DNA of 64,000 bases from Chondrosia reniformis. Lineage: Eukaryota > Porifera > Demospongiae > Chondrillida > Chondrillidae. Numbering within the stretch: the stretch's first letter is position 1; each line of letters starts with the position of its first letter. Position numbers and translations under genes: made by a program. Below are positions 1 to 64,000 of this stretch, one piece after another. The DNA is taken from contig OX359195.1 in the NCBI GenBank assembly GCA_947172415.1, positions 3,071,001-3,135,000 of the forward strand, given 5' to 3'. The notes under the pieces were generated by a model that was not told the DNA's origin, did not search any database, and was given only the letters and a program-made list of their open reading frames with translations.

Positions 1-590
1 CCTCTCTAGGACAGTCACTTGCTTGCCAGTGATACTTACTGCAACCCCATTGTAGCATAGATATACGACACTACTCACAGGGATTGGAAACGTGCCTCAT
101 GACTGATACACCACAAACCTCGTAATCGGAAGTAATTACGTAAATCCCGCAAGCGAACTGACGTTCAGAACAATCTATTCTTTTAGTTTGAACGTTTAAC
201 GTTAGTGAATTGAATGGAAAACGATGCTGCAGCTTTTTTAGTGAAAGGATTTTTGCTGTCTTTGTTAAGCTGAATTCACTCTACTCCTATTTCGGAGGTA
301 GGGTAAGCATTATTATACTTGATCAATTATCGTGACAATACAGTTGACAGTTACATTGTTTCATTTGTGAATTTTACAGAAAGGTAGACATCAGCAAGAG
401 CAAGTGCAAAGATTAATAAGTACTCTAGATGAAGATTAAGCTGCTAGTGTGTTTACACCTTTTCCGGAAGAACTAAGCCCTACAAAGATTTCACAGTCTT
501 AGGATAACTGATCTTCCAGTTCAGTGAGATAGATTGCGTACTTGTCTTGTTCTACCAAAACCTGATCCAATATGGTACCAAACAGTTTCA
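1..590. other. Unassigned left edge
   Basis: No convincing coding region, RNA gene or repeat boundary was recognised here. The sequence is AT-rich and non-repetitive within the window. It may be intron of the helicase gene that starts to be readable at 5543, but nothing in the sequence proves that. Confidence 0.3.
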
Positions 591-599
591 AAGAGTTTT

Positions 600-829
600 G
601 ATAAAGTGTTGGCTATAATTCTATCTACGGTAACAACAAGTCAAAGTAGCAAAGTTATTGGTATGGTCTAAGAGAACTTTCTGCAGATGCTGAAAATGTA
701 ATCAGATAAAGATAAGATCAGATAAAGTGTTGGCTCTGATTCTATCTACAGAAGCAACAGGTCAAAGTAGCAAAGTTATTGATATGGTTTAAGAGAACTT
801 TCTGCAGATGCTGAAAATGTAATCAGATA
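600..829. repeat. Two-unit tandem duplication (about 120 bp units)
   Basis: The block from about 600 to 715 is repeated at about 721 to 829 with only a few changes. Both units carry the phrases gataaagtgttggct and ctttctgcagatgctgaaaa. The second unit runs straight into the transposase-like reading frame at 797-999, so the duplication copied the upstream edge of that coding fragment. Confidence 0.75.
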
Positions 830-999
830 TGTAGCCGGTTACATTCCTTTTAAGCTACTGAAAAAGTATTCCAAGTTGGACACAGATGAAGCGTATGCTT
901 ATGTTGAATGCCTTCAAGATCTAGCAGTACCAGGCCCTGAGTCAAGCTACTATGATTTTACCGAACAATCGATACAAGAGGTTGATAGAGGAGGCTTAT
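797..999 (+). pseudogene. Transposase-like coding fragment
   Basis: Translating the + strand gives a stop-free stretch with the phrases ENVIRYVAGYIPFKLLKKY and, near its end, EVDRGGL. This style of sequence (VAGYV..KLL.K, then NRGGL) is known from transposase-derived proteins that are abundant in sponges and cnidarians. There is no start codon, no rest of the protein, and stops follow at once. It is on the opposite strand to the hAT fragments next to it, so it belongs to a different dead element. The family is not assigned. Confidence 0.45.
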
Positions 1000-1124
1000 A
1001 GTTAAGTTATTTCTTTAGCTGTTGTCTTTGGTAGAGGTGTTTCAAGTGACTGTGTTAACTGGCCTAGCCCTCGATCTACTGAAATTCCCACAAATAGGAT
1101 CCAATGCCACAGATGCTGTTAACC

Positions 1125-1240
1125 TTATGGTGTCTCAAGCTCCAGCTTTAGCTTGATGTCTGGACTGGTGTTTCGTCTTCCTGCCATTCTAATTTTTCCA
1201 AAATAATTCTCCAGATTATCTTGGTTGAATCTGGCACTCA
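1125..1240 (-). pseudogene. P-element/THAP9-like transposase fragment
   Basis: The reverse strand reads through SARFNQDNLENYFGKIR followed by R-R-N and a Pro. A QDxLENxFGxIR motif followed by an N-P pair is typical of the C-terminal part of P-element/THAP9-type transposases. Only about 40 residues can be recognised and they end in a stop at 1125. The fragment sits directly downstream of the hAT/ZMYM remains, so a chimaeric exon is possible. I treat it as a broken, separate insertion. Confidence 0.4.
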
Positions 1241-1312
1241 GGATGTACACATCCCCAGTAAGTGGATTCTCCAGCAATGCTGTGATGAGTTCAACAATCG
1301 ATTTAACTGTAT

Positions 1313-2875
1313 TCACATATATAGAGAGTATAAATATATGTATAGTATATATACATACCTGAAAGCGTTGTGTTTGGTTGATGTCATCCTTATAGGTGGT
1401 CGATACAAAGGAGAAGCTTCCTCATAGTCTTCTTTTTTGACAGCTATCAACAGAAGCTCCTCCAAATTTTTGTATGCCAGGTATCCAGGTTGTTCAAATC
1501 TGTCTTTGATGGATGTGACAATGACATCCAAAACCTCGATAATATTGCTGTCGATAGTGATCTTTAGCTGTTGTTGAAATTCAGCATCAGCATTGCCACT
1601 GTCAAATTGTTTTGGAGTCTTCTTTTTTCCTGGGTAATTGTGGGTCATCGACATCCAGAGTTTCCCTAACTCTTGCAACGTTTTCCTAAAACAAGCTGAA
1701 GTAGGCATCATCCCTTAATGACTCATACGCGTATGCTGTGAGAGTCATTCCAGCAATTCTCTGCCCTTCAGCTGCTGACAATTTAGTGGATTGAAGGGTC
1801 TTAATCAAATTATCTGTGTGCCACAAAAGAAGTTCACCCAAAAAAACACCAAATAGGTATTTGAATGTTTTAAATTGAGCTTCCACACCAATGATTCTTG
1901 CTTTTTTTGTGGAATCTGTCGTTCGATCCTTTGACTCTTCCCAAAATGCTTGCAAGGTAGTATAATTGTCAACCACTGACTTTAATGAATCTGCTCTCAC
2001 AGTCTACCTAGTGGGACAAAGTACGCAAAACCCATAACCATCTGGTATGAGTGCCTCTTTCAGTTTGTCAAGAGTGCCATTTCGCTTTGGAGATGGATAG
2101 ATGGTCATCTATCCATCGAATGCATATAACGAGTTGTTCCTTGTTTGATGAATCTGTGCATTCGTCAGCCATAATGCAAAGAAGGTAGATTTGGACAGGT
2201 TGGAGGCTATTTCTCGAAGTATGGACAAAGCCATAACTTTGAATAATTTTTTTGAATGTCCTGTGAAAAATATTTATCCGTTTTGCGCAATAACCAAGTC
2301 TCAATCCTGAGATCATCATTTCCACACAATTTTAACAACTGGACAAAATTGGAGTCGCTTTCATTGCCATCACCACGGAGTGCAATACCCTGTCGGCCCA
2401 AAAACTGCAAAGTTGATAGAATTTTCAGGAGGCACTGTCTGTTCTCTTTCTTCTGTGCTGCATGCTCCTTTGACAGCATCTCTGCAACATATGGGCAGCT
2501 TGAAGGAATAATCACCATCACTTCCACTGCCTCCTTGTGAGATGTCGAATCTTTGTGTTTCTTCATTCCTACTGTTCCATCCTTCCAATTGCCAAAGCCT
2601 GCAATTGTAAATGGTTCTCCTCTTCTTACATCTATTAGTTTGGACTGGAGCGTTTGTACGCACACATGGCAGAAGACCGTGTCCTTTTGCTCATTATAAT
2701 GGAGCCATTTCCATGTCTTGAACCAAGAAGCTTGACAAGAGTACTTTCGAACTTGTTTTTTCCCGAACTCACGCTTAAGAAATATAAAGGTTGAAGGAGG
2801 ATGATTTGGTGACTCCGGCAAATCGACGAATGGTGCTGCTCCTTTTAATAAAGCCATTATCCGATGGGAACACAA
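1313..2875 (-). pseudogene. hAT/ZMYM1-like transposase, decayed
   Basis: The reverse strand carries a TTF-type zinc-finger region (about 2800-2500: WFKTWKWLHY..., FCHVC, then KHKDSTSHKEA), then a DUF4371-like region with ADECTDSSNKEQLVICIRW at about 2190-2095, then MRADSLKSVVDNY at 1996 and a helical C-terminal part down to about 1400. The same order is known in ZMYM1-like hAT-derived transposases. The parts lie in different frames (2875-2207, 2325-2068, 2000-1686, 1711-1313) and stops separate them, so the gene is dead. No hAT dimerisation motif was seen before 1313. Terminal repeats were not found, so the limits of the element are unknown. Confidence 0.75.
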
Positions 2876-2954
2876 TACTACACAAAACTAGAAATGCAGT
2901 GAAATGCGAAACGTCACAGCTGCGAATTAAATGGCTGCCCGCATCCTGCCGTAT

Positions 2955-3119
2955 GGCAAGCCATCAGTAACAAAATTTGGCAGCGATTATAATAGCAGTC
3001 TAAAACGTCGCCTGACAGCCAAAACGTTTTTGCATGTGGTTTCAAAATGTTTTGGCTGTCATGCACCATTTTAGACTGCAATCATAATCGCTGCCAAATT
3101 TTGTTACTGATGGCTTGCC
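2955..3119. mobile_element. 165-bp palindromic MITE
   Basis: A near-perfect inverted repeat: the left arm starts ggcaagccatcagtaacaaa at 2955 and its reverse complement ends at 3119. Each arm is about 50 bp. The centre also folds (tggcagc/gctgcca and aaaacg..cgtttt steps). It has no coding capacity. No clean target duplication can be read: the flanks are tgccgtat and catactgc. This is a foldback-type non-autonomous element. Confidence 0.8.
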
Positions 3120-3183
3120 CATACTGCCACTGCCTGACCAATTGAGAACGTTGCGTTGATATTTAGCTTAAAACCTTCAGTAT

Positions 3184-3615
3184 TCAAGAATTTTTTGCAA
3201 AAGCCCATGGAGAGTGCACACCTCGAATACCTGTTTCCCACAGTTTTGATTCTTCCTTGGTGAAAATTTCAGCGTGCTTGACAACTGTGCCCATATTTTG
3301 TGTGCGCAGCTTATGGTACAGGTTATCAAGACTGTTGTGCAACAGCTTGAAACGGGGATCTTTCTTGTCCAAAAAATTGGGCGCAGAGGGATTCCCTGAT
3401 CTCATAGTTCGCAGAAGTCCTGACAATAGACTGGAAATGGTTGTAGGCGTACGCGTGTAGTGGTCCACTTTGCTATTTCGCGCTTCGGCACCAAACAAAG
3501 AGAGCCACCTTACAAGATCTTCTGGATTGGCGTGCTCCAGGAAGTCTTCCGGGCAAGCTTCCTCCAGAACACATTCTCGGGCCTTTTTCCAATCAGCAAA
3601 ACTTTCATTGCCCAT
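3184..3615 (-). pseudogene. Crypton/DUF3504-like recombinase fragment
   Basis: The 143-codon reverse-strand frame begins with a run ending in WKKARECVLEEACPED and then reads SLLSGLLRTMRSGNPSAPNF, LDKKDPRFKLLHNSLDNL and KHAEIFTKEESKLWETG. This is the N-terminal (core-binding) part of the DUF3504 tyrosine-recombinase-like domain known from Crypton-derived proteins such as KCTD1/ZMYM2-type relatives. The catalytic half with the Arg and Tyr residues is missing: the frame ends after about 20 unrelated residues. The start Met and an upstream coiled-coil frame (3605-4024) might belong to the same gene. Confidence 0.65.
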
Positions 3616-4024
3616 CTACATTTAGTCCATTTACATCTGTTAGCTTGTGTACCCTCTCCTTAATCCTATCTAGCTCTACATTCCTTGTCCTGATGTTCCT
3701 ATTCGAAGATTGTAACTTTTGTAACTTCTGTGGAGTATTAAGGTATTTGTTGGGCACAGTTTTGCTGATGTGTGCCCATTTTCTCTTGAGCCTACTATTC
3801 CCTACCCTGAGACAATTTTGTAGACCACAGCAATTGCTGCTTATGCCACTTGTACTGTTGGTTATCAGGATACGACAGGCTTCATGGTGTGCAACAGATT
3901 TTCCAGTTGTCTCTTTTCTCTCCAACTTCAAAAGTGTCTTCACTGAGGATGCATATTCCAGTAATTGCCTACTAGTAATTCCTTCACATATGCTTGTCTT
4001 ATCTATTTCCATCATTTCCATCAT
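3605..4024 (-). other. Unidentified 139-codon ORF, possible coiled coil
   Basis: An open reverse-strand frame rich in Leu, Lys and Glu, with a predicted helical stretch (LEYASSVKTLLKLERKET) and a basic C-terminal half. It overlaps the start of the Crypton-like frame by about 10 bases in another frame. I do not recognise a domain. It may be the N-terminal part of the Crypton-like gene or chance coding in transposon debris. Confidence 0.25.
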
Positions 4025-4484
4025 GCATACAGCAGGAGTTAGTGCATGTGAAATGTGGCTAAGAACACCAGAGGTACTTTTCTAAATTTCTTTGTCATTA
4101 ATTCAAATAGTCCAAGTCCAGGTTGGCACTTTAATCAACAATGATATCATGACAGAACAGGGCAGTTGATTGGCAAAGGCCATTTTCCAGACATGTGTTT
4201 TCTTTTTTGATACCAGTTAGGTGGGAGATCCAGAATAGTCTGATCAGAAAAGAGGATTGTGTGACATAGCTACATATCTTCACAGTGAGGTAGAATAACT
4301 TCATATAAGTGATAATTATGTCACTAAAAGTACCTAATGACTCAGCAGACTTGGGGATAGCTTCACTAGCAGTGGTGGAGTTTAAAGGCTTTTCCTTAAG
4401 CCTTCCAGCTTTCTTCCAGAAAGTTTCAGCTTCCTAGGCATCTTCAATCTAGTCAATTATCCCATATCATTGTATGTATATATA

Positions 4485-4923
4485 CACTCAAACCCATTTA
4501 TTACAGACACCTTGGGACCAGACCCTGTCCCTAAGTGAGAAAAATCTGTATATTAGAACAGTTCAGGAAGTATGCACCTCTTCTTAGAAAACGTGACAGA
4601 ATCTACAGAAAACATTGAGTTCTCGATTTTCTCACGATCTTTCCAAATATCCTTGATGGTTAATTTGGCAACTCCATGCTTATCGGCCACAAATTTCTGG
4701 GAGCTTCCCTCCTTAACCTTGCCAATGATCTTCAATTTTGTGTCGAGAGACAGTACAGATCTCTTTCGCTTGCTTTGGAACGGAGTCTACCATCTTCCTA
4801 ACCTTGTGGAATTAAGATAAATCGATACAACTTTAGGTTAAGGCAAACGTTGTGCAATATTTAGGTCATCCGGTAGACAGGCAAATCCGGATTAGAGGCG
4901 TCCGGATAAGAGGCATTTGAGTG
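4485..4923 (-). mobile_element. pogo/Tigger-like deletion derivative
   Basis: The ends are inverted: CACTCAAA at 4485 and TTTGAGTG ending at 4923, each flanked by TA, the target duplication expected for pogo/Tc1-mariner elements. Inside, the reverse strand (4735-4553) codes for MKIIGKVKEGSSQKFVADKH, then GVAKLTIKDIWKDREKIE. That is a CENP-B/psq-type helix-turn-helix as found at the N terminus of pogo/Tigger transposases. The catalytic DDE domain is absent, so the 439-bp element is an internally deleted, non-autonomous copy. Confidence 0.7.
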
Positions 4924-5542
4924 TACTTATGATGTAGTCCCTAATTAATTATAACACTTTTTGTTTATTTAATATTTTCCTGGTGAGCAATGGAGAAAGG
5001 AACAAGACTGGAGAGTACCATCAATGTACTGTTAAACTACCACTGAGAAGTGTAAAATAAGAGTATATCATACATTCACAGTAGGGAGGACAAACGTGCC
5101 TCGCACTAATGGTTTTAATTGTCATTTATATAATAGATATATATATATATATGGGGTGCGTCAAGACACGATATTGTTGCATTTCCATTTGTTATGTTAC
5201 TGGGCATACGTATGCATTTACAGCGCTTGTACGTATATAAGCTAACTTAAAAGTACTATAGAAATGTTCTCCACATTTCTCTTAGCTGCTACTTTACCAC
5301 TATATTCTTTCACTACCAATTTGGCAGACGAATGTATACCACCGTATATTAAGTATTAATCGATAGCCAGCGAAATTGACTTTCGTATGGACTATACATT
5401 ATGGGAATTCCCTTTTTAGTTAACCAGATAACACTCAGAAACTTCTTATGATAATAACAAATTGAGGGATTTTATTTTAGATGCTCTCTGAACTTTCAAA
5501 CTGTGGTTTATTCAGTTTTTATCTATTTTAATGTATGCATAG
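4924..5542. other. Gene-free interval before first readable helicase exon
   Basis: AT-rich sequence with a short TA dinucleotide run at about 5135-5153. No helicase motif I or II exon could be found here. It is probably intron of the helicase gene, ending in the acceptor ...gcatag at 5537-5542. Confidence 0.35.
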
Positions 5543-8500
5543 ATCAATCCACCAGTTTACTCTACACTGGCACGTCAGTATGGCCTGTGTGACTCTTTGC
5601 TAGAACGTCTCTATGATGACACTGTGTACACAAGTATCTCAGGGAAGAAGTGTAAGGTTGATTTGGTGGAGAATCACAGGTCTCACCCACAAGTAAGCTT
5701 GGATGGTAGTCACCCTCTATGACTCTTTCTTAAAGCAATTGGCCTAAGTAAATACGTACATATGGATTATACCATCATTATTATCTCCTATGCCTCTTAG
5801 TATAGTATTAAACATTGAAGGGCAGCCCTCATGCACTGTACAGCTCTTAAGGCTAAGGGAGCCTTGACAGCAATTTTATTACAATTAACTTACATTTTTA
5901 TTGTGGTAAATGATTTTTTGTATTTTGTTGTGATGATCAAACTAAATGCAGGAGAGTGAGTCCTTAGTGGTGTCTAGTTGTAACAGTATAATGTAACCAA
6001 GGATTGTAGTAGGGTTGTATGCTTTCATTAACTATAATGATACCCAGCACAAGTAAAGTAAGTTCATTACCCCCAATTTCCAACATTTGAGGACGTAGCA
6101 GTAGCAGCACTTGCACGGTGATAGTTAACCTTGTGAGGATGCAAGAGCCAGAAACACAGTGGAACCCTGTTAAGATGAAACATTGGGACCAATAAAGTTT
6201 TATTTTTACTAGTAATAAATTATTAATCTAGTACCTGGCAAGGTAACTATACATTAGTTTCAGAATTATACTAATGTATATTTATGTAACAGTTAAAACC
6301 CAGGGGCAAGGACTATAACCAAAGTATACAGTAATACGAGGTGGTGAGGCCAAGTAATCTTTCAGCGGAAGCCAAAGGCAATGGGCTATAACTGATTTGT
6401 ACCCCCATGTCATGGCAATGTGCTGAGCAATTCAATGTATTTTGGGTTATCCCCTTGAAAATTGACATTTGTCTTGTCAATTTGTGCCATTGTTTAAATA
6501 TAAATATCATATACATGGTGCCCTTCTAGTAATACTGTCCTGCTTTATAACAGTCCTCCAGTTTTGCCTTTCTAAACAGAAATTACCTTTTATCCTTTAT
6601 TGCTGAAACCAGTACCAAATTATCATGATTCAGTAAATGCGAAATTAATTGCTAACCAATAGTTACTGTAGCCAGAGGTATGTAGATAGTTCAGTATCAT
6701 TTGCAGTACTTTCATTTCAGTGTCTCTTTTCAGATACTTGAACTACCCTCAAAGCTGTTTTATGATAATTCATTAACCTCTCATGCTCACTTTCCTGAGG
6801 AAGGACCCAAGGATATTCCCAACATATCTTTTGTTGGAGTAGATGGCCAGGAGAGAAGAGATGAGGATTCTCCTTCTTATTATAATGTTTTCGAAGCAGA
6901 CAGTGTAGTAAACAAGGTATTTCTGATTTAACTTAACCAATAGTGCTTTCTATAAGTTAATGTATATGGTAAGGTCAGGTTTCTAGTGGTATACAACCTT
7001 GTCCAGTCAGTCTCTTTGTCCACTGTTAACATGGATATATACGAAGCTTTTTATAGGAAAGTGATTAGTATATGTATGGTTAAGTTGATATCACTTTAGA
7101 CACCCATTCAATTTTTTGTAGATATTCATAATACTTTCACATTTCCCTATAGGCAGTAGAGTTTTGTAGGAAGGGATTGAGGCAGCAGGAAGTGTGTGTA
7201 CTTGCATTATACCATCAGCAGATTACTATAATTCGGCAGATGTTAAGAAAACATGGCCTTCATCAGGTATAGTGTAACCTACCTTTGTAATTAAGAGATC
7301 TTGTTTACTCTAGTATGGTTATAAATTTGTAATTTTAGGTTCATGTTTTAAACTTGCAAGGTGTCCAGGGATTAGAATACAGAGCATTGATATTGACTAC
7401 AGTGCGTACATGTTCAACAGAACCAGATGATGATGAGAGTGGAGGATTTTTATCAAGCCCAAAGGTATCCTGTAAACTATGTTTTTTTACTGAGCCTTTT
7501 GTAATAGAATCATCCTCTTCTGTATTTCTCTGTTGCTTCTTAGTTGTTCAATACAGCTATTACACGTGCAAGACAGTGGTTAACTGTTGTTGGAGAACCG
7601 GTAACTCTCTGTTCAGTGGGTAGCAACAGAACCTGTTGGCTTCAATTTATTAAGAAGTGTATCAGTTTAAACACTTTCATTTATAGCAGTCCACAAAGTT
7701 TTGAACCTAACCTTGAAAGACGGCTGATTACAAAGTAAATATAGCCAACTGCAATAATTAGTACATACATTTTAAAAGATGGTTGTTTTTCAAATGTATT
7801 CTTTCCTGTATTCCTTATTTATTTTTTTATAAACTTCTGTCCATATTAATAGCAAGGTAGCAAAGTAAAAATTCATCTGTATACATTATAATGAAGTATG
7901 TGGAAGGTGTTTTTTGACTTAGGTATTTTGTCAAACTTGATTGTTTAATATACTTTACCTTATTCCCCCAGGCAAATAGCTTCTCAAGCAAGTAAATCAG
8001 CACAGGTAGCTTGGGTACCCAGTACACTACTCCTCTTGTTTAATCATAATGTTTTTCTTTATTATTAGCCTCTTCTACCAGAAGATGTGATGATTTCAAC
8101 AGATAGGTAAAACAATAATTGTCCTAATGTTTAGGCCCATGGCACTGTCATTGCTGCTTGTTAGCACATGTGCTTTTAGCTAATGCAGCAGCTCATTCCA
8201 GAAGGAGAAATTGTGTTTGACATTAATTGCTTTAGGAAAGACTCCAAAGGATATATATATGTATATAGCCCACAAATGTATTAATATTGAAGGGACAGTC
8301 TGCCTGTATACTGGAGTAATCCTAATTAAAAAATGAGTTAACAACTAAAAAGCCGTCTTCACAGTTTATACATATCTACACGTTAAGGCTAGCAGTAAAA
8401 GAAACGTAATTTTTTGGCATTTCTGCTTAAATTAGTTTTAACAAAGCAGATATACCAACAAGAAAGATTATGGTTACCGAGAAAATTGGTGATATACTTT

Positions 8501-11500
8501 CAGAGGATGATGATGAATCAGTCAGAAACTTAGCAGGTTGGTCAGGTTTAACAGTAAATGACTACTAACTCCTTTCTTACTTATACTTGTTTACTCTTTA
8601 AGACAAACTTATATTTGAATACAATACAACTGAACCACTTGTAAGACTTCTCAACAATAGCCAACAACTTGAAAACAAACTGAAGGAATTAAAACAGAAG
8701 TAAGTGTTGCTAGTTGTTATTGAAATTTTAGTTATAATTACTCACTGTTTGAAGATCTTTAGTTAAACAGCCTGTATTTAATGAGTATGAAGTAGTTTCT
8801 GCAAGGGAAGTGTTACCAACCAATTTGTTTTCAGTGGAAAAACAGCAGGAAACAAGTTCTTTTTCTGGTAAAACCTATTTGCTATTATTGTATATCTAGA
8901 ATTCACAATTAACAAATCTGTAGGTAATATTCCTGCGGATGCAGATGACAGCTTAAAGAAGTCAACTGGTGAATTTTACCTTATTTTTGTAACACATTTA
9001 TGGTTCCCTACAAATATTCAGATGTCTACATATAGCCAACTCTTGCCTTGTAGCATAAAAGTGTAAGAAATATCAGCTTTGATGATATAGCATTTATACC
9101 ATTGTATGTCTATCAAGTTTAACTTCTTTTAAAGTTAAAACTGGCAGTCCTACTGACCCTGTGTAGGTCAAATGATTCTCCTCCTCAATCAAGAACAGAG
9201 TCTTCTTCTACAAAGGAGGGCAGTGCTGGATAGTATTCGTACTACTCCCAATGGTGGTGCCTTTCGTAACATACATTCACTAAAGCAACAAATAGAAAAG
9301 CACCTTTCTCTTATAGGGGAAGAAATGAACCTACTGAAGGTAAGGAAAGATGAATTATTTTTAGAGATTTTGTTTGATATTTTGTTGTAGTATGCATTTT
9401 ATATATATCCTTAGGATCTAGAGAAGCAGGATTCATTTGGAAATGCAAGGAGCAATGTTCCTACACTACCAAATATTAATCAGATGAACCTGCCTAACCC
9501 AAGGCAGTCATTTGTTGCAAATACTGGCTATGGATTAAACACCAGGATGGCATTGGTAAATAACATGCTTTTCTTAAATAACACAACTGTTGAATGGTGT
9601 ATGCTAGTTTTCTCTGTTGGAAACCTTAAACTAGCAAAGAATGCATATTTGTTATTTACTCAACTCTCATGATAACAAAAACACAGATGATAGATATACC
9701 ATTGTTATTGTCAGTGACAGTGTACAAAAGGGCTTCTTACAAAGTAACAGAAGCCTCTGGTTATAGGTGTAACCTTGGAGAGTTGCCAAATAACCAGTTT
9801 GTTTATGATATAGTGACCTTGGCAATTACTTTGTTTATCAGATACAGTGGAGTCTGGATAAGTTGAATCTCTGAAGACCCAAAAATTTATGTCACGAGTT
9901 CTCCTTTCATTATTCAATACAAAACATCAATCAGAGAGTTTATTACTATGTATTATATAGACATCTTGGTTGAGACTAATAAACTTATTCAACTATTCAA
10001 GAAATTGAGGCTAAGCAAGATCGATTTACGTAAATGTGCTCCACTGTACTGGTTTGCTCATTAAAGACTAAATTTAGGACAGTCTTGCAGCTGTGTAATT
10101 GGGATCTCAATGGTGTTGTTACATCATAGGTTTTACCACAGATTATTAAAGATTTCATTACAGTCATTGTTAACATTTCTAAATTTGCTGAACTCCTAGT
10201 CATGCTGAGTCCCTTGCGGTCTCAATTCTCTTATCCTAAAGTTAGATTTTTGGTATTTTTATAAAAGTCTGTGTTTGTATAAAGACAATTATGTGGAAGA
10301 CAGCTGTGATATTACAATTTTGGGATGGTTGATTGGCCTAAATTGATGGGCCCCTGTGCAAAGTAACACTTAATTTGGCCTTTTTAGTTTGCCTTTATAA
10401 CTTTACCACTAAGCATCCACTGGGCTACATTCATAATAAGATTAGTGGATTTCATACGAGCATCAGCAACATTCCCACCTCATCCTTTGCTGATGAAGAC
10501 CTTCGTGGTCGAAACGTTCAATAATCTGTGTGAAATTACTGTTGCTGATGCTCAGATGAAATACACTGATCTTATGTATATATACGTATATGTAATAGTT
10601 TTAGCCCAAAGGCGAGGACTATTGTCAGAATATCATACGAGGCCAAGGTGGAGCCAAGGGCAAGTAAATATATTTAAGCAGATGTCTGAGGTGATGGGCT
10701 GTAACTGATATACGTATACCCCGTTGCCACAGCCTGCATTCAGGCAGCCTGGGATTGAATTGGCTAAAACGGCCAAGGGAAGTGTTAAATTTCGTGCAGG
10801 GACTACAGAAATCGCCGCTTTCTAAGAAAATGAATGCATTAGATTTACTTCACTTACTGTACTAACTTGTTTACGCCGTATATCCTATTAATCAGCACTT
10901 CACGCAATAAACAGTAGATAATCCCCTTATTTCAGCTCGTTGCCATCACATCCGGGGTATATAATAATAGATTTTCATTATTGTGACATATCATGTAAAA
11001 TTCAATGATACCCCAACTAGTTTAGGTTTATAATCACATGTAAAACAAGGTCTGTGGCTGCTAAATGAGACTTTAAGGGGCTGAATTGATTGCTTGATTT
11101 TATAAAGATCTATGTTGTGATGTAAGCATATGATTAATGGTGTGGATACAGTAAAATTATTAGGTTACAAATAAATTTAGTGACATGATGAAGATGGTTT
11201 TTTCAAGTGCTGTTATTGAGTGGAAATGGAGATTCATATATGTGCATTTATTACATAACTTACACCTGCAAGGGTGAAACACAGGACATGTGGTCAAAAA
11301 GTGGGTGGCATCCTCATTCTCATTAAACCTTACCAAACCCTTCTCTCCAAGGGCACTTTTGGGCGTCACAATCTGCCCACCTCAATTTTGAAGTGGGAGA
11401 CATCCACACCTGAGGGAAGCCAGGACCCACCTCATATCACTGCATCCCATCATCACATATGCCTCTGCTGATGGACATCCCTTTAACATCTTTAGTAAAG

Positions 11501-14008
11501 TTATATTATAACAAGTACACTAGTCAATTGAAACCAAATTCTTTAATTAAAGTGTTATATTTCTTTGAGTATGGAAATTCCTAGTCACAAAGGCTTGTTC
11601 TCATTCTGTAGTAAGCCAGACTTCCACCAGATTCACTATTATATAATCCACTCTTTCATGGCTAAGTTATTAAATTTGTTAGATATAAATGTCCAGAAGA
11701 ATTTGTTATCAGCAAAAGGAGAGCATTAGTATCACTGACTGTATTAATTAGTATATCATAGAAGGATGCAGAAGTTTTAATGCCAGGTATCAGTTTCATT
11801 AAATTGTTCTGCACTTGTTCTAAACATCTTAACTCTTTAAGACCACATACATGGCACCTGTATTCAATTGTACTAATTATTAGAGATCCAAAAAGGTGGG
11901 TTAAGATTTTATAGGGAAATTTCCTGAGGCTCTAGATTTAACAAGTAATTAGTTAGCTGATTTGGGACTTTCTTTGCTATCACTGATTTTGTCCTTGAGA
12001 GATTGATGTAGGTTCTGAAGTATCCTTGGGACCTATGAATGGATTGTCTCCTCCTTCAAAGTGGTCTTCAACTACCGACTGCAACTGAGATCCTGTTAAT
12101 GTTGTCTCTATACGACTAGACTTCAGGTATTGATTGGTAATGCTTGCCTCATGAATGCTCGGAAGGCTAACAACATTTGAACCCTGATTCTCCAGTGTCT
12201 GCTGAAGGAGGCCTAGGGGTACCTTGGTGTGCTGAAGGAGGCCTAGGAGTGCCTTTGTCTGCTGCCAAAGGAGGCCTAGGGGTGCCTTGGTCTGGTGATG
12301 TAGAAGGGGAAGTTACCTTCAAAATATTCATTTCTTTCCTCATCGACTGATTTTGAGATTCTTCACTTTATGTTGCCCCTCCTTTCTTCTTCCCTAGGCA
12401 TGATTGCTTCTTCGGTCAATGGGTGCTTTCTGAGGTATTCCACTTGCTTTCTTTTCTTCTTGACCTTGCTTCTGACATCAATAACTGTCGCTAAGAGAGG
12501 CCACTTTACCTTCGCTTTGATCCCTACTTCTGCATTGTATAGTTCTACCAACTGCAAACCCTTTACAATCGATGTAAGTCCTTCTTTGTCCCAATAAATT
12601 AAAAGCTTATTCGCTGCCATATTAAATCGTCTACTTTTTAACCCATCTCTGTAAAATGAAGATTAGATCGCAAAATCTGTTCTCGTCAATGAGTTAGCAC
12701 CTTGTGCTTGACAAATTCCGATCGAATCTACCGGCACTATTAGGTCTACGTATTTTTCTATCGAGAATCATGTTTACCAGTACTTATTTTTTAGTACTGG
12801 TAGTTTTAAACTACCTTAGTGTAGCAAATAGGGTAGCTAGGATAATACCTTAGAAAGTACCCTTACGAATATGAAGATAATTTCCATGCATACTGTATGT
12901 GAAAATAACAATTCACCAAAATAAATTCCCTGCCAATATTTTCAGCTATACAGTAGGCTATTTTATATCTGCCATTTTGAAAGATTTTCTTATGCCAGTC
13001 TGGTCTAAAATGGATTTCTTCGTCTCTTCAGGTAGATAACTAAGTCTCATTGTATATGCCATTTGTCAAGTATATCTAGGAGTCTTTGGAGGGCTTCCTG
13101 CTTACTCCTAATTTCCTTAGTTCAAGAACTAAGAGGTAAACTGTAATCCTCCGGTTAATAATGAGCAGTAGGTTTACATTATGACTGATTGTAAGGAGAT
13201 ACCTCAGGTAGGTAGGGTCACTATTATTTTTAGGGATTGGGCAGATTACTGCTTTACTCCACTCTGATGGTATTTTACCAGGGTCAAGGCATTTTGTAAA
13301 AAATTGCCAGGAAATATTTCTTAGTTTCTGGATTTTTAAAGCAGTGATTGTTATGCCATCTAGACCAGGCAACTTATCCTCCGTGATCATGTTGGTGGCT
13401 CTCTCTAGTTACTCTAGTGTGATTGGTGTACTCAATTTTTCAATGGGTAGGGTAAAGGTGTTTCAGTATGGCAGTTAAATATTATTAGTCAAGTTAGTAT
13501 GTTTATCTAAATCATTAGGTTAACTATAAATTCTTTTAAAGTAATTAATCCACTCCTGACTTGTTTAGAAAATTACCATTGTTAAGTCTGATTTCGTTGG
13601 AATTTCTTTTTTCTTTGCTCTATCTGAAGCTATAGATATTATTATATATACATCCTCGTGGATAGTATGTATTTAGGCTTTGAGGTATGTATGTAGGTTT
13701 ATTTTCCTTGATATTGCTCATTTTAAATATATGTGTATAAGTTGGTGCATATAAACAAATAGGTGCATGTTGACCTAAGCTTATAACTCTATTTATCTTT
13801 TGAAAATATATATCTTATAACTATTTCTATATATATGTAGTTACCAGCTGGTCCTTTTGGACATGGAATGAGAACTGTTGGACCAATCCTGCCAAGGCAA
13901 GGTGTTTTGTCTTTTGGAGAACCCACAGGCATGTATGGGATACCACCAACAGTTAACTCAGTTTTCCAAAGTAAAGGGCCCACTGATTTAGATTGGGATG
14001 ACTTGTAA
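5543..14008 (+). CDS. HELZ-like SF1 RNA helicase, C-terminal half, multi-exon
   Basis: Spliced exons with GT-AG borders: 5543-5692, 6734-6916, 7153-7266, 7339-7464, 7544-7734, 7972-8005, 8069-8106, 8436-8536, 8603-8699, about 8780-8868, about 8923-8967, 9167-9339, 9415-9555 and 13841-14008 (stop TAA). The early exons give an Upf1/MOV10/HELZ-type second helicase domain: SLLERLY, ENHRSHPQ, LELPSKLFYDN, then motif V (NLQGVQGLEYRALILTTVRT) and motif VI (FNTAITRARQWLTVVGEP). The rest is a low-complexity tail with a helical stretch (9167-9339) and the end LDWDDL. The intron phase around 8700-8870 could not be settled. Walker A/B motifs should lie upstream, but no such exon is visible between 1 and 5543. 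The pattern LFNTAITRARQW...EPVTLCSVG fits HELZ/HELZ2 better than UPF1. The last intron is 4.3 kb and full of repeats. Confidence 0.75.
6285..6430. repeat. Dispersed repeat, copy 1 (relative at 10592-10735)
   Basis: The segment with ggactata...atacgaggtgg...gccaaaggcaatgggctataactgat has a diverged relative at 10592-10735 (gaggactattgtcag...atacgaggcc...gatgggctgtaactgat). Both lie in helicase introns in the same orientation. No coding content. Confidence 0.6.
10437..10574. mobile_element. 138-bp MITE with hammerhead-like core
   Basis: Inverted arms of about 37 bp: the left arm runs from taagattagtgg through gagcatcagcaaca and the right arm is its reverse complement with a few changes, ending at 10574. 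Between the arms the + strand has CTGATGA (10490-10496), a possible stem-loop GACC-TTCGT-GGTC, then GAAAC (10511-10515). That order is the core of a hammerhead ribozyme. Stem III and the cleavage triplet could not be identified, so activity is doubtful. Confidence 0.55.
10592..10735. repeat. Dispersed repeat, copy 2 (relative at 6285-6430)
   Basis: Diverged second copy of the repeat described at 6285-6430, same orientation, placed just after the 138-bp MITE in the last helicase intron. The two may form a composite insertion. Confidence 0.55.
10736..12190. other. Intronic interval with weak LINE-like trace
   Basis: Mostly unassigned AT-rich intron. On the reverse strand at about 11360-11230 a short open stretch reads NEDATHFLTTCPVF, which resembles the zinc-knuckle end of some non-LTR retrotransposons. 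It is too short for a firm call. Confidence 0.25.
12191..12296 (-). repeat. Three-copy tandem repeat encoding GTPRPP
   Basis: Three imperfect units of about 35-40 bp share aaggaggcctagg(g/a)gt. On the reverse strand the units stay open and encode a repeated peptide of the type DxGTPRPPxA. It probably is a low-complexity linker in the broken gene whose N-terminal part lies at 12363-12620. Confidence 0.6.
12363..12620 (-). pseudogene. Unidentified N-terminal coding fragment
   Basis: A reverse-strand frame opens with MAANKLLIYWDKEGLTSIV and continues with a basic, Lys/Glu-rich stretch (VRSKVKKKRKQVEYLRK). The opening has the look of a small beta-barrel (Tudor-like) start, but I cannot assign it. 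Downstream, after a frame change at about 12360, the GTPRPP repeats follow and then multiple stops. It lies antisense in a helicase intron, so it is probably a decayed transposon or retrocopy. Confidence 0.3.
13060..13640 (-). mobile_element. Old non-LTR retrotransposon RT fragment
   Basis: The reverse-strand frame 13390-13076 reads ITEDKLPGLDGITITALK, then FFTKCLDPGKIPSEWSKAVICPIPK. This is the start of the reverse-transcriptase domain of a LINE (xxxAPGLDGI...P..W..A.I.PI.K pattern). The following expected YRPIS block is eroded and the catalytic YADD part is missing. Stops break the frame on both sides. It lies in the last helicase intron. Confidence 0.65.
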
Positions 14009-14334
14009 TCTACTGCTCTTTAGGTATTAGACTTTCCACATACGTCCATATATTTCTATTTGAAGTAATTTTTTGTACCACAAGATGTACAAAACTAACA
14101 GTAATATTCAGTTTATAGGTACAAGACAGTAAAAGTTTTTACCTAGCTACACTTCTAAATATACGTAATAGTTCACAGATATTATGTCTTTGCATGTTTA
14201 CCAAGATTTACTTACTTATCAATTGAGATTTTATCCTAGTCTCAGTGACTGTATTTCTGCAATGGAACAACCAAACTATATACAGGAGTTTTAATATTTC
14301 ATCTTGTATATACTACAAGTAAATAAAAAACATT
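14009..14334. other. Helicase 3' flank
   Basis: AT-rich sequence after the helicase stop codon, likely its 3' UTR and intergenic DNA. An AATAAA signal occurs at about 14321, just before the repeat at 14335. Confidence 0.35.
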
Positions 14335-14765
14335 TACCAAACTGATGTTAGAAGTAGGAATGGCAGTGTTCACTAATACATCTGCAAAAAGAATCGAAAC
14401 AAGACAGTGATTATATGATAAGGCTAATCATACAGAAGTTGCATATATACTGAAATTTAATTAACTTAACCATACACTTCTGTGTTTGGGCGCACCAAGC
14501 TGAAATTGGAATGGTGCGAAGAAGAAAAGATGAATTTTGGAAATGGGCCTATTCCTAGTTAGCCACTTTTTGAACGTTATAGACCGTGTAAAGCATCTAA
14601 ACATGTTTTGGTATTTAGGAAAGCATGCATTAATGGCTGCAAATAACCGAATAAAACTGAAAATCACTTCAATTGTGATTTATGAGGTGTTGCTTGCTAA
14701 TACATTGGATAGGGTGGCCATTTTTTGGCCATTCCTGCGTAGAGAGTACAGTATGGTATATGCAT
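14335..14765. repeat. Dispersed MITE family, copy 1 (relative at 48712-49570)
   Basis: This block shares long stretches with 48712-49570: gatgttagaagtaggaatgg, ccatacacttctgtgtttgg, gggcctattcctagttagcc and ggtgttgcttgctaatacat. Both copies end near a ggccattcctgcgtagagag/ggccattcctacttacgt motif. It has no coding capacity. The inner foldback present in the 48.7-kb copy is missing here. Confidence 0.7.
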
Positions 14766-15524
14766 GTGTGTGACCTTACAAAATATATATATTACATAAT
14801 TTACCAAATACATATTTCTTTGCATAATATATTACACTAGGTACATTATAAATGTAACCTAATGTTACTGCGCTCCTCAGGAGACATTAGTGGATGGGGT
14901 AAAATCTACAGTCAAATGATGAAACATCATAGCTTTTAGATCTTGAAGTCCCCTACTCTTTCAGATAAAAAATATCAAATATTGTAACAACACTATAATG
15001 ATCAGATTTGATGTGAAGGCTGATTTAGCCTAACCCATGGCCATAGTTTAGGAATAGAACCAGGGCTTGATAATAAGTTGTACTTCAATATGTATCATAT
15101 ATAACATCCATACAATAGTATCATGTTTATTGAATACATACACTAATGGGTTACTATTTCAAGTGTCTTGTTTTTTACTGTCAGCTTCACTGAAGTATAG
15201 GTGACTTCTCTTTATATAATCTACCATGGAGGGCCATACCCCTAAGATAAGTACATACTATTCATGGAAGTAATCCATGGAATTTGACTAAAGCAAAGGT
15301 CATGAAGCATGATGAGGACTTTTCTTTAAAAGAGTGAGACCACAACCAAACTTCATAGCAATGAATATGATTTAAGCACGTGATCACAAACTGCTATCAA
15401 TTAAATTTCAACGCTCCTCAGGTCGTGAGCATTGTCAAGGTAACTGCCCTTTCACAGACACGCCCAACTTTAGTACAAGGAGGGCGTCTATAGCTACACA
15501 TCAACCGTCAACAGTGACTCTGAA
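14766..15524. other. Intergenic region upstream of kinase-Kelch gene
   Basis: No ORF or clear repeat. It contains the presumed promoter and 5' UTR of the gene starting at 15525. No convincing TATA box stands at the expected distance. Confidence 0.3.
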
Positions 15525-18269
15525 ATGGGCAAGATTTTCTCGAAAGGACTAGCACCCCGACCAGTCTCCCTTAAGGTCGAAAAACAGATCGGACAAGGAG
15601 CTGATGGAAGTGTTCACAAAGGTCGTCTTGGAACACATCCAGTAGCCGTGAAAAAGGTTGGTCAGCTCCTAATTGATCATTCAAAACAAGCAAAGGAGAA
15701 TCTAGAGACTGTAGTTGAGGATTTCAGAATCGAGTATGAGCAGCTAAGTAAAATCGAACATCCTAACTTGGTGAAGCTCTATGGCATTTATGAAGAAGGT
15801 CGTAATGATCAGGATAGTGGAGCTTTAATCGTGATGGATCTTATGGAGACGAATCTGGAGACTTTCTTAAAGAAAAATGCTGGAGCAATCACTTTTGACA
15901 AACAAGTCGACATCTGCCAACAAATTGCAACGGCTCTGCTCTTTCTTCACAGCTTGAAACCTGATAAAGTTCATGGAAATCTAACCGTCCGAAATGTCTT
16001 CGTTAACTTGGACGCAACCGATGTGAAATTGAGTGATATAGGAGGAATGAAATTCAGACCAAGCGATATCCAGCTTCTTGGAGCGAAATACCCTAGCTTA
16101 ATGCCATACTTACCTCCTGAACTGCCCAAAGGAAACAAATGGACTAGAAAGAGCGATATCTTTAGCTTTGGTGTACTGATGTTGCAAATAGCTACCCAAA
16201 AATCTCCCATACCGGGTGTTGTGGTAATGATCGGTCAGCCAGAGGTGGAGAGGCGTAAAAGTGATTTGAATGAGTTAAGCAATGATCATCTGCTAAAGCC
16301 AGTCATTCTTCAGTGCTTAAAGGATGACCCAAGTGAGAGGCCAAGTATTCGCGAATTGTACGATTTCCTGAATAACTTGAGAGTAAGTTTAATTTACCTA
16401 GGTATAAAAGTTACTTATTATTGCAGAAAGGAAACACGTTTACATTACCTGTAGACAATCATAACAAGTATTTCGAGTTGTGGGGCCACACTCCAACTAC
16501 TTGACGGCATCGTTGGGCTTTAATATATGTGTTATTAATCTTAACGATTGAGGAAGTGTCCTGAACATGATTTATAACGATAGAAAAGCTTCGTTAACTA
16601 AAAAACTTGCTGAACGCTGCCATTTGTAAAACGATGTATTGACCTATAAAATTAATTATGAACCCCAAAGGAATTATTATTCTTCTGTCTGAGGCTTTGC
16701 GTTTAAGCGGGGACCACTGTATATGCCTTTGTACTATAGTAAATGTATATTCAGGCATACAAATGTTCTGTTGGCCCAGCAACATTTAAAGTTATGTAGC
16801 AAGTGCAGAATGAACACATTGGTGGTAATTATTGACATTGATATTTTGTCATCTCTGCCCACATTTTACATATTCACATTGGCATATATAAGGTATACAT
16901 TTCATTTAAATGATTAGCAAGGATGGTCTGATGACTGGTTAGCTAATAGACAATGTCATACGTGGGTGAACAACCAGATCGGTTACATATAATGCTGTAA
17001 TTCGGGAAATAACTGCAATCGCATTTCTTGATTCACATAAACAAATGAACTAGTCGTGATTTGGGCCAACCATGAAATTATTTTGGCATTGAAAATTTCC
17101 CAAATTTCGGTACATAGTAAAATTTTAAAGCAATAACAGCTAAAGGAAAATTAAGGAATTTAGAATGAATAGACTTGACTTGACTACACTGAGACTAAGA
17201 ATGAACAAAAAGCCTGTAGGACGGTGTCTACTTGTATATACTCTGTAAATGTCTGTGATATAACTGCACCCTTTGAAAGTAGCATGTTTAATTTAATGTT
17301 TTTTTTTCTCTTTAGCTCCTTCAAACGGATCACCTGTTATCTGACGAGTTGATTCTTAACTCTAGTGAGGCCAAACCATCACCAGTGCCATTTGTTGGGG
17401 CTTCAGGAGTTCTACTTGGAAGTAACATTTATATTGGTGGAGGAGCTGGTCCAGATGTTGCATCTGAACAACTTGTTCAAGTTTATCATGTAGAAAGCAA
17501 TAACTGGACCATCCTTCCTCCTAGTCCACAGTACTGGTCTGAATTAGCATTACTAAATGGGCAGGTTACCCTGGTTGGTGGCTTTGATGCTAGCAGTGGA
17601 AAAGTAACTGACAGGCTCTCATCCTGGAATGGCCTCACATGGGAGGAAGTGTTTCCGCCTCTTCCAGTCAAACGCCTTAGACCAGGTGTAGTTGTCTACT
17701 CTAAGTACATGTTTGTGGTTGGTGGACTGGCTGAAGATTTGGAGACTCTTCTGGATAATATGGATATTCTCAATACTGATACAAAGGAATGGATTTCAAT
17801 TAATGAATATAAGCTACCCGTCCCATTGAGTTGGATAAAGCTTGCTGTTGCGGGCAATCACCTGGTCATCACCAGTCCTAGAAATGGTCTTGGTGCAGTT
17901 TCCAGCATTAATGAAGCCTGGTGTCTTACACTAAAAGGTCTCCTGAGGTCGTTAACAGGTGAAGGCAATGGCAACCCTGCTTCTTGGGAAACCATAGAAG
18001 ATACAACAATGTGGAGATGTGCCCTTCTAAATAATGCCAAGGTCCCCACTGTGGTTGGAGGACATGATAGCACTTTTGATGTTACTGCTGAGGTGCATGT
18101 CTACCAGGCTCAGAGTAACACCTGGGAACGTGTTGGAAGACTGCAAACTGCTCGAATTCAGGCATGTGTAGTACCAATCAGTGCAACCAAGTTTTTTGTT
18201 GTTGGTGGCTCTTCTGACCGAAGTAACAGCACTATATACCATACGGCAGAAATGGTAGAACTGATCTAA
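15525..18269 (+). CDS. Probable pseudokinase fused to Kelch repeats
   Basis: Two exons, 15525-16382 and 17316-18269, join in phase 0 at GT-AG borders and give 603 aa. The start ATGGGC encodes MGKIFS, an N-myristoylation-type signal (Gly2, Ser6), so membrane attachment is likely. Residues 18-285 form a protein-kinase fold: Gly loop GQGADG (23-28), VAVKK with Lys43, and SDIGG with Asp171 in place of DFG. The catalytic loop reads HGNLTVRN (150-157), so the catalytic Asp is Asn, as in JAK JH2 pseudokinase domains. The second exon holds at least five Kelch-type beta-propeller units, marked by Gly-Gly pairs (YIGGGAG, TLVGGFD, FVVGGLA, TVVGGHD, FFVVGGSS). The likely role is signalling scaffold or adaptor. 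No frameshifts or stops. Kinase-Kelch architectures are, to my knowledge, a sponge trait. Confidence 0.85.
16515..16655. repeat. Dispersed repeat (relative at 38905-39045)
   Basis: Inside the kinase-Kelch intron. It shares aacgattgagga, gtcctgaaca, aaagcttcgttaactaaa and acgatgtattgac with 38905-39045, same orientation. Non-coding; short non-autonomous element or relic. Confidence 0.6.
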
Positions 18270-19325
18270 CTCTAACATACCAAGTTTTGTTATAGTTACA
18301 AACATGTCTTAGTTAACTCATGCATAGCCAATATACAGATTTTTGTAAGCCTATATGGCAGTTGTATTACTGATTAGTATAGCACTTATTAGTACGTCAG
18401 GGCCTAACATAGTAAAATATCATGTGGTTACTTTCACGCGAGGCCATGCAGTAATTGAAATGCCTATCATTGTTGGAAGACTCGCTGTTGGCCCTTTAGG
18501 CTGCACCATTTGACTCTCTTTAACATGAATCATTTTGTCAATTATTAGATAAGAAGTATAATTTAGAATGTCTTCAGGCTACTACTAAGACTGGAGATGC
18601 ACAATACAAGCTATATAGCATTCCCTAAATTTTAAGAATATATACATGGATCTCAAAGCCATTGTTGAAAGGAAAGACTAAACATCCTAAAATGATCGAA
18701 GACAAACTTCAAAGGACTTATTAATTGGTAAACACTACTCAAGATTATATATACTGTACAGGTCAAATATACTAAGTCCATATAATATTATACTATCAAA
18801 GTTCTCGAGCTTATCAATGGCAAATAACTGTTGAAATGAATTTCAGAACATTTCGGTCTCGTATACCTTTTTCAGCTGAATGGCTATAGGGGTTGCACAA
18901 TTATATATATACAAGTTGCTATTGATAAGCTAACTAACTTGGATACTACATACTATTCAAGGTTTTGAAGTAGTTAAGGCATGTATATATATAATTGTCA
19001 TATATGTATGGGTAACATGTTCCTATATACATGCCTACTCTGTAAAAAGCCTATAGGGAAACCTGGAGAGAGTTTACAGGAGTCTTTTCTTTTCTTTTCG
19101 TCCTTCTTTTCTTTTATTTCTTCTTCTGCTCCACTGAGCCACACCCTTCCATCAGCAGTGTTACCAAAGTTTCTTGGATTTTGTCCTAAATTGTAAAGGT
19201 CCTCACAAGCAGAAAAGGCTTTAAACAAAAAGGCATGGATGAAGGTAGCTCAAGCTCAAGCAGTCACAGTGAAATTTTAAAAAGTTATAGTAACAAAGTA
19301 AATTGTAGTTATGTATATGCTTTTG
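18270..19325 (-). other. Intergenic DNA with one possible reverse-strand exon
   Basis: Mostly unassigned. On the reverse strand, 19215-19071 is an open stretch after a tttaaag acceptor (ACEDLYNLGQNPRNFGNTAD, then a Lys/Glu-rich run). It could be an exon of the host gene suspected at 21712-21937, now split by the transposon at 19326. Support is weak: no known domain and no proven splice partner. Confidence 0.25.
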
Positions 19326-19370
19326 TATGGGGCGCCGTTTGTAGAAAAAAAGATCTAAAATGTGATATAT

Positions 19371-19520
19371 GATAGATCACGATCTATAATCATACATCAC
19401 GATCTATAACCATACATCACGATCTATAATCATACATCACGATCTATAACCATACATCACGATCTATAACCATACATCACGATCTATAATCATACATCAC
19501 GATCTATAACCATACATCAT
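19371..19520. repeat. 20-bp tandem array in left TIR
   Basis: About seven units of catacatcacgatctataa(t/c). The mirror array in the right TIR (about 21541-21660) has fewer units, so the left TIR is about 45 bp longer. Such arrays are plausible transposase binding sites. Confidence 0.85.
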
Positions 19521-19744
19521 GATATATGAATTGTACTTATAGATCAGGATCTATGGTTATATATCATGATATTTAGCATACATCCTGATCTATGATTTAA
19601 CTTCACCTTTGGAATTGCATGAGATCACTGAATGTCATAAGTCATAACAGTGATACTTGTGCCTAAATTTAGAGACTATATGTATATATAGATTTTGGTC
19701 ATAGGAGAAGTACAGCTATTTAACTAGCACATGTTTAGTGAATA

Positions 19745-20332
19745 ATGGCTGATTCAGAAGAGCTTAGAGAAACTATTAGCAGAGCTGTTAGTGATGCTAT
19801 AGCCAGATCTCTGCCTCCTCAAAGTAGATCTAGAGCAACATCAGGAACACAAGACACTATGAGTGAAGATAATAGTACCAAAAGAAGGAGGCAGAGTGAA
19901 ATACCTTCCAGATTTCTAAAGAAGAAGAAAGAGAATAAGGGCAAAGGAAAGGCTGTCATCAAAGAAAAGCTTAGGGTATGGACAAAGGATATCATATGCC
20001 TACCATCTGATTACTCATCCTTAGATGAAATTCCATTGCCAAGGGGGGCAAAGCGGATGGAGTTGACTAACTTCGGTTTGGTTGGCAAGATTTCCTTGTC
20101 CTCCAATATGTCTGAGGAGGAAATAAGAAGAGAAGTGTTATCTGTCTTTACTAATGCCATGGGAGGAAATGATCAATTTAACTTCAAGTTCCTCCAAAGT
20201 ATTGGCAGTGGCTGCCGAGCATTGTTTGATCCTATGACATCCTCATCTTTTCAGTGGACTGCCAAGGAGATAATGAACATCTTGGGACTGAAACACCATC
20301 ACTTGCTCCTATATCATTGGGGTTACATCTAA
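19745..20332 (+). CDS. Transposon accessory protein, second gene of integrase element
   Basis: 195 codons from ATG. Residues 1-80 are charged, with a basic nuclear-localisation-like stretch (KRRRQSEIPSRFLKKKKENK). The second half (from about residue 85) has DIICLPSDY, PLPRGAKRMELTNFGLVGKI and SSSFQWTAKEI. This pairing with an integrase gene is familiar from animal genomes, where the partner protein has no known function. It is transcribed towards the integrase gene and their ends overlap in antisense, so the last codons may be replaced by splicing. No stops or frameshifts. Function unknown; probably helps transposition. Confidence 0.65.
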   Translation: MADSEELRETISRAVSDAIARSLPPQSRSRATSGTQDTMSEDNSTKRRRQSEIPSRFLKKKKENKGKGKAVIKEKLRVWTKDIICLPSDYSSLDEIPLPRGAKRMELTNFGLVGKISLSSNMSEEEIRREVLSVFTNAMGGNDQFNFKFLQSIGSGCRALFDPMTSSSFQWTAKEIMNILGLKHHHLLLYHWGYI

Positions 20333-21413
20333 TGTCAGAATCACTGCCATCATCAGAACTGCCTGAATCTGCATTTTCAATGGTGCTGTCTAGAAAGAGT
20401 TGGAATGGTGTTTGGTTACCTTCAGTAGACACTGCATGATTGTTCCAAGCTAATGTAAAATCCTCAAGGGACTTGTTTATTAGTGGCAAAAATACATATT
20501 GAAGACAGTATATATCCACTTCATTCATGTTGTCTAAACAGTCTTCATCTTCTAATTCACGGAATATATTCCCATATATGCTAAGGACAGATCTATGAAC
20601 ATCTCTCCATAGGCGCTCTATACGTGTGTTATGTGTTGAACTCCCTGTTATGATGCATTTTTCTGAACAGTGCTCTTCCATCATTTTCTGCCAAACTTTT
20701 ACATTTTCTCCACCATGGTCAGTACGTACTTTAAGGGGAAGACCATATTTAGACACACCATCTGAGAATACTGATAAAACACTTTCAGATTTGTTATTTG
20801 AATGGCATCTGAGGAAGGTAATCAAGCGAGAATATCCATCAATTCCACCATGTATTACAAATCTCCATCGAATTAGCTTGTGATTACCATCAATATGCCA
20901 AACATCATTTGCTTTTTCTACAAAGTATTTCCTTCGTTTTATTGCAGTGCTTCTCCTTTCAGCTGTACCAACTGGATCGACCCTGTGAATGCTTGCTCTG
21001 AGTTTTGCCCTTGGTACCCTTATACCCTCAGACAGGAGGTGTGCTTTCATCAGCACTTCTCCATCATTTGGTTTGCTACCTTTAATTGCTCTTATTTTTT
21101 GATCCAGGTCATCATCTGATATGGCTGAGTATTTTTCTATAGCAGTGTTACTGGCATGAAATTTGTTATATATTGTCTTCCTACTTACTCCAATTTTTTC
21201 AGCTACTTTAGTGATTGTGTAGCCCTTTGATAAAAGAAATTTCACGTGCTCAGGGTCTACTTCTTTTGAAGGTCTACCTCGTTGTTCAATTGAGGCAGTG
21301 GACATTGTAACTTCATGATCTAAAGCTTCAGCCATTTTATCTGCTTTAACACTATAGGTCTTGACCATGTGGCCATTAACAAGTAGTACCATTGCATCTA
21401 AATTTAGGCACAA
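20232..21413 (-). CDS. DDE integrase-type transposase
   Basis: 393 codons. An N-terminal helix-turn-helix (KGYTITKVAEKIGVSRKTIY, about residues 70-89) is followed by an rve/integrase core: first Asp in WHIDGNHK, second Asp in VRTDHGGENV, and the catalytic Glu in NTRIERLWRDV. All three acidic residues are present, so the enzyme may be active. The C-terminal tail is Ser/Asp-rich. The ATG at 21413 lies inside the right TIR; the downstream Met of MAEALDHEV is an alternative start outside it. The protein would cut and join the element ends. It is unlike LTR integrases because there is no zinc HHCC domain and no pol polyprotein. Confidence 0.85.
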   Translation of the reverse strand: MCLNLDAMVLLVNGHMVKTYSVKADKMAEALDHEVTMSTASIEQRGRPSKEVDPEHVKFLLSKGYTITKVAEKIGVSRKTIYNKFHASNTAIEKYSAISDDDLDQKIRAIKGSKPNDGEVLMKAHLLSEGIRVPRAKLRASIHRVDPVGTAERRSTAIKRRKYFVEKANDVWHIDGNHKLIRWRFVIHGGIDGYSRLITFLRCHSNNKSESVLSVFSDGVSKYGLPLKVRTDHGGENVKVWQKMMEEHCSEKCIITGSSTHNTRIERLWRDVHRSVLSIYGNIFRELEDEDCLDNMNEVDIYCLQYVFLPLINKSLEDFTLAWNNHAVSTEGNQTPFQLFLDSTIENADSGSSDDGSDSDIRCNPNDIGASDGVSVPRCSLSPWQSTEKMRMS

Positions 21414-21540
21414 GTATCACTGTTATGACTTATGACATTTAGTGATCTCATGCAATTCCAAAGGAGAAGTTAAATCATAGATCAGGATGTATGCTATATA
21501 TCATGATATATAACCATAGATCCTGATCTATAAGTACAAT

Positions 21541-21660
21541 TCATATATCATGATGTATGATTATAGATCGTGATGTATGGCTATAGATCGTGATGTATGG
21601 TTATAGATCGTGATGTATGATTATAGATCGTGATGTATGATTATAGATCGTGATCTATCA
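21541..21660. repeat. 20-bp tandem array in right TIR
   Basis: About five units of gatcgtgatgtatg(a/g)ttata, the reverse complement of the left-TIR units. Same role and interpretation as the left array. Confidence 0.85.
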
Positions 21661-21711
21661 TATATCACATTTTAAATCTTTTTTATCTACAAACGGCGCC
21701 CCATACTTTTG

Positions 21712-21937
21712 GATTTTGTGACTTGAAAACTTTGGATTTTTTATATGTGAATTTGGACATTTATCAAAAAATGTTGGCAGCACTGCATCAGTGAACCTGC
21801 ATGGCCCTGGAATCATTATCCTTTTCTTGATTTTGATCTTTTGTGAATCCTTGGCCGTTTGTAAATTATAATTGTATACTACTTCCTGGATTCGAAGCCT
21901 TGCAGCTTCCACCAACCTCCGGATAAGCTGCTGGGAT
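21712..21937 (-). other. Possible host exon interrupted by the integrase element
   Basis: After an acceptor-like ttgttacag the reverse strand is open for 76 codons (LSQQLIRRLVEAARLRIQEV..., then KKRIMIPGPCRFTDAVLPTF) up to the target duplication. I recognise no domain. If it is a real exon, the insertion at 21706 destroyed or truncated the gene. Confidence 0.3.
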
Positions 21938-22269
21938 AGCTGTAACAACACATGATGGAATTACATGTCCCAAGCTTAAGGCATGTTATTCCATCACATT
22001 CCTGCGTAGCCTATATAGCTATTGTGTACCCATGCATGTGAATTGGCACTAAGCAGCCAATGTAAAACATTACATACTGTATTTAACAATAGAAGGAGAC
22101 TTAAAGGTCAGTAAGTGGTAGGTTCACTATTGGCACAATTATATAGATTAAACCTGATTGGAATCAGATCCTGTTGAAAATCATTTGTCCTGTCTCACTA
22201 AATCAGTTTTATTCATATACAACAGGATCCCTACACTGGTCTTCTTTCAACATGAATGAATATATGCAG

Positions 22270-22460
22270 TGCAAGATACACTATCTCCTCCCTTGATTAC
22301 CACTCAATGTGGTGGAGACTCTTTCATGCCCCAAAATTCTGCTGAATGGTTGAATGCTGTCATCCTTGCTGAGCTACTCTTCCCTCTTCTAGCATCCAAT
22401 GGAAAGCTGGAGCGAGCGTTCCCTAAAATCCCAATTACAAGCTTTAATCCTGACCCCAGT
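22270..22460 (+). pseudogene. hAT transposase C-terminal (dimerisation) fragment
   Basis: The frame reads AVILAELLFPLLASNGKLERAFPKIPIT, split here as LLFPLLASNGKLERAF. The pattern LFPLP.SN..LERAFS is the hAT dimerisation motif. No upstream catalytic region is present. This is an older fragment, separate from the hAT element that begins 200 bp to the right. Confidence 0.55.
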
Positions 22461-22659
22461 ATCAATCTATATATGGTGGTCACCCAAGCCCAGGAGAGCT
22501 TCTCAGAAAGAAAGTAAGGAATACAGACCTCGCAGCAGTGATCTCCACAGCCCATTGCCTTCTCAGAGTGAAGCAGAAGATATTTACCTTGAACTATTCA
22601 TATATCAAATTCAACACTTTCATATGAAGTCTGCATTGTTTTGTTCAGTCATGCACATG

Positions 22660-25645
22660 CAGACCTGCCAAGACACACGCATTAGGCGTGTGTCACACGC
22701 ATTTCTGCTACACCTCCATCTCACACGCACACAAAGCTCAATCTCCAGCAAACTTCAATAGAGCTGGATGGGTGTACAAAATTTAAATAAATTTAAATAT
22801 ATATGTGAACCACCTCAGATGAACATTAACAGTCTTAGATAAAAGTCTGACTTACAGCAGAGCAGGTATGCTAATCCTAATGTAGCTGCACTCTGGTCTT
22901 CCTGGCAATCCTGCAACTTTGTTCTGCTCCGACGATCTAGCCTCCATTTTTTGCTGACGTCACAAATTGAAAAATATGGCTGCTCGTCATCCCAGATTCT
23001 AACGATTGCAATCTTCAAAGCGACGACTATACAAGCGCTGGCTATAGGTTCGCACGTGACAAGTCAGTTGGCTAGGCTCTCTCACTTGGAAGCCTTTTTT
23101 TTTTGGCTGTCTGAGCATACTGAAACGTCTGAAAACCGCGTGTCTTGTGAGCTCGAGGTAGCTACCTTTCACCCAGACTTTGGTTTCTGTTCGACTACCG
23201 TCTACTGACTCGACGTATCCGTTTAGTCTTGAGTCTCAGAGAGTCTAGGATGGAGAAGGAACAAGCAGATGAGTTACATGATGTATCGGTTGATGAAACG
23301 AATGATGGTGATGATGATGCGACTGATAATGAAACTGAGGGGCCTCCCTGTAAGACAAGGAAGTTGGCTGGGGCTGCTAAGTATGGCACAAAGTATAACC
23401 CAGACTGGAGCAAGAAATGGCCATGCATTCAAGCAAGCAGCAGTAAGTACAAGTTCAAATGTACTTTCTGCGATTGTTCTGTCAGTTGTGAGCATCAGGG
23501 GGAGAAAGATGTGAGACGCCACATTGTTGGGAAGAAGCATGTAGATAATATAAAGGCCCGTAAAAAGCAGCAGCAAATTGGTGCGTTCTTCAGGCCTACA
23601 GTGCATCCCATTCCTGACAAAGTCACAGAGGTTAAAATAACCACTGTCCTTGCTCACCACAATGTGCCCATAGCAGTCGCAGACCATTTAAGTCCACTGT
23701 TAAGAGATGTCTTCTCTGACAGTGAAATCGCAAAAGCATACTCATGTGCATGTACAAAGGCAACCTGTATCCTGAATGGGGCTGTAGGGCAGTACTTCCA
23801 GATGTCGTTGGTTGACAAAATGAAAGCCGAGCCATTCTCATTAGCAACCGATGGATCAAATGATTCAGGGCTACAGAAAATGAATCCCCTCACTGTGAGG
23901 ATTTTTGATGTGAACAGGGGGAAGGTAATTACACAGCTTCTAGACATGTGCCTTACTTCTGCGTCCACAGCAGAAAGTATATATGGAAAAATCAACGACA
24001 CTCTGACGCATTTTGGCATAGACTGGAATTACTGTGTGGCATTCAGTGTCGATAATACCAGTGTGAATCTTGGCTGTAGGAACTCGATCCTAACAAGGGT
24101 ACACCAAGAAAATCCATCCGTATATTTCATTGGTTGCCCCTGTCACATGGTGCACAATACCGCCACCCAAGCAGGAAATGCTTTTGAAGCAGAAACTGAC
24201 TTTGATATGGAAGACCTTCTAGTTGACTTGTTTTATTGGTTTGATTAAAAGTACAAAAAGAAAGAATACCCTAGCTGAGTTTTGCACATTCTGCAATATG
24301 CAATACAGAGCTGTTGTTAAGCATGTTTCAACACGTTGGATGAGCATGGAGCATGCTATTCAGCGTACCCTGCAGCAATACCAAGCACTGAAGAGTTACT
24401 TCTTATCTGAAGAAGAAATCCAGACAAGATTTCAGCGTTTGAGGCAGCATTTTGGTAATCCAATTACTGAAGTATATCTGATGTTTTACCAGGCAGTTTT
24501 GCCAAGTTTTACCTCATTCAACACATTTTTGCAGCGCGAGACCCCATGCATCCACCTCCTCCAAGACAAAATGGAGTTCTTTGTGAGCAAGATACTCAGC
24601 AAGTTCGTGAAAATGAGGGTCATAAAGGATGCCATAGAAAGTGGGACATTGCTTGATCTGGACTTCCTTTCAGTGGCTAATCAGATGGATGATTCCAGTC
24701 TCTTTGTTGGCTTTGTTACCAAACAAACCCTGCGAAAGCTATTGGATGATGGAGATATTGCTGATTCTGCCGTGGATAAGTTTTATATGGGTGTTCGCAT
24801 GTTCTACACTAGAGCAATGCCGTATGTCAAGAGTACTTGTCCACTAAAAGATGAATTTTTGCACTCTGCCAGATTCTTGAATTTTGAAAAGAGGGAAGAG
24901 GCAACATTTGACGCAGTGGAAAGCTTTGTCCATCGCTTTCCGCATCTGCATGCTTTGATGGAGCCTCATGAGATGGAATTGCTGCAGGAAGAATTTATCA
25001 GTTATCAGTTGTTACGTGATACAGATATTCCCCCTGAGGTGTGGGCTGAAGCCAAAGTTGGTGAAGATGAGGAGACATACTACCAGATTGACATTCTTTG
25101 GGGGTATTTGTGTCCTGCAGATCGGCTCATCGGAGCCTAAGTTTAAGAGGTTGGCTAAAGTGGCAGTGTCGGTACTAGTCGTTCCTCACTCCAATGCAAG
25201 TGAGGAAAGGGTATTCAGTATGGTTCGCAAGAACAAAACACCGTTTCGCCCAAGCCTTGGGCTTGATGGAACCCTACAGTCAATTCTGCAAGTGAAGTCA
25301 CTAGTGAACTCTTTTATTTTATGGTATGGTATATTTTTCTATAACTGTTAGACTTGTTAAACTTTGCTGAAGACTATAATATACATGTGGCATTTATACA
25401 GTTAACATGATATATGCTTTTTTGCATGGCTAAAAGTATTTTGCACATTGTCGTGTAATGAGCTACAACTGTAATTATGATTTTTTTAGCTATATGAATG
25501 ATATGTTATATGCATTATTGCATGGGTTCTTTTCAAGGTGACAAAATAGAAATAATCAGTTAGTGGAAGGCTCGCGAGAGCGCCTTTGAATATATGGGTA
25601 CGGTCGAATCTCCAGCATCCTCACTAATGTAACTTGGCAGCTCTG
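22660..25645 (+). mobile_element. hAT element with 6-bp target duplication
   Basis: The ends are inverted: CAGACCTGCCAAG at 22660 and the reverse complement of CAGAGCTGCCAAG ending at 25645. Direct repeats CACATG (22654-22659 and 25646-25651) flank it. hAT elements usually duplicate 8 bp, but groups with 5 or 6 bp are known. Length 2986 bp. The transposase inside is complete in content but frameshifted. Confidence 0.75.
23229..25350 (+). pseudogene. hAT transposase with BED-like finger, frameshifted
   Basis: It starts at about 23250 with MEKEQADELHDVS. Residues about 60-105 are a BED/TTF-like zinc finger (WPCIQ..., FKCTFCDCSVSC, HIVGKKH). The catalytic region follows (LATDGSNDSG, FSVDNTSVNLGCRNS, GCPCHMVHN). 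One extra base near 24245 breaks the frame, which goes on at 24223-25140 (STRWMSMEHAIQR...). A second shift near 25115 leads to the hAT dimerisation motif VPHSNASEERVFSMVRKNKT at 25180-25245. Only two frameshifts separate it from a full-length protein, so inactivation is recent or the breaks are sequencing errors. It is not a host gene: the element ends lie on both sides. Confidence 0.85.
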
Positions 25646-26040
25646 CACATGCATCGTACTGTATCACAATGAGGAATCACAATATATATACAGTCGTCAG
25701 AACAAACTCATGATCAGGTTCTTGGACATTTGACTGAAAACAACCAAAAAATTTCAACCACCGTGTTTATGTTTAAATTCACCGTGAATGTTGTTTCCTT
25801 TCATTTTAAGCCTAGTGCTATCAATTTACAAAAAAAGCATCATTTCATTTCCCATTTAGTAAGTGCAATTGTACCTGAACAACACAAGGATAGTGCAGTT
25901 CAGACTATATTTAGTTCTTTTCCAAGCTTCTCCAATTCCCCTTCTCTCTTACTCTGTGGTTGAATTACATCAGACATTTTGTTATTGCTTCTATTCGACA
26001 AACTTTCCCTAAGAAAGCTAGTTAGAGATATATATATCTA
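25646..26040. other. Gene-free spacer
   Basis: AT-rich spacer between the hAT element and the repeat block. One short open stretch (25730-25963) has no recognisable content. Confidence 0.3.
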
Positions 26041-27250
26041 TATATATATACAGTGCAAGTTACAATATACTAAGGTAATCTAAATAAATAATATAATATA
26101 ATATAATATAATATAATTAAATAATTCATATGACCTAGAAACAAAAAGGGCATATCATCATAAAGTATAGGGTATAAAACTCGTTTTAAAAGAAGGGATT
26201 TTTTATTTAGGCCTCCGTTTGTTAGAAAACGGAGGACAAAGTCTGCATATAAAAGGCCATAGGACTATAGAAAACCTATGGGGAATTTATATTCAAACCA
26301 TGTGTTTTATTAATAAAAATTTTCAATTTGTCAGATAACTGTGAAACCAACATATATCATGGTACATGTGCATAGGAAACGTCTGGCGAAGTTTTGCTTA
26401 ATTAAATGAGCAAAATAACCAAGATATAATGAAGAATTCAAGGTTACGATTGCGCAATCTGGTGATGTATTGTGATGTTCGTCACCAACACCTCTCGTAA
26501 GTCGCTCCGTAAACATTTAGTGAATCATGTGACGTTGCGGAAACGTCACCGGCTCGTTACTGAAGAAGATCATCCTTTCGAGAACGGCTATGACAAGTCG
26601 ACGCTCTCCTACGAGAAGGAGCTACCGAATAAGCGAGTTGTAGCGAAGGTTAGATAAAACGTATTTGTATACGTTCATGTTAAGTTTAAGCCAGAAATGT
26701 TGCTATATATATAGCCTGAAGGACAATTCTGCCTCAAACTTAATGGGAACGTATACAAATATGCTTTATCTATAATCTTCGCTACAACTCGCTTATTCGG
26801 TAGATCCCTTTATTAATACAAAAGAAATTCGTTTAGTCGACCGTCTTAAAACTTCGGTAATTTAAGCTCTGTCTTCTCTTCTTATGTTTTTTGTTCATAT
26901 TTTTACTTGCAATTGTACATGTATAGGAATAAAGAGTGTTATATATTATGCATGTTTAAATACAATCAAGTACTACACAGTGCAATTTACAAATTTATAC
27001 ACGGATGCAAGTGACTCCCAAGATAATCACACTGAGGTAGATAATATAATACAGATGGAAATGACTCCCAAAATAATCACAATCAGGTTTATAATTAAAC
27101 ACTACAAGACTTTAGCCACACTGAAATTCTCAACTTCTGCATACAGAGTAGTAGTCTCTACAGATCATATAAGGTTAAACACATGGCCTTCCAATTACCT
27201 TTTCACACCTTAGTATAGACTGAAGATGATGCAACTGCATGCCATTATCA
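26041..27250. repeat. 1.2-kb dispersed repeat family, copy A
   Basis: Related blocks occur at 39113-40130 (copy B) and 40438-41190 (copy C). Shared landmarks are acagtgcaagttacaatata, gttagaaaacggaggacaaa, gtcagataactgtgaaacc and ctcctacgagaaggagct. Copy C carries part of copy A (26935-27245) in inverted orientation at 40438-40745. No coding capacity. A non-autonomous transposon family is the best guess; ends are not defined. Confidence 0.7.
26620..26806. repeat. Large foldback inside repeat copy A
   Basis: The arm ctaccgaataagcgagttgt starting at 26620 returns as its reverse complement ending at 26806, with about 85 bp per arm and a TA-rich centre (26705-26716). Copy B has only one arm. Confidence 0.7.
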
Positions 27251-27789
27251 ATATATATATATATATATTTATTTATTTATTCCATAATTAAGAAAGTTAC
27301 CAACTACAGCTTTATAATATTATAGTGATTTCAAGATTCAGCAATCAGTTCTTGATACTCAATTCAAAGGAAAGTGGTAATTTGTTTTCAATTAACAAAT
27401 AGGATGCAGGACACATTTGTTCTGCCATCTCTAAGAGCAACAATGTTAACATACCCTGTTTTTTTCAATGATAAGCTACTAGCTACACCTGTCTATGGTT
27501 ACTAGATTAATCCGGGACAGAATATCAGCAGGCCTGACCACCAGGAGGAGGAATTTTTGATTGGATATAGAAGAACAGACAGGATCACCATGCATCCAAA
27601 CCATATCCCTGCAACCAACAACATTTACCAGAGTTTTGTTATAAATCCAGATAATACACCACAGCAAACAAAGTGGAATTAAGGTTTCTTTGGCCACCCT
27701 TTTGGGTACAGCCTTACTGTTGCTTTATGTCATTGTAACACCTCACTGAATGCCAAAACCACTTATATACAAAGTATTTCTGTAGATTG
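27251..27789. other. Gene-free spacer
   Basis: A TA run (about 27250-27270) and unassigned AT-rich DNA. No supported feature. Confidence 0.3.
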
Positions 27790-29013
27790 AGAGAACGGCA
27801 ATGGAGTACCAGCCAAGTGTTCATATGCTGGTGCAGCCTGTAGTTATTCTGCTACTCCAATGTTCTACCTTGAAGATTTGAAAAAGTAGCCGAAACAGAT
27901 AATACATTCCAAATGACAAAGACAGTCACAGAATGTGTGCTGATGTGGCATGTTCCAATCAAGCCTGTAGTTGCTCCCCAGCCAGTTAAACAGATTAAAT
28001 TTGTTAAAAATGAATATGGCAATGTGAATTAGCTACAAATACTAGTACTGAAAGGGTAGAATTTGATCCTCATCATTCCTCTGATTAGACTATTGATGAA
28101 GACTCACTCGAGAGATTGTTTTCTGACATTTTATATACTTGCTTGTCTTAGGAGTGGAGTAACTACTTCAGTGTTCACAATTATGACCAGCCAATTAACA
28201 GCATTGGTGATAAAGCCAGCAATATTAACACAACAGGCTTAACAGAATCTAAATACTCATGCCTGGAATTTCTTATTGTATATCAAGCCTCAAAACCATC
28301 CATTCTATTGATACAGCAATTGAATTGGCTAATATTAATCGCACCTGTGAAATTTTTAAAAGGTTTAGGCAGTTTCATGCAGAAAAACAAACCCTTTATA
28401 GGAACAGTCAATTGCTTATACAGTTAGCCAATTGCAGTAACCTCTGTGGATGGATATACATCATGGTAAGATAGCATGCTCTAAGCTTGGGAATATATAT
28501 AATCCATAGAAGAGAAATAACGACACTATACTAGCATAATTAAGAAATTCGTGGGGTATTCCAGAGACCAGGCACTTTTCCACAGCTGAAATGGAGAATT
28601 GAAAAGGGACCGGTAGCATTGAAATGCTACAGTGAATATAAGAAAGACAAAGTAATTGTCTTGCCAACTGGATTAACCTTAATGCTTATAGACATAGCTA
28701 TCTAGGAGCAAGTTCTGATGGACCTATATTACCTGCTGATACACCTAATAATCCTGTGGTCTTGGAAACTAAATGTTCCTACTCCATTCAGGGTATGTCA
28801 GTGAGTAGCATACCACCCCTTGACATTGCTGCCAATTTGCCCACTGAGTGTACATGACAAATGAGGGTCATCTTAAAGTGGATCGTAACTATTGTTACCA
28901 GGTACAAAGCGAGATGGCAATTAAAGACAGTAAATGGGCACCCTTTGTAACCTATAAAAATGCTTCTGAGAACTATTTGCACATAGAGGAAATGAATTCA
29001 ACCAAGTGCTGTG
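27790..29013 (+). pseudogene. YqaJ-like exonuclease domain, decayed
   Basis: At 28696 the + strand reads SYLGASSDGPI, then VVLETKCSYSI; after a frame change, from 28854 it reads EGHLKVDRNYCYQVQSEMAI. The SDG Asp, the E-x-K of ETK and the QVQ stretch are the three conserved active-site blocks of YqaJ-like (lambda-exonuclease-fold) nucleases, in the right order and spacing. Upstream, 27790-28690 contains patchy coding-like sequence with many stops. Such domains are common in animal DNA transposons and in stand-alone paralogues. The gene is dead. Its parent element is not identifiable. Confidence 0.6.
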
Positions 29014-30262
29014 GGTAAGTGTTATTCCACTTAAACTTGAGAAATTCTTCATAGATGTTCTAATACTGGAGATATTATTAAGGAGATTAAATAACTATCA
29101 ATTAATAACCGTATTATCTCTAATAGAAGCCCCGATCTCTAATGCAAGCCCGTCTCCAATAGAAGCTCACCTTTACGAGTCACTGAAAATATAGTACCAA
29201 TCTCCAATAGAAGGCCACTGACAACCATCCAGAAGAAAACTGAACAATTTCCGTAGCCATAGGTAAAAGGGCGCCTTTCACCCATACATAGTTTAGGTGT
29301 TAAAGCAGTAGTATGTAAATATAGTAGTGTAGCGAGACTGAGGCGGGTAGCAACTGTTAACCAAATATCAATTGAGCTGGTAAAGAAGTAAAAGCATCGT
29401 CCTATTGACTAATCTGGAATGTGCTAACGATGGCTGAAGGGTATGGATGCACGAACAGACGGAAAATATTCACTACTTATTGACTGGTAACATAGTTTAC
29501 ATGGAAATTGTACCAACAAAGTTGATTTACTTATATATGTATTAAAGGGTTGAAAAATAAAAGCCCAGTCTCTTATAAAAACCCATTCTCCAATAAAAGC
29601 CCAGTTTCAGTAGGGTTTGAAAAAATACAAGCCCTAATAACAGTATATAAATCAAAAAACAATAACAAATAACAAAACGTAGTGTGCAGAAAGGTCTACA
29701 GCATAAAGTAATAGGTGTAAAGTGGGTGCTAATAGTTATAAACAAACAGTAAGTGAAATAGACTATAGTTACTACAACAATTTTAGTAAACAAACACACA
29801 TGGTGTATATATGCACATACTATTACACTTATATATAGCATTGTGATGTACAGTATGTCAAACCCCCGATCAGCCATGACATGCATCATCACCTTCTTCT
29901 AGTAAAATAATGATCCCTATTTACCTGTTAGCATTCGATCTGACACCCTTCCTACCCATAATTCTGAAAGAAAAGAGATAACCCCTCTAAGAGCGATACT
30001 CACTAAAACTTTATAAGTGTTATCATTTTTATAAATCGAGAACGTTTCTGGTTGGCTTGCAAGTGACAATGGCTGTTGTATATGGATTTCAGTGCAATTA
30101 CTCTTACTAGGGTACCAAGTGAACTAATACAAGGAAAGTGCAAAAACATTGAGCCAAATGGAAATATAATAATATATACTATAAAATAATATATTACCAT
30201 TAATTTAAAATTGCAAGTTCACTGTTCACCGCTTTAAGTATACACTATATACATTAGAGTCA
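29014..30262. other. Repeat-like, gene-free interval
   Basis: Two clusters of a short motif, tctc(c/t)aat(a)(g/a)aagccc-like, at about 29110-29210 and 29555-29640, in the same orientation. They may be degenerate ends of a DNA transposon. Nothing else can be supported. Confidence 0.35.
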
Positions 30263-31130
30263 TTAATATTCAATATTATGTCCACTACGGGTAACGATGG
30301 CAATCATTGCTGGATCTGGTGGTGGAGGCATTGACAGTGTGGGAGCTCTGATAGCACTAATGAGAAAACTGAATGTAATTCTTTGTCTGATCCAGGTCAT
30401 CACCTTCTGATAGGTGTGACCTCTTTTGGCGGAGATCATGGATGCCATTTTCTTGGAAAAAAATGGATGCTGCTGGTCCAAAGGACTAGAGGGGTGAAAG
30501 TTCCCCACTCAATCTCTCTAATTCTTTGATCATACACTCGTCTCATCTCCTTCTCATGATGCTGATACACTGTCTTGATTGACTTGTTTCTGTTACTAGA
30601 TGCCAATGGGTTAAACACCCTTATAATTACATCTAAAAATAGGTCCTGATGTACATTCCAAAATAAAGTGCATTTCACATCAACCCTGCCCTCATCTTCA
30701 GTGTTGGCACACCATACCCTCAGCACTTCTCTTGTGAGTGGTTGCAGTGTTGGCTTAGTTCGTACGTTGTGTGGGACCTCTTATAATAATGTAGCAGTGA
30801 TGTCCCTAATCTCGTTGTGATGTTTGATGACATGTCCCCCTTACAGCAGCTCAGTGCATGCTCAACTCCATTTGCCTTTCCACATACACACACATTGGGC
30901 ATTCCCATTGGTCGCCATCCATACCTCAATGCAATGGCATAGAGGAAGGCTCCCTTATGCAGGAAAAAGCCAGGTTCTTCCACTGGGAGAGTGTTAAGCC
31001 ATGAAGATGACCCTTTCTGCTCTACAAGAGACAATGTTTTTCTTTCGTTAGCACTCACTTCTTTTCGCACTGCCTCAGCCTTTCTTTGCTGTTCTTTCTT
31101 GTTCTCAATCTGCACTGACCTGGCAAGTCT
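30263..31130 (-). pseudogene. Retroelement C-terminal region, frameshifted
   Basis: Three overlapping reverse-strand frames (31115-30720, 30726-30436, 30508-30263) line up as one protein: SSWLNTLPVEEPGFFLHKGAF, ALRYGWRPMGMPNVCVCGK, a following HALSC, then GRVDVKCTLFW, VFNPLASSN, REIEWGTFTPLV and finally KRGHTYQKVMTWIRQRITFS. The C-x-C...H...C cluster followed by an R-x-D-V block resembles the zinc-knuckle and endonuclease tail of some retroelement polyproteins that are frequent in sponges and cnidarians. The reverse transcriptase is not present. Two frame changes make it non-functional. Confidence 0.5.
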
Positions 31131-31419
31131 ACTCTGCTTTGCATCAATCTGGGCTTCACTGGTTTCCTCTTTGCTTCAAATAGAGTACCTAGTGAACTGG
31201 GAAGGTAAATACTGCCTAACCAAACTTCAGGAAACAATCCATTCATTCAATGGATAAAAGGTAATTAGGTGGTAAACAATCTTGACATGGTACTTACAGA
31301 TTGTCTGCAAGATCCTCAAATAAAAATCCTATGCGCATACAGCTAAAAACTGCTCAGTTATACTAAGTTTTTTTCTCCCTCCTTTAGAATCTATTGTTGC
31401 TTTCCCTTGCCACTGTATA

Positions 31420-31715
31420 TAAGCAACAGCTAGACCGAGACAGTCTAAAGCTAGATAGATAGATTTTACATCTAAATGGATACAGTCTACAGCTAGATGG
31501 ATACATCCCACAGTGAGATGGATAGAGTCTATAGCTAAATGCAGACAGCCTCCAGCTAGCTAACAGGATACAGTGCACAGCAAGGTGGAAGCAGTCTAAA
31601 ACTAGATGTATACATTCTACAGCCAGATAGATACATTCTAGAACTAGATGAATACAGTATAAAGCTTGATTGATACAGTCTAAGCTGGATAGATTCAGCT
31701 AGTCTAACACAGTGT
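31420..31715. repeat. Degenerate tandem repeat, about 27-bp unit
   Basis: About ten imperfect units built on acagtctaaagctagatgga(tac). It shows gradual divergence and no coding content. Confidence 0.7.
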
Positions 31716-31719
31716 AGTT

Positions 31720-31936
31720 TACAGTATGTAAACTAGGCTGGAAACCTTCATAGGCACAACCTTTCACAACCTTTGTGAACCCCAAGTTTACAATTTAGTA
31801 TTGATTAAGGTTTTTAACAGTTAGCAACCTGTTTTAAAGAGAATTATGAATATCAATAACACTTTGCGACTAATTGCACTTCCTAATGAAAACTATGAAT
31901 ATTATTATTAATTAATATTTATAGCTACCAATCAAT
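31720..31936 (-). repeat. Detached half of an older repeat
   Basis: In reverse orientation this matches 54440-54720: shared phrases include catagttttcatta, aactttggggttcac-type and aaggttgt segments. It ends with agctaccaatcaat (31923-31936), the target duplication of the LINE that follows. Its other half lies at 55990-56767, 24 kb away in the present order. Confidence 0.75.
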
Positions 31937-31943
31937 TTTTTTA

Positions 31944-32205
31944 GGAAGCTAAGAGAGTAGTGAGAATTGCACAGAATGAGGAATGGGTGGAGCTCGGTAG
32001 GTCTCTGCAAAATGATTTCCAAAACAACCAACGCAGATTCTGGAGTAGAGTGAAAGCACCTAAGAGAGGCAGTCAGGAGGTTCAAAAGATTTGTGATGAT
32101 AATGGTCAAGTGATTGAAGATGTAGAAGGGGTCATGGAGAGATGGAAGGACTACTTTGCAGGGTTATTACAGGGAGCTCAGAAGGAAGAGGAGGGTAATA
32201 AGGAT
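31944..32205 (+). mobile_element. RTE-like LINE, 5' part (interrupted by 5.2-kb transposon)
   Basis: Open from 31944 (EAKRVVRIAQNEEWVELGRS, then FWSRVKAPKRGSQEVQKI and MERWKDYFAGLLQG). This is the stretch between endonuclease and reverse transcriptase in RTE/CR1-type LINEs. The copy is 5'-truncated at 31944, as is usual for LINEs, and directly preceded by a target duplication. At 32205 the frame stops at the terminal repeat of the 5.2-kb transposon. The frame resumes without loss at 58342 on the reverse strand. Confidence 0.8.
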
Positions 32206-35200
32206 CTCAGGTGTGTTAAGGCTTGTCACAAGATATTGCGTAATCATTTATATTTTATATTTTCAACTGTTTTCTTCTTTTACTGCAGCTTAATGCCCTC
32301 CTGTATTTGCCTCAAAGGTGCACTTTCTTTAGACGATTGCAGACAGATTTTTGAATCAATGGAGCTTAACACGTAGTGATGAAGAATCCATCGAAATTGG
32401 ACGGTACATTGTACCGCATTTGTGTCAAATGCGGCAACTTAGATCACTTTAAATTAACGTTATTTTTGTACTTACTTTGTTATTTCGATGTTATCTTTAA
32501 TATACCTTAAGTGCGTTCTGGTAGAACGTCCCTACTTCGAGAGTGAGATAAATTCTCGTGTAAAGGAGACAGAAAATCTTACTTCTTGCGGTAGCGAAGG
32601 CTCGTATGAAGAAGCACCTAAGCTGAAATAATAAACTAAAAATTCTGTAGCGAAAGTATGATCCTAGACCGATTCCTTCATAGCCGTTTCAGATTCACTT
32701 CCGAAAAAACTTAGCTCTGCTCCACCATTACGGGAAATAACAATTATAAAATGTCATGTGACTCGGAGGCGGGAAGTCGTTACAAGGCGGGAATCCCTAT
32801 AGGAACACTGCTGTATTCGTTTAGTATATACGTTATTATATTGAATCGGAAACAAACGTAAGGAAACGAAATATTACGTGTGTAATACGGCCACATAGTA
32901 TAGTCGTATATACGTACGTATTATGTATAGTTTGTATATACGTATATGTATATATATATAGTTCGTATATACGTTTATATATGATCGAATTAAAAACATT
33001 TCTCATTATTTATGTTAAATTGCATGCAATTAAATGTATACATATGTGGCTACAGTCAGTGTCTTCCTTGATTATTTCTTGAATGTTGCAGTATATGGCC
33101 AAAACTCCAGTCCTCCTTCAATTCAACTGTGGCTTTGCAAGGTGTGCTGTGAAGGAAATCACAGCTGAACTTGCTGCAGGTAAAAAAGGAAAATCAGCAA
33201 GAATAGTTGATAATAAGCTTAGAGCAGAAAAGTTTCAAAAACTATTCAACTTACCATCTTTTGGAATTCCCAATGGTTTTTATGAAGCTACTACAACAAA
33301 ACGACCACCACTATTTGAGGCACGGTGCAAAGTTATTCTTGATGCTTTCAGTACCAATTGGCATTCTCAATGTAAAAAGCAGGAGTATCTAATGGCATTC
33401 TCACATGCTAAATGGAGGAAGCTGAAGGCGGATGAGAAGGCCAGACATTCATTGCAGAAATGTATGGCTTGTGCCACTCAACATTCAACACTACAAGAGG
33501 CATTTCCAGGGCCACCATTCAAGCCTGACCTACCTTCCATATATGAGAGTGCTTCAACATCCAGAAAGAATGAGAGGGCTGTGACTAGACAAGCACTAAA
33601 CTATCTCAATACATATCATGAGGTACATATATGACCGTTAAGGTAACAATAGTTATGATTTACCTACATACACACTTTTGTCCACTACAGGATAGGTTCG
33701 GCCATTGTTTTGTTCATTCGGTAGTCACATTATGCCCTGAGATGCACCTACAAAAGAAACCAAATAGGGGTGAAGTGCGTGCTGCCAGCAGAAAGAGAGA
33801 CAGACACGTTCGGGACAAGGAGAATGCCGTACTTAATGCAATCATTCCAAGACAAATCCTGGGTGATAGCAGAGCATCTGTATCTTCGTATTTAAAGAGG
33901 AGGCAACAACAATATTTTGAAGACCACAAGAATGTGGTAAGGTGAAATCACATTCACCATCAGAAATCAACATGCACTGGGACATTCCAACTGCAATGGA
34001 CATGTTGAGGAACTGGCCATCAGACACCAAGATAAATTGGTCCATTGAGTCCAAAAAACTGGGCATACCAGGTTCCAACAGTGGACAAGTTCTGAAAGAA
34101 ACTGCCATAAAACATGGTATTGACACAGTTGCCTTGGATTCACTATCAACCAGGCGTATTCGAGCAAAGAAACGGAGGTTACCAGGAAGCAGTATCAGTG
34201 TGGGCTGTGGACCAAGCAAGAAAGTGCTGAAGAGTACCTGGGTAGATATGATACAATCAGGTTAGATATAACACATACATGACAAATTGCAATATGTGCA
34301 TGTTATAGCTGCTTGTGTACATGGTGTTTCACCCATCCTTATTCATCTGAAATTAGGTGAACTGTGCTTAGGTGAGCCTTGTGCCCCCTATGACATCACT
34401 CGTGTGAGGCATGGAACAGAGGAGATTAAGGAGACTATTATAGGAAGGAAGAAGCCCCTACTAGAAATACGCAAGCAATCACTGAAGGATCACTTCCAAT
34501 ACATGCGGCTATGTAACAAGGAGCTGCTCTTAGCAAAAGACAGGACTGAACTAGAAGTCATGTTCAATTGTGTAGGAGATCCAATGTCAGACAATGAACT
34601 ACATCAGTTCATAGTAAAACAGTTGGCCCTTCGTTACTTCGCTCTCTGGCATGACCATTCAACTGTGTGTGGCTGCGGTTTCATACTGGTTACCTGCAAG
34701 GAAGTATATAATAGCGCAACATATTACACCAATGCTGAGTATAAAGCACTTACAGGTTAGTATAGTATATGTTAAAACCTAGTATTTGTATATTAATGTT
34801 TAACATTTATGATTGCTATACAAAATACATGACTTACTGAATTAATTATTTTATTGGTGAATCTGTGGATGTGCAAGCAGCTGTTGAAAGGCCTTATGTT
34901 TACATTCTTGCAGCAGGATCATCATCTGCAGCTGATAATATTGCCCTAGCTGCAGACAGAGTAGACTGCCTAAAGGAATGGAACACAGAAACATTATGTA
35001 CTACACAGGGTATAGAGCTCTCAGATGTCCTGAGATTTTTTAATGGTGACAAAGTTGCCCAGTGGATGGAAGGAGGTTGCCAGTTAGGAGGGAACTACAA
35101 GTGTGGTTCTTGTGGCACAGAGATAGGCTCCTTCATGGATTTGGCTCGGTGCAATCAGTTACCTTATCGATCATTACAGGACATCCAGGCCCATGTTCTT

Positions 35201-37435
35201 GCAGGCATACATGGAGGAAAGAGGCTGTGTGTGAGGCCATTTGCAGAATTATCCATACAAGATGTTCGCCAAGAGTTAGCAGCACGACATCTTGATTCAG
35301 GTGGTGATTGAAAAGTAGCAAGGAAACGCCTAGCAAAACATTTAGGAGTTTTGCAGCGTGTTCCCTTGTTGCTTATTACCAACCCCAAGGGCAGCCTAGA
35401 GGAACTTAACCTTCAACACTATGCCATCAGTGACTTTGAACCACTTCATGGAATCAAGGGCCACCTTATCAACCTCTTTGCTGAGTTACCACACATTCTA
35501 CCTGAAACCATTAAGGCTAATGTTAACCTACTTCTTAGCACATGCCTCCGAAAGGAAAAGGTTACAGGTGCTGATTTGCGTGTCACTGCCATTGTGCTCT
35601 GTAAGTCCCTTTCTGGCAAAGTTTCTACTGAAATTGAAGCACTCATCGAAAGTGCTGTGCGTATTGCTCAGCTCAGTTACCTTGCAGATGAGAAGCGTAC
35701 TCCTCGGTCCATTCTACAGCTGTATAACTGCACTTGGTACCACCATGAACTACTTTTATCCCTCATACCTCAACCTCATTCCATCACATGCCAGAAGCTA
35801 TTTGGTTCATACCTGCATGACATTTCCTGTCATGCAGCCCCTCAGTTTGAGCTTCTTTCTTTGAAGTCCTGCAACACAGAAATTGAGGAACGTTTGTTTG
35901 GACAGGTTAGGAGAATAGCAGAAGGTTGTACCAACAGGCAACCACAAAATGTGCTCAATCAGGTGTTCATTCGGCTACAAGTTCTACTAAACCAAGGGAA
36001 TGTGAAGGTAAAGGAAAGCAAGGTTGTCAGAGCTGCCAGAAGTCTGAAACCTTATGCCGGCACTTCAATCTCCAAGAACTTTATAGCTAATCGAATGAGA
36101 AGCTGGCAGGTCCATTTAAAGAGAATCTCTCCATACTTATCCAAAGGTGAAGGGGTTTGGTGGACACAGACTAACAACACATATCACTTTTTTGATGGAG
36201 AGCAGCATCCCAACATTCATCCACAAGGTCCACCTCTGCAGAACTTCAGAAACTTATCCCAAAAGCAGCTTAACGACATCAAAGTTAAACACTGGGACAA
36301 CCTTCTGCAGAATTGCATAACCCTCCCCACCCCTTACATACAGCTCTACAACAACCTAGGCTTTCCTACAGAAAAGGTCTTCTTCCCTTTTCCAGCAAAT
36401 GAAAGCCCTTCACCTAGCCCTACAACTAGTACTCATGTAGCACAAATGGATACGTCTACACCTACCTCATCTGGTACCAGCACACAGCCAATCACTCTAA
36501 ACATGCGGACACCACATCTATCTGAAGATGCACAATCAGTAGATTTTTGCTCCAGTGACGATAGCGAAGATGATGTGCAAGGAATTGAAGGAAGACATCA
36601 AGACTTCAAGACTTTAGGTACCTATGTGTACATATATAATATGAATCAGTAAAGAATGTATGCATTCAGTCATGTACAGACATATAATTACAAAGAGATT
36701 CAATTTCATCATATTCTTTTCTCCATATCAAATATAGCCGATAGCAATGAAAATGACATTACATTTGTCAATGACAACCTTTTAATTCAAGCCGAGATTT
36801 CTGATAAGGAAGGGGAGTAAAATACCAGCTAAAATGACAATGCATGCATAAAACCTTTTCAATTTCATTATAGAGTCATCATCACCTCCTCTTCTGAAAT
36901 CCAGCCACTCCAGGATAATTTCTGAAATTATTGGTAGCTCTAGTGAGCTCATGCAGTATGATGACATACGAAGTAGCTTAAAAGACAGTAGTTCCACCCA
37001 CTATAGCAACCATTATTTACCGACAACATGATCTATTGCTAGCTGGTTTACAGACACAAGTCCTCAAAACTTATCATTTACTTGTACAACAAGTAAGGGA
37101 TTATGAACAGAGTCACTTCAAGCAATATGGTATTCTTCCAAATACTCTGACACCAGATTGGGAGGAAAAGTACAAAAAATAAAGAAATGCAAAGCCTTAC
37201 TACGTACATGGAACATTAGAATATAGCTGACAACACAGTAACCTAAACAAAACTTCCAATACTTACAGAAACACAAACAATTTACCGGCCATTTATCCAC
37301 CATTTTATTTTACTAATTATGACATCATGCACAGGAAAAGAAAATATTTACTGAAGCTGACCACAACATAAACAATTAGCCATTGCGCAGCAGGAAGTTG
37401 CCCAAACAAGCTGGACAGTCCTTAATGCACCTGAG
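32206..37435 (+). mobile_element. 5.2-kb DNA transposon, copy 1 (unassigned superfamily)
   Basis: The ends are CTCAGGTGTGTTAAGG at 32206 and CCTTAATGCACCTGAG ending at 37435, imperfect 16-bp inverted repeats. Copy 2 (58343-63569) has the same ends in opposite orientation. The two align almost without gaps (positions sum to 95778 over most of their length). Flanks of copy 1 are AT on the left and TT on the right, which do not match each other. It carries one spliced gene on the + strand, AT-rich palindromic steps (tatacgtata) at about 32900-32990, and a small perfect hairpin ccgcatttg-tgt-caaatgcgg at about 32413-32433. Length 5230 bp. Confidence 0.9.
33095..36820 (+). pseudogene. Candidate transposase of 5.2-kb element, copy 1, with stop
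   Basis: Same six-exon structure as copy 2: 33095-33622, 33691-33941 plus 33942-34260 (joined by a one-base frame change), 34357-34755, 34881-36617, 36738-36820. An in-frame TGA at 35309-35311 (after HLDSGGD) cuts the SAP-like motif; copy 2 reads through here (HLDSGDDGKV). Otherwise the two differ by roughly a dozen residues. The stop should make copy 1 non-autonomous, though its terminal repeats are intact. Confidence 0.8.
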
Positions 37436-38870
37436 TTCCTCAACCTTCATCTGCTTATTCATCCATTAAACACTCTTAGTCTACTCTTGACAAGTAGCCC
37501 TCGAGCATTCACTCAGGAGTGACATTCAAACACTCCATTTATCACATTCCTCGCTCTTCCCACTCTGGAAGCCAATTATCCAACCCTTTCCGTTTACTTG
37601 CCGAGAAGGCCCAGGCATATTGACAGTTCCTGGTCCTTTCAACGCGGAACTCACTTTTTGGAAAATGCCGCCTTCAATCCTAAACAAATGACTCTCGACA
37701 CACTGTCAAGTAGTTCAGTTGTAATTAGGACAGTAAGGCACCTCATTGTCTAGTTTTATTTAACCGGAGTCTTTCGTACAACTGTCTCAAACTTGAGAGA
37801 ACTGCAATTGCAATCATTGCACCACAAGCTAATGACTATTCTGCTTCAAAATTGGCATTGGTTCTCGAGTGACTCTCATTTGATTAGATCCTTCATAGAT
37901 TAGATCCTTTGTAACTTTAGACCGAAACAACCCAGTCATTCACTGGTATTCAATCGATCTGCTTGGCCAAAGCCTTCTCGAATGTGAAACACAAATCTCG
38001 TCAAATCTCGAATATCATTTCAAATTCACCACAAGCCCTAGCTACAGAAGACTATGGCATCTGAATCGCCATGGGAAACAGTTCAAACTTATGCCCTCGT
38101 TCAGCCCTGAGGCCAATCGTACCAACCATCTATTCTTCCCAGGCTTTTTGAGATTCCATCAATTGTGCCCGAGCCCCCTTTGATCAAGGAGAGCTTACTA
38201 GAAAATCTGGAAATTCACTCCAATTGTCCTCGCTTCTATGTACAATCGTAAGATCGTCATTTCCAATTGGAAAAAGCTCAAGGAACTTTCATCCCAACTT
38301 TCATCCCAACTTTCAGTCACTCTCGAGGCTCATGAAACAAACTTGCCAAGCTTCGGGATTCAAACTATAGCTTGGTCCAAGCCCCTGGGCTATGAGCTTT
38401 GGAATTTACGTGGAATCTGCAATTGCATTCCTTCGGTCACATGGTCACTACTAGTCACTTCTGTATCACTATTCGGCAATTCTCTGATTACCCCCATAAG
38501 GCTTAGGAGCATTCATACGAGGCCAACTGCCCTTCACCGGACTTTCTCGAATCGTAAATTTGGCCCGTAGGATTTCGCTCACCATGCTCCCCCTTATAGT
38601 AGGCAAGAACACAGTGGCGCGCAAGGGGATGACAAGAAGACGCTAAAGTCTCAACTGCATCTCGATATATTTTGACCAACTAAGTCTTTTCCAGTTACTT
38701 TTGCCTTTCAAAAGGAAGCCAATTTCATAACTAACAAGATTCAATTTTGAATTACTTTAAAAGTGTTGTGATAATTGAGTAAATAACACATTTATTAACA
38801 CGTCGAAGACAAGTATTTCAAGTTTAAAAACTCGAGGGGCTGCTGCCCCCCCCCGAATTAACTCGAACTA
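37436..38870. other. Gene-free block; candidate displaced rDNA spacer
   Basis: This block starts at the right end of transposon copy 1 and has a different texture from the rest: less A+T, many tctcg/ctttc/ccaag steps, a doublet of tttcatcccaac at about 38288-38310, and no long ORF. It ends near a C9 run (about 38845). If the inversion inferred between the two 5.2-kb copies is undone, this block comes to lie directly upstream of 63570-63720 and 18S. That would make it external or intergenic rDNA spacer. This is an inference; no rRNA sequence is visible in it. Confidence 0.4.
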
Positions 38871-38904
38871 CTTGGCCGAATCTTTGGTATTTAATATATA
38901 TATT

Positions 38905-39045
38905 CGTAATACTAACGATTGAGGATGCTTAATTGTCCTGAACATTATAAATAACGATGGAAAAGCTTCGTTAACTAAAGCTTCCTGAACTCCGCCATTT
39001 GCAAAAACGATGTATTGACGTATAAATTAAGTGTTACAATAGTTG
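38905..39045. repeat. Dispersed repeat (relative at 16515-16655)
   Basis: Second copy of the short repeat found in the kinase-Kelch intron, same orientation, about 85 percent alike by eye. Confidence 0.6.
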
Positions 39046-39112
39046 CGTATGAACTCGTATTATACATATATCGACGAATAAAATAAGTGTTATAACAGCT
39101 GCGTGTGTATAT

Positions 39113-40130
39113 ATACAGTACAAGTTACAATATACTAAGGTAATCTAATATAATATAAATAAATAATATAATATAAATAATTCATATGGCTCCAGGAAAG
39201 GACCTAGCAACAGAATGGGCATAGTATCATATAGATTAGGGTATAAAACTCATTTTTAATTTTTCATTTCGGTCTCGGTTTGGTAGAAAACGGAGGACAA
39301 AGTCTGCATATAAGATGCCATAGGACTATAGAAAGGCTATAGAAAATTTATATTGAAAGCATGTGTTATATTAGTAAAAATTATCAATTTGTCAGATAAC
39401 TGTGAAACCGACATATATCATGGTACATGTGTTTGACAAACGTCTGGCCTAGTTTTCCTTAATTAAAGTTGCAAAATAATCAAGACATAATGAAGAATGC
39501 AAGTTTATGATTGTACAATTTGGTGATGTATTGTGATGTTTCTCTAGTGCGTCACCAACACTCTCATATGTCGCTCCGTACATATTTAATGGATTATCAT
39601 GTAACGTTGCGAAAACGTCACCCCCTTGTTGTAAAGAAGATCATCCTTTCAAGAATGGCTATGACAGGTCGACGCTCTCCTACGAGAAGGAGCTAGCGAA
39701 TAGGCGAGTTGTAGCGAAGGTTAGATAAAGCGTTTTTGTATATGTCCCCGTCAAGTTTGAGGCAGAATTGTTCCTATATTGATGCGAAAGACTGAATTCG
39801 TTTGGTCGACCGAATTACTTTGGTAATTTATTCTCTGTCTTCTCTTTTTACGTTATCTGTTAATATTTTTACTTGTCCATGTGTAGGTATATATATATAT
39901 ATACTGGCAATATTAAAATTACAATCAATTACTGCACAGTACAAGTTACAAATTTAAGAGGGCCAAGTAACTATACAATATTAAAATTACAATCAAGGAC
40001 TAGCTACACATGCAGTGCAAGTTACAAATTTAAAGAGATCAAAGTGACCCCTAGGATAATCAATAGATATAATTTTAAGCATATGTCACAATTTATCTAC
40101 ACTATACACAGTGCAAGTTGTAATTCTTGC
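39113..40130. repeat. 1.2-kb repeat family, copy B
   Basis: Collinear with copy A (26041-27250) but lacks the second arm of its foldback. It is followed by three short diverged direct units of the acagtgcaagttaca motif (39935-40130). Confidence 0.65.
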
Positions 40131-40437
40131 AAATGATAATCACAGTCCAACACTTTAGTCACACTGCTGCGCGCAGCTGTAGACTTAATTGAAATACTCA
40201 ACTTCTGCATGGAGGATACAGAACTATAAAGTCAAGGGACATAAAGGCTGGGGCTTTTAATTTATTTCATGAACAATGTCCCTTGTGTGCAAGTTACCAA
40301 ATTGTCTCTCACCCTCTTGTTTATGTGAATGCATGAAAGCAAGCAACGGCACTCCTAGCTCGCACTCCAGGCAAGTCAAATCTGCAGTGATTATTGGTTT
40401 CGACCCCCTGCATGAGACTGGAATTTTTGCTGATAAT

Positions 40438-41190
40438 GGCATGCAGATGCATCATCTTCAGTCTATACTAAGGTGTGAAAAGGTAATTGGAAGGCCATGC
40501 GTTTATTTAACCTTATATGATCTGTAGACTACTACTCTGTATGCAGCAGTTGAGAATTTCAGTGTGGCTAAAGTCTTGTAGCGTTTAATATACCTGATTG
40601 TGATTATTTTGGGAGTCATTTGCATCCGTATTATATTATATACCTCAGTGTGATTATCTTGGGAGTCACTTGCATCTGTGTATAAATTTGTAACTTGCAC
40701 TGTGTAGTACTTGATTGTGTTTAAACATGCATAATATATAACACTCATTATTATAATATAAATAAATAATATAATTAAATAATTCATATGGCTCCAAGAA
40801 AGGATCTAGAAACAAAATGGCCATATCATCATAAAGTTTAGGGTATAAAACTCGTTTTAAATTAAGGGATTTCTTATTTAAGCCTCTGTTTGTTAGTAAA
40901 AGGAGGACAAAGTCTGTGTATAAAGGGCCATAGGACTATAGAAAACCTATGGGAAATTTATATGCAAACCAAGTGTTATATTAATAAAAAATTTCAATTT
41001 GTCAGATAACTGGGAAATGAACATATATCATGGTACATGTGCATAGGAAACGTTTGGCAAAGTTTTGCTTAATTAAATGAGCAAAATAATCAAAATATAA
41101 TGAAGAATTCAAAGTTACGATTGCGCAAGCTGGTGATGTATTATGATGTTCTTCTAATGCGTCACCAACACAATATGTATTCATGAAGTT
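40438..41190. repeat. 1.2-kb repeat family, copy C, rearranged
   Basis: 40438-40745 matches copy A 26935-27245 in reverse orientation; 40745-41190 matches copy A 26095-26490 in direct orientation. So the two ends of the family meet head to head here. This points to an inverted-repeat end structure or to a rearranged copy. Confidence 0.65.
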
Positions 41191-41410
41191 CACTATGAGT
41201 ACACAATGTGCCTTATATGGTGTAGGAAATGTTCAATAAACAAAGCCATGTTAGGTTCACTTTTTGAAGTACACGACACTGTTTTGTCGACTTAAGGACA
41301 ATTAGTGATGTTCTTTCTTGAGTGAAGCTGTATGTGCTCGGCGAAAGTCAAACACTGATCAATGAAAACAGAATACATTATGGATCTAAGTGAATTATGC
41401 TGAAGCTTAG

Positions 41411-41958
41411 CCATAGTTTTAATTACATATTGGGGGGTAAAGCCCAAAACAGGCCCTCCACTTCCAACTATCACGCCATAGTTTTAATTGAATGTCGGTG
41501 GGTACAGCCCGAAACAGGCCCTCCACTTCCAACTGTCACACCATAGTTTTAATTGAATGTCGGTGGGTACAGCCCGTAACAGGCCCTCCACTTCCAACTC
41601 TCACACCATACTTTTAATTGAATGTCGGCGGGTACAGCCCGAAACAGGCCCTCCACTTCCAACTATCACACCATAGTTTTAATCGAATGCTGGTGGGTAC
41701 AGCCCGAAACAGGCTTTCCACTTCCAACTTTCACGCCATAGTTTTAATTACATGTCAGTGGGTACAGCCCGAAACAGGCACTCCACTTCCAATGGTCACA
41801 CCATAGTTTTAAGTACATGTTGGTGGGTACAGCCCGAAACAGGCCCTCCACTTCCAACTGTCACACCATAGTTTTAGTTGAATGTTAGTGGGTACAGCCC
41901 GATACAGGTCCCCTACTTCCAACGTCACACCATAGTTTAAATCGAATTTTGGTGGGTA
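41411..41958. repeat. 65-bp minisatellite, left part
   Basis: More than eight units of catagttttaattgaatgtc followed by ggtgggtacagcccgaaaca and ggccctccacttccaact. The array is broken at 41958 by the CACTA-like element and resumes at 53134 with cagcccgaaacag-type units. Confidence 0.9.
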
Positions 41959-42489
41959 TAGTGCGTTTCAGTCAAAGTTTCCACTTTTTGAATTTTTTAC
42001 CTCTTAAGCTTTGATAAGCTTAAATTCAAATTTGGTAAGGTCATTTTCTTTGAAACTTGGACAGGTTGTAGCTAAGTCATGTAGTTTTGGAATAGCGAGA
42101 TAATAGTGTTACCATGGTAACCATGGGCTTGCGTAATTGCCCCCAATTTCCTAATAAGGTAAAGAGATGCTTTTCTTCAATCTTCTCCTAGGTTGTTTGA
42201 AATTTTTTTACTTTGTTTAATGTAACATATATTTAAGATAATTTTTAAACTTTATAAAGAGGCTTTTGTAATATATTTCTTTATTTTTGAGAAATATCAG
42301 TTGAAAATTTTTAATGGTACATATATTCATTTTCTATCTAGTTTGTGGGGAAACCTTCTAGGAAGTAAATTTTGCTAACATTCTAAACCAGAATGAATTA
42401 TCTAAATTTGTAAAGAGGATTTTTTCCATAAATGGTTCTAGGAAGGAGTTATTAACTTTTATATTTTACCTAATTTGCATATTTGAAAC

Positions 42490-42670
42490 CACAATGTAAA
42501 CAGCACAGGGGAAAACGCGTGTACAAACGGGTATTCACGAATCCCGTGACACATACGGGTTACGGGATTCACACGGGTTGCCGCATGCAACGGAAGAAGA
42601 CGCTACCGTGTAAATCGTTGTACACGTTAGTCAACGGACTCCGTGCATGCATGCGTTCAAGGTGAGAAGT
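42490..42670. promoter_or_regulatory. Left subterminal repeat zone (ACGGGT motifs)
   Basis: Clustered short motifs ACGGGT / CCCGTG in both orientations (acgggtattcacg, cccgtgacac, acgggttacggg, acacgggttgcc, gctaccgtg). CACTA/EnSpm elements are known to carry many short subterminal binding sites for their TnpA-type protein. It lies just before the transposase start codon, so it may double as promoter. Confidence 0.6.
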
Positions 42671-42717
42671 GATCCCTGTGCACGTGGTCGATCGTTAGCC
42701 GGCGGACTCGCACCGAG

Positions 42718-45700
42718 ATGTTGCCAGCGAAGAAGAGGCTACTGGACACAGATGGCCGAGTATTTTGCCCTCACTGCGAGCAGTCTGTGGCGAAGAGGAC
42801 CTTTTGGCTGCACAAGCGAACCTATTTCAATTCGACCACGAAGGAGTGGCAGAAGGAGCAGGATCTGAAACGGGGTACAAGCGACGCGAATGACGATTCT
42901 TTTGTTATTGACACGCGAGATGGTGACCAGTCTTTATTAGAAGCTGACAATGGTGGTTCTAAAGGCCATCCTGGCAGTGATCATGATCTAGCAGCAAATT
43001 CGCAATCGGTGAGTGAGAATTCAAAGCAAGTATGTAACTGACTAGCTATAAATGGTTTAAATACAGTATAGCTAGACAGTTGAGGGTTGTATTAGACGTA
43101 GATTTTGTACTGTACACTACCAGATCACTTATAATACTTTATTTAGCTCTAGAGCTTCAATTCACAGCTATATCATTTTTATTTCAACACTTCCACCTAT
43201 ATGGCAAGTGCCTTCGCTGTTGTATCAATTGTTATATCAGTTAGCTACCTACAAATTTGGTTACCATGATCCAAGCAAGGGAGACTCTGGGTCAGTGGAT
43301 GGTGTCCTAGTATACGTAGTTAGAGCCCCAGGAGTGATAAATAGTGATAAATAACAAATCCTATCCTGGATATAACTGCTATAAGGTAACAGTCACCATC
43401 GATTGGCATATGTGGGAATTAGCACAAAAGTTGGGTCCACGGGAGAGAAATGTACACCTGTGGTGTGACAATCCCTACCTCTAACATTAATTTGGTCTCA
43501 TGGTGTGGGAGAGCAATTGGTACATGGTTGTGAAGAGCTCTGTTGCCTATAGTGTGTATATACCTCAGCACTTTTAAGTTGTACCTATTTTGATCCAAAA
43601 ATAATAAGCAGCTGCAGCACATTTTACTGGTTTGGTCTGAAGCAGCCTAAATTTTAGCCAGATAGACTAATAAGTCACAAGACTGAGGTATATGCAAAGA
43701 TCATGCAGGTCTATAAATGACTACATGGTGCAGCTATAAATAATGCACTGATTGAAATTTCTGGCCTATAACTGCAGCATTTCTGTAGCTTACACCTTCA
43801 GTTCATTCTCCATCCATTTTTTGTTATATGTTTAGGTATTGGATACCAGCACTAGCTCGGACTCTATGCCATCAGACTCTGAATCTGATATTGACATCTT
43901 GAGCAGTCAAGAATCGGATGTGGATTGTCCAGATGTTCACACTGATGGGGAGTCCTCCACATTGAAATTCCCCAGGCAATTTTTGCAATTATTCACATTC
44001 ATCTCTATTTGGCAAGCTGCTTTCAAAATTTCAACTTCAGCCATTTGTACATTGCTGAAGTTCCTGAAATGGTTCTGTTTTGCAATAGGTACTGCTTTCA
44101 ATTGCGCACCTCTGAGGAATTTGTCCAATGCAATGCCTGTCACTAAGTCTACTTTACGGAAGATTTTAGCTTTAGATGGGCCAGACTTTTTGGAGTATGT
44201 TGTGTGTCCAAAATGTGACTCCTTATATACTCCTGAGCACTGCAAGAGAGGAGGCAAATTTGTTGCGACTGCATGCTCTTACAAGGCCTATCCCAATCAT
44301 CCCCAAGAAAGAAGAAGGAATGAGTGTGGAACACAGTTGATGCGATTGGTTCGAATGAAGAAGGGCACCGTGTATAGACCCATTAAACTATTTCCTCATC
44401 AGTCAATCAAGCAGGCTATAACAAAATTAGCCCAGAGGCCTGGTTTTGTGCAGTCCTGTGAGCTGTGGCGTAAAAGAAGTAACTTTCAAAGCTTTGGCTA
44501 CATGTGTGATGTGTATGATGGGCAAATTTGGAAAGATTATAGTGATTTCTTGAGTGCGCCTTTTAATTACTTGCTAACTCTGAATGTGGACTGGTTTTGC
44601 ACCTTTGAACATGGTCGGTATTCAGTGGGTGCCATATATCTTATTATTCAAAATCTTCCACGATCAATTCGAAACCATCCTGATAATATTATTTTGGTTG
44701 GAATTATTCCAGGGCCTAGTGAGCCTCACCTAACCTTGAATAGCTACATGGCACCAGTGATAGAGGAATTGCATTGTGCATGGACAGAGGGTTTCAGAAT
44801 ACCGGCACGCCAGAAAGACGGTACAGAACTGACAGTAACTATTCGCTTGGCTCTCACATGCATTGCTTGTGACATCCCTGCTACTCGTAAGATTTGTGGT
44901 TTTCTTGGGCACAGAGCAACATTAGGATGCAACAAGTGTTACACAGCTTTTGCACACTTGACTGACAGTGACGGCTCAAAATGGACAAACTGGGCTGGAT
45001 TTGATCGGACACAGTGGGTGTTGCGTGCAAATCGAGAACACCGTGAACGATGTGACAAAATAATCAGAATCTTCAATGACCATTGCACAAAGTCCAGCAT
45101 TCAAGATGCTGAGACACTGTACGGACTGAGATATTCTGTACTGTTAGATTTGCCATATTTCGACCCAATCAGGTACCCAATTGTGGACCCCATGCATAAT
45201 TTATATTTGGGCACAGGGAAGCACATGATTGAAGTTTTATTGAAGCGGATGGACAAGGACAGTGCACTGGACAGACAAAAACTGGATAAAATTGAATCAT
45301 TAGTGACTCAGTTTGTTGTTCCGGAAGGTATTGGCCGACTACCATCTAGAATTACTTGTCACTTTGGTGGATTCACTGCCGACCAGTGGAGGAACTGGAT
45401 TACCATTTATTCTCCTGTGTTGTTGTGGCAGATGATAGATGATCAACAATGGAATTGCTGGATGATGTTTGTGCAAGCAGTAAAAGTGATCAGTGGCCGT
45501 ATTCTTTCTCTTGCAGAAGTCACGAAGGCTGATGACCTGATTGTAAAATTCTGTCAGGCCTTTCAGCAGCTTTATGGGGACAAAGATTGCACACCAAACA
45601 TGCACATGCACCTGCACTTGATTCAGAGTTTGACAGACTATGGGCCGGCACATGGTTTTTGGTTGTATGCTTTTGAACGATACAATGGCATATTAGGATC

Positions 45701-46496
45701 CTACCACACCAATAATATTAGAGTAGAAAGTCAAATGATGAGGAGGTTTTTGGAAAGCCAGTCTACGAGCATCAGTATGGAAACACTAGAATTAATGGAC
45801 AATGAGTTTCGTGAAGTATTGCCCAAGCACTGTTCATCTGAAGCAGTGAATTCACCCTTAGGGAATGTCAACGCTATCAAGCTTCTGACAGCAGCATCAG
45901 GGCCTATTAACAACTTTGAGATAGAGATTCATCGTGTGTTTTATAGTATGGTTTCCTCTATTGGACCCTTCAAAGAGCATGTCTTGACAGCTTTGGAAGT
46001 TGAGAGTATGGTTGAGGTGCTGCAAAACATTTTTGAGCCTGGAGTCACATTGAAATCTAAGTTTTCTCTAAAGTTTGGAAAACTGATGATAGGAGATGAT
46101 CTAATTGGATCTGCTTTACCTAACTGCAGTTTAAATTCATCTGTTATCCTTCCTTATTGGCCAGGCAGCCTGCTGAGTGGAGATGTGGACTTTAATGTAG
46201 GCAAAGTGCAGTATTATTTAGATGTAACTTTTACACATACGCAAACCACAGCAGAAGTAAGACAAATTTTTGCTTTTGTGCATTGGCTGAGACCACACCA
46301 GCGGAGGGATGCTTTCCCCAAGGATGTAGCTATCATATGTGAAACAACAGCCTACCCTATGTGCAAGTGGAGCTATTTACCTGTTCATCGTATTCTGAAG
46401 CGCTGTGCACATATTACACTTCCTCTCAAACTCTCAGAGCATGTAACTGAAACTGTTACAATTGCATGTCCTATTTCCCTACGTTTAAATCTTTAA
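42718..46496 (+). CDS. CACTA/EnSpm (Tnp2-type) transposase
   Basis: Two exons, 42718-43029 and 43836-46496, joined in phase 0 at GT-AG borders, 990 aa. Residues 1-25 contain a small zinc-finger-like motif (FCPHCEQSVAKRTFWLHKRT). An acidic Ser/Asp-rich linker follows, then a second Cys cluster (VVCPKCDSLYTPEHC). The transposase domain has LTLNVDWFCTFEHGRYSVGA, LVGIIPGPSEPH and YPIVDPMHNLYLGTGKHM, the hallmark blocks of Transposase_21/Tnp2. The protein should bind and cut the element ends. An AATAAA signal lies at 46655-46660. No stop or frameshift; the upstream motif zone at 42490-42670 probably contains the promoter. Confidence 0.9.
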
Positions 46497-46831
46497 GACG
46501 TATACATGCAGTGTGTATTTCAAGACTGTATATTATTGGCTATACTTTATCCTGCAATTGTGCATGATCTCTGTGCATGCATTGTACAAATTTTATTGTA
46601 TTTTGACAGTTAATAATCATGCATGTGTATGTGTCTGCGCATGACTGTTGTTCAAATAAATATAAATACACAGAATTTGAAGTTGCATAGGATTACATAG
46701 ACATCAATGCATGATCAGTGATTGCATATGTAAATTCATTCAGTTTATATAAAGTAATGATACAGTAACTTAAATGTAGCTACATGCATAATTTGTGAAT
46801 CATACCAGTATAACAATAAAAATGAATTAAA

Positions 46832-49800
46832 TCAAGCCTTCTTACTTAGTGCTAATTTGACCATCAGACCTCCTCTCGAACTACCTTCATGCACACTGTT
46901 CCTCCAAAACTGCCTAACTGATAGTTCCCTTTTAAGCGACTTAATCTCTACCTTCTTGCATGCAACTACCAAATCCTCACATCTACTTCTATACGTTTTA
47001 GCTTTCTGAACAGCTTCTAGTTCTTTGTCCTTAAGTTCTTGAATGTATGTCTCCATGGCATATCTCTCAACTGGCGGCAGTTTTTCCATTGCTCTATTTG
47101 CAGGCTCTTTGAAACAACACTTATCAATCTTGGATAGAATAGGATAATTAAGTATTGATTCATATCCCAATCCCAGTACAGACTGTTCTGCTTTCTTTTT
47201 CTGCCACTGCCTTATAATTTCCACATTTGTCTCCATCTGCGATTTCACCCAAGTCTCACGACGAGGGAAGCCATCATCTTTAGGAGTTTTCTCAAGTGGT
47301 GGATGGTTTGGGTCATTCAAAAATTCCATTGGAGGCACAATCCCATACATTCCTTTAAGTAGTTTACTGTTTGCACTGATGTCGCTAGTACACACGTTGC
47401 CTGCAGCTGCTGTGTGTGAAACTGACGCATTGGTAGGATCCTCTTCATGTGATGCTATGAACATAGCATTAAAATCAGTTTTGGTAAGCAAGTTTGTGTA
47501 TCATTACTTTATCATTCATGCATATATATAATTATGTAAAAATGTGGTACAGTAACAACTCACTATAGGATAAGGGACTTGACAAATCTTCAGACATAGA
47601 TAACAGGGTGGAATTTGATTGTGGGGGGGTAACTACTGGTACTAACGCAGCAGAATTATCACCACATGTGGATTTACCATCCCGTCTTCTACTTCGTACT
47701 ATCTCATTGTAGCGCTTCCTTCTTGCCTGAAGAGAACTAGTGGATCTCTTCTGTTTGGATGATCTCATACTGTTATGGACTGTCCTGTATGCATGCAGCA
47801 ATGACATGACATAATACAAGATTATTTTCAGATTGAAATCAGTTGGGGAGCGAATAAATTAGTTGCTAAATCCCGCCAATGTATTGGGTAGAATGAGTTT
47901 TATAGCAGCTCACAGGGACGTGACCACAGTAAAATGACAGATTTGTGTACAAGTGCTGGCGGATACAGTCCACTTGGAAATGGACTCTTCAACACCACAG
48001 TAAAAATGACACGCATACAAAAGTGGCGGATACAGTCCACTTGAAAATGGACTCTTCAACACCACAGTAAAAATGACACGCATACAAAAGTGGCGGATAC
48101 AGTCCACTTGAAAATGGACTCTTCAACACCACAGTAAAAATGACACGCATACAAAAGTGGCGGATACAGTCCACTTGAAAATGGACTCTTCAACACCACA
48201 GTAAAAATGACACGCATACAAAAGTGGCGGATACAGTCCACTTGGAAATGGACTCTTCAACACCACAGTAAAAATGACACGCATACAAAAGTGGCGGATA
48301 CAGTCCACTTGAAAATGGACTCTTCAACACCACAGTAAAAATGACACGCATACAAAAGTGGCGGATACAGTCCACTTGGAAATGGACTCTTCAACACCAC
48401 AGTAAAAATGACACGCATACAAAAGTGGCGGATACAGTCCACTTGAAAATGGACTCTTCAACACCACAGTAAAATGACACGCATACAAAAGTGGCGGATA
48501 CAGTCCACTTGAAAATGGACTCTTCAACACCACAGTAAAAATGACACGCATACAAAAGTGGCGGATACAGTCCACTTGGAAATGGACTCTTCAACACCAC
48601 AGCATACGACTACAAGATGCATGTACCATGTAATATACAGCTAATGATCCGTACCAGATGGGCTCAGCGCTCAGTCCGCTTCTGGGGCGAGACCGCGTGC
48701 CGTATATATATCGTACAAGTAAATAAAAAACATTTACAAAAATGATGTTAGAAGTAGGAATGGTATAGTGTTCACTAATACATCTGCAAAAAGTATCGAA
48801 ACAAGACACTGATTATATGATAAGGCTAATCATACAGAAGTTGCATATATACTGAAATTTAAGTAAATTAACCATACACTTCTGTGTTTGGGCGCACCAT
48901 TCCTACTTGAGGTTTAAGTGCGCCCAAACACAGAAGTGTATGGTTAATGGTTTGTTTCGATACTTTTTGCAGATGTATTAGTGAACACTACCATTCCTAC
49001 TTCTAACATCATTTTTGTAAATGTTTTTTTATTTACTTGTATTCCCCCTTTTTTCCTCTTAATATTACTAGTTTTAAATTTGAAAGTTTTCTTGGCGAAG
49101 ATCTCAAAATAACGTCTTAGACAAGAGAAATATGCCGAAAACCATGATCTCTTAATTAAAAAATGGCGTCCGAGAAGACCACAATTTTCGCTCTTCACAA
49201 TTAACATGCTTATTGTAGAGCGCATTCAGATTTAGGGCTGTCTATTCCCTAGTTCCGAAATATTTATGACGATTTATAACTAGTACGTGCCCGCATAAGT
49301 TCGCATATTAGCGCTAGTCTATTCAATAAAAGAAGAAGAAGAAGAAAAAATGAATTTTGGAAGTGGGTCTATTCCTAGTTAGCCGCTTTTTGAACGCTAT
49401 AGAGCGTGTAGAGCGTCGAAACATGTTTTGGCATTTAGGAAAGCGTGCATTAATCGCTGCAAATAACCGAATATAACCGAAAATTGCTTCGTTGGCGATT
49501 TATGAGGTGTTGATTGCTAATACATTGGATAGGGCGGCCATTTTTTTTCGGGCCATTCCTACTTACGTACTCTCTGATATATAGGTGGTCTGAAACTGTT
49601 AATTCGGTTACAGAGAAAATCCATACGAAGGACAGGCGTTGCAGGTAGCTAGTAATGCTACTCTCCGCATGAGCCCTTCCAGTAAGACACGACTTGCGTC
49701 CGTTGTAGTTCAGAGCAGGATGGTGAAACGGAGAGCAATCAAGATTCGGTCTTCGCAGATTATCTGTGTATAGTCAGTTTGTTTCCTTTCCAACCCGACT

Positions 49801-52792
49801 TGAAACTGTGCTATATAGTGTGAACAGGGTACACGGAACCATGCATGTTACGGTAGCTATAGTTAGCGCTACTAACCATACGCTTCCTGGCATTCTTAAC
49901 GTCGCTCAAGGCTCACAAACTCTTGACTTCACCTTCTCATGTAACTGCTGGCCAAGCGCGCCAAAACAGACGATCACCTCATGAGATCAGAAAGCAGATA
50001 TCGATATCGTATATTTAGTATTTAGGACCTATAGCTACTTGTGCATTTCCGTAAAGGAAGCCTTATAATTAGCTACGTACGCAGCTGCAGAGTGAAGGAG
50101 TTTTTGGCGGGATCATTCGAGGTAGAGAATGCAAGCGAACGGATCAAACTGCTTTTATCCCGGCCCCCGGGCGAATCGAGCTCTGGCCTTCACTCCAGTC
50201 GGCCGCGATCGTGTGCGTCCTATCACCAGTGACGAAACTCCAAACTCCATCACTGCAATTCACCAAAAGTTGGACTTGGTGCTTGCTGGCAGTCTAGAGC
50301 AAACGGCTGCTATTGAAGAACTGAGAAAGGAGAATGCTGTGCTGAAGGACAAACTTCAGGAGATGAATGGGGAGATGCAGGGCTTGAAAGCAGCTAATTG
50401 TCAATCTGTTGGGACTCGTGTCCACTTGAAAATTCCACCAAATGTCTCTGTAAGTTGCCTGTGTTCTTGCTATATATGAACAGCATGCAGTGTATAACCT
50501 AATTCATTTTTTGCTAGGCATCTGTGAGGGCCTTGCACTCGAGCTACAGACCAGACAATCAATTTCATCCTTCGGAAAAGTAGGGAGCTAGAATGGATAA
50601 CCTGCAGAAAATGATTGCTTGTTGTTTCAATGCAGCCTTTCTTTTGCAATAGGTATGGTGCAGAATGTAATCAAGCAGTGAAGAACTGCCTCGTCACTGA
50701 CTTACGGACAAAGCATACTTCCATTCAGGAAGTAGTGTCTAAAAGTAAGTAGCTACTATCCAGCGGAGACATAGCTATGTGCAAGAGTATGTGAACCACC
50801 CTCACCACATGCATGAGTTGCGTTTGTGATTGAATGCTTGTGTGCCGCTGTGTGCGCAATTGCACAGCATTGGTTTTGATTTGACACTTTATACAAATTT
50901 GATTTGATGCACATTGCAGGAGCAGTGTATCGCTATTATGAAAGTAGACGGAGGATATTCAATGATGCCAAGCCATCTAGGAAGGATAAAGTGGCAAACA
51001 ACAACAGGAAGCGAAGAAACAGACAGGCTCAGAAAAATGTAGGTTCAAACAACTGTCAGGCATACACCTACTACTTGATAACACTGTTTCTGCTTTATCC
51101 CTGTTGTAGCTATTTGCCAGAAGAAGCAAGTATGTACGAAGGGAGGAAATGGACAAGTGGCAGGAGCTCTCATATCAGCATATGACGGAGGAGAGTGGAG
51201 GGGAGAGTGCTGAAGAAATTACATGCCATCCATTGCCATGGAGATCTAATGGTGAGTACAAATGCAAATGTGTGTGCGTGCACATTACTATACCATATCA
51301 CTGCCACTTTACTTATAATTTTACAGCAGCAACAAAGTTTATCAAAAAGCTGGACAACCGGCACAAGAAAGATATTTTAAAGCGGGGCAGCAGCAACCTC
51401 CAAGCAAAGAATAGAGTCTTGGGCAGTCCATCACAGCTGCCCCAAGTCCCTGGACCAGAGTGGGCTGTGGTCCATGAACCAGCTGCAGTTGCCAACCAGC
51501 AGCCTGCATCTACAAGGAGGGAAATGGAAAGGGATGGTCACCATACCAGTAGCAGCGACAGTGACAGTGATTTTAACATTGCTGACCTGATTTAGCTATT
51601 TGAAAGTGAAACTCTTGTGACACTATAGCTATATTGCGTAATGTATAACTTTAGATATTTATATTATTACATTTTTACCTTTAATTGGTGCAACCTAAGG
51701 TTACCATTATGCAATTGGCCTTACCTAGTAGAAGCTGCAAAACGATACGAAGTACGGCTGAATAGCGTGCTTCCATCCTCCATGTTCACGGGAAGATGCC
51801 TGCCCGTCTTCCACGAGGAACGGTAGCATTCACGGCAGAGCGAACGGTCATATTAACGGTATGTCCCGTGCAATAATGTGCAAATACGGTAGTTCGCGTA
51901 ACCCGTGCATAAGTCACTCGGGAACCCGTTGAACATCCGTTTGATTCAAATTCACGGGTATCGTTCACAAGCGAAACGGTACCCGTATTCTGCGTACGTT
52001 TTCGCTGTGCAGATCGCTCTGATATGCCTACTAAAGATTCTGTCTGCCTACAAGCTTGTACTGTACCCTTACCCTCCTTCCTTAGGGCATCTACTACTCT
52101 TAACCCTACCATTTTGTACTTCACCAGCCTGATCCCTTACCCAATCCTTATAATTTACTAATGCCTCCTCAGTTTTGAATTGAAAGCTGGAAATAACCAA
52201 GTAATTAAAATTTAATAATGGTTGAAATTACCTTTGAATACCTTTAGAACGCAAACAGAGCACATTTAGTCTAATTATAAGACTTTTAGGTATGCTCTAA
52301 GTGTGTAAATAGGTAAGAAAGGCCAAATAATTGCTATACGTTAATGTTTATAAACAAACATTGCATAAGATTCAGTTAAAGTAGAAATCTAAACGAACAA
52401 AGCTTTAGTTAAACTTTAGATACTTAAATAAATGCTCTAGTTTAAAGCATAATACGTTTCTCTATCCCAGTATTCAATATGAAAACATACCCAACATCGC
52501 CATCTTCATCTTCACTAGGATTTTCAGCTTCTGACTGATTTGTACCAGTGATCGCTTCAATCATTTCTTCTTCTTCTTCTGTCTCTTCATTGGCAGAGTA
52601 TTGATCATTTAGGCTTTCACTGACGCTGACTTGTGGCGAATTGACTACTAATAAAAGTTCTTTGGGAAGTTGCCGTGAAGAAGACTGAACATTTTCATCG
52701 ACTTCTTCTTCATTGGGCTTGAATCTTTTCAGATTTCGCAACCTATCTATTTTATTCTTCATAATACTAACTATTGACTTCCTTTTAGGCAT
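46832..52792 (-). CDS. CACTA element accessory protein on reverse strand, three exons
   Basis: Exons 52792-52491, 47784-47564 and 47454-46832 join with matching phases (2, then 1) at GT-AG borders to give 381 aa. It begins MPKRKSIVSIMKNKIDRLRN and has an acidic Glu-rich stretch, then a basic segment (SLQARRKRYNEIVRSRRRD), a Pro/Asp segment (NDPNHPPLEKTP) and a helical C-terminal half (ERYAMETYIQELKDKELEAV) that may be a coiled coil. I recognise no named domain. The first intron is 4.7 kb and contains the whole gene at 50129-51595 on the other strand, plus the 67-bp minisatellite and a MITE. The join over this intron is inferred from phase and splice sites only; exons 2 and 3 alone, starting at Met 47768, also make an open 275-aa frame. 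Confidence 0.6.
47945..48602. repeat. 67-bp minisatellite, about ten units
   Basis: Units of aagtggcggatacagtccac, ttgaaaatggactcttcaac, accacagtaaaaatgacacg and catacaa, 67 bp. Each unit has a small hairpin (gtcca...tggac). Two variants alternate irregularly (cttggaaatgg and cttgaaaatgg). The unit is not a multiple of three, yet the reverse strand stays open in all three registers, giving chains of overlapping 61-codon frames that are repeat artefacts, not genes. It lies in the long intron of the reverse-strand accessory gene. Confidence 0.95.
48712..49570. repeat. MITE with long foldback (relative of 14335-14765)
   Basis: 48712-48812 returns inverted at 48950-49045 (tacaagtaaataaaaaacat, gatgttagaagtaggaatgg), and an inner hairpin has gggcgcacc/gcgcccaaacacagaag arms at about 48868-48945. 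The part 49330-49570 matches 14530-14750. It is inserted within the CACTA element, so it is younger than that element. Confidence 0.75.
49571..50128. other. Presumed promoter region of the second + strand gene
   Basis: No ORF of note. GC content rises towards 50128 (a cccggcccccgggcgaatcg segment follows the start). This region probably holds the promoter and 5' UTR of the gene at 50129. Confidence 0.3.
50129..51595 (+). CDS. CACTA element second protein, six exons
   Basis: Exons 50129-50449, 50518-50579, 50653-50744, 50920-51038, 51110-51251 and 51327-51595. All introns are 68-175 bp, have GT-AG borders and agree in phase; the sum is 1005 bases, 334 aa. The N-terminal part has a coiled coil (IEELRKENAVLKDKLQEMNG, about residues 60-85). 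The middle has YRYYESRRRIFNDAKPSRKD and a basic run, then LFARRSKYVRREEMDKW. The C terminus is Ser/Asp-rich and ends NIADLI. The domain family is not recognised. By position and content (basic centre, coiled coil) it could be the DNA-binding TnpA-type partner of the transposase; that is an inference. It lies wholly within an intron of the reverse-strand gene. Confidence 0.7.
51795..52010. promoter_or_regulatory. Right subterminal repeat zone (ACGGT/ACCCGT motifs)
   Basis: A dense cluster of ACGGT, ACCCGT and CCCGT words in both orientations (gaacggtagcattcacgg, taacggtatgtcccgtg, gtaacccgtgcataag, cgaaacggtacccgtatt). It mirrors the left zone at 42490-42670 in vocabulary but not as a simple copy. 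This is the expected look of CACTA subterminal binding regions. Confidence 0.6.
52011..52490. other. Intron start of reverse-strand accessory gene
   Basis: AT-rich DNA between the right subterminal zone and the first exon of the reverse-strand gene. No separate feature. Confidence 0.3.
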
Positions 52793-53131
52793 AATAAAGC
52801 CTTAGAATAATCTACTGAAAGAACAAACGAATAAAATGAATCTCTTCGCGGCGTTGGGCGTTGTTATCTATAAGTAGGACGGACCTATACGGATTCTGTG
52901 GTTAAACGTCATAGGAAACCATAGTAACGCATCCTGATGTCACAGTTAACAAGCCATATGATTGGCTTATATCGAAACTGTGCTTTAAAATGATTGTTTT
53001 AAAAATCTAATGTCAGATTCGGAATCTACAGTATGAAAAACCTACATGTACATATTTATTTCATAGCGGTTCCGTACTGTATAATATTTATACAGGTTTT
53101 AAAAAGTGGAAGCTTTGACTGAAATGCACTA

Positions 53132-53410
53132 TACTGCCCGAAACAGGCCCGAAAGAGGCCTTCTACTTCCAACTTTCACACCACAGTTTTAATCGAATGT
53201 TAGTGGGTACAGCCTGAAACAGGCTCTCCATGCCAGCACCCTCATTTTAATTTTGAAAGTCTCACCGGAAAGGTACAGCCCGAAACTGGCCCTTCACATC
53301 AGCACACTCATTTTAATTTTAAAAGTCTCACTGGACAAGTGTAGCCTGAAACAGGCTCTTCACATCAGCACACTCATTTTAATTTTAAAAGTCTCACCGG
53401 AAAGGTACAG
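53132..53410. repeat. 65-bp minisatellite, right part, plus related 63-bp units
   Basis: The first one and a half units match the array left of the CACTA element (cccgaaacaggcc, ccacagttttaatcgaatg). They pass into three shorter, related units with cacatcagcacactcatttt and aaaagtctcaccgg. The two unit types share the acagcccgaaac core. Confidence 0.85.
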
Positions 53411-53879
53411 GTTCATTATCAATTCGTCAGTATTGACGGAGTTTACTTAGTAGTAGTCGAAATAACGGCTTCCTGGAAGTTATATAGTTAAACCTGAACA
53501 ATATACGTGCCTTTAACATGCAAGCGTACACTTTTGTTCAACATACAATGAATATTACAGTATATGGTGGCTACAGGGTTAACATATTGAAACTAACTGA
53601 GTACAAGTGTACTGCATACGCTTATTGCATCAGTTCGGTGACGTTCGGCAATTCTACGAAGACTTAGTAAGCCAAGGTTAACATGATCATACACAGAGAA
53701 GACCGCCTAGTCCCACCAAAATCTCGTGAAGGTGTGGTCAATTCTATGAATGCAATTGTAACGTATATGTTTTGGAGGGAACTCGCCAAGGTCGATGTGA
53801 TGTACCATTCACCAAGGAAACGGTTCTTTTGACTATTACTTATACGTAAGTCTGCAAAATCCTTATACCTTGTAGAAGT
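53411..53879. other. Gene-free spacer
   Basis: No supported feature. The segment tctgcaaaatccttata (about 53850) recurs at about 54726, so repeat debris extends into it. Confidence 0.3.
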
Positions 53880-54720
53880 AACTCACCAATTGTCTTGTTT
53901 TATTAGGCACCATAAGCTGTTAAAGTTGGCGCAGTAAACGCTTCCTTTCAGCCTAATCGAAAACAGCTTTAGTGAAGGGTATAGTGCCAGTAAGGAGACT
54001 TATAATGATACTTGTATTTAATTTACAACAACTGATTCTATTATATAGTGTGAATTGAATGTGGAATGTCTTCAAGGAAGACATTTAAATGCTCTAAGTA
54101 ATCAAAGTAAGATAACATTACATTTCAATATTTTTGAGACTGAGTTTGGGCTTGGGATAAAAATCTGTTTTCTATTTATGCGGCATTTAACAGAAGATCC
54201 TGGGTGTCTAGTGGCAATAGACACATTACCATCATTGGTCAGTAAGTATTTAGGAAAGAAGATATATATATTTATATAATTTCCACATAACTTCAGATTC
54301 AACCAACATGCCATGGATCGGAATTCATGGCTACATACCTATCATGATAGACTTTGGAAGAATAAACAGTTTATTTTAATCAACTTTTGTATATTTATTT
54401 GTATATTGAGAAATTTCCTGATTTAATTTTAATGAATAAATATTCATTGGAAGCAATGAATATTAATAATAATGCTCATAAGCTATCAATATTAATTAAT
54501 AGAAATATTCATAGTTTTCATTAGCAAGTGCAATTAGTGGCAAAGTGTTAGTGATATTTATAATTCTCTTTGTAAACAGGTTGTAAGCCTTGAAAACTTT
54601 TGACAATGGGTAAGTTTTCTATCAATACTAAATCGTAAACTTGGGGTTTACAAAGGTTGTGAACTCATTGTTTATGAAGGTTTACAGCCTAGTTTACAGA
54701 TTGCATTTTTTGCTGTGCAT
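53880..54720 (+). repeat. Older repeat, uninterrupted copy
   Basis: 53900-54440 matches 56005-56750 in direct orientation (gttaaagttggcgcagtaaa, gaagggtatagtgccagtaa, aacagaagatcctgg). 54440-54720 matches 31936-31720 in reverse orientation. So this copy joins, without a break, two segments that elsewhere in the window are 24 kb apart on either side of LINE pieces. A small open block (RHLTEDPGCLVAIDTLPSL) is conserved in both copies and may be an exon relic. Confidence 0.8.
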
Positions 54721-55505
54721 AAGTCTGCAAAATCCTTATACTTCATAGAAGTAACTCATCAATTGTCTTCGCACAGGTGGCATATATATGACTGATCTGC
54801 GTGTTTTCACGTTTTTTAATAAACACTTTTAAAAGCAAGTTTCATTCTAGAAGAAACGATTTGCTACCTTAAACTGGTATGCATCAAAGCGCTGATTTAA
54901 ATGTCAGCGAAATCTAAATTTGAGGGAGATGCAACAACCAATATTGAAGATATAAAGTGTCAAAAAGGGCCGATTTTAAAATTCTCAGACTCTATGTGCT
55001 TAGTCTAGGAAAAAGCTAGAACTAAGTTCTATATTTCATTTAAAAGGTTACAATGTATGGAGAAATAAACTTAAGAAGTCTGTTTCGATTCGTCCATCCG
55101 CTGAGAAGAAAACTGTGAAAATACACTATGCTATTTAATCTTTCATATCTTGGGAAATAAAGCTCAGACGTATACGGACTTCTTAATTCTTACTAAATGA
55201 GACTCACTGAATCCATTGAAGCTGACCACATGACTATGAGGATCATCTGGCAATTTACCTTCACTTATGCAATAGAGGTCATTTCTCAACATTTAAATCA
55301 TATTTATTAGCAAATAAGTATATTCATGGGATGATGTACACATATGAAACGCAAACGGTGAAATTTTATAGCCGGATGTTAATATTGCGTTGTGTAACTT
55401 GGATATCATATGCATGTATACGTTGACACAAGTGGCCGAGGATCGTGTAAGGTATTATTCACACTAAGGATCACCAATTTTCGTCTAAAATAGTAATTAC
55501 TGAGA
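54721..55505. other. Gene-free spacer
   Basis: Unassigned AT-rich DNA without a convincing ORF, repeat or RNA gene. Confidence 0.3.
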
Positions 55506-55510
55506 AGATT

Positions 55511-55620
55511 ATGCCCCCCCCCAAAAAAAACAAGAGGAATATCAGCCGCTAATCATATTGCTCTGAAATTCAACTGCGGCTTTGCAAGAGTTGCGGTATA
55601 CAAATTATTCGTTAACAAAA
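55511..55620 (+). pseudogene. Exon remnant related to the 5.2-kb element gene
   Basis: The stretch ALKFNCGFARVAV (55560-55600) matches LLQFNCGFARCAV in the first coding exon of the 5.2-kb element. Upstream an ATG is followed by C9 and A8 runs; with one C fewer the frame from this ATG would run into the match. Stops or intron follow at about 55620. It is probably the start of a diverged relative of that gene, broken in a homopolymer. Confidence 0.45.
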
Positions 55621-55989
55621 GGTGTGTAAAACTAAGTACTCGACGATAGCTAGAGATATGAATCATGTTATAGCTACTATGCAATGTATTACTAGAGCCC
55701 CTGAAAAGCCGTTTCACTATTATATTAGACATTATTTATATAATACGATGCGTACAAAGTGAGACGATTAGATAAGACATGATACGAAGTAAGATGATTA
55801 TATATACATTATGCGAATCAATTAAGCCAAATGATGGCTGCTGTGTTAAGTCTATATATGTAGCTATAAACTGTAACCGCTAACACTAATTAACACATTC
55901 ACTCTAACGTTTAAAAAACGAAAATTCTTTAAATTTTAACGCTTATTACGTGATGATTGCTATAAGGCAGCCTATCCCTAAGGAATAGC

Positions 55990-56767
55990 CATAAAGTACC
56001 ATGTGTTTTATTAGGCACCATAATCTGTTAAAGTTGGCGCAGTAAAAGCTTCCTTTCAGCCTAATAAAAAACAGCTTTGGTGAAGGGTATAGTGCCAGTA
56101 AGGAGACTTAAAATGATAGTTGCATTTTATTTACAACAACTAATTCTATTATATAGTATCAATTCAATGTGGAATGTCTTAGTAGGAAGAAGGTGTAAGT
56201 AATCAAAGTAAGATAACATTACATTTCAATATTTTTGAGACTGAGTTTGGGCTTGGTATGAAAAATATGTTTTCTATTTTTGCAGCATTTAACAGAAGAT
56301 CCTGGATGTCTAGTGGCAATAGACACATTATCATTATTGATCAGTAAGTCCAGCATACAATTTAATTGAGTACTTTTGCTTGGTTTCAATAGCTGAAATT
56401 GGTCTTTGCAACTATTAAGATCCTTATGAAGACACAGAGACTAATCTTCACAAATGTTTTGAACAGTGCAATCAATCCCTTACAATACTATACATTCAGA
56501 TACATGCTGACTATCAAAGAGACATATTGCAGTCTATAACAGCCATACTTTAATGTGTGCTTTTCTTTGGACTGTGCAACTGCCACAAATTAAGTTTTAA
56601 CTTAAACAAAATTATATACTTGTATAATTCCCACATTTCTTCAACATGCCATGGACCGGAATTCATGGCTACATGCCTATCATTAACTGCCAAACAGTTT
56701 ATTTTAATCACCTTTTGTATATTTAATGGCTGATTAAATTTTAATGAATAAATATTGATTGGTAGCT
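55990..56767 (+). repeat. Older repeat, copy split by the LINE
   Basis: Collinear with 53900-54440 and ends at attgattggtagct (56754-56767), the reverse complement of the LINE's 5' target duplication. Its continuation is the inverted block at 31720-31936. Confidence 0.8.
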
Positions 56768-58342
56768 CATCATCATCATCATCATTCAATAATGGCAAAA
56801 TCTCCTATGCAGGAGGTAGCCTGATATACATAGGGTTGTAGCATTGCGTGTCTAAAGCATTCATGTTCCTTAGTCAATATGTTAACTATAAATGAGTCAT
56901 TTATTTAAAATTATCTGTCCACCGCTTCTTTGGTCTTCCTCTAGGTCTCTTTCCTGTCATTTCTTCTTCATACACTTGCTTCACCAATCGGTCTGTATTC
57001 ATTTCCTCCATCTTCACCTTCCATCTTCTTTGCTTCTCCTTCACCATATCTACTACTGCTTCCTGTCCAAGTGATCTCCTCACATCTTCATTTCTAACTC
57101 TGTCCAGCCTTGACACACCTTCCACTCTCCTTAAAAACATCATTTCAGATGCCTGTAACTTGCTTTCATGTCTTCTCTGCATGGTCCAGGTCTCGCAGCC
57201 ATAAATGAGGGTGGGCACCACCATTGCATTGAATACCCTCAACTTAGTTTTCTTCAGTAACTCTCTTCTTTCAAGCACCTCCTTCCTCATAGCACCTACC
57301 ACCTTTGCTGCTGCCCCCACGCGCTGTTCAATTTCTTCATCACATAACCCATCTGAACTGACCATTACTCCTAGGTACTTCAGCTTCTTGACAGTTTCAC
57401 TGTCTTCACCTTCTATGTTCAGGTTACAATCCTCTTCTGTCCTACTCACCATCATCACCTTTGTCTTCCCCAGGTGCATCTTCATTCCCCACTTATCCAT
57501 CACTTTCTTTATCTCACCCAAGTTTGTCTTCATATCTTCCTCCTTCTCCGTCACCATCACTATATCATCCGCAAAAAGTATCAGCTGCACGTTGGTAGTT
57601 GTTAGCTGAACCCCACCCTGTAACTTCTCCATTGTTTCTCTCATTATTCCATCCATAAACACATTAAACAGCCATGGCGACATCACACACCCCTGCCTCA
57701 CTCCTTGGGTAATGGGGAACCACCCAGACGCTTTCCCACTAGTACGCACACATGCTTGGCTCCCTAGGTACATGGACTGAATGGCTCTCAATAGGCCTCC
57801 CTGAATTCCATAACTTTCCAGCACCTGCCATAGCCTATCTCTACTGACCTTATCATATGCCTTCTCCAGATCTATGCATGCTATTACCATCTGCTTGTTC
57901 TTCTCCAACACTTTTTCACTTAGCTGCCTAATTGTAAAGATCTGATCTCCACAACCTCTTCCTCGCCTAAAACCTCCCTGCACCTCCATCACCTCACCTT
58001 CAGTTTTCCTTCTCACACGACTGTCCAAGATCCGTGCATACACCTTGCTAGGTATGCTCAGGAGGCTTATCCCTCTGTAGTTGCTGCACAGCGTCTTGCT
58101 ACCCTTCTTATGTAATGGTACAATAACAGCTTTCCTCCAATCCTTTACCACCTCTCCCTTTGTCCATGCTAACTTTATAACCCTGTGCAACCACTCAGCT
58201 ACCACCATGCCTCCTGCTTTCAACATTTCTGCATCAATTCCGCATATACCTGGGGCCTTTCCACTCTTCAGCTTTGCTATAGCTTCTACAACTTCTTCAA
58301 TATCAATGCTGTCCTCTTCATGTGTTGGGCCAGTTCTTACAT
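56754..58342 (-). mobile_element. RTE-like LINE, 3' part
   Basis: Reading the reverse strand from 58342, where the TIR of transposon copy 2 ends: reverse transcriptase coding, a short 3' UTR, then a (TGA)n-type microsatellite tail at about 56768-56787, then the 14-bp target duplication agctaccaatcaat. The same 14 bases precede the LINE 5' piece at 31923-31936. A simple-repeat tail instead of poly(A) is known for RTE and CR1 groups. Confidence 0.85.
56901..58342 (-). pseudogene. LINE reverse transcriptase, split by transposon insertion
   Basis: 480 codons open from the transposon border. The blocks are KLKSGKAPGICGIDAEMLKA, SNYRGISLLSIPSKVYARIL, QGGFRRGRGCGDQIF, ACIDLEKAYDKVSRDRLW, GVRQGCVMSPWLFNVFMDGI and the catalytic LILFADDIVMV. 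The C-terminal end has TLIYGCETWTM and GKRPRGRPKKRWTD. All catalytic Asp residues are present. The upstream half (endonuclease link) is at 31944-32205; joining ...GNKD to VRT... keeps the frame exactly once one AT duplication is removed. The clade is RTE-like by its compact size and tail; CR1 is the alternative. The endonuclease is missing because of 5' truncation, so the copy was dead on arrival. Confidence 0.9.
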
Positions 58343-61300
58343 CTCAGGTGCATTAAGGACTGTCCAGCTTGTTTGGGCAACTTCCTGCTGCGCACAGGCT
58401 AATTGTTTATGTTGTGGTCAGCTTCAGTAAATATTTTCTTTTCCTGTGCATGATGTCATAATTAGTAAAATAAAATGGTGGATAAATGGCCGGTAAATTG
58501 TTTGTGTTTCTGTAAGTATTGGAAGTTTTGTTTAGGTTACTGTGTTGTCAGCTATATTCTAATGTTCCATGTACGTAGTAAGGCTTTGCATTTCTTTATT
58601 TTTTGTACTTTTCCTCCCAATCTGGTGTCAGAGTATTTGGAAGAATACCATATTGCTTGAAGTGACTCTGTTCATAATCCCTTACTTGTTGTACAAGTAA
58701 ATGATAAGTTTTGAGGACTTGTGTCTGTAAACCAGCTAGCAATAGATCATGTTGTCGGTAAATAATGGTTGCTATAGTGGGTGGAACTACTGTCTTTTAA
58801 GCTACTTCGTATGTCATCATACTGCATGAGCTCACTAGAGCTACCAATAATTTCAGAAATTATCCTGGAGTGGCTGGATTTCAGAAGAGGAGGTGATGAT
58901 GACTCTATAATGAAATTGAAAAGGTTTTATGCATGCATTGTCATTTTAGCTGGTATTTTACTCCCCTTCCTTATCAGAAATCTTGGCTTGAATTAAAAGG
59001 TTGTCATTGACAAATGTAATGTCATTTTCATTGCTATCGGCTATATTTGATATGGAGAAAAGAATATGATGAAATTGAATCTCTTTTTAATTATATGTCT
59101 GTACATGACTGAATGCATACATTCTTTACTGATTCATATTATATATGCACACATAGGTACCTAAAGTCTTGAAGTCTTGATGTCTTCCTTCAATTCCTTG
59201 CACATCATCTTCGCTATCGTCACTGGAGCAAAAATCTACTGATTGTGCATCTTCAGATAGATGTGGTGTCCGCATGTTTAGAGTGATTGGCTGTGTGCTG
59301 GTACCAGATGAGGTAGGTGTAGACGTATCCATTTGTGCTACATGAGTACTAGTTGTAGGGCTAGGTGAAGGGCTTTCATTTGCTGGAAAAGGGAAGAAGA
59401 CCTTTTCTGTAGGAAAGCCTAGGTTGTTGTAGAGCTGTATGTAAGGGGTGGGGAGGGTTATGCAATTCTGCAGAAGGTTGTCCCAGTGTTTAACTTTGAT
59501 GTCGTTAAGCTGCTTTTGGGATAAGTTTCTGAAGTTCTGCAGAGGTGGACCTTGTGGATGAATGTTGGGATGCTGCTCTCCATCAAAAAAGTGATATGTG
59601 TTGTTAGTCTGTGTCCACCAAACCCCTTCACCTTTGGATAAGTATGGAGAGATTCTCTTTAAATGGACCTGCCAGCTTCTCATTCGATTAGCTATAAAGT
59701 TCTTGGGGATTGAAGTGCCGGCATAAGGTTTCAGACTTCTGGCAGCTCTGACAACCTTGCTTTCCTTTACCTTCACATTCCCTTGGTTTAGTAGAACTTG
59801 TAGCCGAATGAACACCTGATTGAGCACATTTTGTGGTTGCCTGTTGGTACAACCTTCTGCTATTCTCCTAACCTGTCCAAACAAACGTTCCTCAATTTCT
59901 GTGTTGCAGGACTTCAAAGAAAGAAGCTCAAACTGAGGGGCTGCATGACAGGAAATGTCATGCAGGTATGAACCAAATAGCTTCTGGCATGTGATGGAAT
60001 GAGGTTGAGGTATGAGGGATAAAAGTAGTTCATGGTGGTACCAAGTGCAGTTATACAGCTGTAGAATGGACCGAGGAGTACGCTTCTCATCTGCAAGGTA
60101 ACTGAGCTGAGCAATACGCACAGCACTTTCGATGAGTGCTTCAATTTCAGTAGAAACTTTGCCAGAAAGGGACTTACAGAGCACAATGGCAGTGACACGC
60201 AAATCAGCACCTGTAACCTTTTCCTTTCGGAGGCATGTGCTAAGAAGTAGGTTAACATTAGCCTTAATGGTTTCAGGTAGAATGTGTGGTAACTCAGCAA
60301 AGAGGTTGATAAGGTGGCCCTTGATTCCATGAAGTGGTTCAAAGTCACTGATGGCATAGTGTTGAAGGTTAAGTTCCTCTATGCTGCCCTTGGGGTTGGT
60401 AATAAGCAACAAGGGAACACGCTGCAAACCTCCTAAATGTTTTGCTAGGCGTTTCCTTGCTACTTTTCCATCATCACCTGAATCAAGATGTCGTGCTGCT
60501 AACTCTTGGCGAACATCTTGTATGGATAATTCTGCAAATGGCCTCACACACAGCCTCTTTCCTCCATGTATGCCTGCAAGAACATGGGCCTGGATGTCCT
60601 GTAATGATCGATAAGGTAACTGATTGCACCGAGCCAAATCCATGAAGGAGCCTATCTCTGTGCCACAAGAACCACACTTGTAGTTCCCTCCTAACTGGCA
60701 ACCTCCTTCCATCCACTGGGCAACTTTGTCACCATTAAAAAATCTCAGGACATCTGAGAGCTCTAAACCCTGTGTAGTACATAATGTTTCTGTGTTCCAT
60801 TCCTTTAGGCAGTCTACTCTGTCTGCAGCTAGGGCAATATTATCAGCTGCAGATGATGATCCTGCTGCAAGAATGTGAACATAAGGCCTTTCAACAGCTG
60901 CTTGCACATCCACAGATTCACCAATATAAAAATTAATTCAGTAAGTCATGTATTTTGTATAGCAATCATAAATGTTAAACATTAATATACAAATACTAGG
61001 TTTTAACATATACTATACTAACCTGTAAGTGCTTTATACTCAGCATTGGTGTAATATGTTGCGCTATTATATACTTCCTTGCAGGTAACCAGTATGAAAC
61101 CGCAGCCACACACAGTTGAATGGTCATGCCAGAGAGCGAAGTAACGAAGGGCCAACTGTTTTACTATGAACTGATGTAGTTCATTGTCTGACATTGGATC
61201 TCCTACACAATTGAACATGACTTCTAGTTCAGTCCTGTCTTTTGCTAAGAGCAGCTCCTTGTTACATAGCCGCATGTATTGGAAGTGATCCTTCAGTGAT

Positions 61301-63569
61301 TGCTTGCGTATTTCTAGTAGGGGCTTCTTCCTTCCTATAATAGTCTCCTTAATCTCCTCTGTTCCATGCCTCACACGAGTGATGTCATAGGGGGCACAAG
61401 GCTCACCTAAGCACAGTTCACCTAATTTCAGATGAATAAGGATGGGTGAAACACCATGTACACAAGCAGCTATAACATGCACATATTGCAATTTGTCATG
61501 TATGTGTTATATCTAACCTGATTGTATCATATCTACCCAGGTACTCTTCAGCACTTTCTTGCTTGGTCCAGAGCCCACACTGATACTGCTTCCTGGTAAC
61601 CTCCGTTTCTTTGCTCGAATACGCCTGGTTGATAGTGAATCCAAGGCAACTGTGTCAATACCATGTTTTATGGCAGTTTCTTTCAGAACTTGTCCACTGT
61701 TGGAACCTGGTATGCCCAGTTTTTTGGACTCAATGGACCAATTTATCTTGGTGTCTGATGGCCAGTTCCTCAACATGTCCATTGCAGTTGGAATGTCCCA
61801 GTGCATGTTGATTTCTGATGGTGAATGTGATTTCACCTTACCACATTCTTGTTGGCTTCAAAATATTGTTGTTGCCTCCTCTTTAAATACGAAGATACAG
61901 ATGCTCTGCTATCACCCAGGATTTGTCTTGGAATGATTGCATTAAGTACGGCATTCTCCTTGTCCCGAACGTGTCTGTCTCTCTTTCTGCTGGCAGCACG
62001 CACTTCACTCCTATTTGGTTTCTTTTGTAGGTGCATCTCAGGGCATAATGTGACTACCGAATGAACAAAACAATGGCCGAACCTATCCTGTAGTGGACAA
62101 AAGTGTGTATGTAGGTAAATCATAACTATTGTTACCTTAACGGTCATATATGTACCTCATGATATGTATTGAGATAGTTTAGTGCTTGTCTAGTCACAGC
62201 CCTCTCATTCTTTCTGGATTTTGAAGCACTCTCATATATGGAAGGTAGGTCAGGCTTGAATGGTGGCCCTGGAAATGCCTCTTGTAGTGTTGAATGTTGA
62301 GTGGCACAAGCCATACATTTCTGCAATGAATGTCTGGCCTTCTCATCCGCCTTCAGCTTCCTCCATTTAGCATGTGAGAATGCCATTAGATACTCCTGCT
62401 TTTTACATTGAGAATGCCAATTTGTACTGAAAGCATCAAGAATAACTTTGCACCGTGCCTCAAATAGTGGTGGTTGTTTTGTTGTAGTAGCTTCATAAAA
62501 ACCATTGGGAATTCCAAAAGATGGTAAGTTGAATAGTTTTTGAAACTTTTCTGCTCTAAGCTTATTATCAACTATTCTTGCTGATTTTCCTTTTTTACCT
62601 GCAGCAAGTTCAGCTGTGATTTCCTTCACAGCACACCTTGCAAAGCCACAGTTGAATTGAAGGAGGACTGGAGTTTTGGCCATATACTGCAACATTCAAG
62701 AAATAATCAAGGAAGACACTGACTGTAGCCACATATGTATACATTTAATTGCATGCCATTGTAACATAAATAATAAGAAATGTTTTTAATTCGATCATAT
62801 ATAAACGTATATACGAACTATATATACATATACGAATATACAAACTATACATAATACGTACGTATATACGACTATACTATGTGGCCGTATTACACACGTA
62901 ATATTTCGTTTCCTTACGTTTGTTTCCGATTCAATATAATAACGTATATACTAAACGAATACAGCAGTGTTCTTATAGGGATTCCCGCCTTGTAACGACT
63001 TCCCGCCTCCGAGTCACATGACATTTTATAATTGTTATTTACCGTAATGGTGGAGCAGAGCTAAGTTTTTTCGGAAGTGAATCTGAAACGGCTATGAAGG
63101 AATCGGTCTAGGATCATACTTTCGCTACAGAATTTTAAGTTTATTATTTCAGCTTAGGTGCTTCTTCATACGAGCCTTCGCTACCGCAAGAAGTTAGATT
63201 TTCTGTCTCCTTTACACGAGAATTTATCTCACTCTCGAAGTAGGGACGTTCTACCAGAACGCACTTAAGGTATATTAAAGATAACATCGAAATAACAAAG
63301 TAAGTACAAAAATAACGTTAATTTAAAGTGATCTAAGTTGCCGCATTTGACACAAATGCGGTACAATGTACCGTCCAATTTCGATGGATTCTTCATCACT
63401 ACGTGTTAAGCTCCATTGATTCAAAAATCTGTCTGCAATCGTCTAAAGAAAGTGCACCTTTGAGGCAAATACAGGAGGGCATTAAGCTGCAGTAAAAGAA
63501 GAAAACAGTAGAAAATATAAAATATTAATAATTACGCAATATCTTGTGACAAGCCTTAACACACCTGAG
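58343..63569 (-). mobile_element. 5.2-kb DNA transposon, copy 2 (unassigned superfamily)
   Basis: Reverse-oriented near-identical partner of copy 1: CTCAGGTGCATTAAGG at 58343 and ACACACCTGAG ending at 63569. Flanks, read in element orientation, are TT before and AT after, the mirror of copy 1. 5227 bp; only a handful of short indels against copy 1. The end at 63569 stands 151 bp before the first base of 18S rRNA. Confidence 0.9.
58958..62683 (-). CDS. Candidate transposase of the 5.2-kb element, copy 2
   Basis: Exons 62683-62156, 62087-61837 and 61836-61518 (one-base frame change between them), 61421-61023, 60897-59161, 59040-58958. Splice sites are GT-AG and phases agree; adding one base at the frame change gives about 1105 aa. 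The N-terminal region has LLQFNCGFARCAV and LEARCKVILD-like segments; exon 4 has YFALWHDHSTVCGCGFILV; exon 5 has a Cys pair (YKCGSCGTE), a SAP-like helix-loop-helix (IQDVRQELAARHLDSGDDGK then VARKRLAKHL), ISDFEPLHGIKGHLINLF and CNTEIEERLFGQVRRI. The acidic residues in WHDHS, SDFEPLH and EIEERLFG are my guess for a DDE triad; the D-x-x-x-LH block recalls the DPMHNL block of CACTA transposases. Similar unnamed proteins exist in cnidarians and sponges. The SAP stop of copy 1 is absent here. Confidence 0.75.
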
Positions 63570-63720
63570 AAGATTCAGCAATATGGAATGGGCTTAAAAG
63601 CCAAGAGAAAAGCCAAGCCACCTCCATCTCGTGGAGGAGGTGAGAGTAGAGGAGGTCGTCCTCCTTAAGCCGAGGGAATTTTGATCTGCAAAGAGCAGAC
63701 GTCAATGATACCAAAGCAGT
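63570..63720 (+). other. Probable 5' external transcribed spacer of rDNA
   Basis: 151 bp directly before 18S. It has strong local stems (cacctccatctcgtggaggaggtg region cut as cctcc...ggagg, and gaggaggtcgtcctcc), as expected for an ETS. It is cut off on the left by transposon copy 2. Confidence 0.65.
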
Positions 63721-64000
63721 TACCTGGTTGATCCTGCCAGTAGTCATATGCTTGTCTCAAAGATTAAGCCATGCATGTCTAAGTATGAACGTTTCTTACT
63801 GTGAAACTGTGAATGGCTCATTAAATCAGTTATAGTTTATTTGATGATGACCGCTACTTGGATAACTGTGGCAATTCTGGAGCTAATACATGCAGAAAGT
63901 CCCGACTCCTGGGAGGGACGTATTTATTAGATACAAAACCAATGTAGCTTCGGCTGGTCCCTTGGTGAGTCATGATAACTGCTCGAATCGCAGGGCCCTG
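63721..64000 (+). rRNA. 18S ribosomal RNA, 5' end (partial)
   Basis: Starts with TACCTGGTTGATCCTGCCAG, the universal 5' end of eukaryotic 18S rRNA, and continues with catatgcttgtctcaaagat, taagccatgcatgtctaagt, tggctcattaaatcag and gagctaatacatgc. The first 280 bases are in the window. Sequence details (for example the cgactcctgggagggacgta stretch) look metazoan and sponge-like. It is transcribed to the right, away from the transposon. Confidence 0.98.

Follow-up and report, generated by a model that had tools for sequence, protein, structure and literature searches.

A probable crossover inversion of 20.9 kb between two inverted copies of a DNA transposon in Chondrosia reniformis

In the stretch of DNA analysed here, a 20,907-bp interior segment (37436-58342) bounded by two transposon copies lies inverted relative to its inferred ancestral order. 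When the segment is turned back, both pairs of flanks that come together are found contiguous in paralogous places elsewhere in the same genome, four for one pair and 11 for the other, versus none of 61 loci for the order as assembled. As the flipped joins are spanned elsewhere and the as-assembled joins by no locus, the order in the window is therefore derived. This arrangement is probably the product of a real 20.9-kb inversion, brought about when two 5.2-kb copies of a single DNA transposon, lying in opposite orientations, underwent crossover.

Window and search design

The window, meaning the whole stretch of 64,000 nucleotides under analysis, corresponds to C7:3071001-3135000 in a genome assembly of 117.4 Mb in 15 contigs. 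Its letters are exclusively A, C, G and T, and therefore neither transposon copy contains an N-gap. Four queries, each consisting of one flank with the adjoining transposon end in the state found in the window, were searched against the same genome. They gave 37, 13, 20 and 35 matches, of which the best 8, 13, 20 and 20 were made into 61 loci; these overlap in part, and six of them are the window's own place. Because the queries carried the flanks in the window state, the choice of loci was not biased toward the flipped joins. Four joins were scripted after removal of the transposon and of one 2-bp duplication, two of them in the flipped order (A and B) and two as assembled (C and D). Herein, join A denotes the site within a LINE and join B an rDNA-like site ahead of the 5' end of an 18S sequence.

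Two transposon copies with exchanged flanks

Transposon copy 1 occupies 32206-37435 on the + strand and copy 2 occupies 58343-63569 on the - strand. The first-pass annotation had described them as two inverted 5.2-kb repeats about 99 percent alike, and this holds, as they align end to end on opposite strands with 99.31% identity over 5231 columns. They are separated by 31 substitutions in 5226 aligned bases (0.59%) and by five gap columns that represent two indels, and their longest identical runs measure 674, 640, 587 and 558 bp. Of the other full-length copies, those at C7:3.29 Mb and C9:3.24 Mb come nearest, with 2.8-3.2% differences. Both copies start with CTCAGGTG and end with CACCTGAG, and the sequence beginning with CTCAGGTG forms terminal inverted repeats. 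The last long coding stretch contains one premature stop in copy 1 and runs for 603 aa without a stop in copy 2.

On the + strand, copy 1 lies between ...GGAT and TTCC..., and copy 2 between ...ACAT and AAGA.... Copy 1 is flanked by AT and TT, and copy 2 by AT and AA, which in element orientation reads TT..AT. Re-inversion on paper, read off these flanks, converts AT..TT and TT..AT into AT..AT and TT..TT. The swapped flanks, and the restoration of the 2-bp duplications AT and TT by the flip, were thus as the first-pass annotation had given them, with coordinates exact to the base. Both 2-bp matches would arise by chance alone in about 1 of 256 cases (arithmetic assuming equal bases), and the main weight of the case is carried by the two joins rather than by these short matches.

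The interrupted LINE at the first breakpoint

Turning the interior around reunites two parts of one retrotransposon. The 5' part (31937-32205, + strand) ends in ...GNKD, and its bases 31943-32205 share 98-99% identity with four uninterrupted LINE copies. The 3' part (56768-58342, - strand) has an (ATG)n-like 3' end and encodes a reverse transcriptase domain, recognized by Pfam as RVT_1 (E 2.4e-41), with PDB matches to LINE-1 ORF2 and R2 chains. The reverse transcriptase domain and the target duplication identify the interrupted fragment as a non-LTR retrotransposon (LINE). The first duplication, AGCTACCAATCAAT, covers 14 bp at 31923-31936 on the + strand, and the second, at 56754-56767 on the - strand, is identical to it in reverse complement. 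The LINE therefore regains its exact 14-bp duplication upon flipping, as had been proposed.

The reading frame was likewise expected to continue from GNKD into VRTGPTHEED across the restored join, and in all four natural copies GNKD runs directly into [VA]R[TS]GPTHEED without a change of frame. Over 319 codons these copies contain no stop in two cases, and one and four stops in the others. The possibility that the LINE halves stem from different copies was also checked, and the two halves were found to share their best outside match, the single uninterrupted locus C2:3378486-3378859 (99%). Join A is spanned by four other places (C2:3.378 Mb, C2:4.186 Mb, C1:3.789 Mb and C12:2.643 Mb; eight rows, each place being fetched twice), every one over 961 columns and at 97.5-99.0%. 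The same four are the only outside matches to the 58230-58343 side, and the LINE matches taken up from the 5' side were the longer and stronger ones.

The LINE itself sits in an older dispersed repeat, for both halves of which the start is taken from the first-pass annotation. Within the left half (31720-31936), the segment 31727-31926 matches the reverse complement of 54481-54698 at 81%. The other half (55990-56767, + strand) includes the second LINE duplication and resembles the window's own copy of the repeat, with 56004-56349 matching 53896-54247 at 90% and 56642-56725 matching 54304-54397 at 84%. As had been proposed, the halves adjoin where no LINE intervenes: the junction is spanned at 54255-54698 in the window itself and in three loci elsewhere, L006-L008 (69-72%).

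The rDNA-like sequence at the second breakpoint

The outer flank of copy 2 (63570-63720, + strand) is pre-18S sequence that starts with the half-duplication AA (TT in element orientation). It leads into an 18S rRNA 5' end, belonging to a gene or to a copy of one (63721-64000, + strand), which is cut by the window end and matches Rfam RF01960 with 212.5 bits over model positions 1-281. At the opposite end of the interior, 37436-38132 (- strand) is rDNA-spacer-like sequence that is continuous with the sequence from 63570 onward in 11 other places. These places, located on C10, C13, C6, C12 and C4, span join B at 74-86% (20 rows). In total, 14 outside places match the 63570 side and 11 of the 14 span the join; at C9:1803011, C12:2099475 and C4:4967236 the matches begin about 75 bases or more past the site and are neutral on join B.

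Ten of the 11 join-B places, all except C12:4191 kb, were scanned with Rfam. Matches to 18S or 28S, many of them partial, lie near seven of these ten, and L026, L030 and L031 have no nearby rRNA match at the Rfam gathering score. Copies of the spacer and gene start on several chromosomes differ by 6-31%, and such diverged copies suggest scattered rDNA remnants. The rDNA-like setting of join B is absent from the first-pass annotation and provides an independent second test of the flip.

None of the 61 loci spans either as-assembled join, although join C is matched in part by 46 of them and join D by 33. The first-pass annotation had further proposed an order of events running from the repeat to the LINE insertion, the transposon insertion and the inversion. 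The intact 14-bp duplication, the unbroken LINE copies and the second breakpoint all support this order, in which recombination is the presumed last step.

Insertion habit and coding capacity of the element

Elsewhere in the genome, both ends of the element were recovered at three independent sites, and matched 2-bp duplications were found at 3/3. The copies at C7:3291469-3296724 and C9:3238370-3243624 are each flanked by CA..CA and, as they share flanks, were counted as one site. A further copy, at C7:2530902-2536447, has AA..AA flanks and is 76-77% identical, and another, at C1:4876710-4889026, retains AT..AT flanks around an internally rearranged (deleted and interrupted) element. Mismatched flanks are therefore not the habit of this element. 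The count excludes six single ends whose partner end was not recovered, namely the left ends at C13:2757065, C8:3711136 and C2:4544263 and the right ends at C10:3720464, C2:6746702 and C10:3944099; guessed partner regions for three of the six contained no terminus.

The element has a long coding region, and comparison of six transposon ORFs with Pfam gave no family at E 0.1. A 1183-aa relative aligns with the 603-aa stretch at 32% identity, and it matched no Pfam family and no PDB chain at E 1. The 603-aa stretch itself returned a single chance-level PDB chain (E 0.43). Among the three aligned proteins, SAP was the only Pfam match, in one of the three and at E 0.26. A search of viral contigs for relatives of the element found none.

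Origin of the inverted order

Crossover between the two copies offers a coherent route to the present arrangement. A LINE would first have inserted into the older dispersed repeat. One transposon copy would then have entered the LINE with the 2-bp duplication AT, and a second copy, oppositely oriented and some 21 kb from the first, would have inserted into rDNA-like sequence with the duplication AA/TT. Pairing of the copies, perhaps after a break made by the transposase, would have swapped their flanks and reversed the interior. Stretches of identity as long as 674 bp are ample for recombination, and crossover between inverted copies accounts for all the observations by steps known in eukaryotes. 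To our knowledge, gene conversion alone is unable to swap flanks.

The copies themselves were examined for traces of such an exchange. The first 852 alignment columns hold 10 of the copy 1-copy 2 differences in 812 positions, versus 21 in 4414 for the rest (p 0.02), and comparison with copy 1 against the outgroup gave no regional difference that would mark a recombination tract inside the copies (Fisher p 0.38). When the 31 substitutions were polarised, 10 proved derived in copy 1 and 19 in copy 2, with two unpolarised. A mosaic ancestry was considered from these polarised differences, but their scatter along the element made them uninformative on this point. Alternative (reversed-end) transposition was also considered; it predicts that the old interior ends are fused within the segment and that new duplications occur at the elements, and it was rejected because in paralogues each end of the interior continues straight into the outer flank of the other side.

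An assembler that walked from copy to copy at both transposons, the alternative named in the first-pass annotation, would yield exactly such a pattern, and the organism would then keep the ancestral order, which is the one backed by the paralogues. Such an artefact is nevertheless considered unlikely, given that an assembler could tell the copies apart by 31 substitutions and two indels, that no identical run exceeds 674 bp, and that any read of more than about 5.3 kb would reach across either copy. N is also absent from the window, and an assembly of 117.4 Mb in only 15 contigs suggests, without showing, long accurate reads. We infer that the inverted order is present in the organism rather than in the assembly alone.

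The same anatomy may also be produced by a single intramolecular replicative transposition, in which the element residing in the LINE attacks a site 21 kb off. Strand transfer followed by replication would copy the element and invert the segment between old and new copy in one step, and the target duplication would end up split between the two copies, half at each, so that the old copy would read AT..TT and the new inverted copy AT..AA on the + strand, precisely as found. This event is absent from the first-pass annotation, and flanks alone cannot separate it from crossover. It also predicts the close kinship of the copies, which differ by 0.59% as against at least 2.8% to the next two full-length copies; this closeness is explained by local hopping or conversion, and equally well by a replicative event. 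The putative transposase has no significant sequence relative in Pfam or PDB, and its chemistry thus cannot be read from known families. A replicative origin would call for an element that normally lacks simple matched insertions, but simple insertion with a matched 2-bp duplication was found at all three other independent sites with both ends recovered. Furthermore, this kind of result is characteristic of Tn3, IS6 and Mu in bacteria and is not known to be so of eukaryotic DNA transposons. Given that this element as a rule inserts in the simple, matched manner, replicative transposition is rated as very improbable, distinctly below the assembly artefact, and crossover between the inverted copies is retained as the probable origin.

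Relation to known systems and implications

Transposon-bounded inversions in which target duplications have changed places are already known. For instance, Galileo in Drosophila buzzatii reportedly mediated an inversion with such an exchange. The present locus shares with it the inverted, near-identical copies at both breakpoints, the swapped duplications and an ancestral order recovered by flipping. It differs in that the ancestral order is read here from paralogues within one genome rather than from other strains, and in that the segment measures about 21 kb, is known from a single assembly and is bounded by an element not tied to a family. Intramolecular replicative transposition of the bacterial Tn3, IS6 or Mu type likewise produces an inversion between two inverted copies with half a target duplication at each, whereas the present element has a 2-bp duplication, resides in a eukaryote and has other copies with matched duplications. 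Eukaryotic DNA transposons with 2-bp duplications include Mirage, ISL2EU and others. The element resembles them in its terminal inverted repeats, its 2-bp duplication and its long coding region, but its putative transposase and the 1183-aa relative have no significant Pfam match.

Altogether, the locus looks like a clear further example of ordinary repeat-mediated inversion. Were the replicative reading true, a eukaryote would here show replicative inversion of the Shapiro type. One genome alone can suffice to reveal how a rearranged region was ordered ancestrally, with scattered copies of the interrupted repeats serving as natural empty sites for both breakpoints, and the same signature could be used genome-wide to separate crossover from replicative inversion. 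If the inversion is real, the 5.2-kb inverted pair could go on flipping the segment between its two orientations, and the segment may be polymorphic.

Divergence and genomic relatives of the transposon copies

The two near-identical transposon copies that bound the inverted interior, copy 1 (32206-37435) and copy 2 (58343-63569), differ by 21 transversions and 10 transitions, a transversion-rich spectrum. By contrast, 88 transitions and 58 transversions separate copy 1 from the full-length copy near 3.29 Mb on the same contig, C7 (p = 0.005 against the copy 1-copy 2 spectrum), while the contrast is less clear when the C7 3.29-Mb copy is compared with that on contig C9 (50 transitions and 42 transversions, p = 0.04). 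Some of the differences between copies 1 and 2 are changes in close pairs.

The latter two full-length copies, C7:3291469-3296724 (L062) and C9:3238370-3243624 (L063), have flanks in common at 95-98%, and on one side these flanks include apparent tandem repeats. A larger block thus seems to have undergone duplication between the C7 and C9 chromosomes. More distant relatives of the putative transposase (59129-60937), about 35% identical and with long open frames (e.g., loci L082 and L083), occur on many chromosomes, with at least 84 matches listed; one relative of 1183 aa yielded no Pfam domain at E 1.

Coding content of the interior and the window

Within the inverted interior, an 886-aa open frame (43836-46493) carries a tnp2 (CACTA-like) transposase domain, and two tandem arrays are present, one of 65-bp units (41411-41958, 88% matches) and one of 67-bp units (47957-48602, 98% matches). 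No host-like gene was found among the nine interior frames scanned, out of 13 of at least 110 codons. Across the 19 scanned window frames that belong to neither the transposon nor the LINE, the only host-like domains were those of adjoining protein kinase and kelch-repeat coding stretches (15474-18266). A 394-aa frame (20235-21416) with an integrase core domain (rva_4, E 6.7e-74) lies between two inverted repeats, at 19412-19673 and at 21397-21658, which overlap with arrays of 20-bp tandem units; frame and repeats together are perhaps a small separate transposon.

Dispersed rDNA-like sequence

At the second breakpoint, rDNA-like sequence (63570-64000 and 37436-38132) has matching stretches at many places on several chromosomes (loci L023-L034 and L043-L059). 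These are 69-94% similar to their window counterpart and contain spacer, the beginning of 18S, or both; some also include pieces of 28S or 5.8S. Together these stretches suggest dispersed copies of decayed rDNA.
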